Part shown: piece by piece, positions 1-64,000 of the stretch
Layout of the letters: each line of letters starts with the position of its first letter
Numbering within the stretch: position 1 is the stretch's first letter
Assembly: GCF_004765785.1 (NCBI RefSeq)
Contig: NZ_SBIT01000009.1
Coordinates: 62,001-126,000 of the forward strand
Direction: 5' to 3'
DNA: 64,000 nucleotides
From: Halorussus ruber
Lineage (GTDB): Archaea; Halobacteriota; Halobacteria; Halobacteriales; Haladaptataceae
The notes under the pieces: model-generated
The model's database searches: none
Told to the model about the DNA's origin: nothing
Seen by the model: only the letters and a program-made list of their open reading frames with translations
Made by a program: the position numbers and the translations under genes

Positions 1-1
1 C

Positions 2-1558
2 CTGACCGAGGCCGCAGACGAGTTGACTGCCCTCGTCAACGAGTTCGAGTCCTTCCGACTCCGGTCGGGGCGCTACGGCGAGACCCTGAGCGAGTACGAG
101 ACTCTGGCCGAGTTCGTCGCCGAACGCGCCGACGCCGTCGAGGAGTTGGTCGGCGAGATGCGCGAGCGAAAGGACGAAATCGACGCCGTGGTGGCCCGAG
201 AGTTGGGCATCGGCGACGGCGTGCTGGCCGAAATCGAGCGCGAGGCCGACCTGCGATACGACGGCTTCGAGAAGGTTCCCTACGCGAGTTCGGACGTGCC
301 GACCGACGAGGAGTCGGTCTGTCGGCGACTCCTCTCGCACCTCGTGCTGAAGGCGGTTCGGGGGAGCGACGACGGAATCGTGGACGTGAGCGCCAGATTC
401 CAGCGCGGCGAGGAGCTTCACGACGCGATTGCGGACGAGATAGACGACCTGTTCGAGTCTCCTCCGGCGGACGTCCTCGCGGAAATCGACCGGACGCTGG
501 GCTCTCGGTCGGCCGAGTCGTCGCCGTACCCCAACGTCGAGTGGTGGGTCCGCGAGGAATTCTTCGACGCGCACCTCTCGCAGTTCGAGAACGCGCCGGT
601 CGTCTGGCGGCTGACGACGGCGCGGTTGGTCTCGGACCCCGCGGGCGAGGGCTTGGGCTGTCTGGTCGATTACGGGGCCGTCGACGCCTCGCTGTTCGAC
701 CGACTCCAGACCCGGTACCTCGAACCCCGGAAGGCGGACCTGCGCGAGCGCCGCGCCGCCGCCGAGCGCCGCCGGGGAGACGACTCGCTGTCGGCGTCCG
801 AGCAGGCCGCGGCCGCCGAGGAGTGCGAGCGGTGCGTCAGCGGACTGGAGCAAATCGAGGCCTTCGAGGCGAGGGTGCAGGCGCTGTTGGACGACTCGCC
901 CCGCGACTGGGGGCCGGACGAGCGCGAGCGAGCAGAGCGATTGGGGGGCAAGGTGGCGACTTTCCGCGAGCAGACCGCGGAGAAGTTGGCCAAGTTGGAC
1001 CGACTCGCGGAGCGACACGACCGCGAGTGGTTCGCGGACACGTTCAGCCCGACTTTCTTCGAAACGGTCGAGGAGAATCGGGAAGAGTGGACGAGCGCGC
1101 TGGACGACCTGCAAGCGGCGTGCGAGGCCTACGCTCGTCCCGCCGACGAACCGGTCGCGGCCCGCCACTACGACCTGCTCTCGTACTTCCCCGATTTGGC
1201 CGGGTCGGACCACTATTCGAGCAACGGCGTCCTGTTCACGGCCTACTACTTCGAGCGCGAGGGGAGTCCGTACCTGACCGACGACGGGGAACCGAAGGAG
1301 ACCCTCCCCGACGAGACGGCCGAGATTCTGGCGGACCTCGCGGCGGGCGTGGACGAGTTCGAGTCGCTCGCCGACGAGATAGAATCGGAGTGCAACGCCC
1401 TGAGAAAGTCACTCGACGCCGACTGGAGGAGCCGCGCGCTCGCCGAAATCACGACGGCGGGGTACAGCCCCGAGCGGAAACACGGCGTGGCGGTCAACCT
1501 CGAACCGCTCGCCGAGGCGAAAATCGTGCCCGAGAGCGTCGAGGAGCGAGTGCTGTGA
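2..1558 (+). CDS. Hypothetical coiled-coil protein, 5' partial
   Basis: The reading frame is open from the first bases of the window, so the true amino terminus is probably upstream; the first possible internal start is a TTG at 23. About 518 codons are visible. The protein is very acidic and mostly helical, with charged heptad-like stretches near the visible amino end (residues 10-70) and again in the middle (Arg/Glu/Ala-rich, DNA about 740-1020). No signal peptide, membrane segment or catalytic motif was recognised. The carboxy-terminal third has scattered aromatic residues and looks globular. The stop codon lies inside a 14-bp tandem repeat (1546-1587). I do not recognise the family. It is surely coding, because the frame is long and codon use is typical of the window. 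Confidence 0.75.
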   Translation: MTEAADELTALVNEFESFRLRSGRYGETLSEYETLAEFVAERADAVEELVGEMRERKDEIDAVVARELGIGDGVLAEIEREADLRYDGFEKVPYASSDVPTDEESVCRRLLSHLVLKAVRGSDDGIVDVSARFQRGEELHDAIADEIDDLFESPPADVLAEIDRTLGSRSAESSPYPNVEWWVREEFFDAHLSQFENAPVVWRLTTARLVSDPAGEGLGCLVDYGAVDASLFDRLQTRYLEPRKADLRERRAAAERRRGDDSLSASEQAAAAEECERCVSGLEQIEAFEARVQALLDDSPRDWGPDERERAERLGGKVATFREQTAEKLAKLDRLAERHDREWFADTFSPTFFETVEENREEWTSALDDLQAACEAYARPADEPVAARHYDLLSYFPDLAGSDHYSSNGVLFTAYYFEREGSPYLTDDGEPKETLPDETAEILADLAAGVDEFESLADEIESECNALRKSLDADWRSRALAEITTAGYSPERKHGVAVNLEPLAEAKIVPESVEERVL

Positions 1559-1587
1559 AGCGAGTGCCGTGAAACGAGTGCCGTGAG
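1546..1587 (+). repeat. 14-bp tandem repeat across a stop codon, 3 units
   Basis: Three units of consensus gcgagtgccgtgaa lie head to tail (1546-1559, 1560-1573, 1574-1587), differing at one to three positions. The stop codon of the preceding gene is inside the first unit, and each unit carries a TGA. This is probably slippage duplication of the gene end. Confidence 0.75.
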
Positions 1588-1652
1588 TCTCGCCGGGCGA
1601 AAACGCGATTTCAGCAGAAGACTGTTGTCCCGTCGCGTCGTGGATAGGCCCG

Positions 1653-3179
1653 ATGGGTCTCCGCGCCGTCTCCTCGCGTCGAATCGCGCTCTCGGTCGTC
1701 GTACTGGTCCTGCTGTCGGGATTCGCCGGATGCTTGGGCGGCGACCCCGGCGGTTCGGTCGAATCTGCGACCTCGACGGACCCCGGAGAGAGTTCGGCCG
1801 CCCCACTCGACGCTGACGGGGACGCTGGCAACCTCTCGATCCACTTCATCCACGTCGGGCAGGGAGCCAGCGTCCTCGTGGTCGGGCCCTCCGGCGAGAC
1901 GCTGCTCTACGACACGGGCAACTGGAACGACGACGGGAAGCACGTGCTGGAGTACCTCCGGTCGCAGAACATCACGCGCATCGACTACCTCGTGACCTCG
2001 CACGCCGACGCCGACCACATCGGGGGCCACGCCGAGGTCATCGACTACTACGAGACGCAGGCCGACGGAATCGGGGCAATCTACGACCCCGGCATCGCGG
2101 CGGGCACTCAGACCTACGAGGACTACCTCGACGCGGTCGAGCGCCACAACGTCACGCTCTACCGGGCGCAGGCTGGCGACCAGATTCCGATGGCCGGGGC
2201 CTCGGTCCGGGTTCTCGCGCCGCCCGAGGGCTACCTCGACGGGCGCGAGCGCAACGAGAACAGCCTCGTCCTCCGAATCGGGTACGAGAACGCCAGCGTC
2301 CTCCTGCCGGGCGACGCCGAGGCCGACGCGGAGCGATACCTGACCGAGACCGACGGCGCGGGCCTGAACGCGACCCTCCTCGGGGCGGGCCACCACGGGA
2401 GCAACTCCAGCACCGGGCCGGGACTCCTCGGCGAGGTCGCGCCGCGGGTCGTCGCCGTCCAGAGCGCGTTCGACTCGCCCTACGGCCACCCCCACCGGGA
2501 GATGCTGGCCCGCCTCGCCGAGCGCGGCGTTCCGACCTACTGGACCGGCGTTCACGGCGACATCGTCTTCGAGACCGACGGCGAGCGCGCGGTGGTCCGG
2601 ACCCAGCGAGCGGCCACGACGAACCCCCTCGAACTCAAGAGCGCGCCGGGCGTCGAACCGGGCGCGAGCGACCCGCTCGAAGGTCGGGCGAGTTTCGCGG
2701 TCGGGCCGGGGGCCGGGTCCGAAGTTTCGCCGCCCGCGACGGGAACCGATTCGGCAGACGGCGGGCCGGAGACCGTGGCGACAGACGGCGGGTCGGAAAC
2801 CGTCGCGGCGGACGGCGGGACGACCGCGGACTCGACTTCCGCTACCGCGCTCGAAGTCGCCGAGGTCCACGCCGACGCGCGGGGCGACGAGTACGAGAAC
2901 CTGAACGACGAGTACGTCGTCCTCCGGAACGCGAGGAGCCAGACCCTCGACCTCTCGGGGTGGACCGTCGCCGACGAGGCCGACCACCGCTACACCTTCC
3001 CCGAGGAGACGACCCTCGCGCCCGGCGAGTCGCTGACGCTCCACACCGGCATCGGGCGGGACGGCGGCGGAGACTACTACTGGAACTCCGAGCAACCGGT
3101 CTGGAACAACGCGGGCGACACGGTTTTCGTCCGCGACGACGACGGTTCGCTCGTGCTGGAGGTCGAATATGACGGGTGA
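1653..3179 (+). CDS. Lipoprotein with metallo-beta-lactamase fold and lamin-tail domain
   Basis: This is a 508-aa protein. It starts with a hydrophobic signal peptide ending in a lipobox (SGFAGC, Cys27), so it is probably lipid-anchored outside the cell. Residues about 54-330 form a metallo-beta-lactamase domain of the ComEC/Rec2 hydrolase type: the metal motif HADADH is at 111-116 and the later GAGHHGS motif is present. A linker rich in Gly, Ala and Asp follows. Residues about 395-500 resemble a lamin-tail domain (NDEYVVLRN, then LSGWTV, then LAPGESL). The gene overlaps the next one by 11 bases, suggesting translational coupling. In bacteria ComEC-type MBL domains degrade one strand of incoming DNA; a secreted nuclease or phosphodiesterase role here is inference. 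Confidence 0.9.
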   Translation: MGLRAVSSRRIALSVVVLVLLSGFAGCLGGDPGGSVESATSTDPGESSAAPLDADGDAGNLSIHFIHVGQGASVLVVGPSGETLLYDTGNWNDDGKHVLEYLRSQNITRIDYLVTSHADADHIGGHAEVIDYYETQADGIGAIYDPGIAAGTQTYEDYLDAVERHNVTLYRAQAGDQIPMAGASVRVLAPPEGYLDGRERNENSLVLRIGYENASVLLPGDAEADAERYLTETDGAGLNATLLGAGHHGSNSSTGPGLLGEVAPRVVAVQSAFDSPYGHPHREMLARLAERGVPTYWTGVHGDIVFETDGERAVVRTQRAATTNPLELKSAPGVEPGASDPLEGRASFAVGPGAGSEVSPPATGTDSADGGPETVATDGGSETVAADGGTTADSTSATALEVAEVHADARGDEYENLNDEYVVLRNARSQTLDLSGWTVADEADHRYTFPEETTLAPGESLTLHTGIGRDGGGDYYWNSEQPVWNNAGDTVFVRDDDGSLVLEVEYDG

Positions 3180-3507
3180 GAGCCGAACGCCGAGCGACGG
3201 GCGGCAACCCGCGGACGGACGCTACACCGCCCTCCTCGACCGCTTCGAGGAGACCGAGGACGACCGAGAACTCGCCGTCCTTCTGCTCGAATCCGGCGAC
3301 GAGGTGGTCGCCGAGCGCGCGATTCCGTCGTGGCGACTCCCCGAGGACGCCCGCCAGCAGGACGCCGTGCTGGAGCTTTCGGTGCGGAACGGGTTCGTGA
3401 CCTCGATGGCGTACGATTCGGCGGCGACCGAGCGCCGCGTGGAGTCTGCGCAGTCGCGCTTCGACAGGTTGGCCGAGCGGCCCGAGGAGTCGGACGAAGG
3501 GGAGTAA
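3169..3507 (+). CDS. DUF3006-like small protein
   Basis: This 112-aa acidic protein begins inside the end of the MBL-lipoprotein gene. The segment ALLDRFEETEDDRELAVLLL followed by Trp-Arg-Leu-Pro resembles the DUF3006 pattern (an IDRFEG-like opening, a beta-hairpin, then a LP turn). DUF3006 genes are often next to ComEC-like MBL genes in bacteria and archaea, which matches this arrangement. No signal peptide is seen. Molecular function is unknown; the partnership with the upstream hydrolase is inferred from the 11-base overlap and from the family's usual context. Confidence 0.75.
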   Translation: MTGESRTPSDGRQPADGRYTALLDRFEETEDDRELAVLLLESGDEVVAERAIPSWRLPEDARQQDAVLELSVRNGFVTSMAYDSAATERRVESAQSRFDRLAERPEESDEGE

Positions 3508-3938
3508 AGAAATCAGAATGTTTCCTTTGAAATTGTATTTATTTCTCCAGCGATTGTTTTGTTATCTCATTTGGATTCGCTGGTGTGTGACGCCGACGCG
3601 GAAAGTGGATTGCCAGCGGAGAGCTAGCTATTGCCGACACGTAGCCGTCTACCGCACCGCTCCGCGCCTCGTCCTCCCCAACCTCCTCCTTCGCTACGCT
3701 CAGTCGTCCCTCGCACGAAACGGTGCGGCGAACAAGCCGCCGCACCGGCGCGCGCCGGGGCAGAAAATCACCGAGCGATAGCAGGTGAACCCACCGCCGT
3801 CGGGTCGATAAAAGAGCCGCCCGGTCGCGGGCTTCGAGAAACGTTCGTCCTGTTCGTTCTGTTATCGTGGTCTGTCTCTCCGAGGCCTCCCGCAGAGCGT
3901 TTGCGTGAACTTAAGTGCGCGCCGAATAATCTCCGAGT
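3508..3938. other. Intergenic region: AT-rich island and F2 repeat
   Basis: This 431-base gap holds an AT-rich tract (about 3515-3575) and then a GC-rich palindromic repeat (3657-3763, family F2). The last 40 bases contain a TATA-like element (aacttaagt, around 3908-3916) placed for leaderless transcription of queD. No credible gene was seen: the ORFs here have atypical composition for this genome. Confidence 0.6.
3657..3763 (+). repeat. F2 palindromic repeat, copy a
   Basis: This is a pyrimidine-rich leader (cctccccaacctcctcc, then a tcagtcgtccctcgc phrase) followed by a hairpin with a 10-bp perfect stem (3721-3730 with 3738-3747) and a gcgcgcgccg tail. The same order of parts occurs at 34868-34974 and 48020-48122, but with different stem sequences. 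Confidence 0.7.
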
Positions 3939-4391
3939 ATGGCTCAGCGAGTATCCGAATCTCCTCTCGCGGACACCGACGAGCGCACGCTCTACGTGGG
4001 CCGGGACCGGCCCATCCGCATCTCGTCCGGGCACCGCATCCTCCACCACGACGGCAAGTGCAGTCGTCCCCACGGTCACAACTACGAGATTACCGTGAAG
4101 GTCGTCGGCGAACTGCGCGAGGAGGGATGGGTCGTGGACAAGGGCGATATTACCTCGATAATCTCCGAGTGGGACCATCGCTTCCTGCTCGAGGAGGGCG
4201 ACCCCCTCGTGGAGGCCTTCGAGGAGTCGGGCGACGGCGACGCGCTGGTCGTGCTGAACGCCCCGCCGACAGCCGAGGTCATGAGCGCGATTCTGGAGCG
4301 CAAGCTCGCCGACGAGTTGCCCGACAACGTCTCGGAGGTCGCGGTGCAGGTCAGCGAGACCTCGGAACTCTGCGGCGGGGCCACGTTCTGA
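3939..4391 (+). CDS. queD: 6-carboxytetrahydropterin synthase QueD
   Basis: This is a 150-aa member of the 6-pyruvoyl-tetrahydropterin synthase family. QueD converts dihydroneopterin triphosphate to 6-carboxy-tetrahydropterin, the second step to preQ0, which archaea insert into tRNA and convert to archaeosine. Visible family features are the SSGHR segment with the first zinc histidine (His32), the catalytic Cys41, and the CSRPHGHNYE motif with His45 and His47. The carboxy-terminal VSETSEL carries the pterin-binding glutamate. A TATA-like element about 28 bases before the ATG fits a leaderless transcript. queE starts two bases after the stop, so the two form an operon. Confidence 0.95.
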   Translation: MAQRVSESPLADTDERTLYVGRDRPIRISSGHRILHHDGKCSRPHGHNYEITVKVVGELREEGWVVDKGDITSIISEWDHRFLLEEGDPLVEAFEESGDGDALVVLNAPPTAEVMSAILERKLADELPDNVSEVAVQVSETSELCGGATF

Positions 4392-4393
4392 CG

Positions 4394-5197
4394 ATGCCCG
4401 TCTCCAGCGACGTAGATGGGAGGGCGGACGCGGAAGGCGACGGGAGCGCGTCGGGGACCGATTCGCTCCCCATCAACGAACTCTTCGAGTCGCTGCAGGG
4501 CGAGGGCCGACTCGCGGGCGTCCCGAGCGTCTTCGTCCGGACCTCGGGGTGCAACCTCCGGTGCTGGTTCTGCGACTCGTATCACACCTCGTGGGAGCCG
4601 ACCCACGCGACGATGCGCGTCGAGGAAATCGTCGCGGAGGTCGAGTCCTACGACGCCGACCACGTGGTCGTCACGGGCGGGGAACCCATGATGCACGACG
4701 CCACGGTCGCGCTCCTCGAAGCACTCGACGCGCGGGGCTACCACGTCACCGTCGAGACCAACGGGACGATTTACCGGGACGCACCCATCGACCTCGCCAG
4801 CGTGAGTCCGAAACTGGCCTCCAGCACGCCGACGCCCGAGACGGACCCGACTCCGGACGACGCGCCGACCGGCGCAGACGAGTGGGAACAGCGCCACGAG
4901 GAGCGCCGCATCGACTTCGACGCCCTCGCCGCGCTCGCGGAGGAGTTCGACTTCCAACTCAAGTTCGTCGTGAGCGACCGCGAGGACATGGCCGAAGTCA
5001 CCGACCTCGTGGAGCGGATTCGAGCGGTCGCGGACGTTCCGATTCCGGATTCGTCCGTCCTGCTGATGCCCGAGGGCGCGACGAAGGACCGAATCGAGGA
5101 GACCCGTCCTCTCGTTGCCGAACTCGCTCAGGAGTTCGGCTTCCGGTACACGCCTCGACTGCACGTCAACCTCTGGAACGACGCGCCAGAGACGTAG
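4394..5197 (+). CDS. queE: 7-carboxy-7-deazaguanine synthase QueE (radical SAM)
   Basis: This 267-aa radical SAM enzyme rearranges 6-carboxy-tetrahydropterin to 7-carboxy-7-deazaguanine. The ATG at 4394 is chosen because it follows the queD stop by two bases; the frame stays open far upstream, but that part overlaps queD. The 4Fe-4S motif CNLRCWFC gives Cys53, Cys57 and Cys60 (CxxxCxxC). NELFESLQGEG (residues 28-38) is the typical QueE opening. TGGEP is the SAM-binding glycine motif, and SPKLA follows. The acidic insertion around residues 138-165 is a halophilic feature. It acts between QueD and QueC. Confidence 0.95.
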   Translation: MPVSSDVDGRADAEGDGSASGTDSLPINELFESLQGEGRLAGVPSVFVRTSGCNLRCWFCDSYHTSWEPTHATMRVEEIVAEVESYDADHVVVTGGEPMMHDATVALLEALDARGYHVTVETNGTIYRDAPIDLASVSPKLASSTPTPETDPTPDDAPTGADEWEQRHEERRIDFDALAALAEEFDFQLKFVVSDREDMAEVTDLVERIRAVADVPIPDSSVLLMPEGATKDRIEETRPLVAELAQEFGFRYTPRLHVNLWNDAPET

Positions 5198-5215
5198 CCG
5201 GAGGAGAAAGGGATT

Positions 5216-6073
5216 TCAGACGCCGACCTGAGTCGCGTCGTCGGCGTCGGTCTCGTCCTCGCCGAGGAGCGTCTCCTCGTAGAACGCGACTTGGTACACC
5301 GACCCGAAGGCCGAGACGACCGTCGAGACGAGAGCCATCAGGAGGAGACCTGCGACGGCGAAGCCGAGGCCGACTTCCGGGGACAGCATCCTCGTCGCGC
5401 CGATTCGGCCCGCTCCGGAGGCCATCGAGAGGACGAACCCGGCCACGCCAGCGACGAGTCCGGCGAGTCCGATGACCGCCGAGTAGCCGAGCGTCGAGAC
5501 GATATTTCGGCGGACGACGCCCGCGCTGTGCTTGAGCGAGCCGACGATTCCGTAGTCCGAGACGACGATTGCGGGGGCGTAGAACTGGAGGAAGAACATC
5601 GGGAGGAGCACGACGAAGGCTCCGAGAAGTCCGAGGAGCGCGACGATTCCGAGACTGCCAGCCGTCGCGCCACCGGCACCGGCCGAGCTCATACCGACGG
5701 CGAACACGCCGACGACCGTGATACCAAACGTGACGACGCTGGCGAGTATCCCGAAGCAAATCCCGACCAGAACCAGCGCGCCGAACAGCGAGAGGTAGTT
5801 CTCCTTCCCGCCCTCGACGAACGTCTCGATTCGAGTCGTCCCGTCGATGCCTTCGGACGCCATCGAGAGCAGTCCGCCCATGAAGAACGGCCCGAGGAAG
5901 ACGACGAGCGCGTACAGCGGAAGCGACACCAGTACCGCCGTCGAGGGCGGGAAGATAGCGGAAGGTCCGGACGGTGCGACGCTGAGTAGCGAGACGACGA
6001 ACGCGATGGCGAACAGCACGCTGTTTCGCTTGAGCGTTCGACCCGTAGTCGAAAGGGCTGAGATTGCTCCCAT
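5216..6073 (-). CDS. Multi-pass membrane protein of unknown function
   Basis: This 285-aa hydrophobic protein has about six predicted membrane segments, rich in Gly, Ala and Val, and a short acidic tail (EDETDADDATQ). The start is placed at the ATG (MGAISAL) ending at 6073 rather than further upstream, because upstream codons read into the AT-rich intergenic region shared with queC. The first residues after Met form a short amphipathic segment before the first membrane helix. It resembles haloarchaeal membrane proteins annotated only by DUF numbers (possibly DUF7847, from memory). It is transcribed opposite to the que genes and sits between queE and queC, so it is not part of that operon. Confidence 0.85.
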   Translation of the reverse strand: MGAISALSTTGRTLKRNSVLFAIAFVVSLLSVAPSGPSAIFPPSTAVLVSLPLYALVVFLGPFFMGGLLSMASEGIDGTTRIETFVEGGKENYLSLFGALVLVGICFGILASVVTFGITVVGVFAVGMSSAGAGGATAGSLGIVALLGLLGAFVVLLPMFFLQFYAPAIVVSDYGIVGSLKHSAGVVRRNIVSTLGYSAVIGLAGLVAGVAGFVLSMASGAGRIGATRMLSPEVGLGFAVAGLLLMALVSTVVSAFGSVYQVAFYEETLLGEDETDADDATQVGV

Positions 6074-6164
6074 GAGTGACGTATCAGAGATTAGTGTTTT
6101 ATTTCTGTCGGTGGTGAGAGTCGAAACCGCATCGCTCTTAGTATTCCCAGACGAGTAGTCGAGT

Positions 6165-6866
6165 ATGACCGAGGGAACATCGAAACGGGCGGTCGTCCTC
6201 GCCTCCGGCGGGATGGACAGCGCCACCGCGGCCTACGTCGCCGCAGACGAAGGCTACGACCTCTACCTGCTTCACACCTCCTACGGGCAGGAGACCGAGG
6301 GCAAAGAGTACGAGTGCGCCGAGCGACTCGCCGACGAAATCGACGCCGAGGACTTCCTCCGGGTCGAGACCGGCCACCTCTCGGCCATCGGCGAGTCGAG
6401 TCTGACCGACGACGAGATGGACGTCGAGGACGCCGACATGGATTCCGAGGAGGTGCCCACCTCCTACGTCCCCTTCCGGAACGCCAACCTGCTGGCGATG
6501 GCGACCTCCTACGCCGAGGCCAACGACTGCGAGGCGGTCTTCATCGGTGCCCACAGCGAGGACTTCTCGGGGTATCCCGACTGTCGGCCCTCCTTCTTCT
6601 ACGCCTTCCAGCAGGTCATCGACGCCGGAACCAAAGACGAGACCGAAATCGACCTCCGCGCGCCCTTCGTGGAGTGGTCGAAGACCGACATCGCCCGGCG
6701 CGGGGCACAACTCGGCGTGCCCTACGAACACACGTGGAGTTGCTACCGCGAGGAGTCTCCGGCCTGCGGAACCTGTGACGCCTGTGCCTTCCGATTGCAG
6801 GCCTTCCAGAACATCGGCGTCGAGGACCCCATCGAGTACGAACAGCGCCCCGACTACACCGACTGA
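6165..6866 (+). CDS. queC: 7-cyano-7-deazaguanine synthase QueC
   Basis: This 233-aa ATP-dependent enzyme converts 7-carboxy-7-deazaguanine to preQ0, the base inserted into archaeal tRNA and matured to archaeosine. The PP-loop SGGMDS is at residues 14-19. Near the carboxy end Cys193, Cys201, Cys204 and Cys207 (CYREESPACGTCDAC) form the zinc site typical of QueC. FVEWSKTDIARRG is the conserved late motif. The ATG is preceded by a TATA-like cttagt about 27 bases upstream, so it probably has its own leaderless promoter, separate from queD-queE on the other side of the membrane-protein gene. Confidence 0.95.
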   Translation: MTEGTSKRAVVLASGGMDSATAAYVAADEGYDLYLLHTSYGQETEGKEYECAERLADEIDAEDFLRVETGHLSAIGESSLTDDEMDVEDADMDSEEVPTSYVPFRNANLLAMATSYAEANDCEAVFIGAHSEDFSGYPDCRPSFFYAFQQVIDAGTKDETEIDLRAPFVEWSKTDIARRGAQLGVPYEHTWSCYREESPACGTCDACAFRLQAFQNIGVEDPIEYEQRPDYTD

Positions 6867-6993
6867 GTTTCGCGCGCTGACGCCTCGTTTTGTGAGTTCG
6901 GCGGGCGCTTCGACCCTGCCCCGCGAGTTCGGCGGGCGCGCCGCCGGTGCGCCCGTCGAACCGTTCTGTCGAGGATGCGCTCAGCGAACTACC

Positions 6994-9900
6994 CTATGTC
7001 GAGTCGGACCGCAGACGGGCCAGCAACGCCGCCGCCAGCAGCGCGACCACGGCAACCCCCGCGCCGAATCCGGGCACGTCCGGCGCACTCGGCCCGTCGC
7101 TCGCGCCGTCACCCGACTTCGAGACCTCCAGCGTGGCCGACCGATTCCCGACTTTCGCGGTGTAGGTCCCCGCCGCATCGACCGCGCGAACGAATCGCAC
7201 CCGCTTCGTCTCGCCAGCGGGCACCTCGACCACCTTCGTCGCAACCTGCTTGCCGAACAGCGTCAGCGCGACCTCGCGCTCGGCCGCCGCGGTCCCCGTA
7301 TTCTCGACCGTCGCGGTAATCTCGACCGTCTCGCCCGCCGCGATACTGGACTCGTTCAGCGCCACGTCGGCGACCGAGAGTTTTCCGGCCTCCTCGGCGA
7401 CCGTCACGTTGCCGACCGACTCGCCCGCGAGTTCGAGGCGGTGAGTCCCCGGCGAGAGCGTCGCGTTGACCGTAACCTGCTTCGTTTCGCCCGCGGGAAC
7501 AGTCACGCTCCTCGCGGCGACCTCCTCGCCGTCCGCGCGGAGCGCCGCGGTGAACCCGGCGGGCGAGTCGCCCTCGTTTTCGAGCGTGGCCGTCGCCGAG
7601 ACGGGGTCGCCGGGCGCGACCTGCTTCGCGGCGAGCCCGGCGTCCGCGACCGTCACCGACCGCTCGGCCCCGACCGCGATGGGCGAGAGCGCGTCGGCCT
7701 CGACCCGGAGGAGAACCGTCTCGCCGCGCGAGGCGACCGTGAGATTCGTGCGTTCCCACGCCCCGCCGGACTCGCCGCCGGTGCGCTGGTACGCCGTCAG
7801 GTCCGCTGGCGCGAGGCCCGCCTCGTCGAGCCGGGACTTCCCGATTGCGACCTCGTAGGTCACGCCCGAGACCTGCCGGGGTTTGACGTACTTCCCGGCG
7901 ACCGACAGCGACCCGAGGGTCACGTCTGCCGGGACCGAGTCGAGGGAGGCCCCGGCGGGCCGGGCGGTCTCGACCACGAAGTGAGCGTTGTCACGCTTCA
8001 GGTCCACGCCGACCGACCGGAACTCGACGCCCGTCTCCTCGGCGACTGCGCTGGCGGGGAGCGAGGACTGAATCGTCTCGTCGGCCCGGCCGTTGCGAAC
8101 GTCCACGAGTCCGGCGTTCGGCCCGGTCTTCTCGGGGTCGGCATCGACCGGCGGCGGGCCGACGCTCGCTCCGCCGCCACCGCCTCCACTACTGCCGCCG
8201 CCGGAGTGGGCGCGTTCGTCGGGGTCGACCCGCACCTGCACCGTCGCGTTGTCGGTGTTGTTTCCGAAGTCTACGACCGTCACGGTGACGTTGTAGGTGC
8301 CCGGCGAGTCGAAGGCGTGTTCGACCGTCGCGTTCTCGGTGGTCTCCTCGGGCGTCCCGTCGCCGTCGAAGTCCCAGCGGTACGCCGTGACGGTACTCTG
8401 GCCGTCGCTGGCGTCGCTCGCGTCGAAGGTGAGTTCGTCGCCCTCCTCGGTCCGGTTGGATTCGACCGAGAGCGCGGCGTCCGGCGGGGTCTCGTCCTCG
8501 GGGAAGACCCGAACTGTCGCGTTCGCGCTGTCGGTGTTGCCGCCGGTATCGACGACTGTGACGGTGGCGTCGAAGGTACCCGTCGAACCGTAGGCGTAGC
8601 GGGTCGTCGGGTCGTCGGTCCGGTCCTCGATTTGGTCGTCGCCGTCGAAGTCCCAGCGGTACTCCGCGACTCGCCGCTCGTCGGCGGAGTCGCCCGCGTC
8701 GAAGGTGACGTTCGCGCCCGCGGCGACTCTGTTCACGCTGGCGGACAGGTCAGCCTCCGGTGCGGTCGTGTCGGGCGCTCGGACCCGGACCTCGGTCGTC
8801 TCGGTGACGTTGTTGCCGCCCTCGTCCACGACGGTCAGCGTGACGGTGTAGGTCCGGTTGTCGCCGAAGGTGTGGGCCACGCGCTCGCCAGTCGCCGTCG
8901 TGTTATCGCCGAACGACCAGCGGTACTCCGCGATTCCGGTGTCGTCGGTCGAGTTCGTCGCGTCGAAGACGACGCGCTGGCCCTCGACCGGAATCTCGGG
9001 CGAGGAGACCCGAATCGCGGCTTCCGGCGGGTCGTCCGCGCCGACCGAGACGCTCCGGGTCGCGGTGGCGTTCTGCCCGCCGTCGTCCACGACGGTCAGC
9101 GCGACTTCGTACTCTCCGGCCTCCTCGAAGGTGTAGGAGGTCGTCGGGTCGCTGGTCTCGCGCTCGGCCTCGCCGTCGCCGTCGAGGTCCCAGCGGTAGG
9201 CCGAGATTGCCACGTCGTCCGAGGAGTTACTCGCGTCGAGCGTGACCGGGAAGCCCTGCGTGGGCGAGTCGCCGACGCGGAACGCGGCCTCCGGCGGGTC
9301 GTCGGGTTCGACGCTGACGCTGGCCCGCGCCCGGTCGGCGTTCCCACCCCCGTCCACGACCGTCACGGTGGCGTTGTAGGTCCCCGGTTCGGCGTACTCG
9401 TAAGCGACAGTCGGGTCGTTGGTGGTGGTGCGCTCGGCCTCCCCGTCGCCGTCGAAGTCCCAGCGGTACTCCGCGATGCCGCGGTTGTCCGAGGAGGAAC
9501 TCGCGTCGAACGAGACGGAGTGGCCCGCGACGCCGTCTCCGGCGGAGAGACCGGCGTTCGGCGGGTCCTCGTCGGGGCCGCAGTAGCCGGTCCGAATCGT
9601 GACGGGGTCGGTCATGTCGAGGCCGACCGCGCTCGGGTCGCCGACGCTCCCGGTCAGGAACTGCCACGCTCGGGTGTCTCCGTCGCGGTTCACGGGGCTA
9701 TCGTAGAGGGCGGCCCGCTCGTCGAACGCGGGCGAGATGGTGAGTTCGGTGCCGTCGCGGTCGAGACCGCGGAAGACCGCCCCGTCGGTCCGGTCGCCGT
9801 ACCACGACCAGTCGATGCGGTCGCGCGAGAAGCGGTCGTCCTGGTTCGGGTAGTCGTCGTCCATCACTATCCAGTCGCCGCCGCCGGGCAGACCGCTGAA

Positions 9901-10275
9901 TCGGAAGGTGGCGGCGCTTCCGTCGCCCTCGTCGCCGCCGAGCGTGTTGTGGACTATCATCAGGCTCACGCCGTTCGGGCCGTCGTAGAGGAAGAGTCGG
10001 CTGGTGTCGGCTCGCGTGAGGTGACCGGGCATGTACGAGCTGTAGGTGTAGCGCTCGCCCCCGTCGCTGTTCTCGATGTTGCGGTAGTCGTAGAACGCGG
10101 CGGCGTCCTCGCCGCCCGAGAGCGGCGAGACCTCGAAGCAACGGTTGCCTTGCTCCACGACGAAGGTGTGTTCGGCGGCCGTGGCGGTGCCTCCGGAGGG
10201 CGAGAGGGGGACGGCCGACGCGACGACCAAGAGGGCGATACCGACGATAGCGAGTCGTGTTGGTGTCCGAGTCAT
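6994..10275 (-). CDS. PKD-repeat surface protein with PGF-CTERM anchor
   Basis: This is a 1093-aa secreted protein with an amino-terminal signal peptide. Residues about 33-235 form a domain with paired cysteines (RCFEV near the start, TGYCG at the end) that is shared with the larger paralogue at 13057-17406. Five PKD domains follow (about 240-680), each with a YRWDFDGDG or YRWSF core and a TVTVVD strand. Next come a Gly/Ser linker, a domain resembling the PGF-pre-PGF region, and two CARDB-like repeats (VADAGL, VADVAL). The end is PGFGAG, a hydrophobic helix and Arg residues: the PGF-CTERM signal cut by archaeosortase ArtA and replaced by a lipid. It probably stands on the S-layer in adhesion or ligand binding; the ligand is unknown. 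Confidence 0.92.
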   Translation of the reverse strand: MTRTPTRLAIVGIALLVVASAVPLSPSGGTATAAEHTFVVEQGNRCFEVSPLSGGEDAAAFYDYRNIENSDGGERYTYSSYMPGHLTRADTSRLFLYDGPNGVSLMIVHNTLGGDEGDGSAATFRFSGLPGGGDWIVMDDDYPNQDDRFSRDRIDWSWYGDRTDGAVFRGLDRDGTELTISPAFDERAALYDSPVNRDGDTRAWQFLTGSVGDPSAVGLDMTDPVTIRTGYCGPDEDPPNAGLSAGDGVAGHSVSFDASSSSDNRGIAEYRWDFDGDGEAERTTTNDPTVAYEYAEPGTYNATVTVVDGGGNADRARASVSVEPDDPPEAAFRVGDSPTQGFPVTLDASNSSDDVAISAYRWDLDGDGEAERETSDPTTSYTFEEAGEYEVALTVVDDGGQNATATRSVSVGADDPPEAAIRVSSPEIPVEGQRVVFDATNSTDDTGIAEYRWSFGDNTTATGERVAHTFGDNRTYTVTLTVVDEGGNNVTETTEVRVRAPDTTAPEADLSASVNRVAAGANVTFDAGDSADERRVAEYRWDFDGDDQIEDRTDDPTTRYAYGSTGTFDATVTVVDTGGNTDSANATVRVFPEDETPPDAALSVESNRTEEGDELTFDASDASDGQSTVTAYRWDFDGDGTPEETTENATVEHAFDSPGTYNVTVTVVDFGNNTDNATVQVRVDPDERAHSGGGSSGGGGGGASVGPPPVDADPEKTGPNAGLVDVRNGRADETIQSSLPASAVAEETGVEFRSVGVDLKRDNAHFVVETARPAGASLDSVPADVTLGSLSVAGKYVKPRQVSGVTYEVAIGKSRLDEAGLAPADLTAYQRTGGESGGAWERTNLTVASRGETVLLRVEADALSPIAVGAERSVTVADAGLAAKQVAPGDPVSATATLENEGDSPAGFTAALRADGEEVAARSVTVPAGETKQVTVNATLSPGTHRLELAGESVGNVTVAEEAGKLSVADVALNESSIAAGETVEITATVENTGTAAAEREVALTLFGKQVATKVVEVPAGETKRVRFVRAVDAAGTYTAKVGNRSATLEVSKSGDGASDGPSAPDVPGFGAGVAVVALLAAALLARLRSDST

Positions 10276-11013
10276 GCTGAAATCTATCAGAGGGCGAGGT
10301 CACCGGGCGATTCGACGCCGCGCCCGGCCTCCTCGTGCGGTTCGACCGCCAGCGGGCGGGCGGCTTGCCCGGAATTTTCCGCGAGACGGCCTTTGTTATA
10401 CGTCGTCTGTCGGGGGATAGTCCGCGCCGGACGCTCGGCGTCGTCGCCGCTTAATCGCCGACAGTTCCGGCTTAGGCCGGTGGTTGGCGGCAGCAGGCGA
10501 CGCAGAGAGAACGAAACAGTCGGAATCGTCGCCGGAGCGAGCGGGAGGGAAGCGGGAAATCGCCAGTCAAAGAGCAATTAAAACCTTTTCTAAGTAAATG
10601 ATATTTTATTCTTAGGAAATGTTTTCAATTCCAAAGCGAGTGTCTCGCCGGAACCGGCGAAACGCTCGCGGCCGAGAAAGGTGACGGCCGGTCGGTCAGA
10701 CCACGGGGTGCGCTCGGCTGAAAATCCACCGGGATGCGCTCGACTGAGCAACCGCGAGCGAACGCTCGACGGAACAGACCAACAGCGAACGCTCGGCTAA
10801 CCAACCGCCGGGTGGGATGAAGGGGCCGCCCGGTCGCGCAACGCTTGGTCGCTGAGGGACCGCTATCCGCGACGGGCGGTGCTGAGAGGAGCGGATATGT
10901 CCCTCAGCGACCGCGACCGGGCGGGGGGCTTCAAAAAGACACCACGACACCGATTCTGCTGTTCGCGGGGTAGTTCTGCTTTCCCGCGCTGGCAGTTCAC
11001 CAAAACACGCGAA
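10276..11013. other. Intergenic region: AT tract, iterons and F3 repeat
   Basis: This 738-base gap contains an AT-rich tract (10575-10632), then four loosely repeated 25-30-bp units built on gcgaacgctcggctNaNcaacc (about 10705-10810), then the palindromic F3 copy (10811-10936). The first 40 bases are the upstream region of the PKD gene. No coding frame here has normal composition. Confidence 0.6.
10811..10936 (+). repeat. F3 palindromic repeat, copy a
   Basis: It starts ggtgggatgaagggg and ends gggggcttc. GGTCGCTGAGGGAC (10847-10860) pairs perfectly with 10899-10912. Inside it, TATCCGC (10864-10870) pairs with GCGGATA (10891-10897). A third outer arm, CCGCCCGGTCGCG (10826-10838), pairs with 10912-10924. 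Other copies are at 11630, 34681, 41327 and 47797. Confidence 0.8.
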
Positions 11014-11502
11014 TCACTCGTCCTCCTCGCCGTCCCAGTAGTCAACGTCGTCCTCACGCCGATAGTACCCCTCCACCGAACGCTCCTCGCGCCCGCCCGG
11101 AGGAGACCCGGCGAAAACCCCAACCTTGCCCGAATCGGGGTAGACCGTCACGTCCGGCTCCTCCATCGTGGAGACCGCGAGATACGACAGCGGCGCGTCC
11201 GAGTCGTTGACGACGCGGTGGCCGCCCGACTCGTCGGCGGGGAGCGCCACGTAGTCGCCCGCCGCCAGCGAGACCGTCTCGCCGTCGAGTCGGAGCGACC
11301 CGGACCCCGAGCGCACGAAGATGGCCTCCTCGTTCCCGGCGTGGTAGTGGTAGGGCCACGAGCGCTTTCCCGGCGGAATCTCGTAGAGACTGCACCCGAG
11401 TTTCTCGCTGTTTGCGGCCTCGCCGAGTTGCTTGCGCTTGAAGTGGGTCTCTCCTCGTTCGAGTTCGGACCAGTCGAGGTCGTCGGCGTTTACTTTGCTC
11501 AT
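11014..11502 (-). CDS. Cupin-domain protein
   Basis: This is a 162-aa cytoplasmic protein with a single cupin barrel. The metal motif HYHAGNEEAIFVRSGSG (histidines and glutamate of HxHx4Ex6G) is around residues 52-68, and the second motif GGHRVVNDSD with its histidine follows. Family members include metal-dependent isomerases, dioxygenases and sugar-binding proteins; nothing visible decides between them. The ATG ending at 11502 is chosen because upstream codons enter a TATA-like region (ctgttattt, about 30 bases before) consistent with leaderless transcription. The gene is bracketed by two inverted copies of the F3 palindromic repeat (10811-10936 and 11630-11765). Confidence 0.88.
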   Translation of the reverse strand: MSKVNADDLDWSELERGETHFKRKQLGEAANSEKLGCSLYEIPPGKRSWPYHYHAGNEEAIFVRSGSGSLRLDGETVSLAAGDYVALPADESGGHRVVNDSDAPLSYLAVSTMEEPDVTVYPDSGKVGVFAGSPPGGREERSVEGYYRREDDVDYWDGEEDE

Positions 11503-11931
11503 GGCGAGATTCACGGACTCCGGGGAAATAACAGTTTGCCGAGGTTTTTCTCGAAGGACCCTGACTACGCAGGTAGAGATAGAAAGCCCTCGGGCTTGGG
11601 ACCGCAGGAACCAACAGGACAGTCGAGGTTTTGAAAGCCCTCGCGCGGTTCGCGGTCGCTCAGCGACATATCGCGGACCTCTCCGCACAGCCCGGTCCGC
11701 GATAGGGGTCGCTGAGACGACCACGGGCCGAACGGCCCGCGAACCCCGCTCGCCCTTTCATTCCACCAGGACCGCACTTGATCCACCGGCCGAAATCTGT
11801 CGGCTGGTCCACCGGTCGAGTTCGGTCGGCGGTCAGGCCACGCTGTCACTCGACTTCCGAAGAAAGTCCCACGTCACTCGCTCGCACCCCTGCAAAAAGC
11901 ACTTCACCGGTCGCTCTGTACGCTCGGAGCG
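11503..11931. other. Intergenic region between divergent genes: F3 repeat and iterons
   Basis: This 429-base gap holds the F3 copy (11630-11765), preceded by a short gaaagccctcgggctt hairpin (11581-11597). It is followed by two or three units carrying tccaccgg (reverse complement of the GGTGGA iteron) at about 11766-11835. The last 40 bases lead into the nucleoside phosphorylase gene. Confidence 0.6.
11630..11765 (-). repeat. F3 palindromic repeat, copy b (inverted)
   Basis: It reads gaaagccc ... ccctttcattcc on the plus strand, the reverse of copy a. The central stem TATCGCGGACC (11669-11679) pairs perfectly with GGTCCGCGATA (11694-11704). Outer arms are ggtcgctcagcgac and gtcgctgagacgacc, with one bulged base. 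Confidence 0.8.
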
Positions 11932-12708
11932 ATGCCCTTCCCGAACCGTCCGGAGAAGCACGATGCGGAACCGCTCGTCACGCCCGAGAAGCACACCGAG
12001 TACCGACAGTCTCAGACCGAGGGCGACGTAGCGGAACCTCCGGAGGCGGTCGTCATCTGCTACAGCAGCGGGCTGATGGACTACCTCACCGAGTCCTACG
12101 AGGGCGAGGTCGTGGACCACTACTACGGCGAACTCTTCCTGTTCGCCGACACCGACTACGAAGTCGGCGTCCTCGGCCACTTCGGCATCGGTGCGCCCAC
12201 CACCGCGATGCTGATGGACGAACTCGTCGCCGACGGCGTCGAGGCCTTCCTCTCCATCGGGTTCGCGGGGTGCTTGGACGACGACATCGAGATGAGCGAG
12301 TTCATCGTCTGCGAGAAGGCCATCCGCGACGAGGGCGTCTCGCACCACTACGTCGAGTCCGAGAAGTACGCCCACGCCAGCGAGGCGCTGACCGACCACA
12401 CCACCGAGGAGCTTCGAGCGCGCGACCAGTCGTACCACGTCGGCCCGTCGTGGACCACCGACGCCATCTATCAGGAGACGAAAGCCGAAATCGAGGCCTA
12501 CGCCGACGAGGGCGTCCTCACCGTCGAGATGGAGGCCGCCGCCGTCTTCGCCGTCGCCGACCACCGCGGCGTCGATGCGGCCTCGATGTTCGTCGTCAGC
12601 GACTATCTCGGCCTCTCGGACTGGGACCCCAAGTTCCACTTGACCGCCGAGGACATGCGACTGCTCGGCGACACCGCCAAGGAGATTCTGGCGAGCTACG
12701 TGGACTGA
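11932..12708 (+). CDS. Nucleoside phosphorylase (uridine phosphorylase-like)
   Basis: This 258-aa enzyme belongs to the PNP/UDP phosphorylase superfamily, which cleaves nucleosides with phosphate to a base and ribose 1-phosphate. Seen in the sequence are a phosphate-binding glycine region (GHFGIGAPTTAMLMDEL), the SIGFAGCL segment that normally lies beside the base site, and the diagnostic VEMEAAAVFAVA motif with the ribose-binding Met-Glu pair. The length is normal for the family. Substrate preference (uridine, purine nucleoside or 5'-methylthioadenosine) cannot be settled from motifs. In haloarchaea such enzymes feed a nucleoside-degradation pathway through ribose 1-phosphate. It is transcribed away from the cupin gene. 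Confidence 0.9.
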   Translation: MPFPNRPEKHDAEPLVTPEKHTEYRQSQTEGDVAEPPEAVVICYSSGLMDYLTESYEGEVVDHYYGELFLFADTDYEVGVLGHFGIGAPTTAMLMDELVADGVEAFLSIGFAGCLDDDIEMSEFIVCEKAIRDEGVSHHYVESEKYAHASEALTDHTTEELRARDQSYHVGPSWTTDAIYQETKAEIEAYADEGVLTVEMEAAAVFAVADHRGVDAASMFVVSDYLGLSDWDPKFHLTAEDMRLLGDTAKEILASYVD

Positions 12709-12754
12709 CCCTCTTCGCCCCCTCGTCCGACTCGTCAGACTCCTCCGAGTTTTC

Positions 12755-12958
12755 TCACTCCTCTAACTCCTCCAGTTCCTCCAACTCCTCGATTCTCGCT
12801 TGACTCCAGACGACCCAGAGAACCGCCGTGAAGATGAGGAGCATCCCCAGAATCGACGTGAACGGTTCGGGCAACAGGAAGAGGACGGCCCCGGTGAACA
12901 GGAGAACGGACACCGAGAAGAACCGAAAGAGTCGCCGAATCGGGTGGTCTGGTCGCAT
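12755..12958 (-). CDS. Small two-helix membrane protein
   Basis: This 67-aa protein has two hydrophobic helices (residues about 12-28 and 33-50) joined by a short PEPF turn. An acidic tail follows, made of repeated EEL units (nine-base period in the DNA), which could extend as a helix in the cytoplasm. The ATG ending at 12958 (MRPDH) is preferred over one 42 bases upstream, because the upstream segment is cysteine-containing and atypical. It is convergent with the nucleoside phosphorylase, with a 46-base gap. Function is unknown; small membrane proteins of this kind are common and poorly studied in haloarchaea. Confidence 0.7.
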   Translation of the reverse strand: MRPDHPIRRLFRFFSVSVLLFTGAVLFLLPEPFTSILGMLLIFTAVLWVVWSQARIEELEELEELEE

Positions 12959-13056
12959 GAATCCCAATAACTTCAGACACGGGCAAAACGATTGTCCCAA
13001 TTCGAGACCCGACGCCGCAAAAAAGAGGTTCTATCTGATTCGCTCGATGCTGTCGG

Positions 13057-16000
13057 TCAGCGTCGCCGGAGCGCGACCAGCGCGGCCGCCAGGAGCGCGA
13101 CCAGCGTCACGCCGACGCCGAATCCGGGGACGGGGCCGTCGCTCGGCGCGGTCGTGGTCTGGGTGCTGGTTTCGCCTCCGGACTCGTCGGCCGCGGTCGT
13201 CTCGGACTGGACGACGACCGAGGCCGTCGAGTCGCCGACGCCGACTTCGTAGGTGCCGCCGGAGTCGAAGGTGCGCGAGAAGGAGAGTTCCTTCGTCGCG
13301 TCCGCTTCGACCGAGACCGTCTTGGTGGCGACCGCCTCGCCGCCGACCGTGAGGACGACCTCGTGGGTGCCGTCGGCACGTCCAGTGTTCTCGACGGTCA
13401 CGGTGACGGTCACCGACTGGCCGGGTTCGACCCGCTGGCTCCCGACCGAGACGTCGGCGACGCTCGTGGCGGGTCGATTCAGGCCGACCGCATAGGTGCC
13501 GTCCGAGACGTTCGCGCCGAACCGGAAGGCGTCGTCGGTCGCTTCGACCTGCGAGGTCTCGACGGCGGTCCACGTCCCGTTGTCGCTGCGGAACAGCGTC
13601 ACGTCGTCGGCGGTCGCGTCGGCCGCGCCGAGGCGACTCTTCGAGACCGTGAACGTCGCGCGGTCAGCGCCGGAGACCGTCAGGTACGAGAGCGCGGCGA
13701 AGCCGTCCTCCTCGACCGTCGGGGCCGCGACGCTTTCGGGCGCGGCGTCGGTCACGTCGATCGCGGGGTCGGAACTGCTCGCGGCGTGGAGCGTCACGGT
13801 GCCGACGCGGCCGTCGGTCCCGTTCAGCGGCGCGGAGATCGTCTCGTCGGTCTCGTCGCCGGAGTTACCGTCGTTCTGGTTACCGGGGTCGGCGGGACTC
13901 GCGGCCGGGATGCCGCCGCTCGCGGTTTCGTCGTTGTCGTCGTCTTCGAAGCCACCTTCACCGGGGTTCGAGTTGTCGCCGTCGTCGGAGTCACCGTCAC
14001 CGTCACCATCGCCGCCGGAATTGCCGGAATCGGCGGCAGTGACGGTAATCGTCTTCGTCACGACGTTCTCGTACCCTGCTCGGTCGCGCAGGACCAGCGT
14101 AATCGTCTTCTTGCCGGACTCCTCGAAGGAGGTGGTCCACGTCTGGCCGTCGGGGCCGGAGATGTCGCCTGCCTTCCAGCAGATGTGGGCCAGCGTGCCG
14201 GGAGCCTCGTTGAAGTCGGTCGCCTCGAAGGTGACGTTCTCGCCGACTTCGACCGTCGTGGCGGACGCGGTGATTGCCGCGTCGGGCACGACTTTCTTCA
14301 GGGTGTACTCGACCGTCGCGGTGTCGGTCTGACCCGAGTCGTCCACGACCGTCACGGTCGCCTCGTAGGTGCCGGGTTCGTCGAACAGCGTGTAGGGCTT
14401 GAGCGAGGAGACCGGGTCGCTCTCGGCCCACTCGACTTCCCCGTCGCTGTCGAAGTCCCAGCGGTAGGCCACGATGTCCCCGTCGTCGGTCGAGGCCGAG
14501 GCGTCGAACGGGTAGAACAACTGGCTCATCGACCCGGAGTCGGGCGCGGTCAGTCTCGCCGTCGGCGGCTCGTCGCCGGACGGGTCGTCGGACTGCTCGC
14601 GCACCGTCACCGATTCGGTCGCGGTGTCGGTCTGGCCCGACTCGTCCACGACCGTCACGGCGACCTGCTGGGTTCCCGTCTCCGAGAACGAGTGAGTCAG
14701 GGTCGCGCTCTCTCCGGTCTCCTCGGGGTCGCCGTCGTCGTCGAGGTCCCACTCGTAGGTGAGGCCGTCACCGTCGGGGTCCGAGGAGGCCGAGGCGTCG
14801 AAGGAAATCTCCTCGCCGGGTGCGACCGTGGTCGGGTCCGCGGTCAGCGCGGCGGTCGGGGGCATCTCGCCGTCCTCGATTTGGGTCGGCGTCGGACTCG
14901 TCGCGGTGGACGCGCCGTAGCCGAAGTTCGAGAAGTCGGTCTCCCAGACGAGGTTGGCGTCGTCGCCGTCGGGCATCCACGTGACGGTGAACGTGTCGCG
15001 GCCCGACTCGAACGTCGTCGGGGGCGTCGCCGAGGCGTCACCTGCGGTGAACGCGCTGGCCCCCGTCATCGCCGCACCGTTGGGGTTCTCGTAGCCGAAC
15101 GTCACCTCGTAGGTGCCGTTCGAGACTTTCCGGGCGTCCACGACGAAGGTGCTGACCGTCTCGGGGCGTACCTCCGCGAGTTGGGCGTCGTAGTCGGGAT
15201 TCTCGCCGGTCAGGGCGGCCTCGGAATCCGAGGCGTTCTCGTAGGCCGCGGCCGACTGGACGACCGGACCCCAGACGCCCTCGTCGGGTGCCGAGAGGAG
15301 GGTCGTGCCGGAGATGTCCCCGTCGAAGGTGTGCGTTTCAGTCTGCACGCCCTGCTGGGTGAAGTACGTCGTCGTCAGCGTGACCTCGGCGAAGTCGCCC
15401 GTGACCTCGAGTGCGGTCGCGTTGACGAACTCGATGTTCTCCGAGGTCAACTCGGACACCGAGATTCGCGTCGTGGCGGTGTCGGTGTTTCCGGCCGCGT
15501 CTTCGACTTTCACCGCGACTTGGCGGGGACCCGGTTCGGCGTAAGTCGTCGAGGTCTGAGGACCGTCGGTGGTCGTCTCGAACTCGCCGTCGGCGTCGAG
15601 GTCCCAGTGGTAGGCCGCGATTGCCTCGTTGTCCTCGGAGGCGTTGGCCTTGAAGACGAATTTCGTCGTATCGACGCTACCGAACGAGGGGAGCGCCGTC
15701 AGCGCGGCGTCAGGGTCGGTGGTGTCCGAGCCGTCGCCGATTTCGCTGGCGGGCGGAGTGCTGGCGGTGACTGTTGACTGGTCGAACTTGCTCCGGTTGA
15801 GCGTCCACGCCGCCCGCTCGTCGCCGCTCTCGGGCGTCCACGTCGCGGTGACGGCGTGGTCGCCCGACTCGAAGGTCGTCGGGGCGTCCCCGGCAACGTT
15901 GGCCGAGAAGGTGCTGTTGGACATGTTCAGGACCTCCTCGTTGGGGTTGGTGTACGCGAACGTCACGTCGTAGGTGCCGTCGCCGGTCTCCTCGACGTTC

Positions 16001-17406
16001 TGGACCGAGACGGTGACCGGTTCCGGTTCGATGGTCTCGGCGTAGTAGTCGAGTCGCGGGTGAGTCTTCGCGTCGACCGGTTCGCCCTCGGGGAACTGCT
16101 GGTAGAGGCTCACGCGGTTGACGAGCGTCCCGTTGACGCCCTCGTCCTCGGGCACGGTGACGACCGTGGTTCCGGAGACGTCCTCGACGACGTACCGGGA
16201 CTGACCGTAGCCGTCAGCGGTGTAGAAGCCGTAGTTGAGGTCCACGGCGTCGTAGGTGCCCGTAATCTCCACCGCGGTCGCGTTGAGGTAGGTGATGTTC
16301 TGTCGAGCGACCACGTCGATGGTGGCCGTCTCGGTGTGGGTTTCGCCGTCGGTCTCGGTCCACGTCAGGGTCACCGTCTTCTCGCCCGCCTCGGCGTAGC
16401 TGTGGGTGGCCGTACTGCCGGACTCGGTTTCGCTACCGAAGTCCCACTCGTAGCTCTCGACCTGACTCTCGTCGCTCGCGCTGGCCGAGACCTCGAACGA
16501 CTCGCCTTCGTTGACCGTCTCGGGCGCGCTCACCGTCACGGTCGGGTCGGGTTCGGTGGTCGTGGTTGTTGTTGTCGTGGTTGTCGTAGTCGTGGCAGTA
16601 GTAGTGGTTGTCGTAGTCGTGGCAGTAGTAGTGGTTGTCGTAGTCGTGGTGGCGGTAGTCGTCGTGGTCGTCGTAGTCGTCGTCTCGTCGCTCGAACAGC
16701 TACCGGTGTCGACCCAGATTCGCTGGTCCATGTCGAGCGACCGCTCGGTCCGGTCGGCGTCCACGAGGTCCCACGAGTCGATGCGGTTATCGGGGGAGCC
16801 GGATTCGGGCCAGTCGCCCCAGTAGGCGGCGTCGCCGTTGAAACCGGGGTCGATGGTGACGTTTTCGCCCTCGATGCCGCGGAACGCGCCACCGTCGGTC
16901 CGGTTGCTGCCCCACTTCCAGTCGATGCTGTAGGTCCCGTCGTCGGAGTTCCAGTTGTCGTCTTGGGTACCGTTTCCGTAGGTGTCGTCCTTGACGGCCC
17001 ACGAGCCGTCGGCCATCCCGCTCATGTTGAACGTGATGGTACTCGCGTGCGAGCCGTCGCCGCCGTTCTTGGCGAACTTGTCGTGGAGCAGGACGAGACT
17101 GTACCCCTGCTCTCCGTGGTAGACGAAGATTTTGCTGGCCTGATTCTCCTGCAAGTCGGTCGTCCCGTACGAGGAGTACTTGTAACTCACCGGGTCAGTC
17201 TCGTTGTTCCGGTAGTCGTAGAACTCCTCGACGGAGGTCGTGCCGTCGCCGAGTGGCTGGACCTCGTAACACTCGCCGCCCTGCGTGACGTGGAAGGTGG
17301 TCGAGGAGCCAGCCGACGTGGCCGTGCCCGCGCCGACGCCGACAGTCGCAAAGGGCGACACCACCAGCATGAGGACCAACGCGAGGCTCTGGACGCGCTC
17401 GCTCAC
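13057..17406 (-). CDS. Large PKD-repeat surface protein with Thr-rich stalk and PGF-CTERM
   Basis: This 1449-aa secreted protein is a paralogue of the 1093-aa protein at 6994-10275. It has a signal peptide, then the shared amino-terminal domain (ECYEV ... FYDYRN ... TGSC, residues about 38-237) and a stalk of nearly 50 consecutive Thr and Ala residues, a likely O-glycosylation site. The rest alternates five PKD domains with two copies of a module of about 190 residues of unknown family. Each copy opens with NATAxExTG and contains PTTFESG, in DNA about 15.7-16.3 kb and 14.9-15.45 kb. The end is an acidic Gly/Asp/Asn-rich linker, one CARDB-like repeat, and VPGFGVG plus a hydrophobic helix and Arg (PGF-CTERM). 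It is probably a long S-layer-attached adhesin. Confidence 0.92.
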   Translation of the reverse strand: MSERVQSLALVLMLVVSPFATVGVGAGTATSAGSSTTFHVTQGGECYEVQPLGDGTTSVEEFYDYRNNETDPVSYKYSSYGTTDLQENQASKIFVYHGEQGYSLVLLHDKFAKNGGDGSHASTITFNMSGMADGSWAVKDDTYGNGTQDDNWNSDDGTYSIDWKWGSNRTDGGAFRGIEGENVTIDPGFNGDAAYWGDWPESGSPDNRIDSWDLVDADRTERSLDMDQRIWVDTGSCSSDETTTTTTTTTTATTTTTTTTTATTTTTTTTATTTTTTTTTTTTTEPDPTVTVSAPETVNEGESFEVSASASDESQVESYEWDFGSETESGSTATHSYAEAGEKTVTLTWTETDGETHTETATIDVVARQNITYLNATAVEITGTYDAVDLNYGFYTADGYGQSRYVVEDVSGTTVVTVPEDEGVNGTLVNRVSLYQQFPEGEPVDAKTHPRLDYYAETIEPEPVTVSVQNVEETGDGTYDVTFAYTNPNEEVLNMSNSTFSANVAGDAPTTFESGDHAVTATWTPESGDERAAWTLNRSKFDQSTVTASTPPASEIGDGSDTTDPDAALTALPSFGSVDTTKFVFKANASEDNEAIAAYHWDLDADGEFETTTDGPQTSTTYAEPGPRQVAVKVEDAAGNTDTATTRISVSELTSENIEFVNATALEVTGDFAEVTLTTTYFTQQGVQTETHTFDGDISGTTLLSAPDEGVWGPVVQSAAAYENASDSEAALTGENPDYDAQLAEVRPETVSTFVVDARKVSNGTYEVTFGYENPNGAAMTGASAFTAGDASATPPTTFESGRDTFTVTWMPDGDDANLVWETDFSNFGYGASTATSPTPTQIEDGEMPPTAALTADPTTVAPGEEISFDASASSDPDGDGLTYEWDLDDDGDPEETGESATLTHSFSETGTQQVAVTVVDESGQTDTATESVTVREQSDDPSGDEPPTARLTAPDSGSMSQLFYPFDASASTDDGDIVAYRWDFDSDGEVEWAESDPVSSLKPYTLFDEPGTYEATVTVVDDSGQTDTATVEYTLKKVVPDAAITASATTVEVGENVTFEATDFNEAPGTLAHICWKAGDISGPDGQTWTTSFEESGKKTITLVLRDRAGYENVVTKTITVTAADSGNSGGDGDGDGDSDDGDNSNPGEGGFEDDDNDETASGGIPAASPADPGNQNDGNSGDETDETISAPLNGTDGRVGTVTLHAASSSDPAIDVTDAAPESVAAPTVEEDGFAALSYLTVSGADRATFTVSKSRLGAADATADDVTLFRSDNGTWTAVETSQVEATDDAFRFGANVSDGTYAVGLNRPATSVADVSVGSQRVEPGQSVTVTVTVENTGRADGTHEVVLTVGGEAVATKTVSVEADATKELSFSRTFDSGGTYEVGVGDSTASVVVQSETTAADESGGETSTQTTTAPSDGPVPGFGVGVTLVALLAAALVALRRR
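16551..16684 (-). repeat. Threonine-codon repeat tract
   Basis: The coding strand carries about 45 ACN codons in short runs interrupted by single alanine codons, with a superimposed period near 27-30 bases (ttgtcgtagtcgtggcagtag phrases on the plus strand). It encodes the stalk of the large PKD protein and is a likely site of length variation between strains. Confidence 0.85.
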
Positions 17407-17885
17407 GACGCTTCACCTCCGGAGCCGTCGAGGAGGACGCCGAGTCGCGCGTGGCGAGAGGCTGTTTCGGTCGGCTTATCGATGCTAGTTCGAGGATACG
17501 GTCCCGTCGGGGGCGGACCGTATCGTTTTCGGAGGGTTTGCGTTTCGAGCATTCGTCTGCGTTTTCGGGGATAAGTTCGGGTTTTCCGCTCGTTCTGACC
17601 ATCGTAACTTCGAAGTCGTTCGTCAGCGCATCGTTATCCCGAGCATCCGGCACAATCGCCCTTTGTTATCCTTCGGCTGTCAGCGACGCAGACGCTACCT
17701 GTCGTCTCAGAAGACGGGACCTACTCCGCGAGAGACGAGACCTACGCCGCGAGAGATGGGACTCTGGCGGGGCGTGAACTCGACTGACCGGATTCGAAAA
17801 GAGCGTAAGCGGTCTCTACTCCCGACGCCCGCTGGCGAATACGGTTCCTGCGGATACGGCTCGCTCTCTCTCCCTTTCTCTCAGA
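17407..17885. other. Intergenic region with a 21-bp direct repeat
   Basis: This 479-base gap is the upstream region of the large PKD gene and the downstream end of an EamA gene. The only structure seen is a tandem pair of 21-bp units (17713-17733 and 17734-17754; two mismatches; core gacctac-ccgcgaga). No gene with typical composition was recognised. Confidence 0.55.
17713..17754 (+). repeat. 21-bp tandem direct repeat, 2 units
   Basis: Two adjacent units match at 19 of 21 positions. A third, much weaker copy (gatgggactctgg) may follow. The role is unknown. Confidence 0.6.
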
Positions 17886-18848
17886 CTACGACTCGCCGGG
17901 CCGACCCGTCGCGGTGACGTAGATACCCGCGAGGACGACCGCGCCGCCCGCCACGGTGAACACGTCGGGCGCTTCGCCGAGGAGGACGAGCGCCAGCAGG
18001 GTCGAGCCGACGGGTTCGCCGAGCAGGGTGACGCTGACGACGCTCGACTCGACGTACTTCAGCGCCCAGTTGATGACCGTGTGGCCGAAGATGCCCGGCC
18101 CGACCGCCATGCCGAGGAAGAGAAGCCACTCCTCGGCGGGGTAGGCCGACGGCGCGACCGTCACGCCGTCGGCGAGCGCGACCCCGAGGAGAACGACCGC
18201 GCAGACCGAGTAGACCACGGTGACGTAGGGGACGAGGGCGACTCGCTGGCGGAGCGAGCGCCCGGCGAGGACGTACCCGGCGGCCATGACCGCGCCGACG
18301 AGCGCGAGGGCGTTTCCGTACAGGGTGGTCGAACCCGCGGAACCGGCCCGCGCGGCCAGCGTCGGAAGCGGCGTTGTGAAGAGTCCGACGAGCGACCCCG
18401 CAACGAGTCCGCCGAGCGACATCACGGCGACGCCGACGACGGCGACCAAGATGCCGCCGACCATCCGGCGGTTGATGGCCTCGTCGAGGAGAACCGCCGC
18501 GCCGATGGCGACGAACAGCGGCTGGGACTGGACGAGCGTGACGCTGGCGGCCACGCTGGTCCACTCCAGACTCTCGAACCACGTGGCGAAGTGGGCCGCC
18601 AAGGCGACGCCCGTGACGACCGCGACCACGGCGTCCCGGCCCGAGAGCGCCCGGAGGTCGTCGCGGTAGTGGCTCACAGCGAACGGCGCGAGGAGCAGGG
18701 TGGTGAACACGACTCGGTAGAGCGCCTTGACGATGCTCGGCGCGTCGCTGAACCTGATGAGGATGGCGCTGGTGCTGACCGCTACGATGGAGACTGCGAG
18801 GGCCGCCATCGGCGGGGTGCGCTCCTCGAGCGACGCCAACCACGTCAT
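17886..18848 (-). CDS. EamA/DMT-family transporter
   Basis: This 320-aa protein has about ten membrane helices and the internal duplication of the drug/metabolite transporter superfamily. The two EamA halves are residues about 12-145 and 175-310, each ending with the conserved late helix (first half TLVQSQPLFVAIGAAVLLDE, second half LLGEPVGSTLLALVLLGE). The ATG ending at 18848 (MTWLASLEER) is chosen because the start of the divergent EamA gene at 18916 leaves only 67 bases between them. Substrates of this family range from amino acids to nucleotide sugars and cannot be predicted here. It shares an intergenic promoter region with the second EamA gene. Confidence 0.9.
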   Translation of the reverse strand: MTWLASLEERTPPMAALAVSIVAVSTSAILIRFSDAPSIVKALYRVVFTTLLLAPFAVSHYRDDLRALSGRDAVVAVVTGVALAAHFATWFESLEWTSVAASVTLVQSQPLFVAIGAAVLLDEAINRRMVGGILVAVVGVAVMSLGGLVAGSLVGLFTTPLPTLAARAGSAGSTTLYGNALALVGAVMAAGYVLAGRSLRQRVALVPYVTVVYSVCAVVLLGVALADGVTVAPSAYPAEEWLLFLGMAVGPGIFGHTVINWALKYVESSVVSVTLLGEPVGSTLLALVLLGEAPDVFTVAGGAVVLAGIYVTATGRPGES

Positions 18849-18915
18849 CGTGCCGGAGGTCGGACGGCGACTGTTTAGTCGAACCGGTTTTGTGCGCGCT
18901 CGCCGAAACCGACCC

Positions 18916-19794
18916 ATGAGCCGGGTCGGAGCTATGGACCGAGTAGGGACCGCGCTGGTGTTGGTGTCGGCCGCGGGATTCGGTACGCTGGGCGTCCTCG
19001 GCGAACTCGCGGCGGCCGCGGGCCTGTCGATTCCGACGGTGCTGACCTTCCGGTTCTTGCTGGCCACGCTGGTCGTGTGGCTCGTCCTCGGCGCTCGCGG
19101 CCGCCTCCACCCGCTCCGCGGTCGGGCGCTCGCGGTCGGGATTGCGCTCGGCGCGGTGGGATACGCGGCCATGAGCGGCCTCTTCTTCTGGGGGCTGGAG
19201 TTCATGACCGCCGGACTGGTCGGCATCCTCCTCTACACGTACCCCGTCATCGTCGTCGGCGTGGCGGCGATGCGACTCGGCGAGCCGGTGACGCGCCGGA
19301 CGGTCGGCGCGCTGGGTGCCGCACTCGCTGGCGTGGCGCTCGTGACGGGGGCGGACCCCGCCGGAGCGGACCCGCGGGGTATCGCCATCGTCCTCGGGGC
19401 CGCGGTAGTGTACGCCGGGTACATCACCGCGAGTCGGTCGGCGCTGGCGACGGTGGACCCGCAGGTCCTCACGGCCCACGTCCTCCCCGGCGCGGCGGTG
19501 ACGTACCTCGCGTTCGGGACCGCGACCGGCCGACTCGCGGTCCCGACGACCGACTACGAGTGGGCGCTGGTCGTCGCTATCGCTCTCGTGGCGACCGCGC
19601 TCCCCATCTTCACGTTCTTCGCGGGCCTCCAGCGAATCGGCGCGAGCAAGGCCAGCATCGTCAGCACCGCCGAGCCGGTGGTGACGCTGTTGCTCGGCGC
19701 GGCGGCGCTGGGCGAACCGATTACGCCCGTGACGGTGGTCGGCGGGTCGCTCGTCCTCGGCGGAGTCGTCCTCGTGCAGACCGGCGCGGAGTAG
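18916..19794 (+). CDS. EamA/DMT-family transporter
   Basis: This 292-aa protein has ten predicted membrane helices in two EamA halves. Conserved signals include TFRFLLATLV in the second helix, YTYPVIVVGVAAMRLGEP at the end of the first half, and STAEPVVTLLLGAAALGEP at the end of the second. An alternative ATG is 18 bases downstream (18934). It is divergent from the EamA gene at 17886-18848 but not closely similar to it, so the pair is not a recent duplication. Export of a metabolite is the usual role; the substrate is unknown. Confidence 0.9.
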   Translation: MSRVGAMDRVGTALVLVSAAGFGTLGVLGELAAAAGLSIPTVLTFRFLLATLVVWLVLGARGRLHPLRGRALAVGIALGAVGYAAMSGLFFWGLEFMTAGLVGILLYTYPVIVVGVAAMRLGEPVTRRTVGALGAALAGVALVTGADPAGADPRGIAIVLGAAVVYAGYITASRSALATVDPQVLTAHVLPGAAVTYLAFGTATGRLAVPTTDYEWALVVAIALVATALPIFTFFAGLQRIGASKASIVSTAEPVVTLLLGAAALGEPITPVTVVGGSLVLGGVVLVQTGAE

Positions 19795-19862
19795 GGTCTC
19801 GCGGCGTGAATTGGCTCCGTCCTTTCGGATTAGTCGGACTGGCAGTTACGGGGTATGGGGTG

Positions 19863-19906
19863 GCTTTGCCACCGGCAAAGCGGTGCCGCCGCGGCGCGGC
19901 GGCACC
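19863..19906. repeat. Double hairpin with three-base loops
   Basis: GCTTTGCC (19863-19870) pairs with GGCAAAGC (19874-19881) around loop acc. One base later GGTGCCGCCGC (19882-19892) pairs with 19896-19906 around loop ggc. It lies between convergent genes and could be a bidirectional terminator or a relative of the F1 hairpins, which also close on GCC-NNN-GGC. Confidence 0.7.
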
Positions 19907-20075
19907 GCCGGGCGACGGTGCTGACTGACTCGCCAGCTATCTGCCCGCAACGGCACGAAACGTCCGAGGAGAGTTGGCCGCGCTTTCGGACATAAACCTT
20001 CGTGGGTGAGACAACTTTAGTTGTCTTAAAGAATTGTATAAATTGTTTTATGATGTATCGACCTCGTCGCGCCCC

Positions 20076-21041
20076 TCAGTTCCACCCGCGGAAGACCCAG
20101 ACCGATTCCGCGAACGCCGCGGCATCGACGGAGACCAGAAAGAGCGCCACGACGAGGACCGGCACCCAAATCAACCGCGTTCGCTCGTAGCCGTAGGCCG
20201 CGAGGCCGAGCGCGGCGAGTCGGGCTGCGTCGAGGAGCGCCTCCGGAAGGTCGAGGCCCGAGACGACGCCGAAGACCCCCAGCAAGCCGAGCGTGAAGAC
20301 CGGCACGTAGACCGCGCGGACGAGTTGGCCCGCCGAATCTCGGACCGCCCCGCGGTAGAGCAGGCCGAGCGACGACCCGAACGCGACGCCGACGAGGACC
20401 AAGAGCGCGAAGTGGGCCAGCGCCGCCGGGACGAGGAAACGGGTCAGAGCCAGACTGTGCATCTCCCAGAAGAACCAAGCCACGACGGGCGTCAGGACGA
20501 GCGCGTGGCGAGGAGTGGTCTCCTCGCGCAGTCGCTCGTGGACCACGCCGAAGAAGAGGAGTCCGTAGCCCAGCCCCTTCAAAAGGGACGGGACGAACGA
20601 CGAGAACACCAGAAACGAGAGTCGGGCCTCGGGTGCGTAGCGAACTTGCGCCATCGCAACCATCGAGGTGTCGAAAGCGAAGATGGCCGCGATACCCGCC
20701 ACCGCGACGAGGAGCGGCGCAGAGAGGACTGTCGCGGCCGTGACCAGCAGGTCGTCGCTCGCCGGGAAGCCGAACGGGATTTCGATGCCGCTGACCCGAG
20801 CGTAGACGACGGCCCCGAGCGCGAACCCGCCGACGTACATGACGAACGACGGGACGGTGAGGACGTGGAAGGGGCCGGTCCCGCCGAGGTCGAGGACGTT
20901 CCGGAGCTGTCGATAGCCGACCGACGCGACCAGTCGCATCCAGACGTACACCGCGAACAGCGTGACGAACAGCGACCCGATGGCGACGGCCTCCGGATTC
21001 TGGCCGACGACGGGGCGCTCGCGGACCGATTCGAGGACCAT
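20076..21041 (-). CDS. Integral membrane protein, possibly CPBP-like
   Basis: This 321-aa protein has about eight hydrophobic segments. In its middle, EETTPR (EExxxR pattern) is followed 18 residues later by FWEMH (FxxxH), the order of the two metal-binding motifs of CPBP/Abi intramembrane proteases. The spacing is shorter than the roughly 30 residues usual for that family, and the third motif is not clear, so the match may be chance. The ATG ending at 21041 (MVLESVRERP) begins the conserved-looking part. It is convergent with the EamA gene and upstream of nothing on its own strand. It is certain as a gene but not in function. Confidence 0.8.
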   Translation of the reverse strand: MVLESVRERPVVGQNPEAVAIGSLFVTLFAVYVWMRLVASVGYRQLRNVLDLGGTGPFHVLTVPSFVMYVGGFALGAVVYARVSGIEIPFGFPASDDLLVTAATVLSAPLLVAVAGIAAIFAFDTSMVAMAQVRYAPEARLSFLVFSSFVPSLLKGLGYGLLFFGVVHERLREETTPRHALVLTPVVAWFFWEMHSLALTRFLVPAALAHFALLVLVGVAFGSSLGLLYRGAVRDSAGQLVRAVYVPVFTLGLLGVFGVVSGLDLPEALLDAARLAALGLAAYGYERTRLIWVPVLVVALFLVSVDAAAFAESVWVFRGWN

Positions 21042-21101
21042 GACGGCAGGTGCGCAAACTCGACTGATAAATCTATGGACCGAAACGGCACGTAGAAAAC
21101 C

Positions 21102-22082
21102 TCAGACGTATCCCGATTCCCGGAAGTACGCGACCAGTATCACAGTCACAGCGAGCATCCCGAGCATAATCGCCGGGTAGCCGTAGGTCCACCCGAGTTC
21201 CGGCATGTTGTACGGCCCGCCCGAGAAGTTCATGCCGTAGACGCCCACGACGAAGGTGAGCGGGAGGACGATAGTCGCCACGACGGTCAGTTTCTTCATG
21301 ACCTCGTTGGTCGAGAGCGACAGCGAGTTGAGGTAGATGTCTCGCGCGCCGCTGGCCAAGTCCCGGTAGGTCTCGGTCAGGTCCACGAGTTGGACGAGGT
21401 GGTCGTACACGTCACGGTAGTACTTCTCGGTGGCCTCCCGAACCTGCTCGGGGTCGCCCCGAGCGAGGTAGCCCACCGCCTCCCGCGAGGGCCACAGCAG
21501 TTTCCGGAACGAGAGCAGTTCCCGCCGGACGTTGTTGATGGTCTCCAGCGTCTCGATGTCTGTCGCGGTCGTCACGTCCTCTTCGACCTGCTCGATTTGG
21601 TCCTCGATGCGGTCCAACACGTCGAAGTAACTGTCCACGATGGCGTCGGTGATGCGATAGGCGGCGAAGTCCGGCCCCTGCCGGAGGAGGCGGCCCTCCT
21701 CGCGGGCCACCATGTCCCAGACGCGCTCTACCGCATCGACCTGCTCGCTCGACATCGTGACCAGCCAGTCCTCGCCGACGAAGAAGCCGACCGACCGCCT
21801 GCGAATCTCCTCGCGGAAGGTGGTCTCGCCCCGGCGGAGCATCGCGGTCTTCAGCAGGACGAACGTGTGGTCGTCGAACTCCTCGGTCTTGGGCCGGACG
21901 CCGTTGCGGAGGTCCTCGACGGAGAGGGGGTGGATGCCGAAGACCTCGGCGACGCGCTCCATCTCCGCCGCCGAGGCGTCCGTGGCCCGGACCCACGTGG
22001 TTCCGGCGGCCTCGCGGGCGCTCCGGAGGTCGGTGTATTCGGTCGTTCCCCCCTCGGTGTAGACGACGGATTCGACGGTCAC
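21102..22082 (-). CDS. corA: CorA-type magnesium transporter
   Basis: This protein of about 326 aa has a long acidic, helical cytoplasmic domain and two carboxy-terminal membrane helices. The signature YGMNF, in the loop after the first helix, is the ion-selecting GMN motif of CorA channels for Mg2+ (and Co2+ or Ni2+). The GTG ending at 22082 (translated MTVESVVYTEGG) is preferred. A GTG at 22118 would overlap the upstream small gene by 11 bases and add an Arg-rich dodecapeptide; it remains possible. Expected action: a pentamer in the cytoplasmic membrane, gated by intracellular Mg2+. The small membrane-protein gene just upstream on the same strand may be co-transcribed. Confidence 0.93.
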   Translation of the reverse strand: MTVESVVYTEGGTTEYTDLRSAREAAGTTWVRATDASAAEMERVAEVFGIHPLSVEDLRNGVRPKTEEFDDHTFVLLKTAMLRRGETTFREEIRRRSVGFFVGEDWLVTMSSEQVDAVERVWDMVAREEGRLLRQGPDFAAYRITDAIVDSYFDVLDRIEDQIEQVEEDVTTATDIETLETINNVRRELLSFRKLLWPSREAVGYLARGDPEQVREATEKYYRDVYDHLVQLVDLTETYRDLASGARDIYLNSLSLSTNEVMKKLTVVATIVLPLTFVVGVYGMNFSGGPYNMPELGWTYGYPAIMLGMLAVTVILVAYFRESGYV

Positions 22083-22107
22083 GCCGAATCGCCTCCCGAA
22101 TCGGCGG

Positions 22108-22284
22108 TCACGACCCACCGCCTCCTCGTGAGTCGCTCCCGAGGCCGATTGCGACCAGCGTGATGCCGACCATCACGCCCGTCACCGAGAAGGCCCGACC
22201 GGGATAGGGCGCGACGACGCCCGCCAGATAGCCCACTAGTCCGGCGAGCGTCAGCGCGCTTCCGAGGGCCAGCGGCGTATTCAT
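22108..22284 (-). CDS. Small two-helix membrane protein
   Basis: This is a 58-aa protein starting at the ATG ending at 22284 (MNTPLALGSA). It consists of two hydrophobic helices (residues about 3-22 and 30-48), with a PYPGR turn between them and a glycine-rich tail. It precedes corA on the same strand with a gap of 25 bases (or a short overlap, depending on the corA start). Function is unknown; a role beside CorA is only suggested by position. Confidence 0.7.
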   Translation of the reverse strand: MNTPLALGSALTLAGLVGYLAGVVAPYPGRAFSVTGVMVGITLVAIGLGSDSRGGGGS

Positions 22285-22363
22285 ATCGTTAGTGACACGG
22301 GCGACCGAGAAAAACGTTGGCGGGCAAAATGGGGAACGGTACACGGAGACGGAGGTCCGGGTG

Positions 22364-23002
22364 CTACTCGCCGTGTTCGATGCCCCGGAGGAGTCGATAC
22401 ACCTTCTCCTCCTGTCCGGGGAGCTTCTGGGGGTAGACCGCGATTGCGACCACGTGGTCGCCCTCGTGTTCGACCTTCGTGACGTGGACGTTGGCGTCGA
22501 ACTGGATGCCCGCGGCGGTCGTCACGCTGGCCTCGAACGTGGTGACCCTGGTGGTCTTGCCGAGCATCGTGCGGTTCTGGCTCCCGGCCTTCCGGACGTT
22601 GTTCACGCTCTGGAGTTGGCTGGTGAACCGCTGGGCGAGTTGGCGATTACTGTACTTTGCGAGGGGGTTGAACGACTTACCGAGGACCTCGACCTGCGGA
22701 CTGGAGAAGGTGGCGAACACCGCGACCTTCTGCTCGCCGACGCCCGGCAGTCCGGCCCGCTGGTGGTACTCGGAGACCCAGTTGGTCACCTCGACCTCCT
22801 TTTCCTGTCCGGCCGCCGAGAAGGTCCGCGAGACGTTCATCGCCTTCGTGCTGTTGTGTTCGTAGCCGGTCTCTTCGAGCGCGGCGTCGCTGACCGTCGC
22901 CTGCGAGGCCGAGAACGTGACCGGCCCCGACAGGACGCCTGTACACCCGCTGGTGACGACCAGCAGGGCCAGAAGGATGCCAGCAGCTACTCTGCGTGTC
23001 AT
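22364..23002 (-). CDS. Haloarchaeal lipoprotein
   Basis: This 212-aa secreted protein has a signal peptide with lipobox TSGC, so the mature protein is predicted to be lipid-anchored at Cys20. The mature part is a single beta-rich domain with several Asn-x-Ser/Thr sites (NST, NVS, NRT) that could be N-glycosylated. It resembles the haloarchaeal DUF6517 lipoproteins, an assignment made from memory and not certain. It ends with a segment (VHVTKVEHEGDHVVAIAVYP) suggesting a final beta-hairpin. It is next to cysS on the same strand, but 80 bases away, and is probably transcribed on its own. Confidence 0.85.
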   Translation of the reverse strand: MTRRVAAGILLALLVVTSGCTGVLSGPVTFSASQATVSDAALEETGYEHNSTKAMNVSRTFSAAGQEKEVEVTNWVSEYHQRAGLPGVGEQKVAVFATFSSPQVEVLGKSFNPLAKYSNRQLAQRFTSQLQSVNNVRKAGSQNRTMLGKTTRVTTFEASVTTAAGIQFDANVHVTKVEHEGDHVVAIAVYPQKLPGQEEKVYRLLRGIEHGE

Positions 23003-23082
23003 GCTACTCCCGGGGTAGACAGGCAGGGATTAAGAACCTCGTGGCTCCGACCGCGGGTGATGTTTCGAGAGCGACCCCGTAC

Positions 23083-24531
23083 TCACTCCAGTCGGAAAGT
23101 CGGCCCGTCGTCGGTGTCCTGCACCTCGACGCCGAGGGCTTCGAGTTCGTCGCGGAGTTCGTCGGCGCGCTCGTAGTTTCCGGCGTCTCGCTCCTGCTCT
23201 CGGACGTTCAGCACGAGTTCGACCACGTCGCCCAGAATCTCGACCTCGCCCTCGGCGTCTCCCGCGAGGGCAAAGCCGAGAACGTCCTCGCCGAACTCCT
23301 CGAAGGTCTCGACGGCGTCGCAGAGCGCCTGATAGTCGTACTCGTCGCGCTCGTCGAGGTGGACGTTGACCGCCGAGGTCAAATCCAGCAGCGCGGTGAT
23401 GGCCTCGCGGGTGTTGAAGTCGTCGTTCATCGCCGCGGTGAACTCCTCGCGGGTCTCGGCGACTGCGGTCCGGAGGTCCTCGTCCTCGACTTTGGTGCGG
23501 GCGTCCACGCTGTCGGCGGCCTCGACTGCGCGGTCGTAGCCACGCTCTAAGCGCTCCCAGCGCTCGACCGCTTCTTGGAGGGTCTCCTCGCTGTAGGTCT
23601 GGCGGTTGTTGTACGCGGTCGAGAGCAGGAACATCCGGATGGCGTCGGTACCGAACTCCTCTACGGCGTTGCGGACCGTGAAGTAGTTCTGGAGGCTGGA
23701 GGACATCTTCTCGCCGCCGGTCTCCAGCAGGCGGACGTGCATCCAGTACTTGGCGAACTGCTGGCCGGTCGCGGCCTCCGACTGGGCGATTTCGTTCTCG
23801 TGGTGCGGGAACACGAGGTCCTGACCGCCGAGGTGGATGTCGATGGTCTCGTCGAGGTGGGTCATGCTCATCGCCGAGCATTCGATGTGCCAACCGGGGC
23901 GGCCCTCGCCCCACGGCGAGTTCCACGTCTCGCCGCCGGGGTCGGCGTCGTCCGGGTGGGCCTCTCCGGCCTTCCAGAGCGCGAAGTCGGCGGGGTGGCG
24001 CTTCTCTTGGCGTTCGTCCTCCTCGCCTTGGGCCTCCATCTCCTCGATTTTCTGGTTCGAGAGCTTGCCGTAGTCCTCGAACTCGGTCACGTCGAAGTAG
24101 ACCGACCCGTTGGACTCGTAGGCGTAGCCCTTCTCGACCAGCGTCTCCACGAGGTCCACGATTTCGGGGACGTGTTCGCTGACGCGGGGGTAGACCTCGG
24201 CCCGGAGGAGGTTGAGCGAGCGCATGTCCTCCAAGACCTCGGTGATGAAGTGGCGGGCGACCTCGCTCTCGCTCTCGCCGAGGTCGTCCTCGCCGACGCG
24301 CGCGACGATTTTCTCGTTCACGTCGGTGAAGTTCTCGACGTGGCGCACGTCGTAGCCGAGGTGTTCGAGCCAGCGATGCATCACGTCGACGTGGACCCAC
24401 GACCGGGCGTGTCCGAGGTGGGCGAAGTCCGAGACCGTCAGCCCGCAGTAGTAGAGCAGTACCGACTCGGGGTCCTGCGGTTCGAACGGTTCCCGCTCAC
24501 CGGTCAGGGTGTTCGTCACCTGAAGCGTCAT
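23083..24531 (-). CDS. cysS: Cysteinyl-tRNA synthetase
   Basis: This 482-aa class I aminoacyl-tRNA synthetase charges tRNA-Cys. The first zinc ligand is Cys29 and the HIGH-type motif is HLGH at 38-41. GWHIECSAM carries another zinc cysteine, and FPHHENE supplies further ligands. KMSSS (in [12 protein letters not shown]) is the second ATP motif. The carboxy-terminal helical domain (from about residue 330) is the tRNA-binding DALR-type region. Length is normal. A TATA element on the minus strand (24556-24564) lies 25-33 bases before the ATG, so a leaderless messenger is likely. This organism therefore uses direct cysteine charging, at least in part. Confidence 0.97.
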
Positions 24532-24555
24532 TGGGGACTAGTTCCCCGAGGGTCG

Positions 24556-24564
24556 GTTTTAAAG
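24556..24564 (-). promoter_or_regulatory. TATA box of cysS
   Basis: The minus-strand sequence ctttaaaac sits 25-33 bases before the cysS ATG, the spacing expected for a leaderless haloarchaeal transcript. Confidence 0.6.
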
Positions 24565-24690
24565 CGTCGATAGGCGCACTACGCGCCGATTACTCCACGA
24601 GTCGAGGGACCTCGTTTCGATACTGCCGCCAACCACCCACTTCGCTCGGTGGACCAGCCGACTGGTTTCGCCCGGCAAGTCAACCACCTC

Positions 24691-24740
24691 CCTGGCGGAC
24701 TGAAAGGGCGACCGCGAACCGCGCGAGGACTTTCGAAACC
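24691..24740 (+). repeat. F3 repeat, short copy lacking the centre
   Basis: It contains only the two ends of F3: ctggcggactgaaaggg and gcgaaccgcgcgagg-ctttc, joined with the palindromic middle missing. It is preceded by iteron-like sequence (ctcggtggaccagccga). It looks like a deletion derivative of a full copy such as 41327-41465. Confidence 0.65.
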
Positions 24741-24793
24741 ACAGTTCCGGGTTCATTCGCCAGTACGAATACTGCCGAATCGAGGCCGGAAAA

Positions 24794-25303
24794 TCATTTT
24801 TCACCCGTAGAAGGAACGGCCTCTAGCGCGTCCTCCGCAATTCGCACAGCATCAGGACCATCGCGGCGTTCGACCGCGACCACGAGCGAGTCGTCCGCGA
24901 ACGCCGCGGTCTCGACTTCGACGCCCTCCGCTCGCAGTCGGCCGAGGAGGTGCGCCAGCGCGTCGGCGTCTACCTCGCCCGCGGCAACCACGCCGGTCAG
25001 CGACCCCTCGCCGGGCGCGAGCGCGGTGTCGCCGACCAGCAGGAGCGGCTCTTCGGACTCCGAACTTTCCACGACGCCGAGACCGCTCCGCATCGAGACG
25101 CGGGCGCTCCGCGACTCGGTTTCGTAGTCGGGGAGCGATTCGGCGAACCGCCGGAGCGCGGTCGCAATCGAGTCGGGGTCGCCCCCGACCTCGTCGGCCA
25201 GCGACCGAGCCGCCGCGGTGTAGTTGACCACGCCCGCCCGGAGCGCGACCAGCAGGAAGGGCCGCCGTCGGACCGCCTCGCGGGTCTCCTCGGAGAGTGA
25301 CAT
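24794..25303 (-). CDS. Conserved haloarchaeal hypothetical protein
   Basis: This is a 169-aa acidic soluble protein. Residues 1-70 are helical (SLSEETREAVRRRPFLLVAL, then an AAARSLADEVGGD segment) and resemble a small helix-turn-helix-like bundle. Residues 75-165 look like an alpha/beta domain with VVAAGEVDADALAHLL and LVVAVERRDGPDAVRIAEDAL. No metal or catalytic motif is seen. The ATG ending at 25303 (MSLSEET) is a better start than codons upstream, which run into AT-rich sequence. A regulatory function is conceivable from the amino-terminal helices, but this is inference. Confidence 0.8.
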   Translation of the reverse strand: MSLSEETREAVRRRPFLLVALRAGVVNYTAAARSLADEVGGDPDSIATALRRFAESLPDYETESRSARVSMRSGLGVVESSESEEPLLLVGDTALAPGEGSLTGVVAAGEVDADALAHLLGRLRAEGVEVETAAFADDSLVVAVERRDGPDAVRIAEDALEAVPSTGEK

Positions 25304-25459
25304 ATTCGGGACGACGGAGGCGACGAGCAAAAGCGATGCGGTGACGGGAGCAATACAATTATTTTCTTACAATGGTTTTATATTTCTTTAGGGAGTAAAG
25401 AGATTTCTTCAACCGGCTCACAGTTCCCGAAGCGATTTCGAACTCGTCCGGTAGCGAAT

Positions 25460-25571
25460 CGTTCCCGGGCGGAATCGTTCCCGGGCGGAATCGTTCCCGG
25501 GCGGAATCGTTCCCGGGCGGAATCGTTCCCGGGCGGAATCGTTCCCGGGCGGAATCGTTCCCGGGCGGAAT
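25460..25571 (-). repeat. 16-bp tandem repeat, 7 perfect units
   Basis: Seven identical units of cgttcccgggcggaat run head to tail, starting at 25460, 25476, 25492, 25508, 25524, 25540 and 25556. An eighth partial, mutated unit (cgttaccgg) overlaps the stop codon of the gene on the minus strand (25574-26170). Each unit contains TTCC-cgggc-GGAA, so single strands could form small hairpins. There are no spacers, so it is not a CRISPR. Confidence 0.95.
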
Positions 25572-25573
25572 CG

Positions 25574-26170
25574 TTACCGGACGAGCATGTATCCCGCCGC
25601 CGCGACGGTGGCGATGACGACGAGCGCGCCGCCCAGCACGGCCGCGCTGTCCGAGAGCGTGGCCGACCCGGCGGCGACCACCAGCGCGAGGAGGCCGAGC
25701 GCGGCAATCGGGGCGTTCTCGCGGAGGGCGACCTCCGGCAGGTCGAACCCGGCGGCCTCGTCCGCTTCCTCGTCGCTCCCGTCAGAGTCGTCGGCGCGGT
25801 TCGGCGGGGCCGCGAGCGTGGCGTCCACGTCCACCGCGTCCTCGCGCTCCTCGGGTTCCACGATGGAGACCGAGACGTAGTCGGTCTCCGCGCCGTGGCC
25901 GGTGACGATTTTGAGTCGGCCCTCGACCGGGCGCGGCCCGTCGCCGATTTCGACGCTGACCTGCCGGGTCGAGTCGGCGTCCACGAAGTGGTTGTTCGCG
26001 GGGATGGACGCGACCTGCGAGAGCGCGTCGTCCAGATGCAGGTGGACGTGGACCGGCGCGTCGCCGTTGTGGAGCAGTACCGGGAACGACTCGGTCGCCT
26101 CGAACGACGTAGCGGTCGCTATGTCGTGGAGCCGGTCGGAGTTGAGACGGACTGGGAGACTCTCTGGCAC
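25574..26170 (-). CDS. Hypothetical protein with C-terminal membrane helices
   Basis: This 198-aa protein uses a GTG start (MPESLPVRLN). Residues 1-110 look like a beta-sandwich (LLHNGDAPVHVHLHLDD, then DYVSVSIVEPEE), similar in character to domains that present an outer or inner surface strand. An acidic linker (about 110-150) follows, then two hydrophobic helices at the carboxy end separated by a very short turn. The stop codon is fused to the 16-bp tandem repeat at 25460-25571. Function is unknown. It may resemble haloarchaeal DUF75xx membrane proteins, but I cannot name the family. Confidence 0.8.
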   Translation of the reverse strand: MPESLPVRLNSDRLHDIATATSFEATESFPVLLHNGDAPVHVHLHLDDALSQVASIPANNHFVDADSTRQVSVEIGDGPRPVEGRLKIVTGHGAETDYVSVSIVEPEEREDAVDVDATLAAPPNRADDSDGSDEEADEAAGFDLPEVALRENAPIAALGLLALVVAAGSATLSDSAAVLGGALVVIATVAAAGYMLVR

Positions 26171-26203
26171 GCTATCGACACCTCCGACCGAGGGGAGAAA
26201 AAA

Positions 26204-26395
26204 CTACGCCTCCACGTCGCGCATGTCCGGCGGCAGGAGGTTGGGGATGCCGTCCTCGATGGGGAAGGTCTCGCCGCACTCCGTGCAGGTCAGCGTGCCC
26301 GAGAGGACCTCCTCGCCGTCGGTTTCGGTCGCGTCGAGTTCGAGTTCCTGCTTGTCCAGCGGACAACAGATGATGTCCATCAGCGACTGCTTCAT
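26204..26395 (-). CDS. Trm112-family methyltransferase partner
   Basis: This 63-aa zinc-ribbon protein starts at the ATG ending at 26395 (MKQSLMDIICCPLDKQEL). The zinc ligands are CCP near the amino end and CTECGETFPI in the second half, followed by the diagnostic DGIPNLLPPD. Trm112 proteins are small activating subunits of SAM-dependent methyltransferases that modify tRNA, rRNA or translation factors; in Haloferax volcanii Trm112 has many partners. Length and motifs fit the archaeal form. It is separated from the next gene upstream by 63 bases. Confidence 0.9.
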   Translation of the reverse strand: MKQSLMDIICCPLDKQELELDATETDGEEVLSGTLTCTECGETFPIEDGIPNLLPPDMRDVEA

Positions 26396-26458
26396 ACTAC
26401 TGGATGTGCGTGGGTGGGCCAAAAGCGTGACGGGTTGGCGAAACGAGACTCGACCGAC

Positions 26459-26641
26459 TTACTCTCGGTTTCCGTCTATTTTCTCCACGAGTTCGGTCGG
26501 TAGGCCCGTCGCGTTGATGAGGTGGGACCTGTATCGTTCGCCGTTCGGCGTCTGGACGATAACGTCGTCCCTCGTGACTCGTTCGTTCTCCCGGCGCGCA
26601 CTCTCTCCGTCGGCTCGTTCACTCGGTGCCTCAGTAGTCAT
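26459..26641 (-). CDS. Small acidic protein overlapping the membrane-protein gene
   Basis: This 60-aa charged protein starts at the ATG ending at 26641, which overlaps the last 11 bases of the four-helix membrane-protein gene (26631-27275). The amino half is disordered and charged; the carboxy half (VIVQTPNGERYRSHLINATGLPTELVEKID) could fold into a small hairpin plus helix. The overlap suggests translational coupling and a shared task. I do not recognise the family. Base use is slightly AT-richer than in flanking genes. Confidence 0.6.
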   Translation of the reverse strand: MTTEAPSERADGESARRENERVTRDDVIVQTPNGERYRSHLINATGLPTELVEKIDGNRE

Positions 26642-27275
26642 TGTAGTCGCTTTGTAGGTTCAGTGTTAAATATCTATCTGAGAGAACGTATCTGACGAGT
26701 CCGACGATTGCCGGGACGCTCAATCCGAGAGCCACCCAACCGTACGGCTCCGATACGCCACCGAAGAACAGGCCGACCGAGACTCCGAGGTAGCTCTCAC
26801 CTGCCAAGAAGCAGACCAGAGAACGCTTGAACCACCGCGCGTTGGCCTCGATGATTCGCTGATTTTGACGAACGTTGTAGGCGTAGGTTCCGACGACGTG
26901 ACGCAAGTGTTCGTCCAGTTCCGGATCAAACTCGTCGTGGCTCAGTAGGTCGCCCGTCGCATGGGTGAGACCGATTCGAAATCGGCTGCTGAGCAGCGTC
27001 AGAATCGAGGTAGCGAGCGAGAGTAGGAGAAATGCAACACCGGCCAAAAACGACAGTCGCGTCGGCGTCGAGAGCGATTCGAGTGTCACTGCTGACAGTT
27101 GTACACTCAGCGACACCGACGACAGCACTACGCCGAGCAAAATCCCCAACAGTCGGGCGATTCGTCCGGATTTGTCGTCGATACTGTCTAACGTGGCACT
27201 TTGCGCGTCGATGACGCGCTCCAACCGGTCCGCGGCGTCGAGTCGCGGCGTCGGCTCTTCCGGCGGTTCTGACAT
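26631..27275 (-). CDS. Four-helix membrane protein of unknown function
   Basis: This 214-aa protein has an acidic amino terminus. A segment rich in charged residues (RLDAADRLERVIDAQSATLDSIDDK) precedes two hydrophobic helices (residues about 42-60 and 75-95). A soluble helical stretch with HLRHVVGTYAYNVRQNQRIIEANARWFKRS is next, and then two more helices (about 150-195). The layout of paired membrane helices around a cytosolic helix resembles small effector-type membrane proteins such as the 2TM/SLATT class, but no diagnostic motif was seen. GC is lower than in neighbours. It overlaps the 60-aa gene downstream, forming a two-gene unit. Confidence 0.75.
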   Translation of the reverse strand: MSEPPEEPTPRLDAADRLERVIDAQSATLDSIDDKSGRIARLLGILLGVVLSSVSLSVQLSAVTLESLSTPTRLSFLAGVAFLLLSLATSILTLLSSRFRIGLTHATGDLLSHDEFDPELDEHLRHVVGTYAYNVRQNQRIIEANARWFKRSLVCFLAGESYLGVSVGLFFGGVSEPYGWVALGLSVPAIVGLVRYVLSDRYLTLNLQSDYNDY

Positions 27276-27329
27276 GGACTGCCCCGAATTCGTCTCCCTC
27301 TCGGACTTAAACCTTCGCGGCGCGGTCCG

Positions 27330-27563
27330 TCACGCTTCCTGAAGTTCGACTTCCCGCCTCTCTTCGTCAACTTCGTCAGCGAGGCGTTCCGCGAGGAGCT
27401 TGGCCGCCGATTCGTGTTCGTCTTTGCGGCGCTGAATCTGGTACGGACCGATTTCGCCGGTCTCGTACTCCTCGAAGGTCTCCGGCAGGTCGTGACGGAC
27501 TGCGAGGTATTCGTGGGTCTTTGCGAGCAGCGCGTGAAGGTAGATGAGTTCGACTTTGCGCAT
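27330..27563 (-). CDS. UPF0058-family protein
   Basis: This 77-aa protein starts at the ATG ending at 27563 (MRKVELIYLHALLAKTHEYL). That opening and the following helical, Glu/Arg-rich sequence fit the archaeal UPF0058 family of small all-helical proteins. The function of the family is not established. The longer upstream reading (110 codons) is rejected because its first 33 residues are Arg/His-rich and lack the family pattern. A second, different UPF0058-type gene lies at 32738-33016. Confidence 0.8.
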   Translation of the reverse strand: MRKVELIYLHALLAKTHEYLAVRHDLPETFEEYETGEIGPYQIQRRKDEHESAAKLLAERLADEVDEERREVELQEA

Positions 27564-27743
27564 AGTTGCGCGACGGGCGTCGCCGGGAGTTCGGCGTAGT
27601 CGTGGCTGTTGAATCCGTGCGCCACGCTCCCCGACCACCCCTCGGTAGCAGTGTGCATGCACACGGCCTTAAGCCTGACCGCCAATCGCTCACCACCGAC
27701 GCGCCCAGAGCTGTCTAGCAGGAGAAAGAAGCCCTCTGAGTCG

Positions 27744-29108
27744 CTATTCGAGCGGGTTCTCGACCACGACGGTCTCCTCGCGGCCCGGTCCGAGACCGAC
27801 CGCGTAGATGTCGGCGTCGAGTTCGTCGCTGATGTATTCGAGGTAGGCACGCGCGTTCTCAGGAATCGCGTCGTAGCCCTCGTCGGCGACTTCGGCCCAG
27901 TCGACGTCGTCCCAGCCCTCGAAGGTCTTGAAGTTGGGTTCGCAGTCGTGCCAGCGCTCGGTGGTCGCGGGCATGGTGAAGACCTCCTCGCCGTTCAGGT
28001 CGTAGCTGTGGCCGACCTTGACCTCGTCCAGTCCGGCCAGCACGTCGATGTGGTTGACCGCGAGACCGGTGAAGCCGTTGGCGCGCGCCGAGTGGCGGAG
28101 CATCGGCATGTCGAGCCAGCCGACCCGCCGCGGGCGACCCGTGACGGTGCCGTACTCGCCGCCCTCCTCGCGGATGTAGGTGGCTAGCTCCTCGTTGTCG
28201 CCCTCGCCCTGCTCGTCGTAGCCGGGCGTGTCGCCGACCACGCCGCCGAGTTCTGTCGGGAGCGGGCCACTTCCGACTCGCGTCAGGTACCCCTTAACGA
28301 TGCCGACGACCTCGCCGCCGCCGACGATGCCGGGGCTGAGACCGGTGCCCGTCGAGGCCCCGCCCGCGGTCGGATTCGAGGAGGTCACGTAGGGGTAGTT
28401 GCCGTGGTCGATGTCGATGAGCGTGCCCTGCGCGCCCTCGAACATCACTTCGTCGCCGTCGTCCAGACGATTTGCGAGGAACTCGCCCGCGTCCACGGCC
28501 ATGTCGTTCTCGGCGAGTCGCTCGCCGTAGCGCCGGTACTCCTCGTAGAGGCTGGCGATGTCGAACTCCTCGCCGGTCTCGACGCCGAAGACCTCCTCGG
28601 CGAGGCGCTGTTTCTGCGGGACGACGTACTCCAGTTTCTCGCGGAGGACCTCGGGGTCCAGCAGGTCGGCGATTCGGAGGCCCCGGCGACCGGCCTTGTC
28701 CTCGTAGGTCGGGCCGATGCCCCGGCCGGTGGTGCCGACCTCTTGGTCGGACTCGCTCTTGGCCTCTTCTTCGATGCCGTCCAGCACGCGGTGGTACGGG
28801 AGGATGACGTGTGCGCGCTTCGCTACTCGGACGTCGGGGTCGAGACCTCGCTCGCGCAGGTCGTCTATCTCCTCGAACAGCGTCGAGGGGTTGACGACAC
28901 AGCCGTTGCCGAGGACGCCGACCTTGCCCCGGACCGCGCCGCTCGGAACGAGCGATAGTTTGTACTCGGTGCCGTCCTCGACGACGGTGTGGCCCGCGTT
29001 GTCTCCGCCTTGATAGCGGGCGACCACGTCGGCGGCGTCGCCCCAGAGGTCCACGACGCCACCCTTTCCTTCGTCGCCGAGTTGCGAACCGACGATGGTT
29101 ACGGTCAT
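27744..29108 (-). CDS. purA: Adenylosuccinate synthetase
   Basis: This 454-aa GTP-dependent enzyme joins IMP and aspartate to make adenylosuccinate, the committed step to AMP. The start MTVTIVGSQLGDEGKG (ATG ending at 29108) carries the GDEGKG phosphate loop at 11-16, followed by GGDNAGHTVV with the catalytic histidine. GTTGRGIGPTYEDKAGR and FEGAQGTLIDIDHGNYPYVTSS are strongly conserved IMP-binding segments, and TTGRPRRVGWLD (here TVTGRPRRVGWLD) is the late substrate loop. The 21-codon upstream extension of the frame is not needed. Length is normal. Confidence 0.97.
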   Translation of the reverse strand: MTVTIVGSQLGDEGKGGVVDLWGDAADVVARYQGGDNAGHTVVEDGTEYKLSLVPSGAVRGKVGVLGNGCVVNPSTLFEEIDDLRERGLDPDVRVAKRAHVILPYHRVLDGIEEEAKSESDQEVGTTGRGIGPTYEDKAGRRGLRIADLLDPEVLREKLEYVVPQKQRLAEEVFGVETGEEFDIASLYEEYRRYGERLAENDMAVDAGEFLANRLDDGDEVMFEGAQGTLIDIDHGNYPYVTSSNPTAGGASTGTGLSPGIVGGGEVVGIVKGYLTRVGSGPLPTELGGVVGDTPGYDEQGEGDNEELATYIREEGGEYGTVTGRPRRVGWLDMPMLRHSARANGFTGLAVNHIDVLAGLDEVKVGHSYDLNGEEVFTMPATTERWHDCEPNFKTFEGWDDVDWAEVADEGYDAIPENARAYLEYISDELDADIYAVGLGPGREETVVVENPLE

Positions 29109-29335
29109 TACGCGGATTGATTCTCGGCCGCTCGGTAAACCGATTACGGTCCCTCTCCCGAATCGATACACGTTCGTGGTTATCTCGAACGGTTTCGAGC
29201 GGGAAAGCTACAGTATCGAGGATATTGCCAGCAGGTCGGACCGATAACACTTTGTGAGTCCATCGCAGAACTGTTAACTACTCGCACCACAAAGCGTCGG
29301 GTTAGTGGGTCCGTGACGGCTTCGACGGACAGCAA

Positions 29336-29345
29336 CTTTTAAAAG
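29336..29345 (+). promoter_or_regulatory. TATA box for the winged-helix gene
   Basis: The palindrome CTTTTAAAAG lies 26-35 bases before the ATG at 29371, typical of a strong haloarchaeal leaderless promoter. Confidence 0.65.
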
Positions 29346-29370
29346 TCTCTAAGACAAGTTAACACATGCC

Positions 29371-29676
29371 ATGATAGATAGACTTGAGAAGGAAGTCGAT
29401 ATGTTGGAGCGCCATCTGCAGGTCCTGAAGATGGTCATCGAGAGCGAACCCATCGGCATCGTGAAGATGTCCAACGAGACGGGCTACCCGCACCACAAAG
29501 TTCGGTACTCCCTCCGCGTCCTCGAAGAGGAGAACCTCATCGAGCCGTCGAGTCAGGGTGCCATCACGACCGAGCGCACCGAGGAGTTCGTCGCCGAACT
29601 CGACGACAAGATCGACGAGATTTCGGACAAACTCGACGAGATGAAGATCAGCGAAGCGGCCGAAGCCGAGAACTGA
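29371..29676 (+). CDS. Winged helix-turn-helix transcriptional regulator
   Basis: This 101-aa acidic protein has a short amino-terminal coiled coil (LEKEVDMLERHLQVLKMV) and a winged helix (residues about 25-70: GIVKMSNETGYPHHKVRYSL as helix-turn-helix, VLEEENLIEPSSQGAITT as wing). A carboxy-terminal heptad-rich helix (FVAELDDKIDEISDKLDEMK) probably dimerises. The size and order resemble small archaeal regulators of the PadR/MarR-like type found widely in haloarchaea. A strong TATA element immediately upstream implies high, leaderless expression. Its target is unknown. Confidence 0.88.
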   Translation: MIDRLEKEVDMLERHLQVLKMVIESEPIGIVKMSNETGYPHHKVRYSLRVLEEENLIEPSSQGAITTERTEEFVAELDDKIDEISDKLDEMKISEAAEAEN

Positions 29677-29678
29677 AC

Positions 29679-32132
29679 TTAGAGTTCCGGCACGTTCAGG
29701 TGGAACCCTCCACTTCGTGACTCCACCAGACAGAGGTGATATCCGCGTTTGCGGGAGAGTTTGACGAAGCTCTCTCTTTTCTCGCGGCTCAGGAAGCCAC
29801 CAGCAGTCGCGTTCTCGGCGGTTTCCAGCGCCTTCGGCTGGAAGAAGCTCTCCGTGACCTGAAAGGCACCCGATAGCTCGTCGTGGGCTTTCCCGACGCC
29901 CGAGGAGGCGTCCACGAGCGACCCCATCATGTCGCCGGTCGTCGGGTCCCGCGAGTCGTTGAGGTCAGCGACCACGAGGGGGTTGCCCATCCGGTCGCGC
30001 ATGATGATGTCGAACGACTCCTGGCGGGTGTCCTCGGTGTCGTCGCCCGCGCCGACAGAGCCGTGGAGGTCCACGCGGTCGATTTTCGGAATCGACTCGT
30101 AGAGGTCCTTCAGGCCGTTCCGGTGGCCGGTGTCCCGAATCTCGTAGAGGAGTTCCTCGATGACCCACGAGACGAACTGGTACTCGAACGAATCGTGCAG
30201 GAACTCCTCGAACGGTTCGCCCTCGACCGTCGCGCCCTCGGTCTCGAACTGAGTGTGGTGTTCGAGCCGGAGGTTCTCGTTCACGTCCTCGGGTTTGGCC
30301 TCGCTCGCGGCGGCCTCCTCCAGCGTGGCCTTGCCCTTCGACTCGTAGCGCACGAAGAGGTTGGTCCCGTCGAACGCCTGCGAGCGACTGAGTTGCCGCC
30401 CGCTCGCGCCGGACCCATCCGACCCCGAGCTTTCGAGTTTGGCTTCGAGTCGCTCGACCTCTTGGCGGAGGGCGTCGCGCTCTCGCTTGTACTCGTTGCG
30501 CTCGGACTCGACGTTCGAGAGTCGCTCTTTCAACTGCTCGACCTGCTGTTTTCGCTGGCGGAGTTGCGAGCGAAGCTTCTGTATCTGGGCCTGCGCCTTC
30601 TCGTCTGGCGCGCTCGACTGGCCGGACGCGCCGCCCGGCGCGCTCCCCGAGCGCGAACCGGGTCCGGACTGCGCGCCAGCGTCGGACTGCGCGTCAGCGG
30701 ACTGGCCGCCGGTTCCAGACTGGGCTCTGCTTCCCGACTGCGACCCGGTCGGCGACGAACCGGACGACGAACCAGTTCCCGAACTCGTCTGCGAGGAGAC
30801 TCCGGCAGCGGAACCGCCGGTCGCGGCCGCCGAATCTGCATCGGTCCCAATCGAGTCCGAGTCGGCGGTCTCCTCGTCGGCCGGACCCTCGCTCCGGTCG
30901 GGGTCGAGGGAGGGTATCGTGGTGGCCTCGCGCCACTGCTCTTCCTCCTCGAAGGCGTCGCTTCCGTCCTCGTCGGTCGCTGACTCGGCCGCGGAGTCGG
31001 CCGGCGCGTCGGTGGCAGACTCGGACGCGCCCGACTTCGCGTCGGCCTGCCCGGACTCGGGGCGAGCGGGGTCGGCGGACTCCTCCGGTTCGGCGGTCTC
31101 GGCGGGTTCGACCGCGGTCCCGGCGTTCGTACCGGCCACGTCCGCGGCCCTTTCGGTCGCGCTCGCTTCGGTTGCCACGCCGGAGTCAGTCGCCGTGGAC
31201 CGACCGGAGTCGGCCGGACCGCCGGAGTTCGACTCCGAGGAGGGCGATTCGGCCGGGGTGGGCGATTCGGCCGGGGCGGACGATTCGACTCCCGCGTCGG
31301 CCGTCCGACCCGTCTCGGCGTCCGCGGCGGTGGACTTGCTCGCTGACTGGCGGTTTGGGGCGGACGACTGCCCGGCGGGCCCGGGCGAGTCCGCCGAATC
31401 GGTCGCGGCGCTCTGTCCGGCCCCGCCGACGCCGGAGTCGGGGGACGGGCCGCCAGTCCCGCCAGTTCCGGACTCGGGGGATGGACCGCCAGTCCCGCCC
31501 GCGCCGGACAGTCCCGACGCATCGGACGTGTCGGTCGGCCCTGACGCGCCGCCCGGCGACTCGTTGGGCGCGTCGGGTTCGTCCGGTTCGTCGGGTTCGG
31601 GCACGTCGATGACGTCGATGTCCACGTCTCGAACCTCGTAGATGCCGACCTCGTCGTCGGCGCGCTCGAAGGCCTCCTCGCCGGTCACGACCTGCTCGCT
31701 CGCGCCGACGAACGCGACGCTCATCGAGCGCCCGCCGTAGTAAGCCACGTAGTAGTCGCCGCTCAGGACGTTCTCGCTGAGCTCGATGTAGCCCGTGAAC
31801 TTGCCGTCCGTGAGCGTCGAATCGACCTCCGACAGCGGCGTGTCGTTCGTGTAGTACTTTGCCTGCGTCTCGCCGCCCTGTTCTTGCATGCTGAAGACCA
31901 GCGGCAGCGACGGATGGGGCGCGGCGTAGGCGGTGCCCGTGGCGTCCTCGAAGTCGTCGAGACTCCCCTCGTAGACCCCGATTATCCGCCCGTTGAGCAT
32001 AAACAGCCACGCGCCACCGGCCTCGACTGCCCCCGAGAACTCCCCGTCTGAGAGTTCGCGCAGGCCAGCAAACCCGTCGCTGAAGGGACGAGTTTTCCAA
32101 CCTTCGACCTGCTCGACCGTGCGCGTTTCCAT
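29679..32132 (-). CDS. Modular 817-aa protein with disordered centre and coiled coil
   Basis: Residues 1-175 form an amino-terminal domain (METRTVEQVEGWKTRPFSDG, then SGAVEAGGAWLFMLNGRIIG). Residues about 190-500 are an extremely low-complexity Ser/Gly/Ala/Asp/Thr-rich region without hydrophobic core. Residues about 505-575 are a coiled coil (QKLRSQLRQRKQQVEQLKER). Residues about 580-817 are a globular domain with DGTNLFVRYESKGKATLEEA, then VVADLNDSRDP and GYHLCLVESRSG. This last domain has the alternating strand pattern of a restriction-endonuclease-like fold, but no certain catalytic triad. No signal peptide or membrane segment is seen. Such proteins are conserved in haloarchaea under DUF names. 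Start: ATG ending at 32132. Confidence 0.85.
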   Translation of the reverse strand: METRTVEQVEGWKTRPFSDGFAGLRELSDGEFSGAVEAGGAWLFMLNGRIIGVYEGSLDDFEDATGTAYAAPHPSLPLVFSMQEQGGETQAKYYTNDTPLSEVDSTLTDGKFTGYIELSENVLSGDYYVAYYGGRSMSVAFVGASEQVVTGEEAFERADDEVGIYEVRDVDIDVIDVPEPDEPDEPDAPNESPGGASGPTDTSDASGLSGAGGTGGPSPESGTGGTGGPSPDSGVGGAGQSAATDSADSPGPAGQSSAPNRQSASKSTAADAETGRTADAGVESSAPAESPTPAESPSSESNSGGPADSGRSTATDSGVATEASATERAADVAGTNAGTAVEPAETAEPEESADPARPESGQADAKSGASESATDAPADSAAESATDEDGSDAFEEEEQWREATTIPSLDPDRSEGPADEETADSDSIGTDADSAAATGGSAAGVSSQTSSGTGSSSGSSPTGSQSGSRAQSGTGGQSADAQSDAGAQSGPGSRSGSAPGGASGQSSAPDEKAQAQIQKLRSQLRQRKQQVEQLKERLSNVESERNEYKRERDALRQEVERLEAKLESSGSDGSGASGRQLSRSQAFDGTNLFVRYESKGKATLEEAAASEAKPEDVNENLRLEHHTQFETEGATVEGEPFEEFLHDSFEYQFVSWVIEELLYEIRDTGHRNGLKDLYESIPKIDRVDLHGSVGAGDDTEDTRQESFDIIMRDRMGNPLVVADLNDSRDPTTGDMMGSLVDASSGVGKAHDELSGAFQVTESFFQPKALETAENATAGGFLSREKRESFVKLSRKRGYHLCLVESRSGGFHLNVPEL

Positions 32133-32737
32133 ATTACGACGAAACCAAAGCCCTCTCAAATATCTTGCGGCCCGAACTTTTGCTGCGGGCGCGCCACGAG
32201 AGGCGCGCCCTTGCAAAACTTCGATGAAAACCCTGCGTCACCGCCTCAGGCCCGCGCCGACGGCGCGGGTCTTCGACGGGTTCCTTGGGCCACTCGCTCA
32301 CGTTCGTTCGCTCGCGGTACAACTGCGGGTGGTTGACGTGGAAAGTCGAGTACGCGAGGGACAGGTCGAATTCTAAGCAATGAAATTCGTTTCTAAGAGT
32401 GGTTTTTGAATTGATAAAGACATATTTTTAATTCTTAACCTGCGCGCGCGTGGTCATCAAGAGTAAGAACAGCGAGCGACCGGGAGGGAGCGAGCGCACC
32501 AGCAGAAGTCAGCACCAGCAACTCTACCGCGAAGGAGGAGCGAAGCGACGACTGAGCGGCCCAAGGAATCCCTCGAACGAGCGCCTTCGGCGCTCGTGAG
32601 GGGGTGACGTCGTCCGAGAGAGCAAAGCTCTCTCGTGATCACGAAAATCTCCGATTTTCGAACGACCGTGGTTTTGGTCGAGCTTTTTATCGAGCGCAGT
32701 CGCCAGCGGCGACTGCGCTCGCAATAAAAAGGTCGTT
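32133..32737. other. Intergenic repeat-rich region
   Basis: This 605-base gap is built of repeats: F1 partial copy c (about 32187-32323, plus orientation), an AT-rich tract (about 32365-32445), an ungapped Ser/Arg-codon-like purine stretch without a credible gene (32450-32515), and F1 copy a in minus orientation up to the stop codon of the UPF0058 gene at 32738. Confidence 0.65.
32187..32323 (+). repeat. F1 multi-hairpin repeat, partial copy c
   Basis: GGGCGCGCC (32187-32195) pairs with 32202-32210. After gcgtcaccgcctcagg, the stem CCCGCGCC pairs with GGCGCGGG around gac, followed by ttcgacgggttccttgg and ctcgctcacgttcgttcgct, as in copy b. Only the 3' part of F1 is present. Confidence 0.7.
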
Positions 32738-32740
32738 TTA
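32520..32740 (-). repeat. F1 multi-hairpin repeat, copy a
   Basis: Read on the minus strand, it starts with the TAA of the 92-aa gene and then matches copy b (42456-42672) almost base for base through four stem-loops. The last stem differs by two paired changes (CGAGCGCC with GGCGCTCG here). The copies diverge after ttccttgg. A run of five T (cctttttatt) follows the stop codon directly. Confidence 0.88.
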
Positions 32741-33016
32741 GATTTTGGACTCGGCGTCGTCGGCGAGTTCCTGCATGCGCTTGCCGATGCGGCCCGCTTC
32801 GCTGAACTCGTCGTCGCTCATCGCGGTGGCGAGCGCGTTGCCGAGGACGAAGACCGCGTGCTTGTGTTCGCTCTTGGACTTGTGGACGTGCGAGGGGTCC
32901 ACGTCGAGTTCTTCGTACGGGTCGAACAGGCCGTCTCTGACGCGCTCTTGGTCCTGGAAGTACTCCATGATGAGGACCATCTCCTCGTGGAGTTCGAGAA
33001 GCTCGTCTTTGTGCAT
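32738..33016 (-). CDS. UPF0058-family protein
   Basis: This 92-aa helical protein opens MHKDELLELHEEMVLIMEYF and contains DVDPSHVHKSKSEHKHAVFV and a GRIGKRMQELADDAE tail. This is the longer, highly conserved haloarchaeal form of UPF0058. Histidine-rich HKSKSEHKH in the middle could bind a metal or nucleic acid, but no function is established for the family. The stop codon is the first base triplet of F1 repeat copy a, so its transcript would carry the hairpin array as a 3' untranslated region. It lies 69 bases downstream of the ribbon-helix-helix gene on the same strand. Confidence 0.88.
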   Translation of the reverse strand: MHKDELLELHEEMVLIMEYFQDQERVRDGLFDPYEELDVDPSHVHKSKSEHKHAVFVLGNALATAMSDDEFSEAGRIGKRMQELADDAESKI

Positions 33017-33085
33017 GTCCGTGGGTAAGGATGTGTCTGGCTTAAGGGTTTCTGAGATTACTTCCCACGCACCGAAAATGGAAGT

Positions 33086-33304
33086 TTAGAAGACGTACTC
33101 GTCCTCGTGACCCATCATTCCTTCGTCTTCCAGACCGGGTTCGCGGTCGTCGTCGTCCATGGGACCGCTGGTTTTGTAGGCTTTCAGCCCGGTCGAGAGG
33201 AGGTCCTCGATGGCTTCCTCTCGGTTGACGAACTCGCCCTGTTCGACCATCTGGGCGATCTGCATTTCGAGATGTTCCGGAATAGTTATCTCTACCTTCG
33301 GCAT
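33086..33304 (-). CDS. Ribbon-helix-helix DNA-binding protein
   Basis: This 72-aa protein starts at the ATG ending at 33304 (MPKVEITIPEHLEMQIAQMV). The opening beta-strand KVEITIP and the helix pair up to IEDLLSTGLKAY fit a CopG/MetJ-like ribbon-helix-helix domain, which binds operators as a dimer. The acidic Met/Asp tail is typical of halophiles. Such genes in haloarchaea are annotated as DUF-numbered RHH proteins. It may regulate the neighbouring UPF0058 gene (33016) on the same strand; that is inference from position. Confidence 0.85.
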   Translation of the reverse strand: MPKVEITIPEHLEMQIAQMVEQGEFVNREEAIEDLLSTGLKAYKTSGPMDDDDREPGLEDEGMMGHEDEYVF

Positions 33305-33509
33305 TGGAACATTGCTGGCTTCGGGAGGGGTGTTCTTAAGTCTGACGGGGATAGCTACAGGGGACGACAAATCATTTGATTCCAATCGAAAAGAACGGTT
33401 CCGAGAAATCGAACTCAGAGTTACGATTCGGCAACCGAGGTTGCTAGTAGCGATACGCAACGCCGGATTACTCGGTATCTGACCGAAAAATGGGAGTTTT
33501 CCGTCCGTC

Positions 33510-33797
33510 TCAGCGGCTACCGAGCATCTGCTCGATAGAGTTGATGATGCGGTTCGGGCCGAGGGCGGTGACGGCCTTCTCGATTCGCTTCTGGTTGTAG
33601 TAGCTTGCGAACGCGAGAATCGTCGGCGGCCACAGTCCGATAAAGATGCCCTGCATCCGGTTGCCCCGGACGAAGAACTGATGCAGTGCGAGTGCCACCG
33701 ACGTCGCCGCGGCGAGGACCGTCACGTCGGTCGCCGTCTCCTCGGCGGCCTTTACGGTCTTGTCCTGACCGGTCGTGCGTTGTTCTTGTGTTGCCAT
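33510..33797 (-). CDS. Small membrane protein
   Basis: This 95-aa protein starts at the ATG ending at 33797 (MATQEQRTTG). A polar helical amino-terminal third precedes one or two hydrophobic segments (VTVLAAATSVALALHQFFV and GIFIGLWPPTILAFASYYN), and then an amphipathic tail (RIEKAVTALGPNRIINSIEQ). Most of the long reading frame upstream is rejected, as it crosses the divergent promoter of the next gene. Function is unknown; the pattern suggests a peripheral or membrane-anchored helper protein conserved in haloarchaea. Confidence 0.8.
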   Translation of the reverse strand: MATQEQRTTGQDKTVKAAEETATDVTVLAAATSVALALHQFFVRGNRMQGIFIGLWPPTILAFASYYNQKRIEKAVTALGPNRIINSIEQMLGSR

Positions 33798-34016
33798 GCG
33801 AACTCGTCTTGGGACAGACACGCCTTTGTTATTGAGTCGATACCCCCACTCGTTCCGGACGCCCCCGCTACGTTCCGCGTTACCGCAACCGAAATCGAAC
33901 GTTGCCGAGTTCTCGACGTCGCGCCGTCCCGCGATTCCCCGCGCACCGCCCCGCGACTCTCCTCGTGCCCGTGCGCAGTCGATAAATCTACTTGCGTCCG
34001 ACACCGACTCGGACCT

Positions 34017-34613
34017 ATGAGCGTCACCGACGTGACGGACCTTCACGAGGAGTTCGACGGCGAGCGCCTCCCGCCCGGCCAGCGCAAGACGAGCAAGTTC
34101 CCGGTCCTCTCGAAGAGCGGCACGCCGGACTGGAACCCCGAGACGTGGGAGTTCACGGTCTCGGGCGCGGTCGAGGAGGAACTGTCCTTCTCGTGGGAGG
34201 AGTTTCAGGACCTCCCGAGCGAGACCCAGAATCAGGACTTCCACTGCGTGACGGGCTGGAGCAAGTTCGACTGCGAGTTCACGGGCGTCACCTTCCCCGA
34301 CCTCGCGGAGATGGCGGGCGTGAAAGACGACGCGGTTCACGTCATGTTCTCGGCGCTCGACGGCTACACGACGAATCTCCCGCTGGAAGATTGCATGCGC
34401 GAGGAGGTCCTCTTGACCTACGAGTTCGACGGCGAGGCCCTTCCGGAGGAACACGGCGGCCCCCTGCGGGTCGTGACGCCGCACAAGTACGCTTATAAAG
34501 GAGCGAAGTGGGTTGACGGCGTGGAGTTCCTGACGGAGGAGGAGCGCGGCTACTGGGAGAAGCGCGGCTACTCGAACACGGCGAATCCGTGGAACGAGGA
34601 GCGATACAGTTAG
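34017..34613 (+). CDS. Sulfite-oxidase-like molybdopterin enzyme
   Basis: This 198-aa protein is of the short sulfite-oxidase/YuiH type, which binds molybdenum cofactor through a cysteine. Key segments are FHCVTGWSKFDCEFTGVTF (with the cofactor Cys in HCVTGWS), VMFSALDGYTTNLPLEDCM, and GGPLRVVTPHKYAYKGAKWV near the end. There is no Tat signal, so it is probably cytoplasmic. The substrate is unknown; members of this family reduce sulfoxides or N-oxides. The ATG at 34017 follows an AT-poor region with a gataaat element about 30 bases upstream. Confidence 0.9.
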   Translation: MSVTDVTDLHEEFDGERLPPGQRKTSKFPVLSKSGTPDWNPETWEFTVSGAVEEELSFSWEEFQDLPSETQNQDFHCVTGWSKFDCEFTGVTFPDLAEMAGVKDDAVHVMFSALDGYTTNLPLEDCMREEVLLTYEFDGEALPEEHGGPLRVVTPHKYAYKGAKWVDGVEFLTEEERGYWEKRGYSNTANPWNEERYS

Positions 34614-34680
34614 TGAATTTCTGTCTTTCGGGGAGTCGAAGCAGATAGCGTCGTGAGTAGGAGAATCGCAGTATCTTTTT

Positions 34681-34810
34681 AGAAAGCCCCCGGTTCGCTC
34701 GCGGTCGCTCAGCGACATATCTGACGCGCGCAGTTCTGCGCGCGTCAGATAGAGGTCGGCTGAGACGACCACGGCCTTCGGCCGCGAGCGACCGGTCCCT
34801 TTCAGTCCAC
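34681..34810 (-). repeat. F3 palindromic repeat, copy c (inverted)
   Basis: The central stem is a 16-bp perfect palindrome: TATCTGACGCGCGCAG (34718-34733) pairs with 34736-34751 around only two bases. Outer arms ggtcgctcagcgac and gtcggctgagacgacc surround it. The ends are gaaagccccc and ggtccctttcagtcc. Confidence 0.8.
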
Positions 34811-34867
34811 CCAGACAGTCGGGTGCATTACCGGGCTTCTGACGGTGAGAGGAGCCACCGAGCGTCG

Positions 34868-34974
34868 GCCTCGGGCCTCCCCAGCCTCCTCTCACTCCCT
34901 GCGGTCGTTCGGTCGTCCCTCGCGCGGTTCGGCGCGGCCACAGGAGGCCGCGCCAGCACGCGCCGACAAACGAG
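34868..34974 (+). repeat. F2 palindromic repeat, copy b
   Basis: A cctccccagcctcctc leader and cggtcgtccctcgcgcg phrase precede the hairpin GGCGCGGCC (34931-34939) with GGCCGCGCC (34946-34954), and then an agcacgcgccg tail. Confidence 0.65.
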
Positions 34975-35101
34975 TTCGAGACAGCGATTCGAACCGACGA
35001 GTTTTCGCCGTTTTGAGGAGTCCGACGACGGTGCCCGAACCCGACAGGCGTCACGAGTAATTCAGTTAGACTAAAGGCTCCCCACTCCTGAGTTCGACTG
35101 A

Positions 35102-36472
35102 ATGGAGTCTCCGCCCCGCGACGGACAGGTGTCGGCCGAACCGACCGGCTCCGCCCTCGTGAGCCGGGCTTGCAAGCTACCCGACTGCGACCCCCGACCC
35201 TTCCTCGCCGGGCGGGACGCGCCCCGAATCTACTGGACCAGCCCGTACGGTCCCGAGTTCGCAGGCGGCGGCACCGCGGCCAGAATCACGGCCGAGGGAG
35301 CCGACAGGTTCGACTCGGTCGGCGAGGCCGCAGACGAGTTGTTCGACGGGATGGACTACGACGGGCCGGACGCGGCCCGGCCCCGACTGTTCGGCGGCTT
35401 CTCGTTCCACGCCGACCACGACCCGGCCCCGCCGTGGCAGAGCTTCGGGACCGGCGAGTTCATCCTGCCCCGGACCCAGTTGACTCGCGCCGACGGCGAG
35501 ACGTGGCTGACCGTCTCGGCCCGCGACGCGCCCGGCGAGGCCGTCGAGGCCGAACTTTCCGAGGTCCGCGAGGCCCTCGCCGAGGTCCCCGAGCGAGAGC
35601 GCGCCGACTCGCCCCGCGCTGGCCCGCCCGGAGCTGACCCGCCCGGCGTCGTGGCGACGAACCCGACCACGACCCGCGAGGAGTGGGCCGAGCAGGTCAG
35701 GGCCGCGGTCGAGCGAATCGACGCTGGCGACCTCCAGAAGGTCACGCTGGCCCAAGCCCTCGCGGTCGAGTTGGCCGACGAGGTCTCGATGCCCGACGTG
35801 CTGGCCCGCCTCGGCGAGTCGTACCCCGACTGCTTCCGGTTCTGCTTCGAGCCGACCCCCGAGGCCGCCTTCTTCGGCGCGACGCCCGAGCGACTCGCCA
35901 CGCTCCGGGGTCGGACCGTCGAAACCGACGCGCTCGCAGGCTCTGTCGGCCGCGGTGATACTCCGGAGGAGGACGCCGAACTGGAGAAAAGCATCGAGGA
36001 AAGCGAGAAGATGGCCCACGAACACGGTCTCGTGGTCGATACCATCCGCGAGCAGTTGGCTCCTCTCTCCGCGGCGGTCCGGGTCGAGGACCGCCGCGTT
36101 CGGAAACTCGCCACCATCCAGCACCTCTGGACCCCCATCGAGGCCGACCTCCAGTCGTCGGGCCACGTCCTCTCTATCGTGGAAGCACTCCACCCGACCC
36201 CCGCGGTCGGCGGCCTCCCGCCCGAGAAAGCTCTCCAGACCATCCGCGAGACCGAGGCCTTCGACCGCGGCTGGTACGCCGCCCCGGTCGGCTGGTTCGA
36301 CGCCGAGGGCGACGGCACCTTCGCGGTCGGCATTCGCTCGGCGGTCACGAGCGGAAAATCCGCCACGCTGTTCGCCGGGAACGGCATCGTCGGCGACAGC
36401 GACCCCGACGAGGAGTACGAGGAGGTACAGCTCAAGTACCTGCCGATTCTGGACGAACTGGAAGATGAGTGA
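35102..36472 (+). CDS. menF: Isochorismate synthase
   Basis: This 456-aa chorismate-using enzyme makes isochorismate for menaquinone. It is related to anthranilate and salicylate synthases. Conserved segments include FGGFSFH (residues about 97-103), KVTLAQALAVEL, CFRFCFEPTPEAAFFGATPERL, ETDALAGSVGRGDTPEEDAEL with the Mg2+-binding glutamates, and TIQHLWTPIEADL. HPTPAVGGLP and WYAAPVGWFDAEGDGTFAVGIRSA follow near the end. It opens the men cluster, and its last 8 bases overlap menD, so the two are coupled. Confidence 0.96.
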   Translation: MESPPRDGQVSAEPTGSALVSRACKLPDCDPRPFLAGRDAPRIYWTSPYGPEFAGGGTAARITAEGADRFDSVGEAADELFDGMDYDGPDAARPRLFGGFSFHADHDPAPPWQSFGTGEFILPRTQLTRADGETWLTVSARDAPGEAVEAELSEVREALAEVPERERADSPRAGPPGADPPGVVATNPTTTREEWAEQVRAAVERIDAGDLQKVTLAQALAVELADEVSMPDVLARLGESYPDCFRFCFEPTPEAAFFGATPERLATLRGRTVETDALAGSVGRGDTPEEDAELEKSIEESEKMAHEHGLVVDTIREQLAPLSAAVRVEDRRVRKLATIQHLWTPIEADLQSSGHVLSIVEALHPTPAVGGLPPEKALQTIRETEAFDRGWYAAPVGWFDAEGDGTFAVGIRSAVTSGKSATLFAGNGIVGDSDPDEEYEEVQLKYLPILDELEDE

Positions 36473-38282
36473 CGAAGCCGACCCCTTCTCTGACCCCTCG
36501 GCCGCCCCGAACCGCAACACCCTCTGGGCGCGGGCGCTGGTCTCGGAACTCGACGCCGCGGGAATCGACGCCGTCTGCATCGCCCCCGGCAGTCGCTCGA
36601 CGCCCCTGACGGTCGCGTTCGCTCAGCATCCCGAAATCGAGGTCTTCTCGCACTTGGACGAGCGTTCCGCGGCGTTCTTCGCCTTGGGTCGAGCCAAGCG
36701 CACCGGCAAACCGACCCCGCTGGTCTGCACCTCGGGCACCGCGGCGGCGAACTTCCACCCCGCGGTCATCGAGGCAAATCAGGCCCGCGTCCCGATGCTC
36801 GTCCTGACGGCCGACCGGCCGCCGGAACTGCGCGACTCGGGCGCGAACCAGACTATCGACCAGCAGAAGCTCTACGGCGACGCGGTTCGGTGGTACAAGG
36901 ACCTGCCCGAACCAGAGGCCGACGGACGAAAGTTGCGCTCGCTCCGGACCACGGCGGCCCGCGCGGTGAGCGAGTCCACCGGCACCCCGCCGGGGCCGGT
37001 CCACCTCAACGTCCCCTTCCGCAAGCCCCTCGAACCGGTCGAGGTCCCCGGCGACGTGCCCGAGGAGTTCGCCGACGAGGCTCCGCTCGGGGCCGAGGGG
37101 CGCAATTCTGCCTTCGTCAGCACTTCGCAGGGCCGCCCCGAACTGGACGACGCCGAGATTCGGCGCGTCGGGCAGGTTCTCGAAGACGCCGACCGGGGCC
37201 TCATCGTCGCCGGTCCGGCGGACGCCCCGGACTCGGACCGAACCCCGGCGCTCGACCGCGGGGCACTCGCCGACCTCGCCGAGGCGACCGGGTTCCCCGT
37301 CCTCGCCGACCCCCTGTCGGGACACCGATTCGGTCACGAGAGCGAAGTTCCGATACTCGGGGGCTACGACGGCTACCTCGACGCAGTCGCCGACTCGTGG
37401 CCCGACCCCGAGGTCGTCGTTCGCTTCGGCGCGTCGCCGACCTCGAAGGTCCTCCGCCGGTATCTGGAAGCGAGCGACGCCCGGCAGTTCCTCGTGGACC
37501 CCGCGGGCGGGTGGCGCGAGGCGACGTTTACCGCGACAGACCTGCTGGCGGCCGACCCGACGCGGTTCGCCCGGAAACTGGCCGAAACGACCGATTCGGC
37601 CGCGGCCGAATCGGCCGAGAGCGAATCGTGGCGCGCACGCTTCGCCGAGGCCGAGCGCGACTACTGGAGTCTGGTCGAGTCGGCGCGCGACGAGCGCCTC
37701 TTCGAGGGCGGCGTCCTCTCGGCAGTCGCGGAAGACGCCCCCGACCCGGCCACCGTGATGGTCTCGAACAGCATGCCGGTCCGCGATTTGGACCGCTTCG
37801 GTGCGCCGCGGTCCGCGGACATCTCGGTGCTGGGCAACCGGGGCGCGAGCGGCATCGACGGCATCACCAGCACGGGACTCGGCGCGGGGAGCGCAACCGA
37901 CGACCCGCTCGTCATCGTGACCGGCGACTTGGCCTACTACCACGACATGAACGGCCTGCTCGCCGTCGCGCGGTGCGGCGTGGACGCGACCATCGTGGAA
38001 ATCAACAACGACGGCGGCGGCATCTTCCACATGCTCCCCATCGAGGAGTTCGACCCGCCGTTCACCGAGCAGTTCCGGACGCCCCACGGCCTCGACTACG
38101 AACCGACCGGTGACCTCTACGGCCTCGACTTCGAGCGCGTCGGGGAACTGGCGGACTTCCGGTCGGCCTTCCGCGAATCGGTCGCCAGCGAGGGGACGCA
38201 GGTAATTGAGGTCACGACCGACGCCAAGGAGAGCCACCGGTTCCGCGAGGAAGTGGCAGAACGAATACGGACGCAAGTCTAA
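36465..38282 (+). CDS. menD: SEPHCHC synthase MenD
   Basis: This 605-aa thiamine-diphosphate enzyme adds 2-oxoglutarate to isochorismate in the second menaquinone step. The ATG at 36465 overlaps menF by 8 bases. Conserved features: CIAPGSRSTPL near the start, HLDERSAAFFALGRAK with the cofactor-activating Glu, VCTSGTAAANFHPAV, and GDLAYYHDMNGLL, which begins the Mg2+/ThDP motif (GDL...NN) ending at EINNDGGGIF. The length is a little above bacterial MenD because of acidic insertions (for example around 395-415). The following gene is AT-richer and not clearly part of the operon. Confidence 0.96.
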   Translation: MSDEADPFSDPSAAPNRNTLWARALVSELDAAGIDAVCIAPGSRSTPLTVAFAQHPEIEVFSHLDERSAAFFALGRAKRTGKPTPLVCTSGTAAANFHPAVIEANQARVPMLVLTADRPPELRDSGANQTIDQQKLYGDAVRWYKDLPEPEADGRKLRSLRTTAARAVSESTGTPPGPVHLNVPFRKPLEPVEVPGDVPEEFADEAPLGAEGRNSAFVSTSQGRPELDDAEIRRVGQVLEDADRGLIVAGPADAPDSDRTPALDRGALADLAEATGFPVLADPLSGHRFGHESEVPILGGYDGYLDAVADSWPDPEVVVRFGASPTSKVLRRYLEASDARQFLVDPAGGWREATFTATDLLAADPTRFARKLAETTDSAAAESAESESWRARFAEAERDYWSLVESARDERLFEGGVLSAVAEDAPDPATVMVSNSMPVRDLDRFGAPRSADISVLGNRGASGIDGITSTGLGAGSATDDPLVIVTGDLAYYHDMNGLLAVARCGVDATIVEINNDGGGIFHMLPIEEFDPPFTEQFRTPHGLDYEPTGDLYGLDFERVGELADFRSAFRESVASEGTQVIEVTTDAKESHRFREEVAERIRTQV

Positions 38283-38303
38283 TACTCCTCCTGTACAAAC
38301 ACG

Positions 38304-38316
38304 TTTATTATCTAAT
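38304..38316 (+). promoter_or_regulatory. TATA region for the membrane gene inside the men cluster
   Basis: The AT-rich tract tttattatctaat lies 17-29 bases before the ATG at 38333, so this gene probably has its own promoter between menD and the rest. Confidence 0.5.
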
Positions 38317-38332
38317 AATACGGGGCAGGAAC

Positions 38333-39295
38333 ATGATTTGGAATAGAGTGACACGTCGGCACTTCGCTGTCTGGTTCGGGATGTTCGGAGCGATACAGAG
38401 TGCAGTGTTAAGTGTGTATTTCTTTCTCTGGGATTTCCAAGTTGGCGTCCCGGGATATGCCGCAGTAACAGAAACTGTATCAGGAGTCGATGTCCTTGCC
38501 GGGGATTTGTCTGGGATAACGCTCTCCTATTTTTTCCTCGGTCTTATCGGGGCTACCATAAGCGTCGTCGCCGCTTATAGCGTCTCGACCCGGAGGTATG
38601 CGTTACTCGAATACCTCTTGGTCGCAGTCGGCGTCGTCGCGGCGTGGCAGTGGTACGTCGGTGATTTACTCGGACAACTACTCTCTACCGTTGTTCTCCC
38701 GATTTTTCTATCGGTCGTACTCCACGTCTCCAAACGGTCGAAGCCAGAACAACCGGATGGCCGACTGTCGAGGACCACCGTCCTAATAGTTGCACTCGTC
38801 GCAGTCGTATGTAGCGTGTCGAGTACGGGTATCGTCGCTCTCGATGCTCCTCGGAATCAGCCTTCGAAGACAGTCGAATCGAGTCCAGTTACTGAACGTC
38901 TTGCAGTCGAAAGCGTGATCGGCGAGGTGACAGGCGACCACGAAAAGCAAATTAGCTCTCTTACGTTCACGGTTTCGCCGAATGGTGAGAGTACAAACAT
39001 ATATGGCGTGGAGATTAAATACGTAGGTGATGAAACCGAGAAAACCTTCGAATCGAGAACGGACGACGTGAATACGTCCACGGAACCTGTATTCGCGCTT
39101 CGGTCAGCGGACTCGAAAATCGTGTCTCCCCAAGAGAGCGCCACATTCACGCTAAACATCACCGCGATTCGAGGAGCAATCCTCAGACCGGGTAACAGCG
39201 TTAAAATAGTTATACTTACTGCGGAAGACGCGAAGACCGTTTTTTGGCTCGACGTTCCGGAGTCGCTCTCCGGAAAGAAGGCCGAACTCCTGTGA
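38333..39295 (+). CDS. Membrane protein with archaellin-like outer tail
   Basis: This 320-aa protein has four or five hydrophobic helices in residues 1-175 and then an extracellular-looking domain. The last 110 residues read like an archaellin or pilin carboxy end: SVIGEVTGDHEKQISSLTFT, VSPQESATFTLNITAIRG, then VKIVILTAEDAKTVFWLDVP. Codon use and GC are clearly lower than in men genes, which suggests later acquisition. The ATG has AGGA-like bases (gcaggaac) just before it. No enzymatic motif is seen. It sits between menD and the hypothetical gene 39550 and is probably not a menaquinone enzyme. Confidence 0.7.
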   Translation: MIWNRVTRRHFAVWFGMFGAIQSAVLSVYFFLWDFQVGVPGYAAVTETVSGVDVLAGDLSGITLSYFFLGLIGATISVVAAYSVSTRRYALLEYLLVAVGVVAAWQWYVGDLLGQLLSTVVLPIFLSVVLHVSKRSKPEQPDGRLSRTTVLIVALVAVVCSVSSTGIVALDAPRNQPSKTVESSPVTERLAVESVIGEVTGDHEKQISSLTFTVSPNGESTNIYGVEIKYVGDETEKTFESRTDDVNTSTEPVFALRSADSKIVSPQESATFTLNITAIRGAILRPGNSVKIVILTAEDAKTVFWLDVPESLSGKKAELL

Positions 39296-39549
39296 CTACA
39301 GTTGGTCGAGACTGCCACCACCGAACGAGATGTCTCGTTTGTTGAACAGCGAGTAGGCGGCAGTACCGCGAGCAGAATCGTCCTACGTCGCCGACGAACT
39401 CGGCGAGTAGCGGGCTTCGGAAATAATTAGTTGCCTTTAAATTTTTATCTATATCATAGATGGTTATATATCGTTGTTTCGTCAAAAGAGTCGATATCGG
39501 CTACCAACTGCAAGATTGAAATGAATCCAGCCTATATTTCCGAATATAA

Positions 39550-39924
39550 ATGTCAGAAAACTCTTCGGAAGCCCTGGCCGAGTTCCTGAAAGCTCGCGTC
39601 GGCGACCACCTGCGGAGCGTCATCTTCTACGACGACGAGGGCGGCGAAGTGGTGTACGTCCGCGACGACGTGGCCGACCAGTACACCGACGAGGACGTGG
39701 CCGAGGTCGTCCGCGACGTGCGACTGGAGGCCGTGGACAAACCCCACCAAGAGAGCCTCTACACTCACGGTTCGCTCGAATGCACGCTCCGGTCGTTCGG
39801 CGACGCCGTGGAGTTGCACTTCCCGCACGACGAGACCTGCGGCACCGCCGTCGCGCTCGACAGCGAAGTGTTCCCGATGCACAACACCTTCGTCGAGCGC
39901 TGTCTGGACGCGATGGAGGAGTAG
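39550..39924 (+). CDS. Small conserved haloarchaeal protein
   Basis: This 124-aa acidic protein has an alpha/beta look: LAEFLKARVGDHLRSVIFYD, GGEVVYVRDDVADQYTDEDV, then SLECTLRSFGDAVELHFPHD and TGC-like CGTAVALDSEVFPM. It has two Cys and several His residues but no clear metal motif. It resembles haloarchaeal proteins of DUF75xx type that are often found beside signalling or redox genes; I cannot name it. It is convergent with the aminotransferase gene, with 11 bases between the stops. Confidence 0.8.
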   Translation: MSENSSEALAEFLKARVGDHLRSVIFYDDEGGEVVYVRDDVADQYTDEDVAEVVRDVRLEAVDKPHQESLYTHGSLECTLRSFGDAVELHFPHDETCGTAVALDSEVFPMHNTFVERCLDAMEE

Positions 39925-39935
39925 GCCGACACTTC

Positions 39936-41138
39936 CTATTCGGTCTCTGCCCGAACCATCGCCTCGATTCGGTCGAGTCCCTCCTCGATGCGGTCGAGGC
40001 TGTTGGCGAAGCTGATTCGGAGGTAGCCCTCGCCAGCGTCGCCGAATCCGTCGCCCGGCGCGGTCACGACGCCGTACTCCGAGAGGAGCCGTTTCGCTAT
40101 CTCGAAGCTCCCGCCGGGCAGGTCGCTCACGTCGAGGAAGGCGTAGAAGGCCCCGTCCGGCCGCGGGCAGGAGACCACCGGCATCTCGGCGACGCGCTCG
40201 ACCACGAAGTCCCGGCGCTCCTCGAAGGCGGCCTTCATCTCGGCGACCGGCTCTTGGGGCCCGGTCAGCGCGGCCAGCGCGGCCTGCTGGCTCACGGCCG
40301 AGGTGCAGGCGGTCGTACTCTCGCCGATGCTGGTGACCGCGTCCACCACCTCCTCCGGCCCGGCGAGCCAGCCGAGTCGCCAGCCAGTCATGGAGTAGGT
40401 CTTCGAGCAGGAGTCGATGGTCAGGACGTTCTCGGGCGAATCGACGTAGGACGCCGCGCCCCGGAAGTCGTCGTCGTAGGTCAGGCGGCCGTAGACCTCG
40501 TCGGCGACGACGTAGGCGTCGTTGGCCGCCGCGGCGTCCGCGACTTCGGCGACCGCCTCCTCGTCGTAGACCTGCCCGGTCGGATTGGAGGGCGAGGTCA
40601 AAATTACGGCGGCGGTCTCCTCGCCGATTTCGCCCGCCACGCGCTCGGCGTCGAGGTCGAATCCGGAGTCGGCGGGCAGCGGGACCTCGACCGGCGTCGC
40701 GCCCGCCAACTGGACCTGGTTCACGTAGTTCGGCCACGCCGGAGTGGGAACCACGACCTCGTCGCCCGGCCCGGCCAGCGCCATCATCGACAGCGAAAGC
40801 GCCTCCATCGCGCCGTTCTTGACCGTAATCTGCTCGGGGTCGTACTCGACGCCGCTCTCGCGCGCCATCGTCTCCGAGATGGCCTCGCGGAGCGGCGGGA
40901 TGCCCGCGTTCTCGGTGTAGCTGGTCGCGCCCTCGTGGGCCGCCTCGGCCGCGGCGTCGATGACGTGTTCGGGCGTACCGAAGTCGGGTTCGCCGACTTC
41001 GAGGCGCACGAGGTCGCTGTCGGCCGTCTGTCGCTCGCGCTCGGCGAGGCCGAACATCACGCGAATCTTCGAGCGTTCGAGGCTCCGGGTCCGGTCGGCG
41101 AGGCGCGCGGCGGCCTCGCGCTGGCTCGGGTCGGTCAT
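39936..41138 (-). CDS. Class I/II aminotransferase (PLP-dependent)
   Basis: This 400-aa fold-type I PLP enzyme of the aspartate aminotransferase family shows the expected motifs. LEVGEPDFGTPEHV is at the start, followed by YTENAGIPPLREAI and LTSPSNPTGQVYDEE with the PLP-contacting Asn. ADEVYGRLTYDDDF carries the pyridine-ring Asp, and SCSKTYSMTGWRLGWLAGP the Schiff-base Lys. The substrate is probably an aspartate, tyrosine or other aromatic amino acid; motifs do not separate them. It is transcribed opposite to the men genes, with upstream iterons and an F3 repeat in the 41139-41564 gap. Confidence 0.93.
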   Translation of the reverse strand: MTDPSQREAAARLADRTRSLERSKIRVMFGLAERERQTADSDLVRLEVGEPDFGTPEHVIDAAAEAAHEGATSYTENAGIPPLREAISETMARESGVEYDPEQITVKNGAMEALSLSMMALAGPGDEVVVPTPAWPNYVNQVQLAGATPVEVPLPADSGFDLDAERVAGEIGEETAAVILTSPSNPTGQVYDEEAVAEVADAAAANDAYVVADEVYGRLTYDDDFRGAASYVDSPENVLTIDSCSKTYSMTGWRLGWLAGPEEVVDAVTSIGESTTACTSAVSQQAALAALTGPQEPVAEMKAAFEERRDFVVERVAEMPVVSCPRPDGAFYAFLDVSDLPGGSFEIAKRLLSEYGVVTAPGDGFGDAGEGYLRISFANSLDRIEEGLDRIEAMVRAETE

Positions 41139-41564
41139 GGCCTACGTCACGGAACCGCGGGTGAAGTAAGTTCGCTCCTCGGAAATGGAGACCAGCGAAC
41201 GCCGACCGCGACCCGCGGGTCGCGGTCGGTGGAACTTTCCACGCGGTTTCGGCCAGTGGCACCTTCCATCGGAACGTGCTCGGTGGATCAATCCACGAGT
41301 TTCGGCCGGTGGGACGTTCACTTCCCCTGGCGGACTGAAAGGGCGAGCGCGGTTCGCGGCCGGAGGCCGTGGTCGTCTCCGGCGGCCCTATTCGCGGGCC
41401 GGGCGGTGTGGAGAGGCCCGCGGATATCCGGCGGAGCGACCGCGAACCGCGCGAGGGCTTTCGAGGACGAAGAAACGACGGTCTCACCTCCGGCAGTATC
41501 GTCACTTCAATCTCCTAGAAGCCAACAAGGAATCTTTTTCCTCGCACCGGCCCCACGCCGACAC
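41139..41564. other. Intergenic region with GGTGGA iterons and F3 repeat
   Basis: This 426-base gap contains four units of about 27 bases around GGTGGA-N3-TCCAC (41220-41335), joined to F3 copy e (41327-41465). The last 100 bases lead to menB. No gene is apparent. Confidence 0.65.
41327..41465 (+). repeat. F3 palindromic repeat, copy e
   Basis: It starts ctggcggactgaaaggg and ends gcgcgagggctttc. The central stem TATTCGCGGGCC (41389-41400) pairs with GGCCCGCGGATA (41415-41426), with one G-T pair. It is immediately downstream of GGTGGA-type iterons. Confidence 0.8.
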
Positions 41565-42458
41565 ATGGTATCCGAGATTTTCGACCCCGAGGAGTGGGAG
41601 CAAGCGGGACCCGACTTCGACGACATCACCTACCACCGTGCGGTCGAGTCGGGCACCGTGCGCATCGCGTTCGACCGGCCCGAGGTCCGCAACGCCTTCC
41701 GGCCGAAGACCGTTGACGAACTCTACGACGCGCTCGACCACGCCAAGCGCCAGACCGACGTGGGGTGCGTCCTGCTGACCGGTAACGGTCCCTCGCCGAA
41801 GGACGGCGGGTGGGCGTTCTGCTCGGGCGGCGACCAGACCGTCCGCGGCGACGAGGGCTACGAGTACCGCGGCGAGGACGGCCAGACGGACAAGGCCGCG
41901 AAGGGCGGCCGCCTCCACATCCTCGAAGTCCAGCGCCTGATTCGCCACATCCCGAAGCCGGTCCTCTGCGTCGTGCCCGGGTGGGCGGTCGGCGGCGGCC
42001 ACAGCCTCCACGTCGTCTGCGACATGACCATCGCCAGCGAGGAGCACGCCGTCTTCAAGCAGACCGACCCGGACGTCGCCTCCTTCGACGGCGGGTTCGG
42101 CTCTGCCTACCTCGCCAAGCAGGTCGGCCAGAAGAAGGCCCGCGAAATCTTCTTCCTCGGGAAGAACTACGACGCCGAGGAGGCCGCCGACATGGGCATG
42201 GTCAACGAGGTCGTCCCCCACGAGGACCTCGAAGAAGTCGCGCTCGAATGGGCCGAGGAGATGAACGAGAAGAGTCCGACCGCGATGCGGATGCTCAAGT
42301 ACGCCTTCAACATGACCGACGACGGCATGGTCGGCCAGCAGGTGTTCGCCGGGGAAGCGACCCGTCTCGCCTACATGACCGACGAAGCCCAAGAGGGCCG
42401 GGACGCCTTCGTCGAGGGTCGAGACCCCGAGTTCGATAAGTTCGACTGGCACTACTAA
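41565..42458 (+). CDS. menB: 1,4-Dihydroxy-2-naphthoyl-CoA synthase
   Basis: This 297-aa crotonase-family enzyme closes the naphthoquinone ring from succinylbenzoyl-CoA. The ATG at 41565 (MVSEIFDPEEWEQ) is chosen over the long upstream frame. Motifs: VRIAFDRPEVRNAFRPKTVD, WAFCSGGDQTVRG with the oxyanion glycines, PGWAVGGGHSLHVVCDMTIA with the second oxyanion strand, and QTDPDVASFDGGFGSAYLA, the MenB-specific loop with the active Asp. The carboxy end YNKFDWHY-like (FDKFDWHY) is usual. Its stop codon begins the F1 hairpin array. Confidence 0.96.
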   Translation: MVSEIFDPEEWEQAGPDFDDITYHRAVESGTVRIAFDRPEVRNAFRPKTVDELYDALDHAKRQTDVGCVLLTGNGPSPKDGGWAFCSGGDQTVRGDEGYEYRGEDGQTDKAAKGGRLHILEVQRLIRHIPKPVLCVVPGWAVGGGHSLHVVCDMTIASEEHAVFKQTDPDVASFDGGFGSAYLAKQVGQKKAREIFFLGKNYDAEEAADMGMVNEVVPHEDLEEVALEWAEEMNEKSPTAMRMLKYAFNMTDDGMVGQQVFAGEATRLAYMTDEAQEGRDAFVEGRDPEFDKFDWHY

Positions 42459-42672
42459 GACGACCTTTTTATTGCGAGCGCAGTCGCCGTGGGCGACTGC
42501 GCTCGATAAAAAGCTCGACCAAAAACACGGTCGTTCGAAAATCGGAGATTTTCGTGATCACGAGAGAGCTTTGCTCTCTCGGACGACGTCACCCCCTCAA
42601 GCGCGCCGGAGGCGCGCTTTCGAGGGATTCCTTGGTCCGCTCGCTCACGTTCGTTCGCTCGCGGTACAGTCG
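42456..42672 (+). repeat. F1 multi-hairpin repeat, copy b
   Basis: It starts at the menB stop (TAA), then a T-run (cctttttatt), then five stem-loops: 42475-42488 with 42492-42505 (14 bp), 42516-42520 with 42529-42533, 42536-42543 with 42547-42554, 42561-42569 with 42573-42581, and 42600-42607 with 42611-42618. The main loops are three bases. The tail ctcgctcacgttcgttcgct is shared with copy c. Confidence 0.9.
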
Positions 42673-42956
42673 CTAGCCCGTCCCGCACGGCACCGCGCCG
42701 CACCGCAACCGAGTCGGGTGGTCGGCGGAGCGCGAGAAGCGTTTATATAATTGTTGTTGTTTCTTTAGACAATGTTATTATTGCTTATAGACACTATTTC
42801 ATTGCTTTTAGAATCCGAGTTAGCTTGAACCGTCACGTAGCTCCGTCCGCGACCGCTGGCTCGCCAGCGGTCGCTGGGCACGCTCGGCCAAAGCTATCCC
42901 GGCCGAAATCGCTCCTGCCCGCCTATTTAAGGCGTTCAGGCCCAAAGCCGCAACCG
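42459..42956. other. Intergenic region: F1 repeat, AT island, TATA
   Basis: Besides the F1 copy, this 498-base gap carries an AT-rich tract (42735-42825) with ttgttgttgtttctttag, and a short palindrome ccgctggctcgccagcgg (42850-42867). A TATA box for the next gene lies near 42923. No gene was seen. Confidence 0.6.
42923..42932 (+). promoter_or_regulatory. TATA box for the thioredoxin-reductase-like gene
   Basis: The sequence ctatttaagg is 25-34 bases before the ATG at 42957. Confidence 0.6.
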
Positions 42957-43973
42957 ATGAGCGAGACGCACGAGTACGAGGTTGCCGTCGTCGGCGGGGG
43001 TCCCGCCGGACTGACGGCCGCGCTGTACACCACGCGACTGGGCCACGACACCGTGGTCGTGAACCGAGGCGGCGGGCGGGCCGCCATGATGGCCGACACC
43101 CACAACGTCATCGGCGTGACCGAGGAGGTCTCCGGCGTGGAGTTCCTCCAGACCGCCCGCGAGCAGATACAGGAGTACGGGGCCGACTACGTCCGGGGCT
43201 ACATCGAGGACGCCGAGCGGCGCGACGACGGCCGGTTCCACCTCCACGGCGGCGAGCGCGACTTCGTCGCCGACCGCGTGGTGCTGGCGACCGGGTTCAC
43301 CGACGTGCAACCCGGCCCGCCCCTCCCGCCGACCGGGCGCGGCCTCCACTACTGTCTGCACTGCGACGCCTACATGTTCGTGGACCAGCCGGTCTACGTG
43401 ATGGGGACCGGCGAGGCCGCGGCCCACGTCGCCATGATTCTGCTCAACTTCACCGACGACGTGGACCTGCTGACCCGCGGCGACGACCCCGAGTGGAGCG
43501 AGGAGACCGACCGCCAGCTCCGCGCCCACCCGGTCGATATCGTCCACGAGGAGATTTCCGGCATGGAGAAGGACGACGACGGCTGGCTCGCGGGCTTCGA
43601 GTTCGAGGACGGGAGCTTCCGCGAGTACCGCGGCGGCTTCCCGATGTACGGCTCGGACTACAACGCCGAACTGGTCGAGCAGTTAGACTGCGAGCGCAAC
43701 GACGACGGAACCGTCGTCGTGGACGACGCCTTCGAGACCACCACCGACGGCGTCTACGCGGTCGGCGACCTCACCCCCGGCCACAAGCAGATTCCGGTCG
43801 CCATGGGCGAGGGCGCGAACGCTGGCATCGACATCCACTACGGGCTTCGGGAGTTCCCCAAGTCCGTCGAGGAGCTCGAAGCCGAGGGCGAGGTCTCGGC
43901 CGAGCAGGTGCCGAGCGTCTCCGACGACCTCAGGGAGGCGGCCCACGAGTTCCGCGCGGAAGGCGACGACTGA
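42957..43973 (+). CDS. Thioredoxin-reductase-like FAD protein
   Basis: This 338-aa FAD/NAD(P)-dependent oxidoreductase has the Rossmann motif VVGGGPAGLTAALY (residues about 11-24). It has the redox-active pair in YCLHCDAYMF (CxxC), and VLATGF and VYAVGDLTPGHKQIP, the FAD-binding GD motif. The second nucleotide-binding segment (VMGTGEAAAHVAMI) has a GxGxAA variant. It lies among the men genes but is not a known menaquinone enzyme. It may reduce a thioredoxin-like partner, or work as a geranylgeranyl-reductase-like or other quinone-linked enzyme. The frame is certain; the substrate is not. Confidence 0.92.
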   Translation: MSETHEYEVAVVGGGPAGLTAALYTTRLGHDTVVVNRGGGRAAMMADTHNVIGVTEEVSGVEFLQTAREQIQEYGADYVRGYIEDAERRDDGRFHLHGGERDFVADRVVLATGFTDVQPGPPLPPTGRGLHYCLHCDAYMFVDQPVYVMGTGEAAAHVAMILLNFTDDVDLLTRGDDPEWSEETDRQLRAHPVDIVHEEISGMEKDDDGWLAGFEFEDGSFREYRGGFPMYGSDYNAELVEQLDCERNDDGTVVVDDAFETTTDGVYAVGDLTPGHKQIPVAMGEGANAGIDIHYGLREFPKSVEELEAEGEVSAEQVPSVSDDLREAAHEFRAEGDD

Positions 43974-44004
43974 GACTGCGCGGGAGAGGACGACTGAGAC
44001 TGCG
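43965..44004 (+). repeat. 16-bp direct repeat over a stop codon
   Basis: gacgactgagactgcg occurs at 43965-43980 and 43989-44004, 24 bases apart. The first copy contains the stop codon of the preceding gene. It is a small duplication. Confidence 0.7.
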
Positions 44005-44171
44005 AGAGAGAGCGCAACTGAAAGAGACGGATTTTTCCGTCCCGACTTTAAGTTGTTCTGGCGACAAGGAGTAGATACGAGCGAAAGCGGTTCTCCGGGG
44101 ACTCAAATTCTAACAGCTTTTGCTCTGGCGAAACCGCAGGGGCTATTGGCCAGTTCCCGTAAGTTCCGATA

Positions 44172-45113
44172 ATGAGCGACACGGCTACCGAACACTCCCG
44201 CCGCGAGGCGTGGCTGATGGCCGCCCGGCCTCACACCCTCCCGGCGGCCGCGGCACCGGTCATCGTCGGCGTGGGTCTCGCCGTCCACGAGGGTCTGTTC
44301 GCGCCGCTTCCGGCGCTGGCGGCCTTCGTCGGCGCGGCCCTCATCCAGATCGGCACAAACTTCGCCAACGACTACTACGACGCCGTGAAGGGCGTGGACA
44401 CCGACGAGCGCGAGGGGTTCACCCGCGTCACCCAGTCGGGACTCATCGCACCGGAGTCGGTCAAGCGAGCGATGTACGCCACCTTCGCGCTGGCGATACT
44501 GGTCGGCGTCTACCTCGTGTACGTCGGCGGCCTGCCGATTCTGGTCATCGGACTCGCCAGCGTGATTTCCGGCATCGCCTACGCGGGCGGTCCCTACCCC
44601 CTCGGCTCGCACGGCCTCGGCGACCTGTTCGTCTTCGTCTTCTTCGGCGTCGTCGCGGTCATGGGCACCTTCTACGTGCAGGCCGCCAGCGTACTCGCCG
44701 GAGCCTTCCCGATGGGGATTCCGGAGGGGACAGTCACGCTCGCGGCGTTCGCCGCCAGCCTCCCGGTCGCGGCCATCTCGACCAACATCCTCGTGGTGAA
44801 CAACGTCCGGGACCTCGAAACCGACCGCGAGGCGGGCAAGAAGACCCTCGCAGTTCTCGTCGGCTACCGGGCCAGCCGCGCCGAGTTCGTCGGCCTGCTG
44901 GCGCTCTCGTACGTCGTCCCGATTTGGTTCTGGCTGGCGCGAGGGTACTCCCCGGCGGTCCTCCTTCCCCTGCTCACGATTCCCTACGCGGCCGCCGTCG
45001 CCCGGACCGTCCTGACCGACGCCTCGGGCGAGGCGCTCAACCCCGCGCTGGAACAGACCGGAAAACTGCTGGCCGGGCACTCGGTGCTGTTCGCGCTCGG
45101 CCTCCTCGCGTGA
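44172..45113 (+). CDS. menA: 1,4-Dihydroxy-2-naphthoate polyprenyltransferase
   Basis: This 313-aa UbiA-family membrane protein with eight or nine helices attaches the isoprenoid chain to dihydroxynaphthoate, giving demethylmenaquinone. The signature NFANDYYDAVKGVDTDER (first Asp-rich motif with Mg2+-binding residues) is near residues 63-80, and the second Asp motif NNVRDLETDREAGKKTLAVL is at about 212-231. The opening RPHTLPAAAAPVIVG is typical of MenA. menC starts 31 bases later, so menA-menC-menE are probably co-transcribed. Confidence 0.95.
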   Translation: MSDTATEHSRREAWLMAARPHTLPAAAAPVIVGVGLAVHEGLFAPLPALAAFVGAALIQIGTNFANDYYDAVKGVDTDEREGFTRVTQSGLIAPESVKRAMYATFALAILVGVYLVYVGGLPILVIGLASVISGIAYAGGPYPLGSHGLGDLFVFVFFGVVAVMGTFYVQAASVLAGAFPMGIPEGTVTLAAFAASLPVAAISTNILVVNNVRDLETDREAGKKTLAVLVGYRASRAEFVGLLALSYVVPIWFWLARGYSPAVLLPLLTIPYAAAVARTVLTDASGEALNPALEQTGKLLAGHSVLFALGLLA

Positions 45114-45143
45114 GCACTCACCTAACCACCTACACCTGAAACC

Positions 45144-46181
45144 ATGAACGCCGAACTTCGTCCCTTCTCGCTCCCGCTCGCCGACCCCCTCGACACCGCT
45201 CGGGGGACCATCGAGCGCCGCGAGGGCTTCCTGTTCCGACTCGAATCCGAGCCCGAAGCAGTCGGCGTGGGCGAGGCCACCCCGCTCGCGGGCTGGACCG
45301 AATCGCAGGACGAGTGCCTGCAAGCCCTCGAAGACGCCGCGGACGCCATCGACGCCGACGGGGACCCCCAGTCCGCGCTCTCGAACCACAATTTAAAATA
45401 CACCCCGGCCGCGCGTCACGCGCTCGACCTCGCGCTCGCGGACCTGCGCGCGTCGCGTGCAGGCGACCCCCTCTATCGCTGGCTGGGAGCGACCGAGCGC
45501 GTCGAGAGCGTCCCGGTGAACGCGACGGTCGGCGACTCGGGCGTCGAGGAGACCGTCGCCGAGGCCGAGCGGGCCGCGGACGCTGGCTTCGAGTGCCTGA
45601 AAGTCAAGGTCGGAGCGCGGCCGCTCGCCGCGGACATCGAGCGAATCGAGGCGGTGGCCGACGCGCTCTCGGCGGTCGAACTCCGGGCCGACGCCAACGG
45701 GGCGTGGTCGCGCCAGCAGGCCCAGCAGTTTCTGGACGCGGTCGGGGACAGACTGGCCTACGTCGAGCAGCCCCTGCCCGCGACCGACCTCGGGGGTCTC
45801 GCCGCCCTCTCCGGCCCCATCGCGCTGGACGAGACGCTCGCCGAGGGCGAGTTCGAGGACGCCCTCGACGCGAATCCCAAGGCAGTCGTCCTGAAGCCGA
45901 TGGCGCTCGGCGGGCCTCGGAAGGCGGTCGAGCTCGCCGAGGAGGCCCGCGAGGAGGGAGTCTCGCCGGTCGTGACCACCACCATCGACGGCGCGGTGGC
46001 ACGGACCGCCGCGGTCCACGTCGCGGCCGCGATTCCGGACGTTCCGGCCTGCGGGTTAGCGACCGCGAAGATGCTGGAATCGGACCTCGGCCCGGACATC
46101 GCGCCGGTCGCGGACGGTCGGGCGGTGGTCCCGCAGGGCGAGGGCAACGGCACCGCGGACACGTGGAGGTACGATGACTGA
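45144..46181 (+). CDS. menC: o-Succinylbenzoate synthase
   Basis: This 345-aa enolase-superfamily enzyme dehydrates SHCHC to o-succinylbenzoate. Motifs include the KVK pair in GFECLKVKVGA (residues about 150-160), with the catalytic lysine, and three metal ligands in ELRADANGAW, YVEQPLPA and IALDETLA. The second catalytic lysine is in AVVLKPMALGG. The last eight bases overlap menE (ATG at 46174), so translation is coupled. The internal acid-rich segment is usual for halophiles. Confidence 0.95.
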   Translation: MNAELRPFSLPLADPLDTARGTIERREGFLFRLESEPEAVGVGEATPLAGWTESQDECLQALEDAADAIDADGDPQSALSNHNLKYTPAARHALDLALADLRASRAGDPLYRWLGATERVESVPVNATVGDSGVEETVAEAERAADAGFECLKVKVGARPLAADIERIEAVADALSAVELRADANGAWSRQQAQQFLDAVGDRLAYVEQPLPATDLGGLAALSGPIALDETLAEGEFEDALDANPKAVVLKPMALGGPRKAVELAEEAREEGVSPVVTTTIDGAVARTAAVHVAAAIPDVPACGLATAKMLESDLGPDIAPVADGRAVVPQGEGNGTADTWRYDD

Positions 46182-47727
46182 GACGCAACCGACTCAACCT
46201 GCCGAGCGAACGATGCAGGATTGGCTGGCCGAGCGAGCGCGGACCTCGCCGGAGGCGACGGCGCTCGTGGAGGCCGAGGACGGAACGGAGTGGACGTATC
46301 GAGAACTCGACTCGGCGGTCGAGGAGACCGCCGGGCGACTCGCCGCACTCGGGGCGCAGACTGGCGACCACCTCGGCGTGCTGATGGAGACGCGGGTCGC
46401 GTTCGTCCGGCTGGTCCACGCCGCGATGCGACTCGGGGCGGTACTGGTGCCGCTGAACGCCCGACTGGCGCGACCCGAGTTGGCCCGGCAGGCCGAAGTC
46501 GCGGACCTGAATCTGGTAGTCTGCGAGGAGGCGACCGAGGCCGACGCGGTGGCGATTTCCGAAGTACCAGTCACGTCGGTCGATTCGCCCGAGGCGGATG
46601 CGGTCGCGCCACTCCGCGAGCAGACCCCTGCCGAGTTCGAACGGGCGTCGTGGTCTCGGTCGGACCCGCAGGCGATGCTGTTCACCTCGGGCACGACCGG
46701 CGACCCGAAGGCCGTGGCGCTCTCGATGGGCAGCTTCCTGTCGAGCGCGACCGCCTCGGCCTTCCGGCTCGGGGTGACGCCCGGCGACAAGTGGTTGCTG
46801 TGCCTCTCGATGTACCACATGGGCGGCCTCTCGGTCGTTCTGCGGTCGGCGCTCTACGGGACGACCGTGATTTTGCAGGAGGGCTTCGACGCCGAGCGGG
46901 ACGCCGACGCCATCGCGGAGTACGGCGTCACGGGCGTCTCGCTCGTGCCGACGATGCTCCGGCGGATGCTCGACGCGCGGGAGTCGCTGGGGAACTCGCT
47001 CCGGTTCGTCCTGCTGGGGGGTGCCCCGGCGCGCGACGAACTGCTTTCCCGGTGCGAATCGCGCGGCGTGCCGGTTCACCCGACTTACGGCATGACCGAG
47101 ACGGCGTCCCAGATTGCGACCGCTCGGCCCCGCGAGGCCTTCGAGCATCGCGGGACCGTGGGGCGGCCACTCCTGTGGACCGACGTGACGGTGGTCGGTG
47201 AAGGTGGTGATGACGAGGAGAGCGGGAAACCCCTTCCGGCGGGCGAGACGGGTGAAATCGTGGTCGCTGGCCCCACCGTCATGCGGGGGTACTACGGTGA
47301 TTCGGAAGCCACGAAGTCGGCCTTCGGCGAGTACGGCCTCCACACCGGCGACGTGGGCTACCGCGACGAGGAGGGCCGCATCTGGGTGCTGAACCGGCGC
47401 GCGGACCGTATCATCACCGGCGGCGAGAACGTCCACCCCGGCGAGGTGGTCGAGGCGCTTCGGGAGCATCCCGAGGTCCGAGACGCCGCGGTCGTGGGGT
47501 TGGACGACGAGGAGTGGGGCGAGCGCGTCGGGGCGCTGGTGGTTCCGGAGGAGGGTGCGGATGGAGACTTGTCGGTCGGGGGCATCGAGGACTTCTGCGA
47601 CGACCGACTCGCGGGCTACAAGCGCCCCCGGACTGTTGCTTTCGCCGAGGAACTTCCGCGGACTGCCTCGGGGACCGTCGAGCGCGAGGCGGTTCGGGAG
47701 CGACTTCGGGAATCGGGCGAGGTCTGA
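46174..47727 (+). CDS. menE: o-Succinylbenzoate-CoA ligase
   Basis: This 517-aa acyl-CoA synthetase (ANL family) activates o-succinylbenzoate through an acyl-AMP for MenB. Motifs: MLFTSGTTGDPKAVALSMGS (P-loop, residues about 168-187), YGMTETASQ in the ATP site, LHTGDVGYRDEEGRIWVLNR (A8 hinge Asp), RIITGGENVHPGEVVEAL, and the late lysine in GYKRPRTVAFAEELPRTASG. It overlaps menC by 8 bases and closes the cluster. The length is normal for haloarchaeal MenE. Confidence 0.95.
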   Translation: MTETQPTQPAERTMQDWLAERARTSPEATALVEAEDGTEWTYRELDSAVEETAGRLAALGAQTGDHLGVLMETRVAFVRLVHAAMRLGAVLVPLNARLARPELARQAEVADLNLVVCEEATEADAVAISEVPVTSVDSPEADAVAPLREQTPAEFERASWSRSDPQAMLFTSGTTGDPKAVALSMGSFLSSATASAFRLGVTPGDKWLLCLSMYHMGGLSVVLRSALYGTTVILQEGFDAERDADAIAEYGVTGVSLVPTMLRRMLDARESLGNSLRFVLLGGAPARDELLSRCESRGVPVHPTYGMTETASQIATARPREAFEHRGTVGRPLLWTDVTVVGEGGDDEESGKPLPAGETGEIVVAGPTVMRGYYGDSEATKSAFGEYGLHTGDVGYRDEEGRIWVLNRRADRIITGGENVHPGEVVEALREHPEVRDAAVVGLDDEEWGERVGALVVPEEGADGDLSVGGIEDFCDDRLAGYKRPRTVAFAEELPRTASGTVEREAVRERLRESGEV

Positions 47728-47796
47728 GTGACGCGGCCCGCCGGGTGCGCTGGGTGGGACTTTCCGCCAGTAGCGTGCTGGCAGACCAGTCGCCGC

Positions 47797-47914
47797 GGGT
47801 GGGATGAAGGGGCCGGTCGCTCGCGTACAGTTTAGTCGCTCGTCGGCCCTTATCCGTCGCAACTACGTCCGTCGGATATGCCGACGAGCGACCGCGAGCG
47901 ACCGGGGGCTTCAG
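47797..47914 (+). repeat. F3 palindromic repeat, copy d
   Basis: It starts gggtgggatgaagggg and ends gggggcttc. GTCGCTCGTCGG (47835-47846) pairs perfectly with 47881-47892. Inside, TATCCG (47851-47856) pairs with CGGATA (47873-47878). Confidence 0.75.
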
Positions 47915-48019
47915 AAGACCGCTCTCCAGTATGCTGAGTCGTTGCTGTTCTTCTGAAAGTCGAGATGAAGCTAGCTAGTGCCGAAGCCTAGGAGGACCGC
48001 ACCGCAACCGCGACCGCGA

Positions 48020-48122
48020 ACCTCACACCTCCTCAACCTCCTCGTTCGCTCCCTCCGGTCGCTCACTCGTCCCTCGCGCGACGATGGCGCGAGATGGACT
48101 CGCGCCAGCGCGCGCCGCCGCA
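48020..48122 (+). repeat. F2 palindromic repeat, copy c
   Basis: A cctcctcaacctcctcg leader and cactcgtccctcgcgcg phrase precede the hairpin TGGCGCGAG (48085-48093) with CTCGCGCCA (48099-48107), and then a gcgcgcgccg tail. Confidence 0.65.
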
Positions 48123-48278
48123 TCCGCAGACACAACTATTTACGTGTTAAGAAAATACTTCAGAACCTTAAACAATCAAATAAATTGCTATCGGGAGAAC
48201 CACCCCACGTGACGAACACCTCCGACACACACCGCCGTAGCCGCGAGATTTTAGCCCGAGAAGTGCGTAATTCCGGTC

Positions 48279-48992
48279 GTGTGTACCCTAATCCTCGCGT
48301 GGCAGGTCTTCGACGGCGCGCCGATAGCCGCCGCGGCGAACCGCGACGAAGCCACCGACCGGCCCTCGCGCCCGCCGGGCCTCCTCGACCGCGACCCGGC
48401 CGTGGTCGCACCGCAGGACGAGGAGGCTGGCGGGACGTGGATCGGCTACAACGACGCGGGCGTGTTCGTCGCCGTCACGAACCGCCGGGCCGACGTGCAA
48501 GGCGAGCGCTCGCGGGGACTGCTCGTCCGTGACGCGCTCGCCAGACCCAGCGCGGCCGAGGCCGCGTCGTTCGTCCGGAACGAACTCGCCGACCGCGAGT
48601 ACGCCGGGTTCAACCTCGTCATCGCCGACGACGAGGAGGCCGGACTGCTGGAGTGGGACGGCATCCTCCGGACGACCCACTTCGACCCCGGCGTCCACGT
48701 CGTCGTCAACGAGGGCCACAACGGAGACGCCGCGAAGGCCGCGAGCGTCCGGCAGGCCGTCAGCGTGATGCCCGAGATGACCGTCGAGGAGTGGCTCGAC
48801 CGCGCCGCGGAGGTCCTGCGCGACCACGAGTTAGCGGTCTGCGTCCACGGCGAGGACTACGGCACCCGCTCGTCGTCGCTGGTGACCGTCGAGACCGAGG
48901 GCCGGGGTCGCTACTGGTTCGCCGACGGGAGACCGTGCGAGACCGAGTACGAAGTCGTCGCCGACGGCGACGACGCGGACGGTCAGTTTTAA
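48279..48992 (+). CDS. NRDE/TANGO2-family protein
   Basis: This 237-aa protein starts with GTG at 48279 (MCTLILAWQV). The Cys2 immediately after the start, ANRDEATDRPSRPP, WIGYNDAGVFVAVTNR and SRGLLVRDAL mark the NRDE/TANGO2 family, whose Cys2 resembles the nucleophile of Ntn hydrolases. TANGO2 proteins are linked to heme transport and lipid homeostasis in animals and bacteria; a role in haloarchaea is not established. It is monocistronic by its TATA box. The downstream promoter (48986-48994) overlaps its stop codon. Confidence 0.92.
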   Translation: MCTLILAWQVFDGAPIAAAANRDEATDRPSRPPGLLDRDPAVVAPQDEEAGGTWIGYNDAGVFVAVTNRRADVQGERSRGLLVRDALARPSAAEAASFVRNELADREYAGFNLVIADDEEAGLLEWDGILRTTHFDPGVHVVVNEGHNGDAAKAASVRQAVSVMPEMTVEEWLDRAAEVLRDHELAVCVHGEDYGTRSSSLVTVETEGRGRYWFADGRPCETEYEVVADGDDADGQF

Positions 48993-48994
48993 AC
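48986..48994 (+). promoter_or_regulatory. TATA box overlapping a stop codon
   Basis: The sequence gttttaaac overlaps the stop TAA of the NRDE gene and lies 24-32 bases before the ATG at 49018. Confidence 0.6.
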
Positions 48995-49017
48995 GCCTCG
49001 GGGTACGTATTCCGGGT

Positions 49018-49362
49018 ATGGCAGTATCCGAGGAGGACCTCACCGAGGCGGAGCGCGCGGGTCTCGAACTCGTCCGCGAGTCCGGCGGCATCCACCAGAG
49101 CGACTTCTGGAAGGAACTGGGCGTCGATTCCCGAAAGGGGAGTCGTATCGTGGAATCGCTGTACGAGAAGGGTCTCGTCCAGCGCGAGGAGACCGTCTAC
49201 GAGGGACACAACACCTATCTCATCACCCCCGCGGCCCGCGATTTGGACTTCTCGCTGCTGATGGCCGGGGACATGCTCTCGCCGTTCATCGGCGAGGAAG
49301 AGGTCGACGCCGAGAGCGACGCCTTCTCGCAGTGGATCATGAACCTCGCGTACAGCGAGTGA
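49018..49362 (+). CDS. Winged-helix DNA-binding protein
   Basis: This 114-aa protein has a winged helix-turn-helix in residues 8-75: EAERAGLELVRESGGIHQSDFW, then KGSRIVESLYEKGLVQREET with the wing YEGHNTYLITP. A helical tail (FIGEEEVDAESDAFSQWIMN) may dimerise or bind a partner. Such MarR-like regulators in haloarchaea are widespread. The promoter overlaps the end of the NRDE gene, so the gene is expressed separately. Targets are unknown. Confidence 0.85.
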   Translation: MAVSEEDLTEAERAGLELVRESGGIHQSDFWKELGVDSRKGSRIVESLYEKGLVQREETVYEGHNTYLITPAARDLDFSLLMAGDMLSPFIGEEEVDAESDAFSQWIMNLAYSE

Positions 49363-49401
49363 ATCGGTCGCTGGCGTACAGCGAATAAACCAGTCTCGCG
49401 G

Positions 49402-50211
49402 TCAGTCGGATTCTTCGGTCGCTTCTTCGTCGGCGGACTCGTCGTTTTCGGCGGCCGACTCGTCTTCTTCAGCGTCCGGTTTCTTCTCCACCGCGGGCAG
49501 TCGCCGGACCACCAGCGCGGGCGTCACCGACTGGGTCGAGACCTGCTCGGACACCTCGCCGAAGAACAGTTCACGGACCGAGGGCTTGCTCTCGCCCATC
49601 ACGACGAGGTCGTACTCGCTCGCCGTCGCCACGAGCGTCTTGATGGGCGTCTCCGAGACCACGATTTCCTCGCGGACTCGGTCCTCGGCGATTCCACCCT
49701 CGACGAGCGCCTCTCTGGCCCGATTTACGAGGTCTCGCCCCGCCTCGCGCTCGTCCTCCGAGTCGGCGACGTGGTAGAGGGTCGCGTCGGCCTCGGTCGC
49801 TTCGAGGACGCTGGCGACCAGCGCAACCACGCGCTCGACGTTGACCTCACCCCGGAGCGGAACTAGCACGTCCGAAATCTCCGTGGCCGGGTTGTTCAGC
49901 AGGACGGCGTCGCAGGACGCCTCGACCGCGACGCGCTCGAAGGTCTGCTTGGGTTCGTGGGTGAACACCATCCGGGTCTCGACTCGACCGCCCGCCTCCT
50001 CGAACACCGTCACGAGGTCGGCCAGTTCGCCTTCCATGCGCTCCTCGAACTGCATCCGGGCCTGCCCCGGCGCGGTCTGCTCGGGTATCCGGTGATAGCC
50101 GACCAACTCGACCGGGACGCCCGAGAGCGCCTCGACTAACGGCGGCGCGAGGCTCTCGCCGTCGAGGACCGCCAGCGGGACCAGCACTCGGGGTTCGTCG
50201 GGGACGCTCAT
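49402..50211 (-). CDS. Universal stress protein, tandem domain
   Basis: This 269-aa protein has two UspA-like halves. The first opens [19 protein letters not shown]; the second opens [20 protein letters not shown] and ends with the ATP-site-like [20 protein letters not shown] and TPALVVRRL. The last 25 residues are an acidic, low-complexity tail. The ATG ending at 50211 overlaps the stop of the permease gene (50208), so the two are translationally coupled; amino-acid permease plus Usp is a recurring archaeal pair and suggests the Usp modulates transport. Confidence 0.9.
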
Positions 50212-51650
50212 AGCGCACCCCGCAGTTCCACGTCGGAGGCGTACACGCGGTACCATACGCCCCCGCCTATCATGATACTGACGCCGACGACCTGCGAGAG
50301 CGGTTGCATGAACGCGAGCAACCCGAAACTGGCGATTGCGCCCAGAATCGGCACCACGGGATACCCCGGCACCGTGAACGAGGGGTCGTACCACTCGGGA
50401 TTCGTGCGCCGGAGACGCACCAAAGCGACGCAGATGAGGCCGTACATCACCAGATGGAGGAACGAGGCCACCTCCGCGAGCACCTCGACTCGGCCAATCG
50501 CCACCAGCAGGAGGACCGGCCCGCCCGCCAGCAGGAGCGCGACGTGGGGCGTCCCCCACCGGAGGTTGACCTCGCTCGCGCGCCGGGGGACCAGCGCGTC
50601 CCGACTCAGGGCGTAGAGGGCGCGCGAAGAACTCAGAATCGAGGCGTTCGCGCTCGACACGGTCGCCAGCAGGCCAGCCAGCAGGATGGCGACCGCACCC
50701 ACCGGCCCGAGCAAGTCCCGCGCCACCGCGACGATGGCGGTCTCGCCGAACTCGGCGAGTCGCTCGCTCCCGAACGCGCTGGTCGCCACGAAGATGGTCA
50801 CGACGTAGAGTACCCCGACAGCCAGCACGGAGCCGACCATCGCCAAAGGCAGGTTTCGGGACGGGGACTTAATCTCGCCCGCGACGGTCGCCACCTGCGC
50901 GAAGCCCAGATACGAGGTGAACACCAGCGCGGCGGTCGTCACCACCGGAAACGCCCCGAAGGGCATGAACGTCTCGGGCGCAGTTTCGCGGCCGAATATC
51001 CCGAGCGCGTCGAACACGCCGTAGGTCAGAAAGCCCACGAGGACGACGAGGAGCAGGCCGACCACCGCGTTCTGAAACTTCGCGGCGTTCTCGGTTCCGG
51101 TGATGCTGACCGCGGTCAGGAGCGCGCCGAACGCCAGCGCCAGCGGCGTGACCGGTCCCACGCCCCCGAACGAGATTCCCACCTCGGCCAGCGTCGCCAC
51201 CGCGTACTGGCCGAACCCCACGAGGTAGAACGCGGAGGCGAAGACGAGTCCGAGCCAGACGCTCAGGCCGACGACGGCCCCGGCCGCGGCCCCCATCGCG
51301 CGCGAGACGAAATAATATCCCCCGCCGCTCCGCGGCATCGCGGTCGCCAACTCCGCGGTCGGCAGGGCCACCAGCAGGGCGATGACCGCCCCGATGGCAA
51401 AGGAGAGCGCCGCCGCCGGACCGGCCTCCCCCGCGGCGAGACCCGGGAAGACGAAGATGCCCGCGCCTATCATCGTCCCGACGCCGATGGCGATGCCCCC
51501 GCCGAGGCCGATGGTGCGCTCCAGTTCGACGCCGCCCTCGTGGAGGGTGGCCTCGTCGGTGGTCTCGCCCTCCTCGGGGTGGACACCTTCTTTTACCGCT
51601 TCTTCCGGCGGAGGTGAAGGTTCAGGGGCGGATTCTGCGGGGTCGCTCAT
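50208..51650 (-). CDS. APC-family amino-acid permease
   Basis: This 480-aa transporter has about twelve helices and an acidic amino-terminal extension (residues 1-45). The family's first helix, [21 protein letters not shown], carries the substrate-binding glycine motif. The fourth-to-sixth region and [26 protein letters not shown] are typical of amino acid-polyamine-organocation permeases. It was placed from the ATG ending at 51650 (MSDPAESAP), because the frame upstream includes non-typical codons. It is coupled to the Usp gene. Substrate: cationic or neutral amino acids, unresolved. Confidence 0.92.
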
Positions 51651-51793
51651 ACAGGAGACATAAACGGGGAGCGACAAATGGTTGGGGTCGTTGTCCGTGG
51701 TCGGTGCGGTTAGAAACGACGTGTGCCGCACTTGCCAGTTTCAGTACGGCGAGACGACGGTTTGCGACTTGACCCTGCACCTCGATTCCGGAA

Positions 51794-51806
51794 CATAATT
51801 AAATAG
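51794..51806 (+). promoter_or_regulatory. TATA box for the 51827 gene
   Basis: The sequence cataattaaatag is 21-33 bases before the ATG. Confidence 0.55.
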
Positions 51807-51826
51807 CTATTACATTTCTCCCGCGT

Positions 51827-52180
51827 ATGGGGACGGTACAGGAAGCCGCGCGGGAACTCGTCGAATTAGAAGCGTTGAAACTGAGCCTGAAATCCCGGCG
51901 TAGCGAGTGCATCGGTAAAATCAAGCGTATCGGAAGTACGGACGGGACAGTCTACTTTCTGAACGCCGACCAGACGAAACATCTCCGTATCTTCGAGGCA
52001 CAGTGGGAAGTCTACGCCTACGTCAACACGATACACGCTCTCTGGGAGTTCGCCAAGGCCTGCGAACCCTTTCTTCCGAAATCCGAGTTCGCTCCGGTCA
52101 ACACAGTCCCTGAACTCCTCGCAGTCCGCAACTGCATGCAACACACCGGCCGATTGGTATCAACTACGAAAGAAATGTGA
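51827..52180 (+). CDS. Hypothetical protein, possible 5' part of a split gene
   Basis: This is a 117-aa helical protein. Near its end RNCMQH fits the Rx4H spacing of HEPN-type RNases (EELLAVRNCMQHTGRL context), but the rest of the HEPN pattern is not clear. It stops by TGA at 52178-52180, and the next frame opens with GTG at 52177 overlapping this stop, continuing in the same style. A single protein of about 198 aa broken by a frameshift is the likely alternative. The region is AT-richer than the flanks and looks accessory. Confidence 0.55.
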   Translation: MGTVQEAARELVELEALKLSLKSRRSECIGKIKRIGSTDGTVYFLNADQTKHLRIFEAQWEVYAYVNTIHALWEFAKACEPFLPKSEFAPVNTVPELLAVRNCMQHTGRLVSTTKEM

Positions 52181-52422
52181 ACGATCTCGTGATTCCCGTC
52201 CGACGACTCGAAGACAGAGGTGATTGGGGCCACCCACACGCTTCTTTTAGCGATTACTTTCCGGACTGGTCGGAAGGTGACTTAGTGTATCTTCGGAGTG
52301 CTATCAAGACAAGCAACACGGCTTACGAGTTGATAACCGGCGAAATCGAAAAAAGATATCAACAGCGATACTCAAAGAAACGGCTCAAGGAGATTGCAGA
52401 CGGCCTATCGTTGTACGAGTAG
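52177..52422 (+). CDS. Hypothetical protein, possible 3' part of a split gene
   Basis: This 81-aa frame opens at a GTG overlapping the previous stop. The sequence starts NDLVIPVRRLEDRGDWGHPH, which reads like an internal continuation rather than a natural amino terminus. It ends with a charged helix (RYQQRYSKKRLKEIADGL). Either it is translated by reinitiation, or the original gene is interrupted. No family is recognised. Confidence 0.5.
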   Translation: MNDLVIPVRRLEDRGDWGHPHASFSDYFPDWSEGDLVYLRSAIKTSNTAYELITGEIEKRYQQRYSKKRLKEIADGLSLYE

Positions 52423-52425
52423 CGA

Positions 52426-52572
52426 CTACTCGTTTTCGTCCGGGTCCGGCATCGAGACGCCCTCAATACCTTCCATCGTTTCGTCATAAAACTCTAAATC
52501 GACCTCGATGTCGTCTTTTTCGGGGTTGCGGACGACTTTCTCCGAAGTAGCCTCGGAACTCGAAGTACCCAT
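52426..52572 (-). CDS. Small acidic protein, 48 aa
   Basis: This 48-codon frame starts at the ATG ending at 52572 (MGTSSSEATSEKVVRN) and ends 4 bases after the 52422 stop, convergent with it. Composition is acidic (many Asp/Glu), as expected for a haloarchaeal protein, and the frame is preceded by an AT-rich region. No motif is recognised. It is short, so coding status is uncertain. Confidence 0.45.
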   Translation of the reverse strand: MGTSSSEATSEKVVRNPEKDDIEVDLEFYDETMEGIEGVSMPDPDENE

Positions 52573-52717
52573 ATCGTTCACTATTTCGGGATTTTGGGTT
52601 AAAAATCTGATGGAAGATATTGTTAGCTGATAGTCTGCTCTTTTAACTGAATCGTTCTTTCCCCAACGCCCGCCGCGCCGCCCGAAGTTTATCAGTCATA
52701 ACGCACAACCGTCAGGT

Positions 52718-52957
52718 ATGGCGACCGAACGAAGCGAGACGACCGTCGGTGATGAGTACTCGGTGACGCTCCCGCCGGACCTTCGGGACCGATTGGACAT
52801 CCGGCCCGGCGACAAACTCCGGTGGGAGACGACCGAGGAGGACGACTTGCAGGTCGAGGTCGTGCGACAGCGATACGGCGCGTTCGACGACGCCGAGCCG
52901 GTGGATTTGGGCGTGGATTCGCTGGAGGCGCACGATTTGGCGGGTGGAGAGAAATAA
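52718..52957 (+). CDS. AbrB/MazE-type DNA-binding protein
   Basis: This 79-aa protein fits the AbrB/SpoVT swapped-hairpin fold: VGDEYSVTLPPDLRDRLDIR followed by PGDKLRWETTEEDDLQVEV. Such proteins are antitoxins or transition-state regulators. There is no obvious toxin gene next to it: the downstream frame on the same strand is not coding, and the neighbour on the minus strand is a doubtful membrane peptide. A TATA-like agtttatcag is 25-34 bases before the ATG. Single AbrB-like genes with a role in regulation are common in archaea. Confidence 0.82.
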   Translation: MATERSETTVGDEYSVTLPPDLRDRLDIRPGDKLRWETTEEDDLQVEVVRQRYGAFDDAEPVDLGVDSLEAHDLAGGEK

Positions 52958-52968
52958 GTCTGTACCTT

Positions 52969-53190
52969 TCAATTTCCACGCAATGCAAAGCAGAGGATAA
53001 TTGGCAACACTAGAAAAATTACAGCAAGGCCAAGTAGAGTAACCTGTTTGGAAATCTCGATGACAAGTAATGTCATCGAAGAACAAGAACTTGTTGGTAG
53101 GCAAGTTAACCGAAGCGGTGCCCAAACAGATAGTCCAGTAACTCCCGCAGTGATTCCAAATCCAGAAGTCCAACTGACAGCTTTATCCAC
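52969..53190 (-). CDS. Doubtful small membrane protein
   Basis: This 73-aa frame (MDKAVSWTSGFGITAGVTG) has one strong hydrophobic segment at the carboxy end (LLGLAVIFLVLPIILCFAL) and a weaker one near the start, with several Cys residues. The stretch is AT-rich, unlike the genome's genes, and could be a horizontally acquired gene or non-coding. The start ATG ends at 53190. Confidence 0.4.
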   Translation of the reverse strand: MDKAVSWTSGFGITAGVTGLSVWAPLRLTCLPTSSCSSMTLLVIEISKQVTLLGLAVIFLVLPIILCFALRGN

Positions 53191-53243
53191 AATGCTTTTT
53201 TGTGATAGATATTAAATATATTGTGGTCGGATAAGGCTGTGAT

Positions 53244-54521
53244 TCACTCCTCCACCGCACTCCCGACCCGGATAATCTCCTCTTCCCCGAACGCCGGGCC
53301 AATGAACTGAATCCCGACCGGGAGGCCGCCATCGACTTCGCCCGACGGAACCGAAATCGCGGGCAGGTCGGCCAGATTCACCGGGACGGTGTTGGCGTCG
53401 GCGAGGTACATCTGGAGGGGGTCGTCCAGACTCTCGCCCTGCTCGAAAGGCGGAACCGGCATGGTCGGACTCGCCAGCACGTCCACCGACTGGAAGGCCT
53501 CGTCGAAGTCCTGCTTGACCCACGCTCGGGCGTCTTGGGCCTGCTTGTAGTACTTGTCGTGGTAGCCAGCAGAGAGGGCGTAGGTGCCCAGCAGAATCCG
53601 ACGCTTGACCTCCTCGCCGAAGGCCTCGCGGGACTCGCTGAAGGTCTCGTTCCAGTTGCCGTCGAACCCGCCGGACTTGCCGTAGCGCACGCCGTCGAAG
53701 CGCGCGAGGTTCGAGGAGGCCTCCGACATCGCAATCACGTAGTAGGCTTCGACTGCGTGTTCGACCGAGGGGAGCGAGACCTCCTCGACTGTCGCGCCTC
53801 GGTCGCGGAGGTCGTCCAGCGTCTCCTCGAAGCGCGCTTTGACGCCCTCGTCAGCGCCTTCCACGAGTTCCGTGGGGACGCCGATGGTGGTGCCTTCCAC
53901 GTCGCCCGTGGCGGCGCTGGCGTAGTCGGAGTCTGCGCCCTCCTCGCGGGTCGTGGCGTCGTGTTCGTCCGGGCCGCTGATGACGTCGAGGAGCGCGGCG
54001 GCCTCCTCGACGGTGGGCGCGAGCGGGCCGATTTGTTCGAGGCTGTTGGCGTAGGCGACCAGTCCGTAGCGCGAGACCAGTCCGTAGGTGGGCTTGATGC
54101 CGACGACGCCGCAGAAGGCGGCCGGGTTGCGGATGGAGCCGCCGGTGTCGCTTCCGAGCGCGAGGTCGGCCTCGCCTGCGGCGACTGCGGCCGCGCTCCC
54201 GCCGGAGGAGCCGCCGGGGACGTGGCCCTCGGCGACCGGGTTCGGGGCCGGGCCGAACGCCGAGGTCTCGGTGGTCGAACCCATGCCGAACTCGTCCATG
54301 TTGGCCTTGCCGACGATGGTCGCGCCCGCCTCCTTGAGGGCCTCCACGACGGTGGCGTCGTAGGGCGGCACGTAGTCTTCGAGCATCTCGGAGGCGCAGG
54401 TCGTGGTGACCCCCTCGGTGCTGATGTTGTCCTTGACCGCGACGGTCTTGTCGGCGAGGAGGCCGTCCTCGTCGCCCTCGATGGTCTCCTCGGTGATGAA
54501 GATATTCGATTTCGAACTCAT
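53244..54521 (-). CDS. gatA: Glutamyl-tRNA(Gln) amidotransferase subunit A
   Basis: This 425-aa amidase of the GatCAB/GatCA complex converts Glu-tRNA-Gln or Asp-tRNA-Asn to the amide form. The amidase triad is visible: Lys30 in VAVKDNIST, the cis-Ser in PGGSSGGSAAAVAAG, and the nucleophile Ser in GSDTGGSIRNPAAFCGV. The ATG ending at 54521 (MSSKSNIFITEETI) is 2 bases downstream of the gatC stop, so gatC-gatA form an operon. The length is shorter than bacterial GatA (about 480), mainly at the amino end. gatB is not in this window. Confidence 0.96.
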   Translation of the reverse strand: MSSKSNIFITEETIEGDEDGLLADKTVAVKDNISTEGVTTTCASEMLEDYVPPYDATVVEALKEAGATIVGKANMDEFGMGSTTETSAFGPAPNPVAEGHVPGGSSGGSAAAVAAGEADLALGSDTGGSIRNPAAFCGVVGIKPTYGLVSRYGLVAYANSLEQIGPLAPTVEEAAALLDVISGPDEHDATTREEGADSDYASAATGDVEGTTIGVPTELVEGADEGVKARFEETLDDLRDRGATVEEVSLPSVEHAVEAYYVIAMSEASSNLARFDGVRYGKSGGFDGNWNETFSESREAFGEEVKRRILLGTYALSAGYHDKYYKQAQDARAWVKQDFDEAFQSVDVLASPTMPVPPFEQGESLDDPLQMYLADANTVPVNLADLPAISVPSGEVDGGLPVGIQFIGPAFGEEEIIRVGSAVEE

Positions 54522-54523
54522 GG

Positions 54524-54802
54524 TTACGAGACGTTCGGTCCCTTGAAGTAGCCGTCCTCGGTCTCCGGTGCGTTCGAGAGCGCTTCCTCCTGCGAGAGGC
54601 ACTCGCGGGCCTCGTCTTCGCGCATCACGTTCACGAGGTCGGACTCGCGCTCGACCTCGGGCACCTCTTCGAGCGTCTCGAAGTAGTCGAGGATGTCCGC
54701 GAACTGGTCGGTGAACCGCTCGACCTCGTCGTCGTCGAGTCCGACGCGCGCGAGGTCGGCGACGTGACGGACCTCCTCGGGACCGGGAGACGTGTCGCTC
54801 AT
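54524..54802 (-). CDS. gatC: Glutamyl-tRNA(Gln) amidotransferase subunit C
   Basis: This 92-aa small subunit stabilises GatA. It opens with EEVRHVADLARVGLDDDEVERFTDQF, the family's long helix, followed by ILDYFETLEEV, and ends in YFKGPNV, the usual carboxy motif. Two bases separate it from gatA. The ATG ends at 54802, and the region upstream is followed by a divergent tfb gene 290 bases away. Confidence 0.93.
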   Translation of the reverse strand: MSDTSPGPEEVRHVADLARVGLDDDEVERFTDQFADILDYFETLEEVPEVERESDLVNVMREDEARECLSQEEALSNAPETEDGYFKGPNVS

Positions 54803-54978
54803 ACACGTAGAGACCCGCGGGCCAGCGGTAAGGGTTTCGATACCGACCCCTCGGAACTGGTATTAAAGGTTGCCGAATCCGGGGGTCGTCAGACTGCCCA
54901 GAAACGGCCGAATGAGCCGTCGAAGACGGTGACGACGGCCCGAACGTTGAAACCGGGTGAATCGGTCGTTGCCACAGT

Positions 54979-54987
54979 CTTTAAGTA
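54979..54987 (+). promoter_or_regulatory. TATA box upstream of tfb
   Basis: The sequence ctttaagta lies about 105-113 bases before the tfb ATG (55092), so this messenger would have a leader of about 80 bases, unlike most genes here. Confidence 0.5.
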
Positions 54988-55091
54988 GAGACGGCCGTTA
55001 CTAGCGTACGTCTTCTGAACCCGGTTATCCACGGTCCCGTCCGCGGCGTACTGTCTCTCTCTACCGATGGCTGTCTCACTACACTTCCACC

Positions 55092-56057
55092 ATGACTGAA
55101 ACACGAACTCGAACTCACGACGAGCAAACGACCGACGAAACGGAGCGCGAACACGAGGAGAACCGCTGTCCTGAGTGCAGCGGGAACCTCGTCAGCGACG
55201 AGGAGCGCGGGGAGACTGTCTGTGCGGAGTGCGGGCTCGTCGTCGACGAAGACCAGATCGACCCCGGTCCGGAGTGGCGCGCGTTCGACGCCAAGGAGAA
55301 GGACCAGAAGAGCCGGGTCGGTGCCCCGACGACCAACACGATGCACGACAAGGGTCTCTCGACCAACATCGGCTGGCAGGACAAGGACGCCTACGGCAAC
55401 TCGCTGGGGTCGCGCCAACGAGAGAAGATGCAACGCCTGCGCAAGTGGAACGAGCGGTTCCGCACGCGCGACTCCAAGGAGCGGAATCTCAAGCAGGCGC
55501 TCGGCGAAATCGACCGGATGGCCTCCGCGCTCGGCCTGCCTGACAACGTCCGGGAGACCGCGTCGGTCATCTACCGGCGCGCGCTGGACGAGGACCTCCT
55601 GCCCGGCCGGTCCATCGAGGGCGTCGCAACCTCGGCCCTCTACGCCGCGGCGCGGCAGGCGGGCACGCCCCGAAGCCTCGACGAAATCAGCGGCGTCTCT
55701 CGCGTGGACAAGGACGAGATCGCCCGGACGTACCGCTACGTGGTACGGGAGCTGAACCTCGAAATCCAGCCCGCCGACCCCAAGAGCTACGTCCCGCGGT
55801 TCGTCTCTGACCTCGGCGTCAGCGACGAGGTCGAGCGCCGCGCCCGCGACCTGCTCGACACCGCGACCGAGAAGGGCATCCACAGCGGCAAGTCCCCGGT
55901 CGGCCTCGCGGCCGCCGCGGTCTACGCCGCCGCCCTCCTCAGCAACGAGAAGGTGACCCAGAGCGAGGTCAGCGACGTCTCCGACATCAGCGAGGTCACG
56001 ATTCGCAACCGCTACCACGAACTGCTGGAAGCGAAGGAAGATACCATCGCGCCCTAA
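55092..56057 (+). CDS. tfb: Transcription initiation factor TFB
   Basis: This 321-aa archaeal TFIIB binds TBP-TATA DNA and recruits RNA polymerase. The acidic amino-terminal extension (1-24) precedes the zinc ribbon with Cys26, Cys29, Cys44 and Cys47 (CPEC...CAEC). The B-reader region (WRAFDAKEKDQKSRVG) is next, then two cyclin-like repeats (about 115-205 and 215-310), with SPVGLAAAAVYAAALL in the second. Haloarchaea carry several tfb paralogues with different promoter preference. Which member this is cannot be told from motifs. Confidence 0.97.
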   Translation: MTETRTRTHDEQTTDETEREHEENRCPECSGNLVSDEERGETVCAECGLVVDEDQIDPGPEWRAFDAKEKDQKSRVGAPTTNTMHDKGLSTNIGWQDKDAYGNSLGSRQREKMQRLRKWNERFRTRDSKERNLKQALGEIDRMASALGLPDNVRETASVIYRRALDEDLLPGRSIEGVATSALYAAARQAGTPRSLDEISGVSRVDKDEIARTYRYVVRELNLEIQPADPKSYVPRFVSDLGVSDEVERRARDLLDTATEKGIHSGKSPVGLAAAAVYAAALLSNEKVTQSEVSDVSDISEVTIRNRYHELLEAKEDTIAP

Positions 56058-56373
56058 CTCTCTGTTTTTGTCGAGCGCGGAGCGCGAGGAGTTAGCGGTC
56101 CGAGTCGGGAGGTAGAGAAACAGAATTGTTGTTCTGAGAATTGTATTTGTTTCCTAGGATATTATATAGTTGTCTATCTGGTCGGGGAACGACTAGCGAC
56201 CGGCGGTAGCCCCGAACGACGACGACCGACCATCGCGGTTGGCGACTCGCGTCCGCACCCGCGAGTCGCCGTCCGCTCGCTTCGGAGCAGAATTTTCCGT
56301 TCGCCCCGGAATCGCGTTTTCCGCCCGAATCCAGACCGTAACTCGCAAATCCCGACCCTCCCTCGCTCCCGAC
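56058..56373. other. Intergenic region with AT-rich tract
   Basis: This 316-base gap between tfb and the Nudix gene holds an AT-rich tract (56110-56175, with attgttgttctg and ttgtatttgtttcc). The second half is GC-rich and open in the Nudix frame, but without its own clear coding character. No repeat of family F1-F3 was found here. Confidence 0.5.
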
Positions 56374-56856
56374 ATGGAAACTACCCGCCACTTCACCGCG
56401 ACGACCTACGTCGTCAACGACGGCGCGGTCGCCCTGCACTACCACGACCGACTCGAAATGTGGCTCTCGCCCGGCGGTCACGTGGACCGCGACGAACTCC
56501 CCCGCGAGGCCGCCCGCCGCGAGGTCCGCGAGGAGACCGGCCTCGACGTGGACCTCCTCGAACCCGAGACCGAGGTCTCGGTCGATGCGGGCCGGGAACT
56601 CCCGCCAGCGGAACACGTCATGCTGTTCGACATCGACGTGTACCCGGACGGCGGAGTCGGCCACCAGCACATCGACTTCGTCTACTTCGCCGAGGCCGAA
56701 AATCGGCACATCGACCCCGAGGGCGACGACGAGGCCGACGCCGACGAGTGGGTCTGGTTCGCACCCGAGGACCTGCGCACTCGGGACGATTTGGCGTCGG
56801 AAGTCGTCCAAATCGGTCGGGAAGCCATCGAGAAAGTCGAAAAGCAGTCCGAGTAG
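56374..56856 (+). CDS. Nudix hydrolase
   Basis: This 160-aa protein has the complete Nudix box at residues 35-57: Gly35, Glu41, then REVREETGL (GX5EX7REUXEEXGU), which binds Mg2+ and cleaves nucleoside diphosphate-linked compounds. The start METTRHFTATTYVVND (ATG at 56374) fits the family; the longer upstream frame has an Arg-rich, atypical start. The acidic late part (EGDDEADADEWVW) ends in a helix. Substrate is unknown; candidates include nucleoside triphosphates, sugar nucleotides and damaged nucleotides. Confidence 0.92.
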   Translation: METTRHFTATTYVVNDGAVALHYHDRLEMWLSPGGHVDRDELPREAARREVREETGLDVDLLEPETEVSVDAGRELPPAEHVMLFDIDVYPDGGVGHQHIDFVYFAEAENRHIDPEGDDEADADEWVWFAPEDLRTRDDLASEVVQIGREAIEKVEKQSE

Positions 56857-56897
56857 TCGAGGAGCGGTCCCGAGAAGCGGGGACGCGGTCAACGTGA

Positions 56898-57536
56898 CTA
56901 CGAGGAGCCGTCGATGTCGAGGGTCACCGTCAGCGGGCCGTCTGCGTCGTCGATGGCGATGGACCCCGAGTAGCGGTAGTCGTCGGCCGGGTCCTCGTTG
57001 CCCTCGATGGAGCCGCCGACCTTCCCCCGGACGACGTTGTCCTCGACGGTATCGACGCCGAGGGTCCCGGCCGTCGGTCCCTTCTCGACGCGCCCGGAGA
57101 CCCGGAACTTGTAGGCGACGCGCTCGTCGGCCTCCAGCGTGATGGTGTTGGTCAGCTCGTCGGCCTCGGTGGTGTCCTCGACCACTTCGCCGTCTACCAG
57201 CACCATCCCCGGCCCTTCGAGTTCCAGCGACGTGATGTCGCCCGTGAAGAGCCAGTCGTCGTATCGGCCCTTGCTGGCCGCGCCCTCTGCGGTGTTCTCG
57301 TCTACGAGCGTGTCGTAGCCGTCGCGGTTCTCCTCGCGCTTGAGCTTTCCGCTGACGCTGACGCGGTACCGGAAGGTCTCCTCGCCCGCCGCCTTGAATC
57401 GCAGGTGTTTGTACTCCTCGGCGCTCGCGGTCCCGACTGCCCCCGCGCCAGCGATTCCGGCGGCCGTCGTCCTCTTCAGTACTGTTCTGCGGTCGATTCC
57501 CTCGGTCTCTTCGGCGTCTCGTGTTTCGTCAGCCAT
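56898..57536 (-). CDS. Tat-exported beta-rich protein
   Basis: This 212-aa protein has a twin-arginine signal (DRRTVLKRTTAAGIAGAGAV) ending around residue 39. The mature part is one domain of unknown family with FKAAGEETFRYRVSVSGKLK, DDWLFTGDITSLELEGPGMV, AYKFRVSGRVEKG and DDYRYSGSIAIDDADGPLTV. The same elements in the same order make up the carboxy-terminal half of the exported protein at 59601-61088 (see findings). This suggests a stand-alone copy of a surface-binding module. It is divergent from the flippase region. Confidence 0.88.
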   Translation of the reverse strand: MADETRDAEETEGIDRRTVLKRTTAAGIAGAGAVGTASAEEYKHLRFKAAGEETFRYRVSVSGKLKREENRDGYDTLVDENTAEGAASKGRYDDWLFTGDITSLELEGPGMVLVDGEVVEDTTEADELTNTITLEADERVAYKFRVSGRVEKGPTAGTLGVDTVEDNVVRGKVGGSIEGNEDPADDYRYSGSIAIDDADGPLTVTLDIDGSS

Positions 57537-57699
57537 CCTCTGAACCCGACGTATCCAACTGCCCGGAGGCGTTTAATCGGAGGGGTCGCTCAGTCCAGAT
57601 TAACCTGTTTTTACGCCCGATTAGGAGGGATTCGAGAGAGAAACGGGTCGTTTCCCGATAGTCCGTGAATTTCGGGACGGCGAGGTGGTCGCCACCGCC

Positions 57700-57718
57700 G
57701 GACGGGACAGTCCCGTCC
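57700..57718. promoter_or_regulatory. Perfect 19-bp dyad, possible operator
   Basis: GGACGGGAC (57700-57708) and GTCCCGTCC (57710-57718) form a perfect dyad around one base. It lies between the divergent Tat-protein gene (56898-57536) and the first ORF of the polysaccharide region (57779). A regulator-binding site or terminator is possible. Confidence 0.5.
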
Positions 57719-57778
57719 AGTCGAGACCGAAGGTAAGCGCGGCCTACTACAGCAGTACAGGCCCCCTAAGCGCGGGAC

Positions 57779-58000
57779 ATGCCGGATAGAACAAAAGTCG
57801 TCTCGGACCACGATACCAACAACATGAGTTGGTCGGCCAAGCACCTCCGAGACGTATCTGGCCTCGACACGGGTCGAGAGCGCGACACGGGTCGAGAGCG
57901 CGACGGGGGTCGAGAGCGCGACGGGGGTCGAGAACGCGACGAGGGTCGAGAGCGCGACGTGAAGGGAGGCCACTCGACGGGAGGAGAAGCGTGGCCGTAA
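57779..58000 (+). CDS. Small ORF with charged hexapeptide repeats, overlaps the flippase
   Basis: This 73-codon frame opens with ATG at 57779 and encodes five copies of GRERD[T/G/E] from an 18-bp tandem repeat (57865-57954). It stops at 58000, 10 bases inside the flippase gene. The overlap with a Shine-Dalgarno-bearing start suggests coupling, but the peptide is low-complexity and may not be functional. The same DNA read in the flippase frame would give Arg/Gly/Ser-rich sequence, which fits halophile proteins less well. Confidence 0.4.
   Translation: MPDRTKVVSDHDTNNMSWSAKHLRDVSGLDTGRERDTGRERDGGRERDGGRERDEGRERDVKGGHSTGGEAWP
57865..57954 (+). repeat. 18-bp tandem repeat, 5 units
   Basis: Consensus cgacgggggtcgagagcg, starting at 57865, 57883, 57901, 57919 and 57937, with one or two variable positions per unit. 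It lies just upstream of the flippase start. Confidence 0.9.
57980..57986 (+). promoter_or_regulatory. Shine-Dalgarno site of the flippase gene
   Basis: GGAGGAG lies four bases before a GTG at 57991 and supports that start. Such strong sites are rare in this mostly leaderless genome and fit an internal operon gene. Confidence 0.65.
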
Positions 58001-59469
58001 AAGACAGCCTCGCTCGCGGCCTGAAGATGACGTTTCTGGCGCGGGCGGTCCACGTCCTCTCGAACGCGGTCCTGATGGTCCTGCTGACTCGGTTCCTCCT
58101 CAGCCCCGACGAGTACGGCATCCTCTTTCTCGCGCTCTCCATCATCGGCGTCGCGCGCCTGTTCAGCGACCTCGGCCTCGCCAAGTCCGCGGCGCGCTAC
58201 GTGACCGAGTTCAAGGAGTCGGACTCGTCGCAGGTCCCCTACGTCTTCGAGACGGCGCTCAAGTACCGACTGCTGTTCATCGGTATCGTCGGTTGCGCCC
58301 TCGCGCTCGGCCGGAACTACGTCGCCGGACTCATCGGCGAACCCGCGGTCGCACCGCTGTTGCTCGTCGGCGCGGCCTACCTCGGATTCCACTCGCTGAG
58401 CGTCTTCAACGCCCTCCTCTTTCAGGGGTTCAACTGCGTCTCGTGGAGCGCGCTCGTCCAAGTCGTGAACAACGTCAACCGAATCATCTTCGCGGTGCTG
58501 TTCGTCTTCGTCCTCGGGTTCGGCGCGCTCGGTGCCCTGCTGGGCTATCTCGTCGGTGCCGCGCTGGGGATGGCCGTCGGCTTCGTCGTCCTCTACAAGT
58601 ACTTCTACAGCAACTACGAGAAGGCCGACGAGCCCGAGGAGGGCCTCTCGCGCCGGATTCTCGAATACAGCGCGCCCATGATGATAACCCGCGGGGCGGG
58701 CGTCCTCAACACCAAAATCGACACCATCCTCATCGGGGTTCTCCTCAACCCCGCCGCGGTCGGGTTCTACACCCTCGCCAAGCAGATTTCCTCGTCACTC
58801 ACCGTCCTCGCGGGGTCGCTCGGATTCAGCATCTCGCCGACCTACGGCGAGCAGAAGGTCAACGAGCAACTCGACCGGGCCTCGCGGATGTACCGGAAGA
58901 CGCTCGAATACACCCTGCTCCTCTATCTTCCCGGTGCGGTCGGGGTCATCATCGTGGCCGAACCGACGATTCGCATCGTCTTCGGCGAGGCGTATCTCGG
59001 TGCCGCGCCGGTCCTGCAAGTCCTCGGAATCTACGTGGTCCTGCGAGCCATCAACGAGACGACGACGAAGGCGCTGGACTTCCTCGGTCGAGCGCGGATG
59101 CGGGCCATCGCAAAAGGTTCGACGGCAGTCGCCAACTTCCTGTTGAATCTGGTCCTCATCCCGCGACTCGGCGTCGTCGGGGCCGCGGTCGCAACCGTGG
59201 TCACTTTTGGAATCTACACGTTCATCAACGTGGCCGTGATGTACTCGGAACTCCCGCTGGACTCGACGCGACTGCTCCGACCGGTCGCCCTCGTCGGCGT
59301 CATCACGGCCGGGATGGGAGTGCCCGTTCTGCTGGCCACCCGGTACGTCTCGGACGTGTTCTCGCTGGTCGGCGTCGTCCTGTTCGGGGTCGCCATCTGG
59401 TCGGTGCTGGCGATACGGACAGGTCTCTTAGATGTCGGTTCGACCAAATCGTTCCTGCTGAGCGAGTAG
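57991..59469 (+). CDS. Polysaccharide-type flippase (MATE/Wzx-like)
   Basis: This 492-aa protein has about 12-14 helices of the oligosaccharide flippase (Wzx/RfbX) type. The GTG at 57991 is chosen for its Shine-Dalgarno sequence and because it removes the Arg-rich upstream repeat. Helices alternate with short loops: NAVLMVLLTRFLLSPDEYGI, VYLGAAPVLQVLGIYVVL-like segments, and LLNPAAVGFYTLAKQ, all typical. It probably moves lipid-linked glycans across the membrane for S-layer glycosylation or capsule. The neighbouring exported and asparagine-synthase-like genes fit a surface-glycan locus. No glycosyltransferase is in the window. Confidence 0.92.
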   Translation: MAVKDSLARGLKMTFLARAVHVLSNAVLMVLLTRFLLSPDEYGILFLALSIIGVARLFSDLGLAKSAARYVTEFKESDSSQVPYVFETALKYRLLFIGIVGCALALGRNYVAGLIGEPAVAPLLLVGAAYLGFHSLSVFNALLFQGFNCVSWSALVQVVNNVNRIIFAVLFVFVLGFGALGALLGYLVGAALGMAVGFVVLYKYFYSNYEKADEPEEGLSRRILEYSAPMMITRGAGVLNTKIDTILIGVLLNPAAVGFYTLAKQISSSLTVLAGSLGFSISPTYGEQKVNEQLDRASRMYRKTLEYTLLLYLPGAVGVIIVAEPTIRIVFGEAYLGAAPVLQVLGIYVVLRAINETTTKALDFLGRARMRAIAKGSTAVANFLLNLVLIPRLGVVGAAVATVVTFGIYTFINVAVMYSELPLDSTRLLRPVALVGVITAGMGVPVLLATRYVSDVFSLVGVVLFGVAIWSVLAIRTGLLDVGSTKSFLLSE

Positions 59470-59566
59470 CGTCCCTCACCGCCCCTGTCGAATCGACCGG
59501 TCTCAGCCCCCACATCTCTGATTCGGACAAAAGTGCGATTCGACGCCACATTCATAAAATCGGAAA

Positions 59567-59577
59567 ATACTTAAAAG
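59567..59577 (+). promoter_or_regulatory. TATA box for the 59601 gene
   Basis: The sequence atacttaaaag lies 24-34 bases before the ATG at 59601, a leaderless-type placement. Confidence 0.6.
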
Positions 59578-59600
59578 ATGGGTAAGGCATTGAAAGTGGC

Positions 59601-61088
59601 ATGGCACGCGACGAAACGACACGCGAACCATCACGAGAGGCATCGAACGTCAGCAGACGGAACTATCTCCGGTTAACCGGAACGGCCGCCGCGTCACTCG
59701 CGGCGTTCGGCACGGGCGTCACCGCCGCCGAGGAGTTCCAGACGATTACGGTCCCCGCGGGCGAAGTCCGGAGCTTCAGCCTCGGAGACGGCGACACGCT
59801 CGAAAACACGCTCATCGACATCACCGCCGACGGCGCGGGCTACCGCATCTCGGCCAACGGCGACGGCTGGGCGATTCGCAACGTCGGCGTCCGGGGCTAC
59901 TTCGACGCCAACGTGGACGACCCCATCGTGGCGCTCTGTCCGAACGGCGGCACCGGCACCATCGAGAACGTCTATCTCGGCGACGGCGGGTACGACGCTC
60001 CCGCCGGGAAGACGACCGGCATCTTCGTCCACGCCTATCACACCGGCCACATCGACATCGACCGCGTGAACGTTCAGGGCTGGGCGGGCAACGGCGTCTA
60101 CGCCAGCGGCCCCGGTAACCACGACGACCACCCCAACCCCGGCGGCGGCGGGACGATTCACGTCACGAACTCGTTCGCGGCCGACAACCCGACCGGCGAC
60201 TTCCGCCTCGGGACCGACGGGTCGTACTGCAAGAACTGCGTGAGCAAGGGCGCTGGCCGAGGCTACTGGGGATTCTACAACACCACGAAGCTCGTCGACT
60301 GCGACATCCACAACGGCATCTACGCCAGCGACGGCGCGTGGGAGTCGCCCGCCGTGGTCGAAGTCGAGAACACGCGGTACTCCGACACCCACACCTACGT
60401 CAGTAGCGCCGAAATCTCCGGCAGTTCCGCGGGCGCTCCCCGCGACCGAATGCCGAGCGGCGTTCCCACGACCGCCAAAGAGGCCGCGAGTGCCACGAGT
60501 AGCACCGACGACGGCTCCGACTCGACCACGAGCGAACCCGACGACTCGACCCCGGCCGGAACGGTCCTCGAACTCGTCGCCGGGCCGAACACCTCGAACG
60601 CGACCTACGAGTTCACGGTCGAGGGGAGCGTCCAGAAGCGCACCTCCTCGGGCGACGTGGCCGCCGAGGAGAACGACAGCGTGACCGACAACGGCGACGG
60701 CACGGTGACGGTCTCGGGCCTCTCGGGCAACGGCTACGGCGACGCCTTCTTCGTGGACGGCGACATCGTCTCGATGACTCTGGACGAGAGCAAGTGGACG
60801 CTCAGATACGGCGGCGAGTCGGTCAGCGTGGACGACCTCGTCCTGCCGAACAAGCTGGTCATCGACGGGAGCAACGCGCCCCGGCGGTCCAGCGAGTACG
60901 TCGTGGAGTTCAGCGGGACCGCCCGCAAGAGCGCCGCGCTCGGTTCTATCAACCCCCACGACGCGATTTCCGAAGGCAAAATCTCCGGGCGGGTCATCGG
61001 CGGCAAGGACGGCTACCGGTACTCGGGCGAAATCACCGGCTTCCGCCTCGACGGCCCCGCGGGGGTCCGCGTCGAGGAGGATTCCTAA
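59601..61088 (+). CDS. Tat-exported two-domain surface protein
   Basis: This 495-aa protein has a Tat signal (SRRNYLRLTGTAAASLAAFG). Residues about 48-280 look like a right-handed beta-helix (short repeated strands: ISANGDGWAIRNVGVRG, TGTIENVYLG, GHIDIDRVNVQGW, LVDCDIHNGIY, PAVVEVENTRY), as in pectate-lyase-like and adhesin folds. A Ser/Thr/Asp-rich linker (about 285-325) follows. Residues about 325-495 match the order of elements of the 212-aa protein at 56898-57536: ATYEFTVEGSVQKR, FFVDGDIVSMTL, YVVEFSGTARKS and YRYSGEITGFRLDGP. It is probably carbohydrate-related at the cell surface. Confidence 0.88.
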   Translation: MARDETTREPSREASNVSRRNYLRLTGTAAASLAAFGTGVTAAEEFQTITVPAGEVRSFSLGDGDTLENTLIDITADGAGYRISANGDGWAIRNVGVRGYFDANVDDPIVALCPNGGTGTIENVYLGDGGYDAPAGKTTGIFVHAYHTGHIDIDRVNVQGWAGNGVYASGPGNHDDHPNPGGGGTIHVTNSFAADNPTGDFRLGTDGSYCKNCVSKGAGRGYWGFYNTTKLVDCDIHNGIYASDGAWESPAVVEVENTRYSDTHTYVSSAEISGSSAGAPRDRMPSGVPTTAKEAASATSSTDDGSDSTTSEPDDSTPAGTVLELVAGPNTSNATYEFTVEGSVQKRTSSGDVAAEENDSVTDNGDGTVTVSGLSGNGYGDAFFVDGDIVSMTLDESKWTLRYGGESVSVDDLVLPNKLVIDGSNAPRRSSEYVVEFSGTARKSAALGSINPHDAISEGKISGRVIGGKDGYRYSGEITGFRLDGPAGVRVEEDS

Positions 61089-61418
61089 CGCCGAACGCTC
61101 TTCGCGCACAGTCGACCTCCAATTGTCGCATTCTTCCGGCGTTCAGGCAGGGCCTGAAGACGTTTCGCGCGAAAAGTGGCGGCCTCGGGACCGGCGGAAC
61201 CGTCGGACGGGAAGCGTCCGGAAACGGCGAACAGCGAACGCGAGTCCGACCATCTGGTTGACGCTACTTCCCTACCCTCCGAATAACTCACTGATAACCC
61301 CGGCGTAATTATAACATCCCTGTCGGGTTTCAGCGCCTACTTGTCGCTCCCGCCGACCGCGAAATTCAGTCACAATCACAATATAACAATACCCGCACGG
61401 GTGCTGGAGTAAGTTACA
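61089..61418. other. Intergenic region upstream of the asparagine-synthase-like gene
   Basis: This 330-base gap contains an AT-rich last third with a TATA-like caatataac (61379-61387), placed 32-40 bases before the ATG at 61419. The first part contains a short duplicated phrase (gaccggcggaaccgtcggacggg) but no clear repeat of F1-F3 and no credible gene. Confidence 0.5.
61379..61387 (+). promoter_or_regulatory. TATA box for the 61419 gene
   Basis: The sequence caatataac lies 32-40 bases before the ATG. Confidence 0.5.
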
Positions 61419-63224
61419 ATGCCCGGAGTTTCATTCGTTCAGGGCCAGACGACCGCGAAAGGGGCCGAAGAGGCCTCGCTCCGCACCGTCTGCTTTCGTG
61501 AGGACTACGAGCGAACAGTCCACGCGGCAGACGAGACCTCGTTTCTCGGGTCGTCGGGCTACGCCGAGTACCCCGTGACGACGGTCGAGACCGCTGACGC
61601 GATTTTCCTCCTCGAAGGGCACCTCTACGACGTGGACGACCGAGAGCGCCACCTCCGGTCGGTCGGCGCGAATCTCCTCGGCGAGCGCCTCGAAGCGGTC
61701 CAGTCGTGGGTCGCCGACCGGGACGGGGACTTTCTCCTGCTGGCCTACGAGAGAGACACCGGGGCGCTCTCGGTCGTGAACGACGCCTTCGCTCGACTGC
61801 CGGTCTACTACGCGACTGTCGGGGGCAACGTCGTCTTCTCCCGCGAGCTGAAGTTCGTCCGGAGTCTGGCCCGCCACTTCGGCGAGTCGCTCGACCCCGA
61901 CACGATGGCGTTCGCTCAGACGCTGCTGTTCGGCTACCAACTCGGGAACCGGACGCTGTTCGACTCGGTCGAGCGCGTCCCGCCGGGGTCCTACGTTCGC
62001 ATCGACGGCGACGTTCGCGTCGAGAGCCTGCACGAACACGACTTCGAGCGAACCCCCCGCGCCGACCGGAGCGTCCGGGAGAACGCCCGCGAGTTGGCGT
62101 CCCGGTTCGAGGAGGCCTGCGCGAACCGCGACTTGGACGGCCTTCCGAACGTCGTCTCGCTGAGCGGCGGCCTCGATTCGCGGGCCGTCGCTGGCGGATA
62201 CGAGGCCGCCGGGGCCGACTACATCACGGCAACCTTCGAGAAGCCGAACGACGCGAACACCGACGACGTGCGACTCGCCGAGCGCATCGCCGACGCGCTC
62301 GACGCCGAGTGGGAACGCTACGCGGTCGAGCGCACCGAGAGCCACCGGACCGACCTGCTGGAGATGAAGCAGGGGCTGAACTTCCTCGCTATGTCCTTTC
62401 TGCTGGACTTCCTCGAACAGATGGAGGCCCGCCACGGCAAGTTCACCTACGTCACGGGCGACGGCGGCGACAAGGCGCTCCCGGACTTGACCCCGCCGCG
62501 GGAGTTCGACTCGCGGCGCGACCTCGCCGAGTACGTCGTGAACGCCCACAGCATCTTCGACCCCGAGGAGATTGCGAAGCTGACGGGCGTCTCGCGCGAG
62601 CGACTCGTCCGGTCGGTCGAGTCCCGGTTGGAGTCGTACCCGGAATCAGATTTCGACGCCGAGTACGTCCACTTCCTCGTCCGCGAGCGGGGCATCAACT
62701 GGCTCAACCACGGCGAGGACCGAAATCGCTACTACTGCTGGAGCGTCTCGCCGTTCTACGCGCTCCCGTTCTTCGACTACGCGATGGACGTGCCCGCCGA
62801 CCAGAAGCGCCGCAGCGAGTTGCAGGCGGCCTTCCTCGAGGAGTTGGACCCAGCGCTGTGCGACATCGAGGACGCCAACTACGACGCGCCGGTCAGTTCC
62901 CTCACGCACAAGGCGAAGATGGTCGGTCTCAACCTCCTCAGTCGGTACCCGAGCCTTCGGGACGCCGTGGCTTCCGTCCTGAAGAGCGGCGCGAGCGACG
63001 GACTCGCCGACGCGCTGGCGACCGAGGTCCGGCGGGCGGACGAGACGCCCTTCGACGACGCCGCGCTCGGCACCGTCGTTCGGAACGGCGAGGAGTACAG
63101 CGGTCACGGACTCTACAACCTGCTGACGCTCGTGGCGACAGCCGACTACGAACCCGCCCGGCCGCTTCGGACCGACCCGACGGCGGTCATCGCCGACGGG
63201 TCGGGGTACGGCGACGACGAGTGA
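61419..63224 (+). CDS. Asparagine-synthase-like protein lacking the glutaminase Cys
   Basis: This 601-aa protein has the two-domain layout of asparagine synthetase: an Ntn-type amino half (about 1-215) and a PP-loop ATP pyrophosphatase half. The PP-loop SLSGGLDSRA is near residues 246-255. The second half includes TGDGGDKALPDLTP, in the position of the usual GDGGDE-type aspartate-adenylate motif. The sequence starts MPGVSF, not MCG, so the Cys nucleophile that hydrolyses glutamine is absent. It may use ammonia or another amine, or amidate a glycan or peptide. In haloarchaeal surface loci such proteins accompany flippases, as here. Confidence 0.9.
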   Translation: MPGVSFVQGQTTAKGAEEASLRTVCFREDYERTVHAADETSFLGSSGYAEYPVTTVETADAIFLLEGHLYDVDDRERHLRSVGANLLGERLEAVQSWVADRDGDFLLLAYERDTGALSVVNDAFARLPVYYATVGGNVVFSRELKFVRSLARHFGESLDPDTMAFAQTLLFGYQLGNRTLFDSVERVPPGSYVRIDGDVRVESLHEHDFERTPRADRSVRENARELASRFEEACANRDLDGLPNVVSLSGGLDSRAVAGGYEAAGADYITATFEKPNDANTDDVRLAERIADALDAEWERYAVERTESHRTDLLEMKQGLNFLAMSFLLDFLEQMEARHGKFTYVTGDGGDKALPDLTPPREFDSRRDLAEYVVNAHSIFDPEEIAKLTGVSRERLVRSVESRLESYPESDFDAEYVHFLVRERGINWLNHGEDRNRYYCWSVSPFYALPFFDYAMDVPADQKRRSELQAAFLEELDPALCDIEDANYDAPVSSLTHKAKMVGLNLLSRYPSLRDAVASVLKSGASDGLADALATEVRRADETPFDDAALGTVVRNGEEYSGHGLYNLLTLVATADYEPARPLRTDPTAVIADGSGYGDDE

Positions 63225-63245
63225 GTACTCGGTCGTGACCGCTCG

Positions 63246-63491
63246 TCAGCCAGAAATCGGGGCGTGGGGCGACAGTTCTCCGAGAGTGTCCTCCGAGAGC
63301 AGGTCCGGAGCGAGGAGTGCGAGCGCGAACAGTACCACGGCGACGACCGGCAGCGCGAGTCTGTCTCGCCACCCCATCTCCGTGACGTTTCGAGAGAAGT
63401 ACCGCGCCGAGGACAGACCCGCGACGCACGCCAGACTCGTCCGGCGTCGGATTTCCGCGAGGACTCCTCGTTCTCGGTCGGCGTTCTGCAT
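63246..63491 (-). CDS. Small membrane protein
   Basis: This 81-aa protein starts at the ATG ending at 63491 (MQNADRERGVLAEIRRRTSL), supported by a TATA-like element on the minus strand (63519-63528). A positively charged amino half precedes one long hydrophobic segment near the end (LALPVVAVVLFALALLAPDL). The longer frame upstream of this start lacks a promoter context. It is convergent with the asparagine-synthase-like gene, 21 bases away. Confidence 0.6.
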   Translation of the reverse strand: MQNADRERGVLAEIRRRTSLACVAGLSSARYFSRNVTEMGWRDRLALPVVAVVLFALALLAPDLLSEDTLGELSPHAPISG

Positions 63492-63518
63492 GTCGAGACC
63501 CACGACTTTCCGCCGAAT

Positions 63519-63528
63519 CAATATACGG
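63519..63528 (-). promoter_or_regulatory. TATA box for the 63491 gene
   Basis: On the minus strand ccgtatattg lies 28-37 bases before the ATG that ends at 63491. Confidence 0.45.
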
Positions 63529-63773
63529 AGGTTAGGGCGGGCTAAGTCGGTGCTACGTTTGGTTAAGGCGCGTGAGACGACGGATTCGCTGTCGGACGGC
63601 TGCTGCGGCCACGGAACAGCCACCTTCGGTCCTCGGAACCGTACCCGTGGTCGCTGACAGCAGTACTCCGGCCCGGAACAGTTAGCTGTCTCATACTATT
63701 CCCGTTTCAAATAGGCTCGTCATTTTATTATTTGAGAAAGTTAATTAACCCCGGTTTTGAACACCTTGTTTAC

Positions 63774-64000
63774 ATGAGTACCGGTCGGGTCGGGGTCGAG
63801 GAGACCCCGGACGAGCGCGACGCGCCGTTTCGGGACCGACTGGAGTCCTCCGAGGAGATTCGTCGCTCGTGGACCGGCTCCGACGTTCACTGGGCGAACC
63901 AGTGGCAACCGACCCCCGACTCGCCGACGGCCTTCGCCGCGACCGACCGGCGGGTCCTCTTCGAGACGAGCGACGGCGTGACCTCCATCGGCTACAACCA
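63774..64000 (+). CDS. Haloarchaeal hypothetical protein, 3' partial
   Basis: A frame of at least 75 codons opens at the ATG 63774 (MSTGRVGVEETPDERD) and runs off the window. Visible segments include LESSEEIRRSWTGSD, WANQWQPTPDSPTAFAATDR and RRVLFETSDGVTSIGYN. The TDRRVLFET signature resembles the bacterial PH-like domain of proteins that sense or bind at membranes. An AT-rich ttaattaacc is about 30 bases upstream. The family cannot be fixed from the part seen. Confidence 0.6.
   Translation, partial: MSTGRVGVEETPDERDAPFRDRLESSEEIRRSWTGSDVHWANQWQPTPDSPTAFAATDRRVLFETSDGVTSIGYN

Follow-up and report, generated by a model that had tools for sequence, protein, structure and literature searches.

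Here we report a family of long, intergenic DNA hairpins that extends from a single genomic region of Halorussus ruber across many haloarchaeal genera. In these elements a conserved foot (GAAAGCCC ... CTTTCA) and a conserved tail (GTCCRCC) bracket a long hairpin with a TAT...ATA core. The copies lie outside predicted genes, have no link to Y1 transposases and, at orthologous sites, are conserved more strongly than the spacers around them. We tentatively interpret the family as a REP-like dispersed palindrome that acts as DNA, probably as a binding or processing site for a putative protein, a reading that we hold to be close to evenly balanced.

Copies in the analysed region

The region analysed, hereafter the window, is a stretch of 64,000 nucleotides from the host genome, which comprises 4.32 Mb in 31 contigs. 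An initial annotation of the window had listed five palindromes, at 10811, 11630, 34681, 41327 and 47797. All five are present and are matched by one covariance model, R1 (E 9.4e-18 to 2.9e-24), which was built from 66 copies, the five complete window copies or their duplicates being in this training set. A sixth, truncated copy (24701-24734) had been absent from the list. The features are the following:

34682..34804, plus strand: complete class A hairpin, ends GAAAGCCC...CCCTTTCA (R1 E 2.9e-24)
34718..34751, plus strand: variable central stem TATCTGACGCGCGCAG-TTCTGCGCGCGTCAGATA of the 34682 copy, from sequence and fold
34805..34815, plus strand: conserved tail GTCCACCCAGA, directly 3' of the foot of the 34682 hairpin, kept in its own and other genera
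34612..34681, plus strand: leader of the 34682 copy, weakly conserved among copies, from upstream-flank alignment; left limit approximate
11633..11760, plus strand: complete class A hairpin (R1 E 1.8e-23)
10818..10933, minus strand: complete class A hairpin with variant ends TGAAGCCCC/CCCCTTCATCCCACC (R1 E 2.9e-21)
41336..41462, minus strand: complete class A hairpin, followed by a short-repeat array (R1 E 3.7e-19)
47805..47913, minus strand: complete class A hairpin with variant ends (R1 E 9.4e-18)
24701..24734, minus strand: truncated 34-base form GAAAGTCCTCGCGCGGTTCGCGGTCGCCCTTTCA, its tip lost between TCGC repeats (weak R1 match, E 0.03)

The ends described as common to the five palindromes are so only in part: three of the five are of the GAAAGCCC/CCCTTTCAGTCC type, the left GAAAGCCC being accompanied by a right end of CCCTTTCA(G/T)TCC, while the copies at 10818 and 47805 carry the variant TGAAGCCCC/GGCCCCTTCATCCCACC. 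The outer arm CTCAGCG, also given as common, is not constant. As DNA, the 34682 copy has a folding energy of -52.4 kcal/mol (z = -8.9); RNA folding gave a z of -9.4.

Copy number and distribution

The right-end motif CCYTTTCAKTCCRC occurs 116 times in the host genome and the reversed motif not once, about 40 further places match the 34661-34830 copy by BLAST, and the covariance model gives at least 150 matches. In other genomes of the genus the same model finds 100 matches in G074, 97 in G114, 88 in G041, 66 in G058 and 61 in G156, and few in G118 and G176 (10 each) and G136 and G017 (1 each). Across the order, the end motif is present in 65 of 195 genomes, and complete elements were found in Halosimplex, Halorussus, Haloarcula, Halonotius, Halomarina, Haloparvum, Natronomonas, Haladaptatus, Halovenus, Natronorubrum and others; the records with complete elements are all haloarchaeal among the matches listed. 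Within the Halonotius family, 64 of 170 genomes hold complete elements, the reversed-pattern control giving 0 in every row. Thirteen haloarchaeal plasmids have matches, and among phage records there was no match to the hairpin family. When named genomes were scanned for the minimal form by exact pattern, nothing was returned beyond the host, but a broader pattern did find copies. BLAST, motif and model matches throughout the host genome, together with the copies in other genera, thus bear out the annotation in treating the palindromes as a distinct dispersed element. The copies group by species: their tree has 25 label changes, where shuffling gives 46.9 on average and never fewer than 43.

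Hairpin structure and covariation

Most hairpins are 104-131 bases long. In class A the foot is GAAAG/CTTTC; an outer stem comes next, then GGTCG/CGACC, where many copies have a bulged A, and a second variable helix leads to a core in which a stem stands between TAT and ATA; class B shares the class A foot and outer stem and differs in its centre (...GCTGCGCTCCTCG...GCGGTGCTTRCGTCG...). The tail, GTCCRCC(AGG), lies 3' of the hairpin in all genera sampled. Stem renewal had been proposed for the window copies, and its pattern is real, as 54 distinct central stems occur among 61 class A copies of the host; the mechanism would be the exchange of whole tips between copies.

The 66-row alignment contains 32 pairs, with 95.7% of cells paired and two-sided changes in 20 of the 32. 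Two-sided cells number 281, against 94 in shuffles, and structures slid along the alignment as a control pair at 34-44%. In 146 class A elements we counted 6096 Watson-Crick pairs, 11 isolated G.T and 38 A.C, whereas nine haloarchaeal tRNAs from the same loci, serving as a small control, gave 191 Watson-Crick pairs, 8 G.U and no A.C (199 pairs); wobble therefore reaches at most 0.6% on either strand of the hairpins and 4% in the nine tRNAs. Among close copies G.T is no commoner than A.C (38 G.T, 52 A.C). The plus-strand A.C excess (38:11) equals a G.U excess of 38:11 on the minus strand, still 0.6% of pairs, and becomes weaker under a stricter filter (p = 0.03); either the complementary strand may be the one that folds, or a mutational bias may be responsible.

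This near-pure Watson-Crick covariation fits a structure at the DNA level, or block exchange of tips, better than it fits compensation in RNA, although the low wobble could alternatively be caused by stems fixed through strong sequence conservation. The suggestion that the structure is selected, as RNA or DNA, is supported by strong conservation at orthologous sites (below), with DNA favoured by the near absence of G.T pairs. The result also carries a caution, in that stem covariation is possible without RNA-level compensation if whole tips exchange.

Genomic placement and associated repeats

With genes called by a simple codon-score gene finder, all classified copies lie outside predicted genes, both in the host (97/97) and in other genomes (171/171). 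The gene pairs around them are 19% convergent, 23% divergent and 58% tandem, and all adjacent pairs at the same loci are 19/19/62%. A general role as terminator or promoter was rejected because the copies have no gene-orientation preference. Integron attC sites were also set aside, from the sequence and with no formal test, as the ends are not attC-like and the copies lie outside cassette arrays. No transposase is among the top recurrent protein clusters near copies, which are mostly housekeeping families.

Genome G191 has about 16 facing pairs of elements with a structured body between the two members, giving composites of 316-540 bp, and no outward pair was found within 400 bp. In these composites (L353-L368, L373-L387) each hairpin has a leader of about 72 bases on its outer side. 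The host genome has several inverted pairs too.

Nested within the family hairpin, or immediately 3' of it, are double-hairpin modules that may point either way; one example is GGAAGAC-AAACCGC-GTCTTCC with another hairpin after it. Their loop (AAACCGC) is conserved and their stems vary. They were seen in the tails of L053, L057, L113 and L038, at the central tips of L058, L099 and L101, in a side hairpin of L115 and at L391/L405, and a short GC-rich repeat flanks some of them. For the L391/L405 module, which has GCGG repeats at its flanks, G118 and G176 show an insertion polymorphism; this may be either an insertion with duplication or a deletion between repeats, which look the same. Such a GC/GCGG repeat was seen for the nested module only.

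Several genera have a second structured intergenic repeat (CCTCCCCAGCC...TCCCTCGCGCG...GCACGCGCCG or a relative) next to hairpins or in between them, namely at 34876-34966 of the window, in the spacers of L296, L297 and L307, and in the bodies of L265, L275 and L353-L370; it is missing from the equivalent spacer of other congeners. In many host copies the tail is succeeded by an array of a unit of about 28 bases (GGTTGnTyCACCGAGCG...CGGTGG); in the window such arrays occupy 10700-10815, 11765-11850 and 41200-41330. At 25456-25583 a 16-base unit, GAATCGTTCCCGGGCG, is repeated in tandem.

Gain, loss and truncation

The most similar hairpins of the host (83-96% by alignment score) have leader and tail similarities mostly near the median, which indicates that the hairpin moves, or is exchanged, separately from its flanks. 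The spacer that holds the 34682 copy measures 32-160 bp in most congeners and lacks the hairpin, and in G114 it contains a different family member. In the close pair G118/G176 the hairpin is missing from two spacers in which the flanking sequence is kept; at one further site the whole block is missing, and at another there is a rearrangement. The unrelated flanks of like hairpins, together with presence and absence in these two congeners, imply that the hairpin behaves as a unit. These cases are old and could be losses, gain and loss being inseparable in them. Three congener comparisons with highly diverged flanks showed neither a clean target site for the hairpin nor a duplication of one, and a joined-flank BLAST for paralogous empty sites gave truncated copies and weak flank matches only. 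The repeated mobilisation that had been suggested for the palindromes holds in outline, given 1 to at least 150 copies within the genus, clustering by species, like hairpins in unrelated flanks and the presence/absence cases, with the reservation that these do not separate loss from gain.

Nearly all of the 20 truncated host copies join one of the left-arm TCGC repeats straight to the right-hand foot. Slippage from one TCGC repeat to another, past an extruded hairpin, would fit these joints.

Conservation in place

Evidence on conservation comes from six sites, five in one species pair and one in six species, picked for genomes that retain the element. At the five orthologous sites of G118 and G176, substitutions amount to 2.1% in the hairpin and 17.8% in the 70-base flanks (p = 8e-22), the flank figure stemming partly from one poorly aligned side. 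The remaining site is a class B element common to six species of another genus, between M20 and M32 peptidase genes. Here the difference is 0.9% in the hairpin, with an unchanged tail (equivalent to 34805..34815) in the six orthologues; it is 15-30% in the spacer, which has many indels, and 2.6-6.6% in the flanks 250-1000 bases away. With divergences of 0.9-2.1% in hairpins against 15-30% in flanking spacer, something must conserve the hairpin; such conservation in place would not be expected of a free selfish element. On inspection, no conserved promoter-like block was found within 120 bases on either side of the six orthologues. Closely similar class B elements occur at loci L435-L437 and L439-L443, in eight genomes of one genus, six of them being the orthologues at the M20/M32 site.

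Search for a mobilising enzyme

The window encodes no transposase of the two families scanned, Y1 and TnpB, as the annotation had noted for transposases in general, and the same two families were searched for genome-wide. No Y1 transposase (PF01797) was matched in the Halorussus genomes G041, G058, G097, G114, G130 and G156, each with 28-97 model matches, and G060, G163 and G183, with 9-10 Y1 matches each, contain the family motif 0 times. At the Y1 loci of the host no family ends were found. Locus L009, the sole Y1 locus without a nearby TnpB call, was considered as a stand-alone RAYT candidate and dismissed, since a TnpB-like partner was present on reading and family ends were absent. A survey of TnpA-Y1 proteins reports the IS200 subclass as the only one in Archaea (PMC6006769). 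The proposal of a REP-associated TnpA or other HUH protein as the mobilising agent is accordingly unsupported as far as Y1 is concerned, with copy-rich genomes lacking Y1 and Y1-rich genomes lacking the motif (PMC6006769).

The host genome has 23 TnpB and 7 Y1 TnpA matches, so that most TnpB copies have no TnpA partner. The ends of its TnpB elements, AGAAAGCCCCG...CGGGGATGAATCC, have their first 8-9 bases in common with the family hairpin.

Proposed mechanism and alternative explanations

In the reading that we prefer, the hairpin with its foot and tail, either single-stranded or extruded, would be recognised by a putative protein, host- or element-encoded and other than a Y1 transposase, and the conservation of the hairpin would be a consequence of this recognition. 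New copies would come from rare events of copying or transposition that place them in spacers. Exchanges between copies via the conserved segments, by recombination or conversion, could swap whole hairpin tips; because the tip is contiguous, such an exchange would replace both arms together and keep them complementary, so that stems could differ and yet pair perfectly. The remnants of 34, 28 and 19 bases would be left where replication slips from one TCGC repeat to another across the hairpin. It is possible, if doubtful, that the elements form a host-maintained class of archaeal DNA hairpin, with a spread like that of mobile repeats, under selection stronger than that on neighbouring coding sequence, and serving as the site of a putative hairpin-binding system for which chromosome organisation, replication or ssDNA processing are candidate roles.

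A structured RNA, be it a small RNA or an mRNA-embedded element with SINE-like amplification in some lineages, would account for the strong covariation, the conserved junction nucleotides and frequent bulged A, the RNA fold (z -9.4), a conservation that exceeds the spacer level and the plus-strand A.C excess (38:11), which is a G.U excess on the minus strand. We consider it unlikely, as wobble stays at or below 0.6% on either strand against 4% in the tRNAs, Rfam has no family that matches over the elements in 13 loci or in window 34000-48500, and the copies show neither a preferred transcript orientation or preferred gene ends nor a conserved promoter-like block in the six orthologues. It is quite unlikely that the family is a MITE or fold-back element of a purely selfish kind, mobilised in trans and without host function: orthologous hairpins diverge about 8 times less than their flanks in G118/G176, and at the six-species site less than the flanks 250-1000 bases away; moreover, no parent transposase is found near copies, and no target duplication of the hairpin was seen. 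A copy number that ranges within the genus from 1 to at least 150, species clustering, facing but never outward pairs in G191, truncated copies and the nested-module insertion polymorphism are nevertheless traits that such an element would share.

Relatives of known haloarchaeal and bacterial repeats were weighed as well. Complete family copies occur in Halonotius, a relative of Haloquadratum, which would suit a place among short mobile repeats of the kind described from the latter. These repeats, SMR-A, resemble the family in their size (about 110 bp), inverted termini, high copy number and enigmatic mobiliser, and in having no target duplication, for the family as far as the congener comparisons reach (PMC3119063); they prefer IS605/PATE palindromes, however, and the family occupies ordinary spacers between ordinary genes, which renders this assignment decidedly improbable. 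Mobilisation as REP sequences by a RAYT/TnpA-REP or by an IS200/IS605 TnpA is very improbable, in spite of hairpins beside a short conserved foot, inverted pairs, intergenic placement and Y1 genes in the host genome, because Y1 is absent from the six copy-rich Halorussus genomes (28-97 copies), the host Y1 loci, L009 included, lack family ends, and archaeal TnpA-Y1 is of the IS200 subclass only (PMC6006769); conversely, G060, G163 and G183 have Y1 without the motif. Least credible of all, in our judgement, is a descent as PATEs, remnants of IS605-type transposon ends: what the host TnpB ends share with the hairpin is a short motif of 8-9 bases alone, no TnpB element is bounded by the hairpin at the loci inspected, and PATEs are without inverted ends.

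Comparison with known systems

The PATEs of Haloquadratum are likewise non-coding, palindromic and haloarchaeal, and include repeat-mediated deletion remnants, but they have IS605-like ends without inverted termini, whereas the whole unit of the present family is one hairpin (PMC3119063); homology to IS605 ends amounts here to the 8-9 bases in common with TnpB right ends. SMR-A of Haloquadratum walsbyi is alike in its many copies of about 110 bp with inverted termini and no clear target duplication, and differs in targeting IS605/PATE palindromes; the comparison with HqIRS42/43/55 is one of descriptions (PMC3119063). A MITE would carry the terminal inverted repeats of a known transposon; the ends here are inverted (GAAAG/CTTTC), no transposase recurs among the top protein clusters near copies, and the genome-wide searches covered the Y1 and TnpB families. 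The repetitive and double hairpin elements of mitochondria are shorter and share no core sequence with the family, and resemble it in their hairpins, tandem or nested modules, lack of an encoded enzyme and unexplained mobility (PMC2800124).

The family has much in common with the bacterial REP, REPIN and BIME sequences, which are also high-copy, intergenic and hairpin-forming, with lineage-specific subfamilies, frequent inverted pairs and mosaic clusters (PMC2817692, PMC3116915, PMC3733652). Bacterial REPs, however, measure 20-65 bases and carry GTAG/CGTC, whereas the present elements, at 110-130 bases, have a multi-part stem, a GAAAG foot, archaeal hosts and no RAYT. REP-like palindromes with a dedicated transposase have been described for bacteria, and for Archaea IS200-type TnpA only (PMC6006769). 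Inverted pairs and an intergenic, high-copy occurrence (97/97, 171/171, at least 150 copies) agree with a REP/RAYT system. Two of its defining features were tested and are lacking, namely a hairpin of about 21-65 nt with a 5' GTAG-type tetranucleotide (here 104-131 and GAAAG) and an associated TnpA-REP (Y1 HUH) gene (six copy-rich Halorussus genomes are without Y1), and for this reason we do not class the family with REP/RAYT, though it is REP-like in its working. It points to a putative protein that would recognise hairpin DNA, and its single-copy orthologues, less diverged than nearby coding sequence, make the question of whether such palindromes are selfish or useful testable in cultivable archaea. 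This haloarchaea-wide family attains the copy numbers of bacterial REPs without such a dedicated Y1 transposase.
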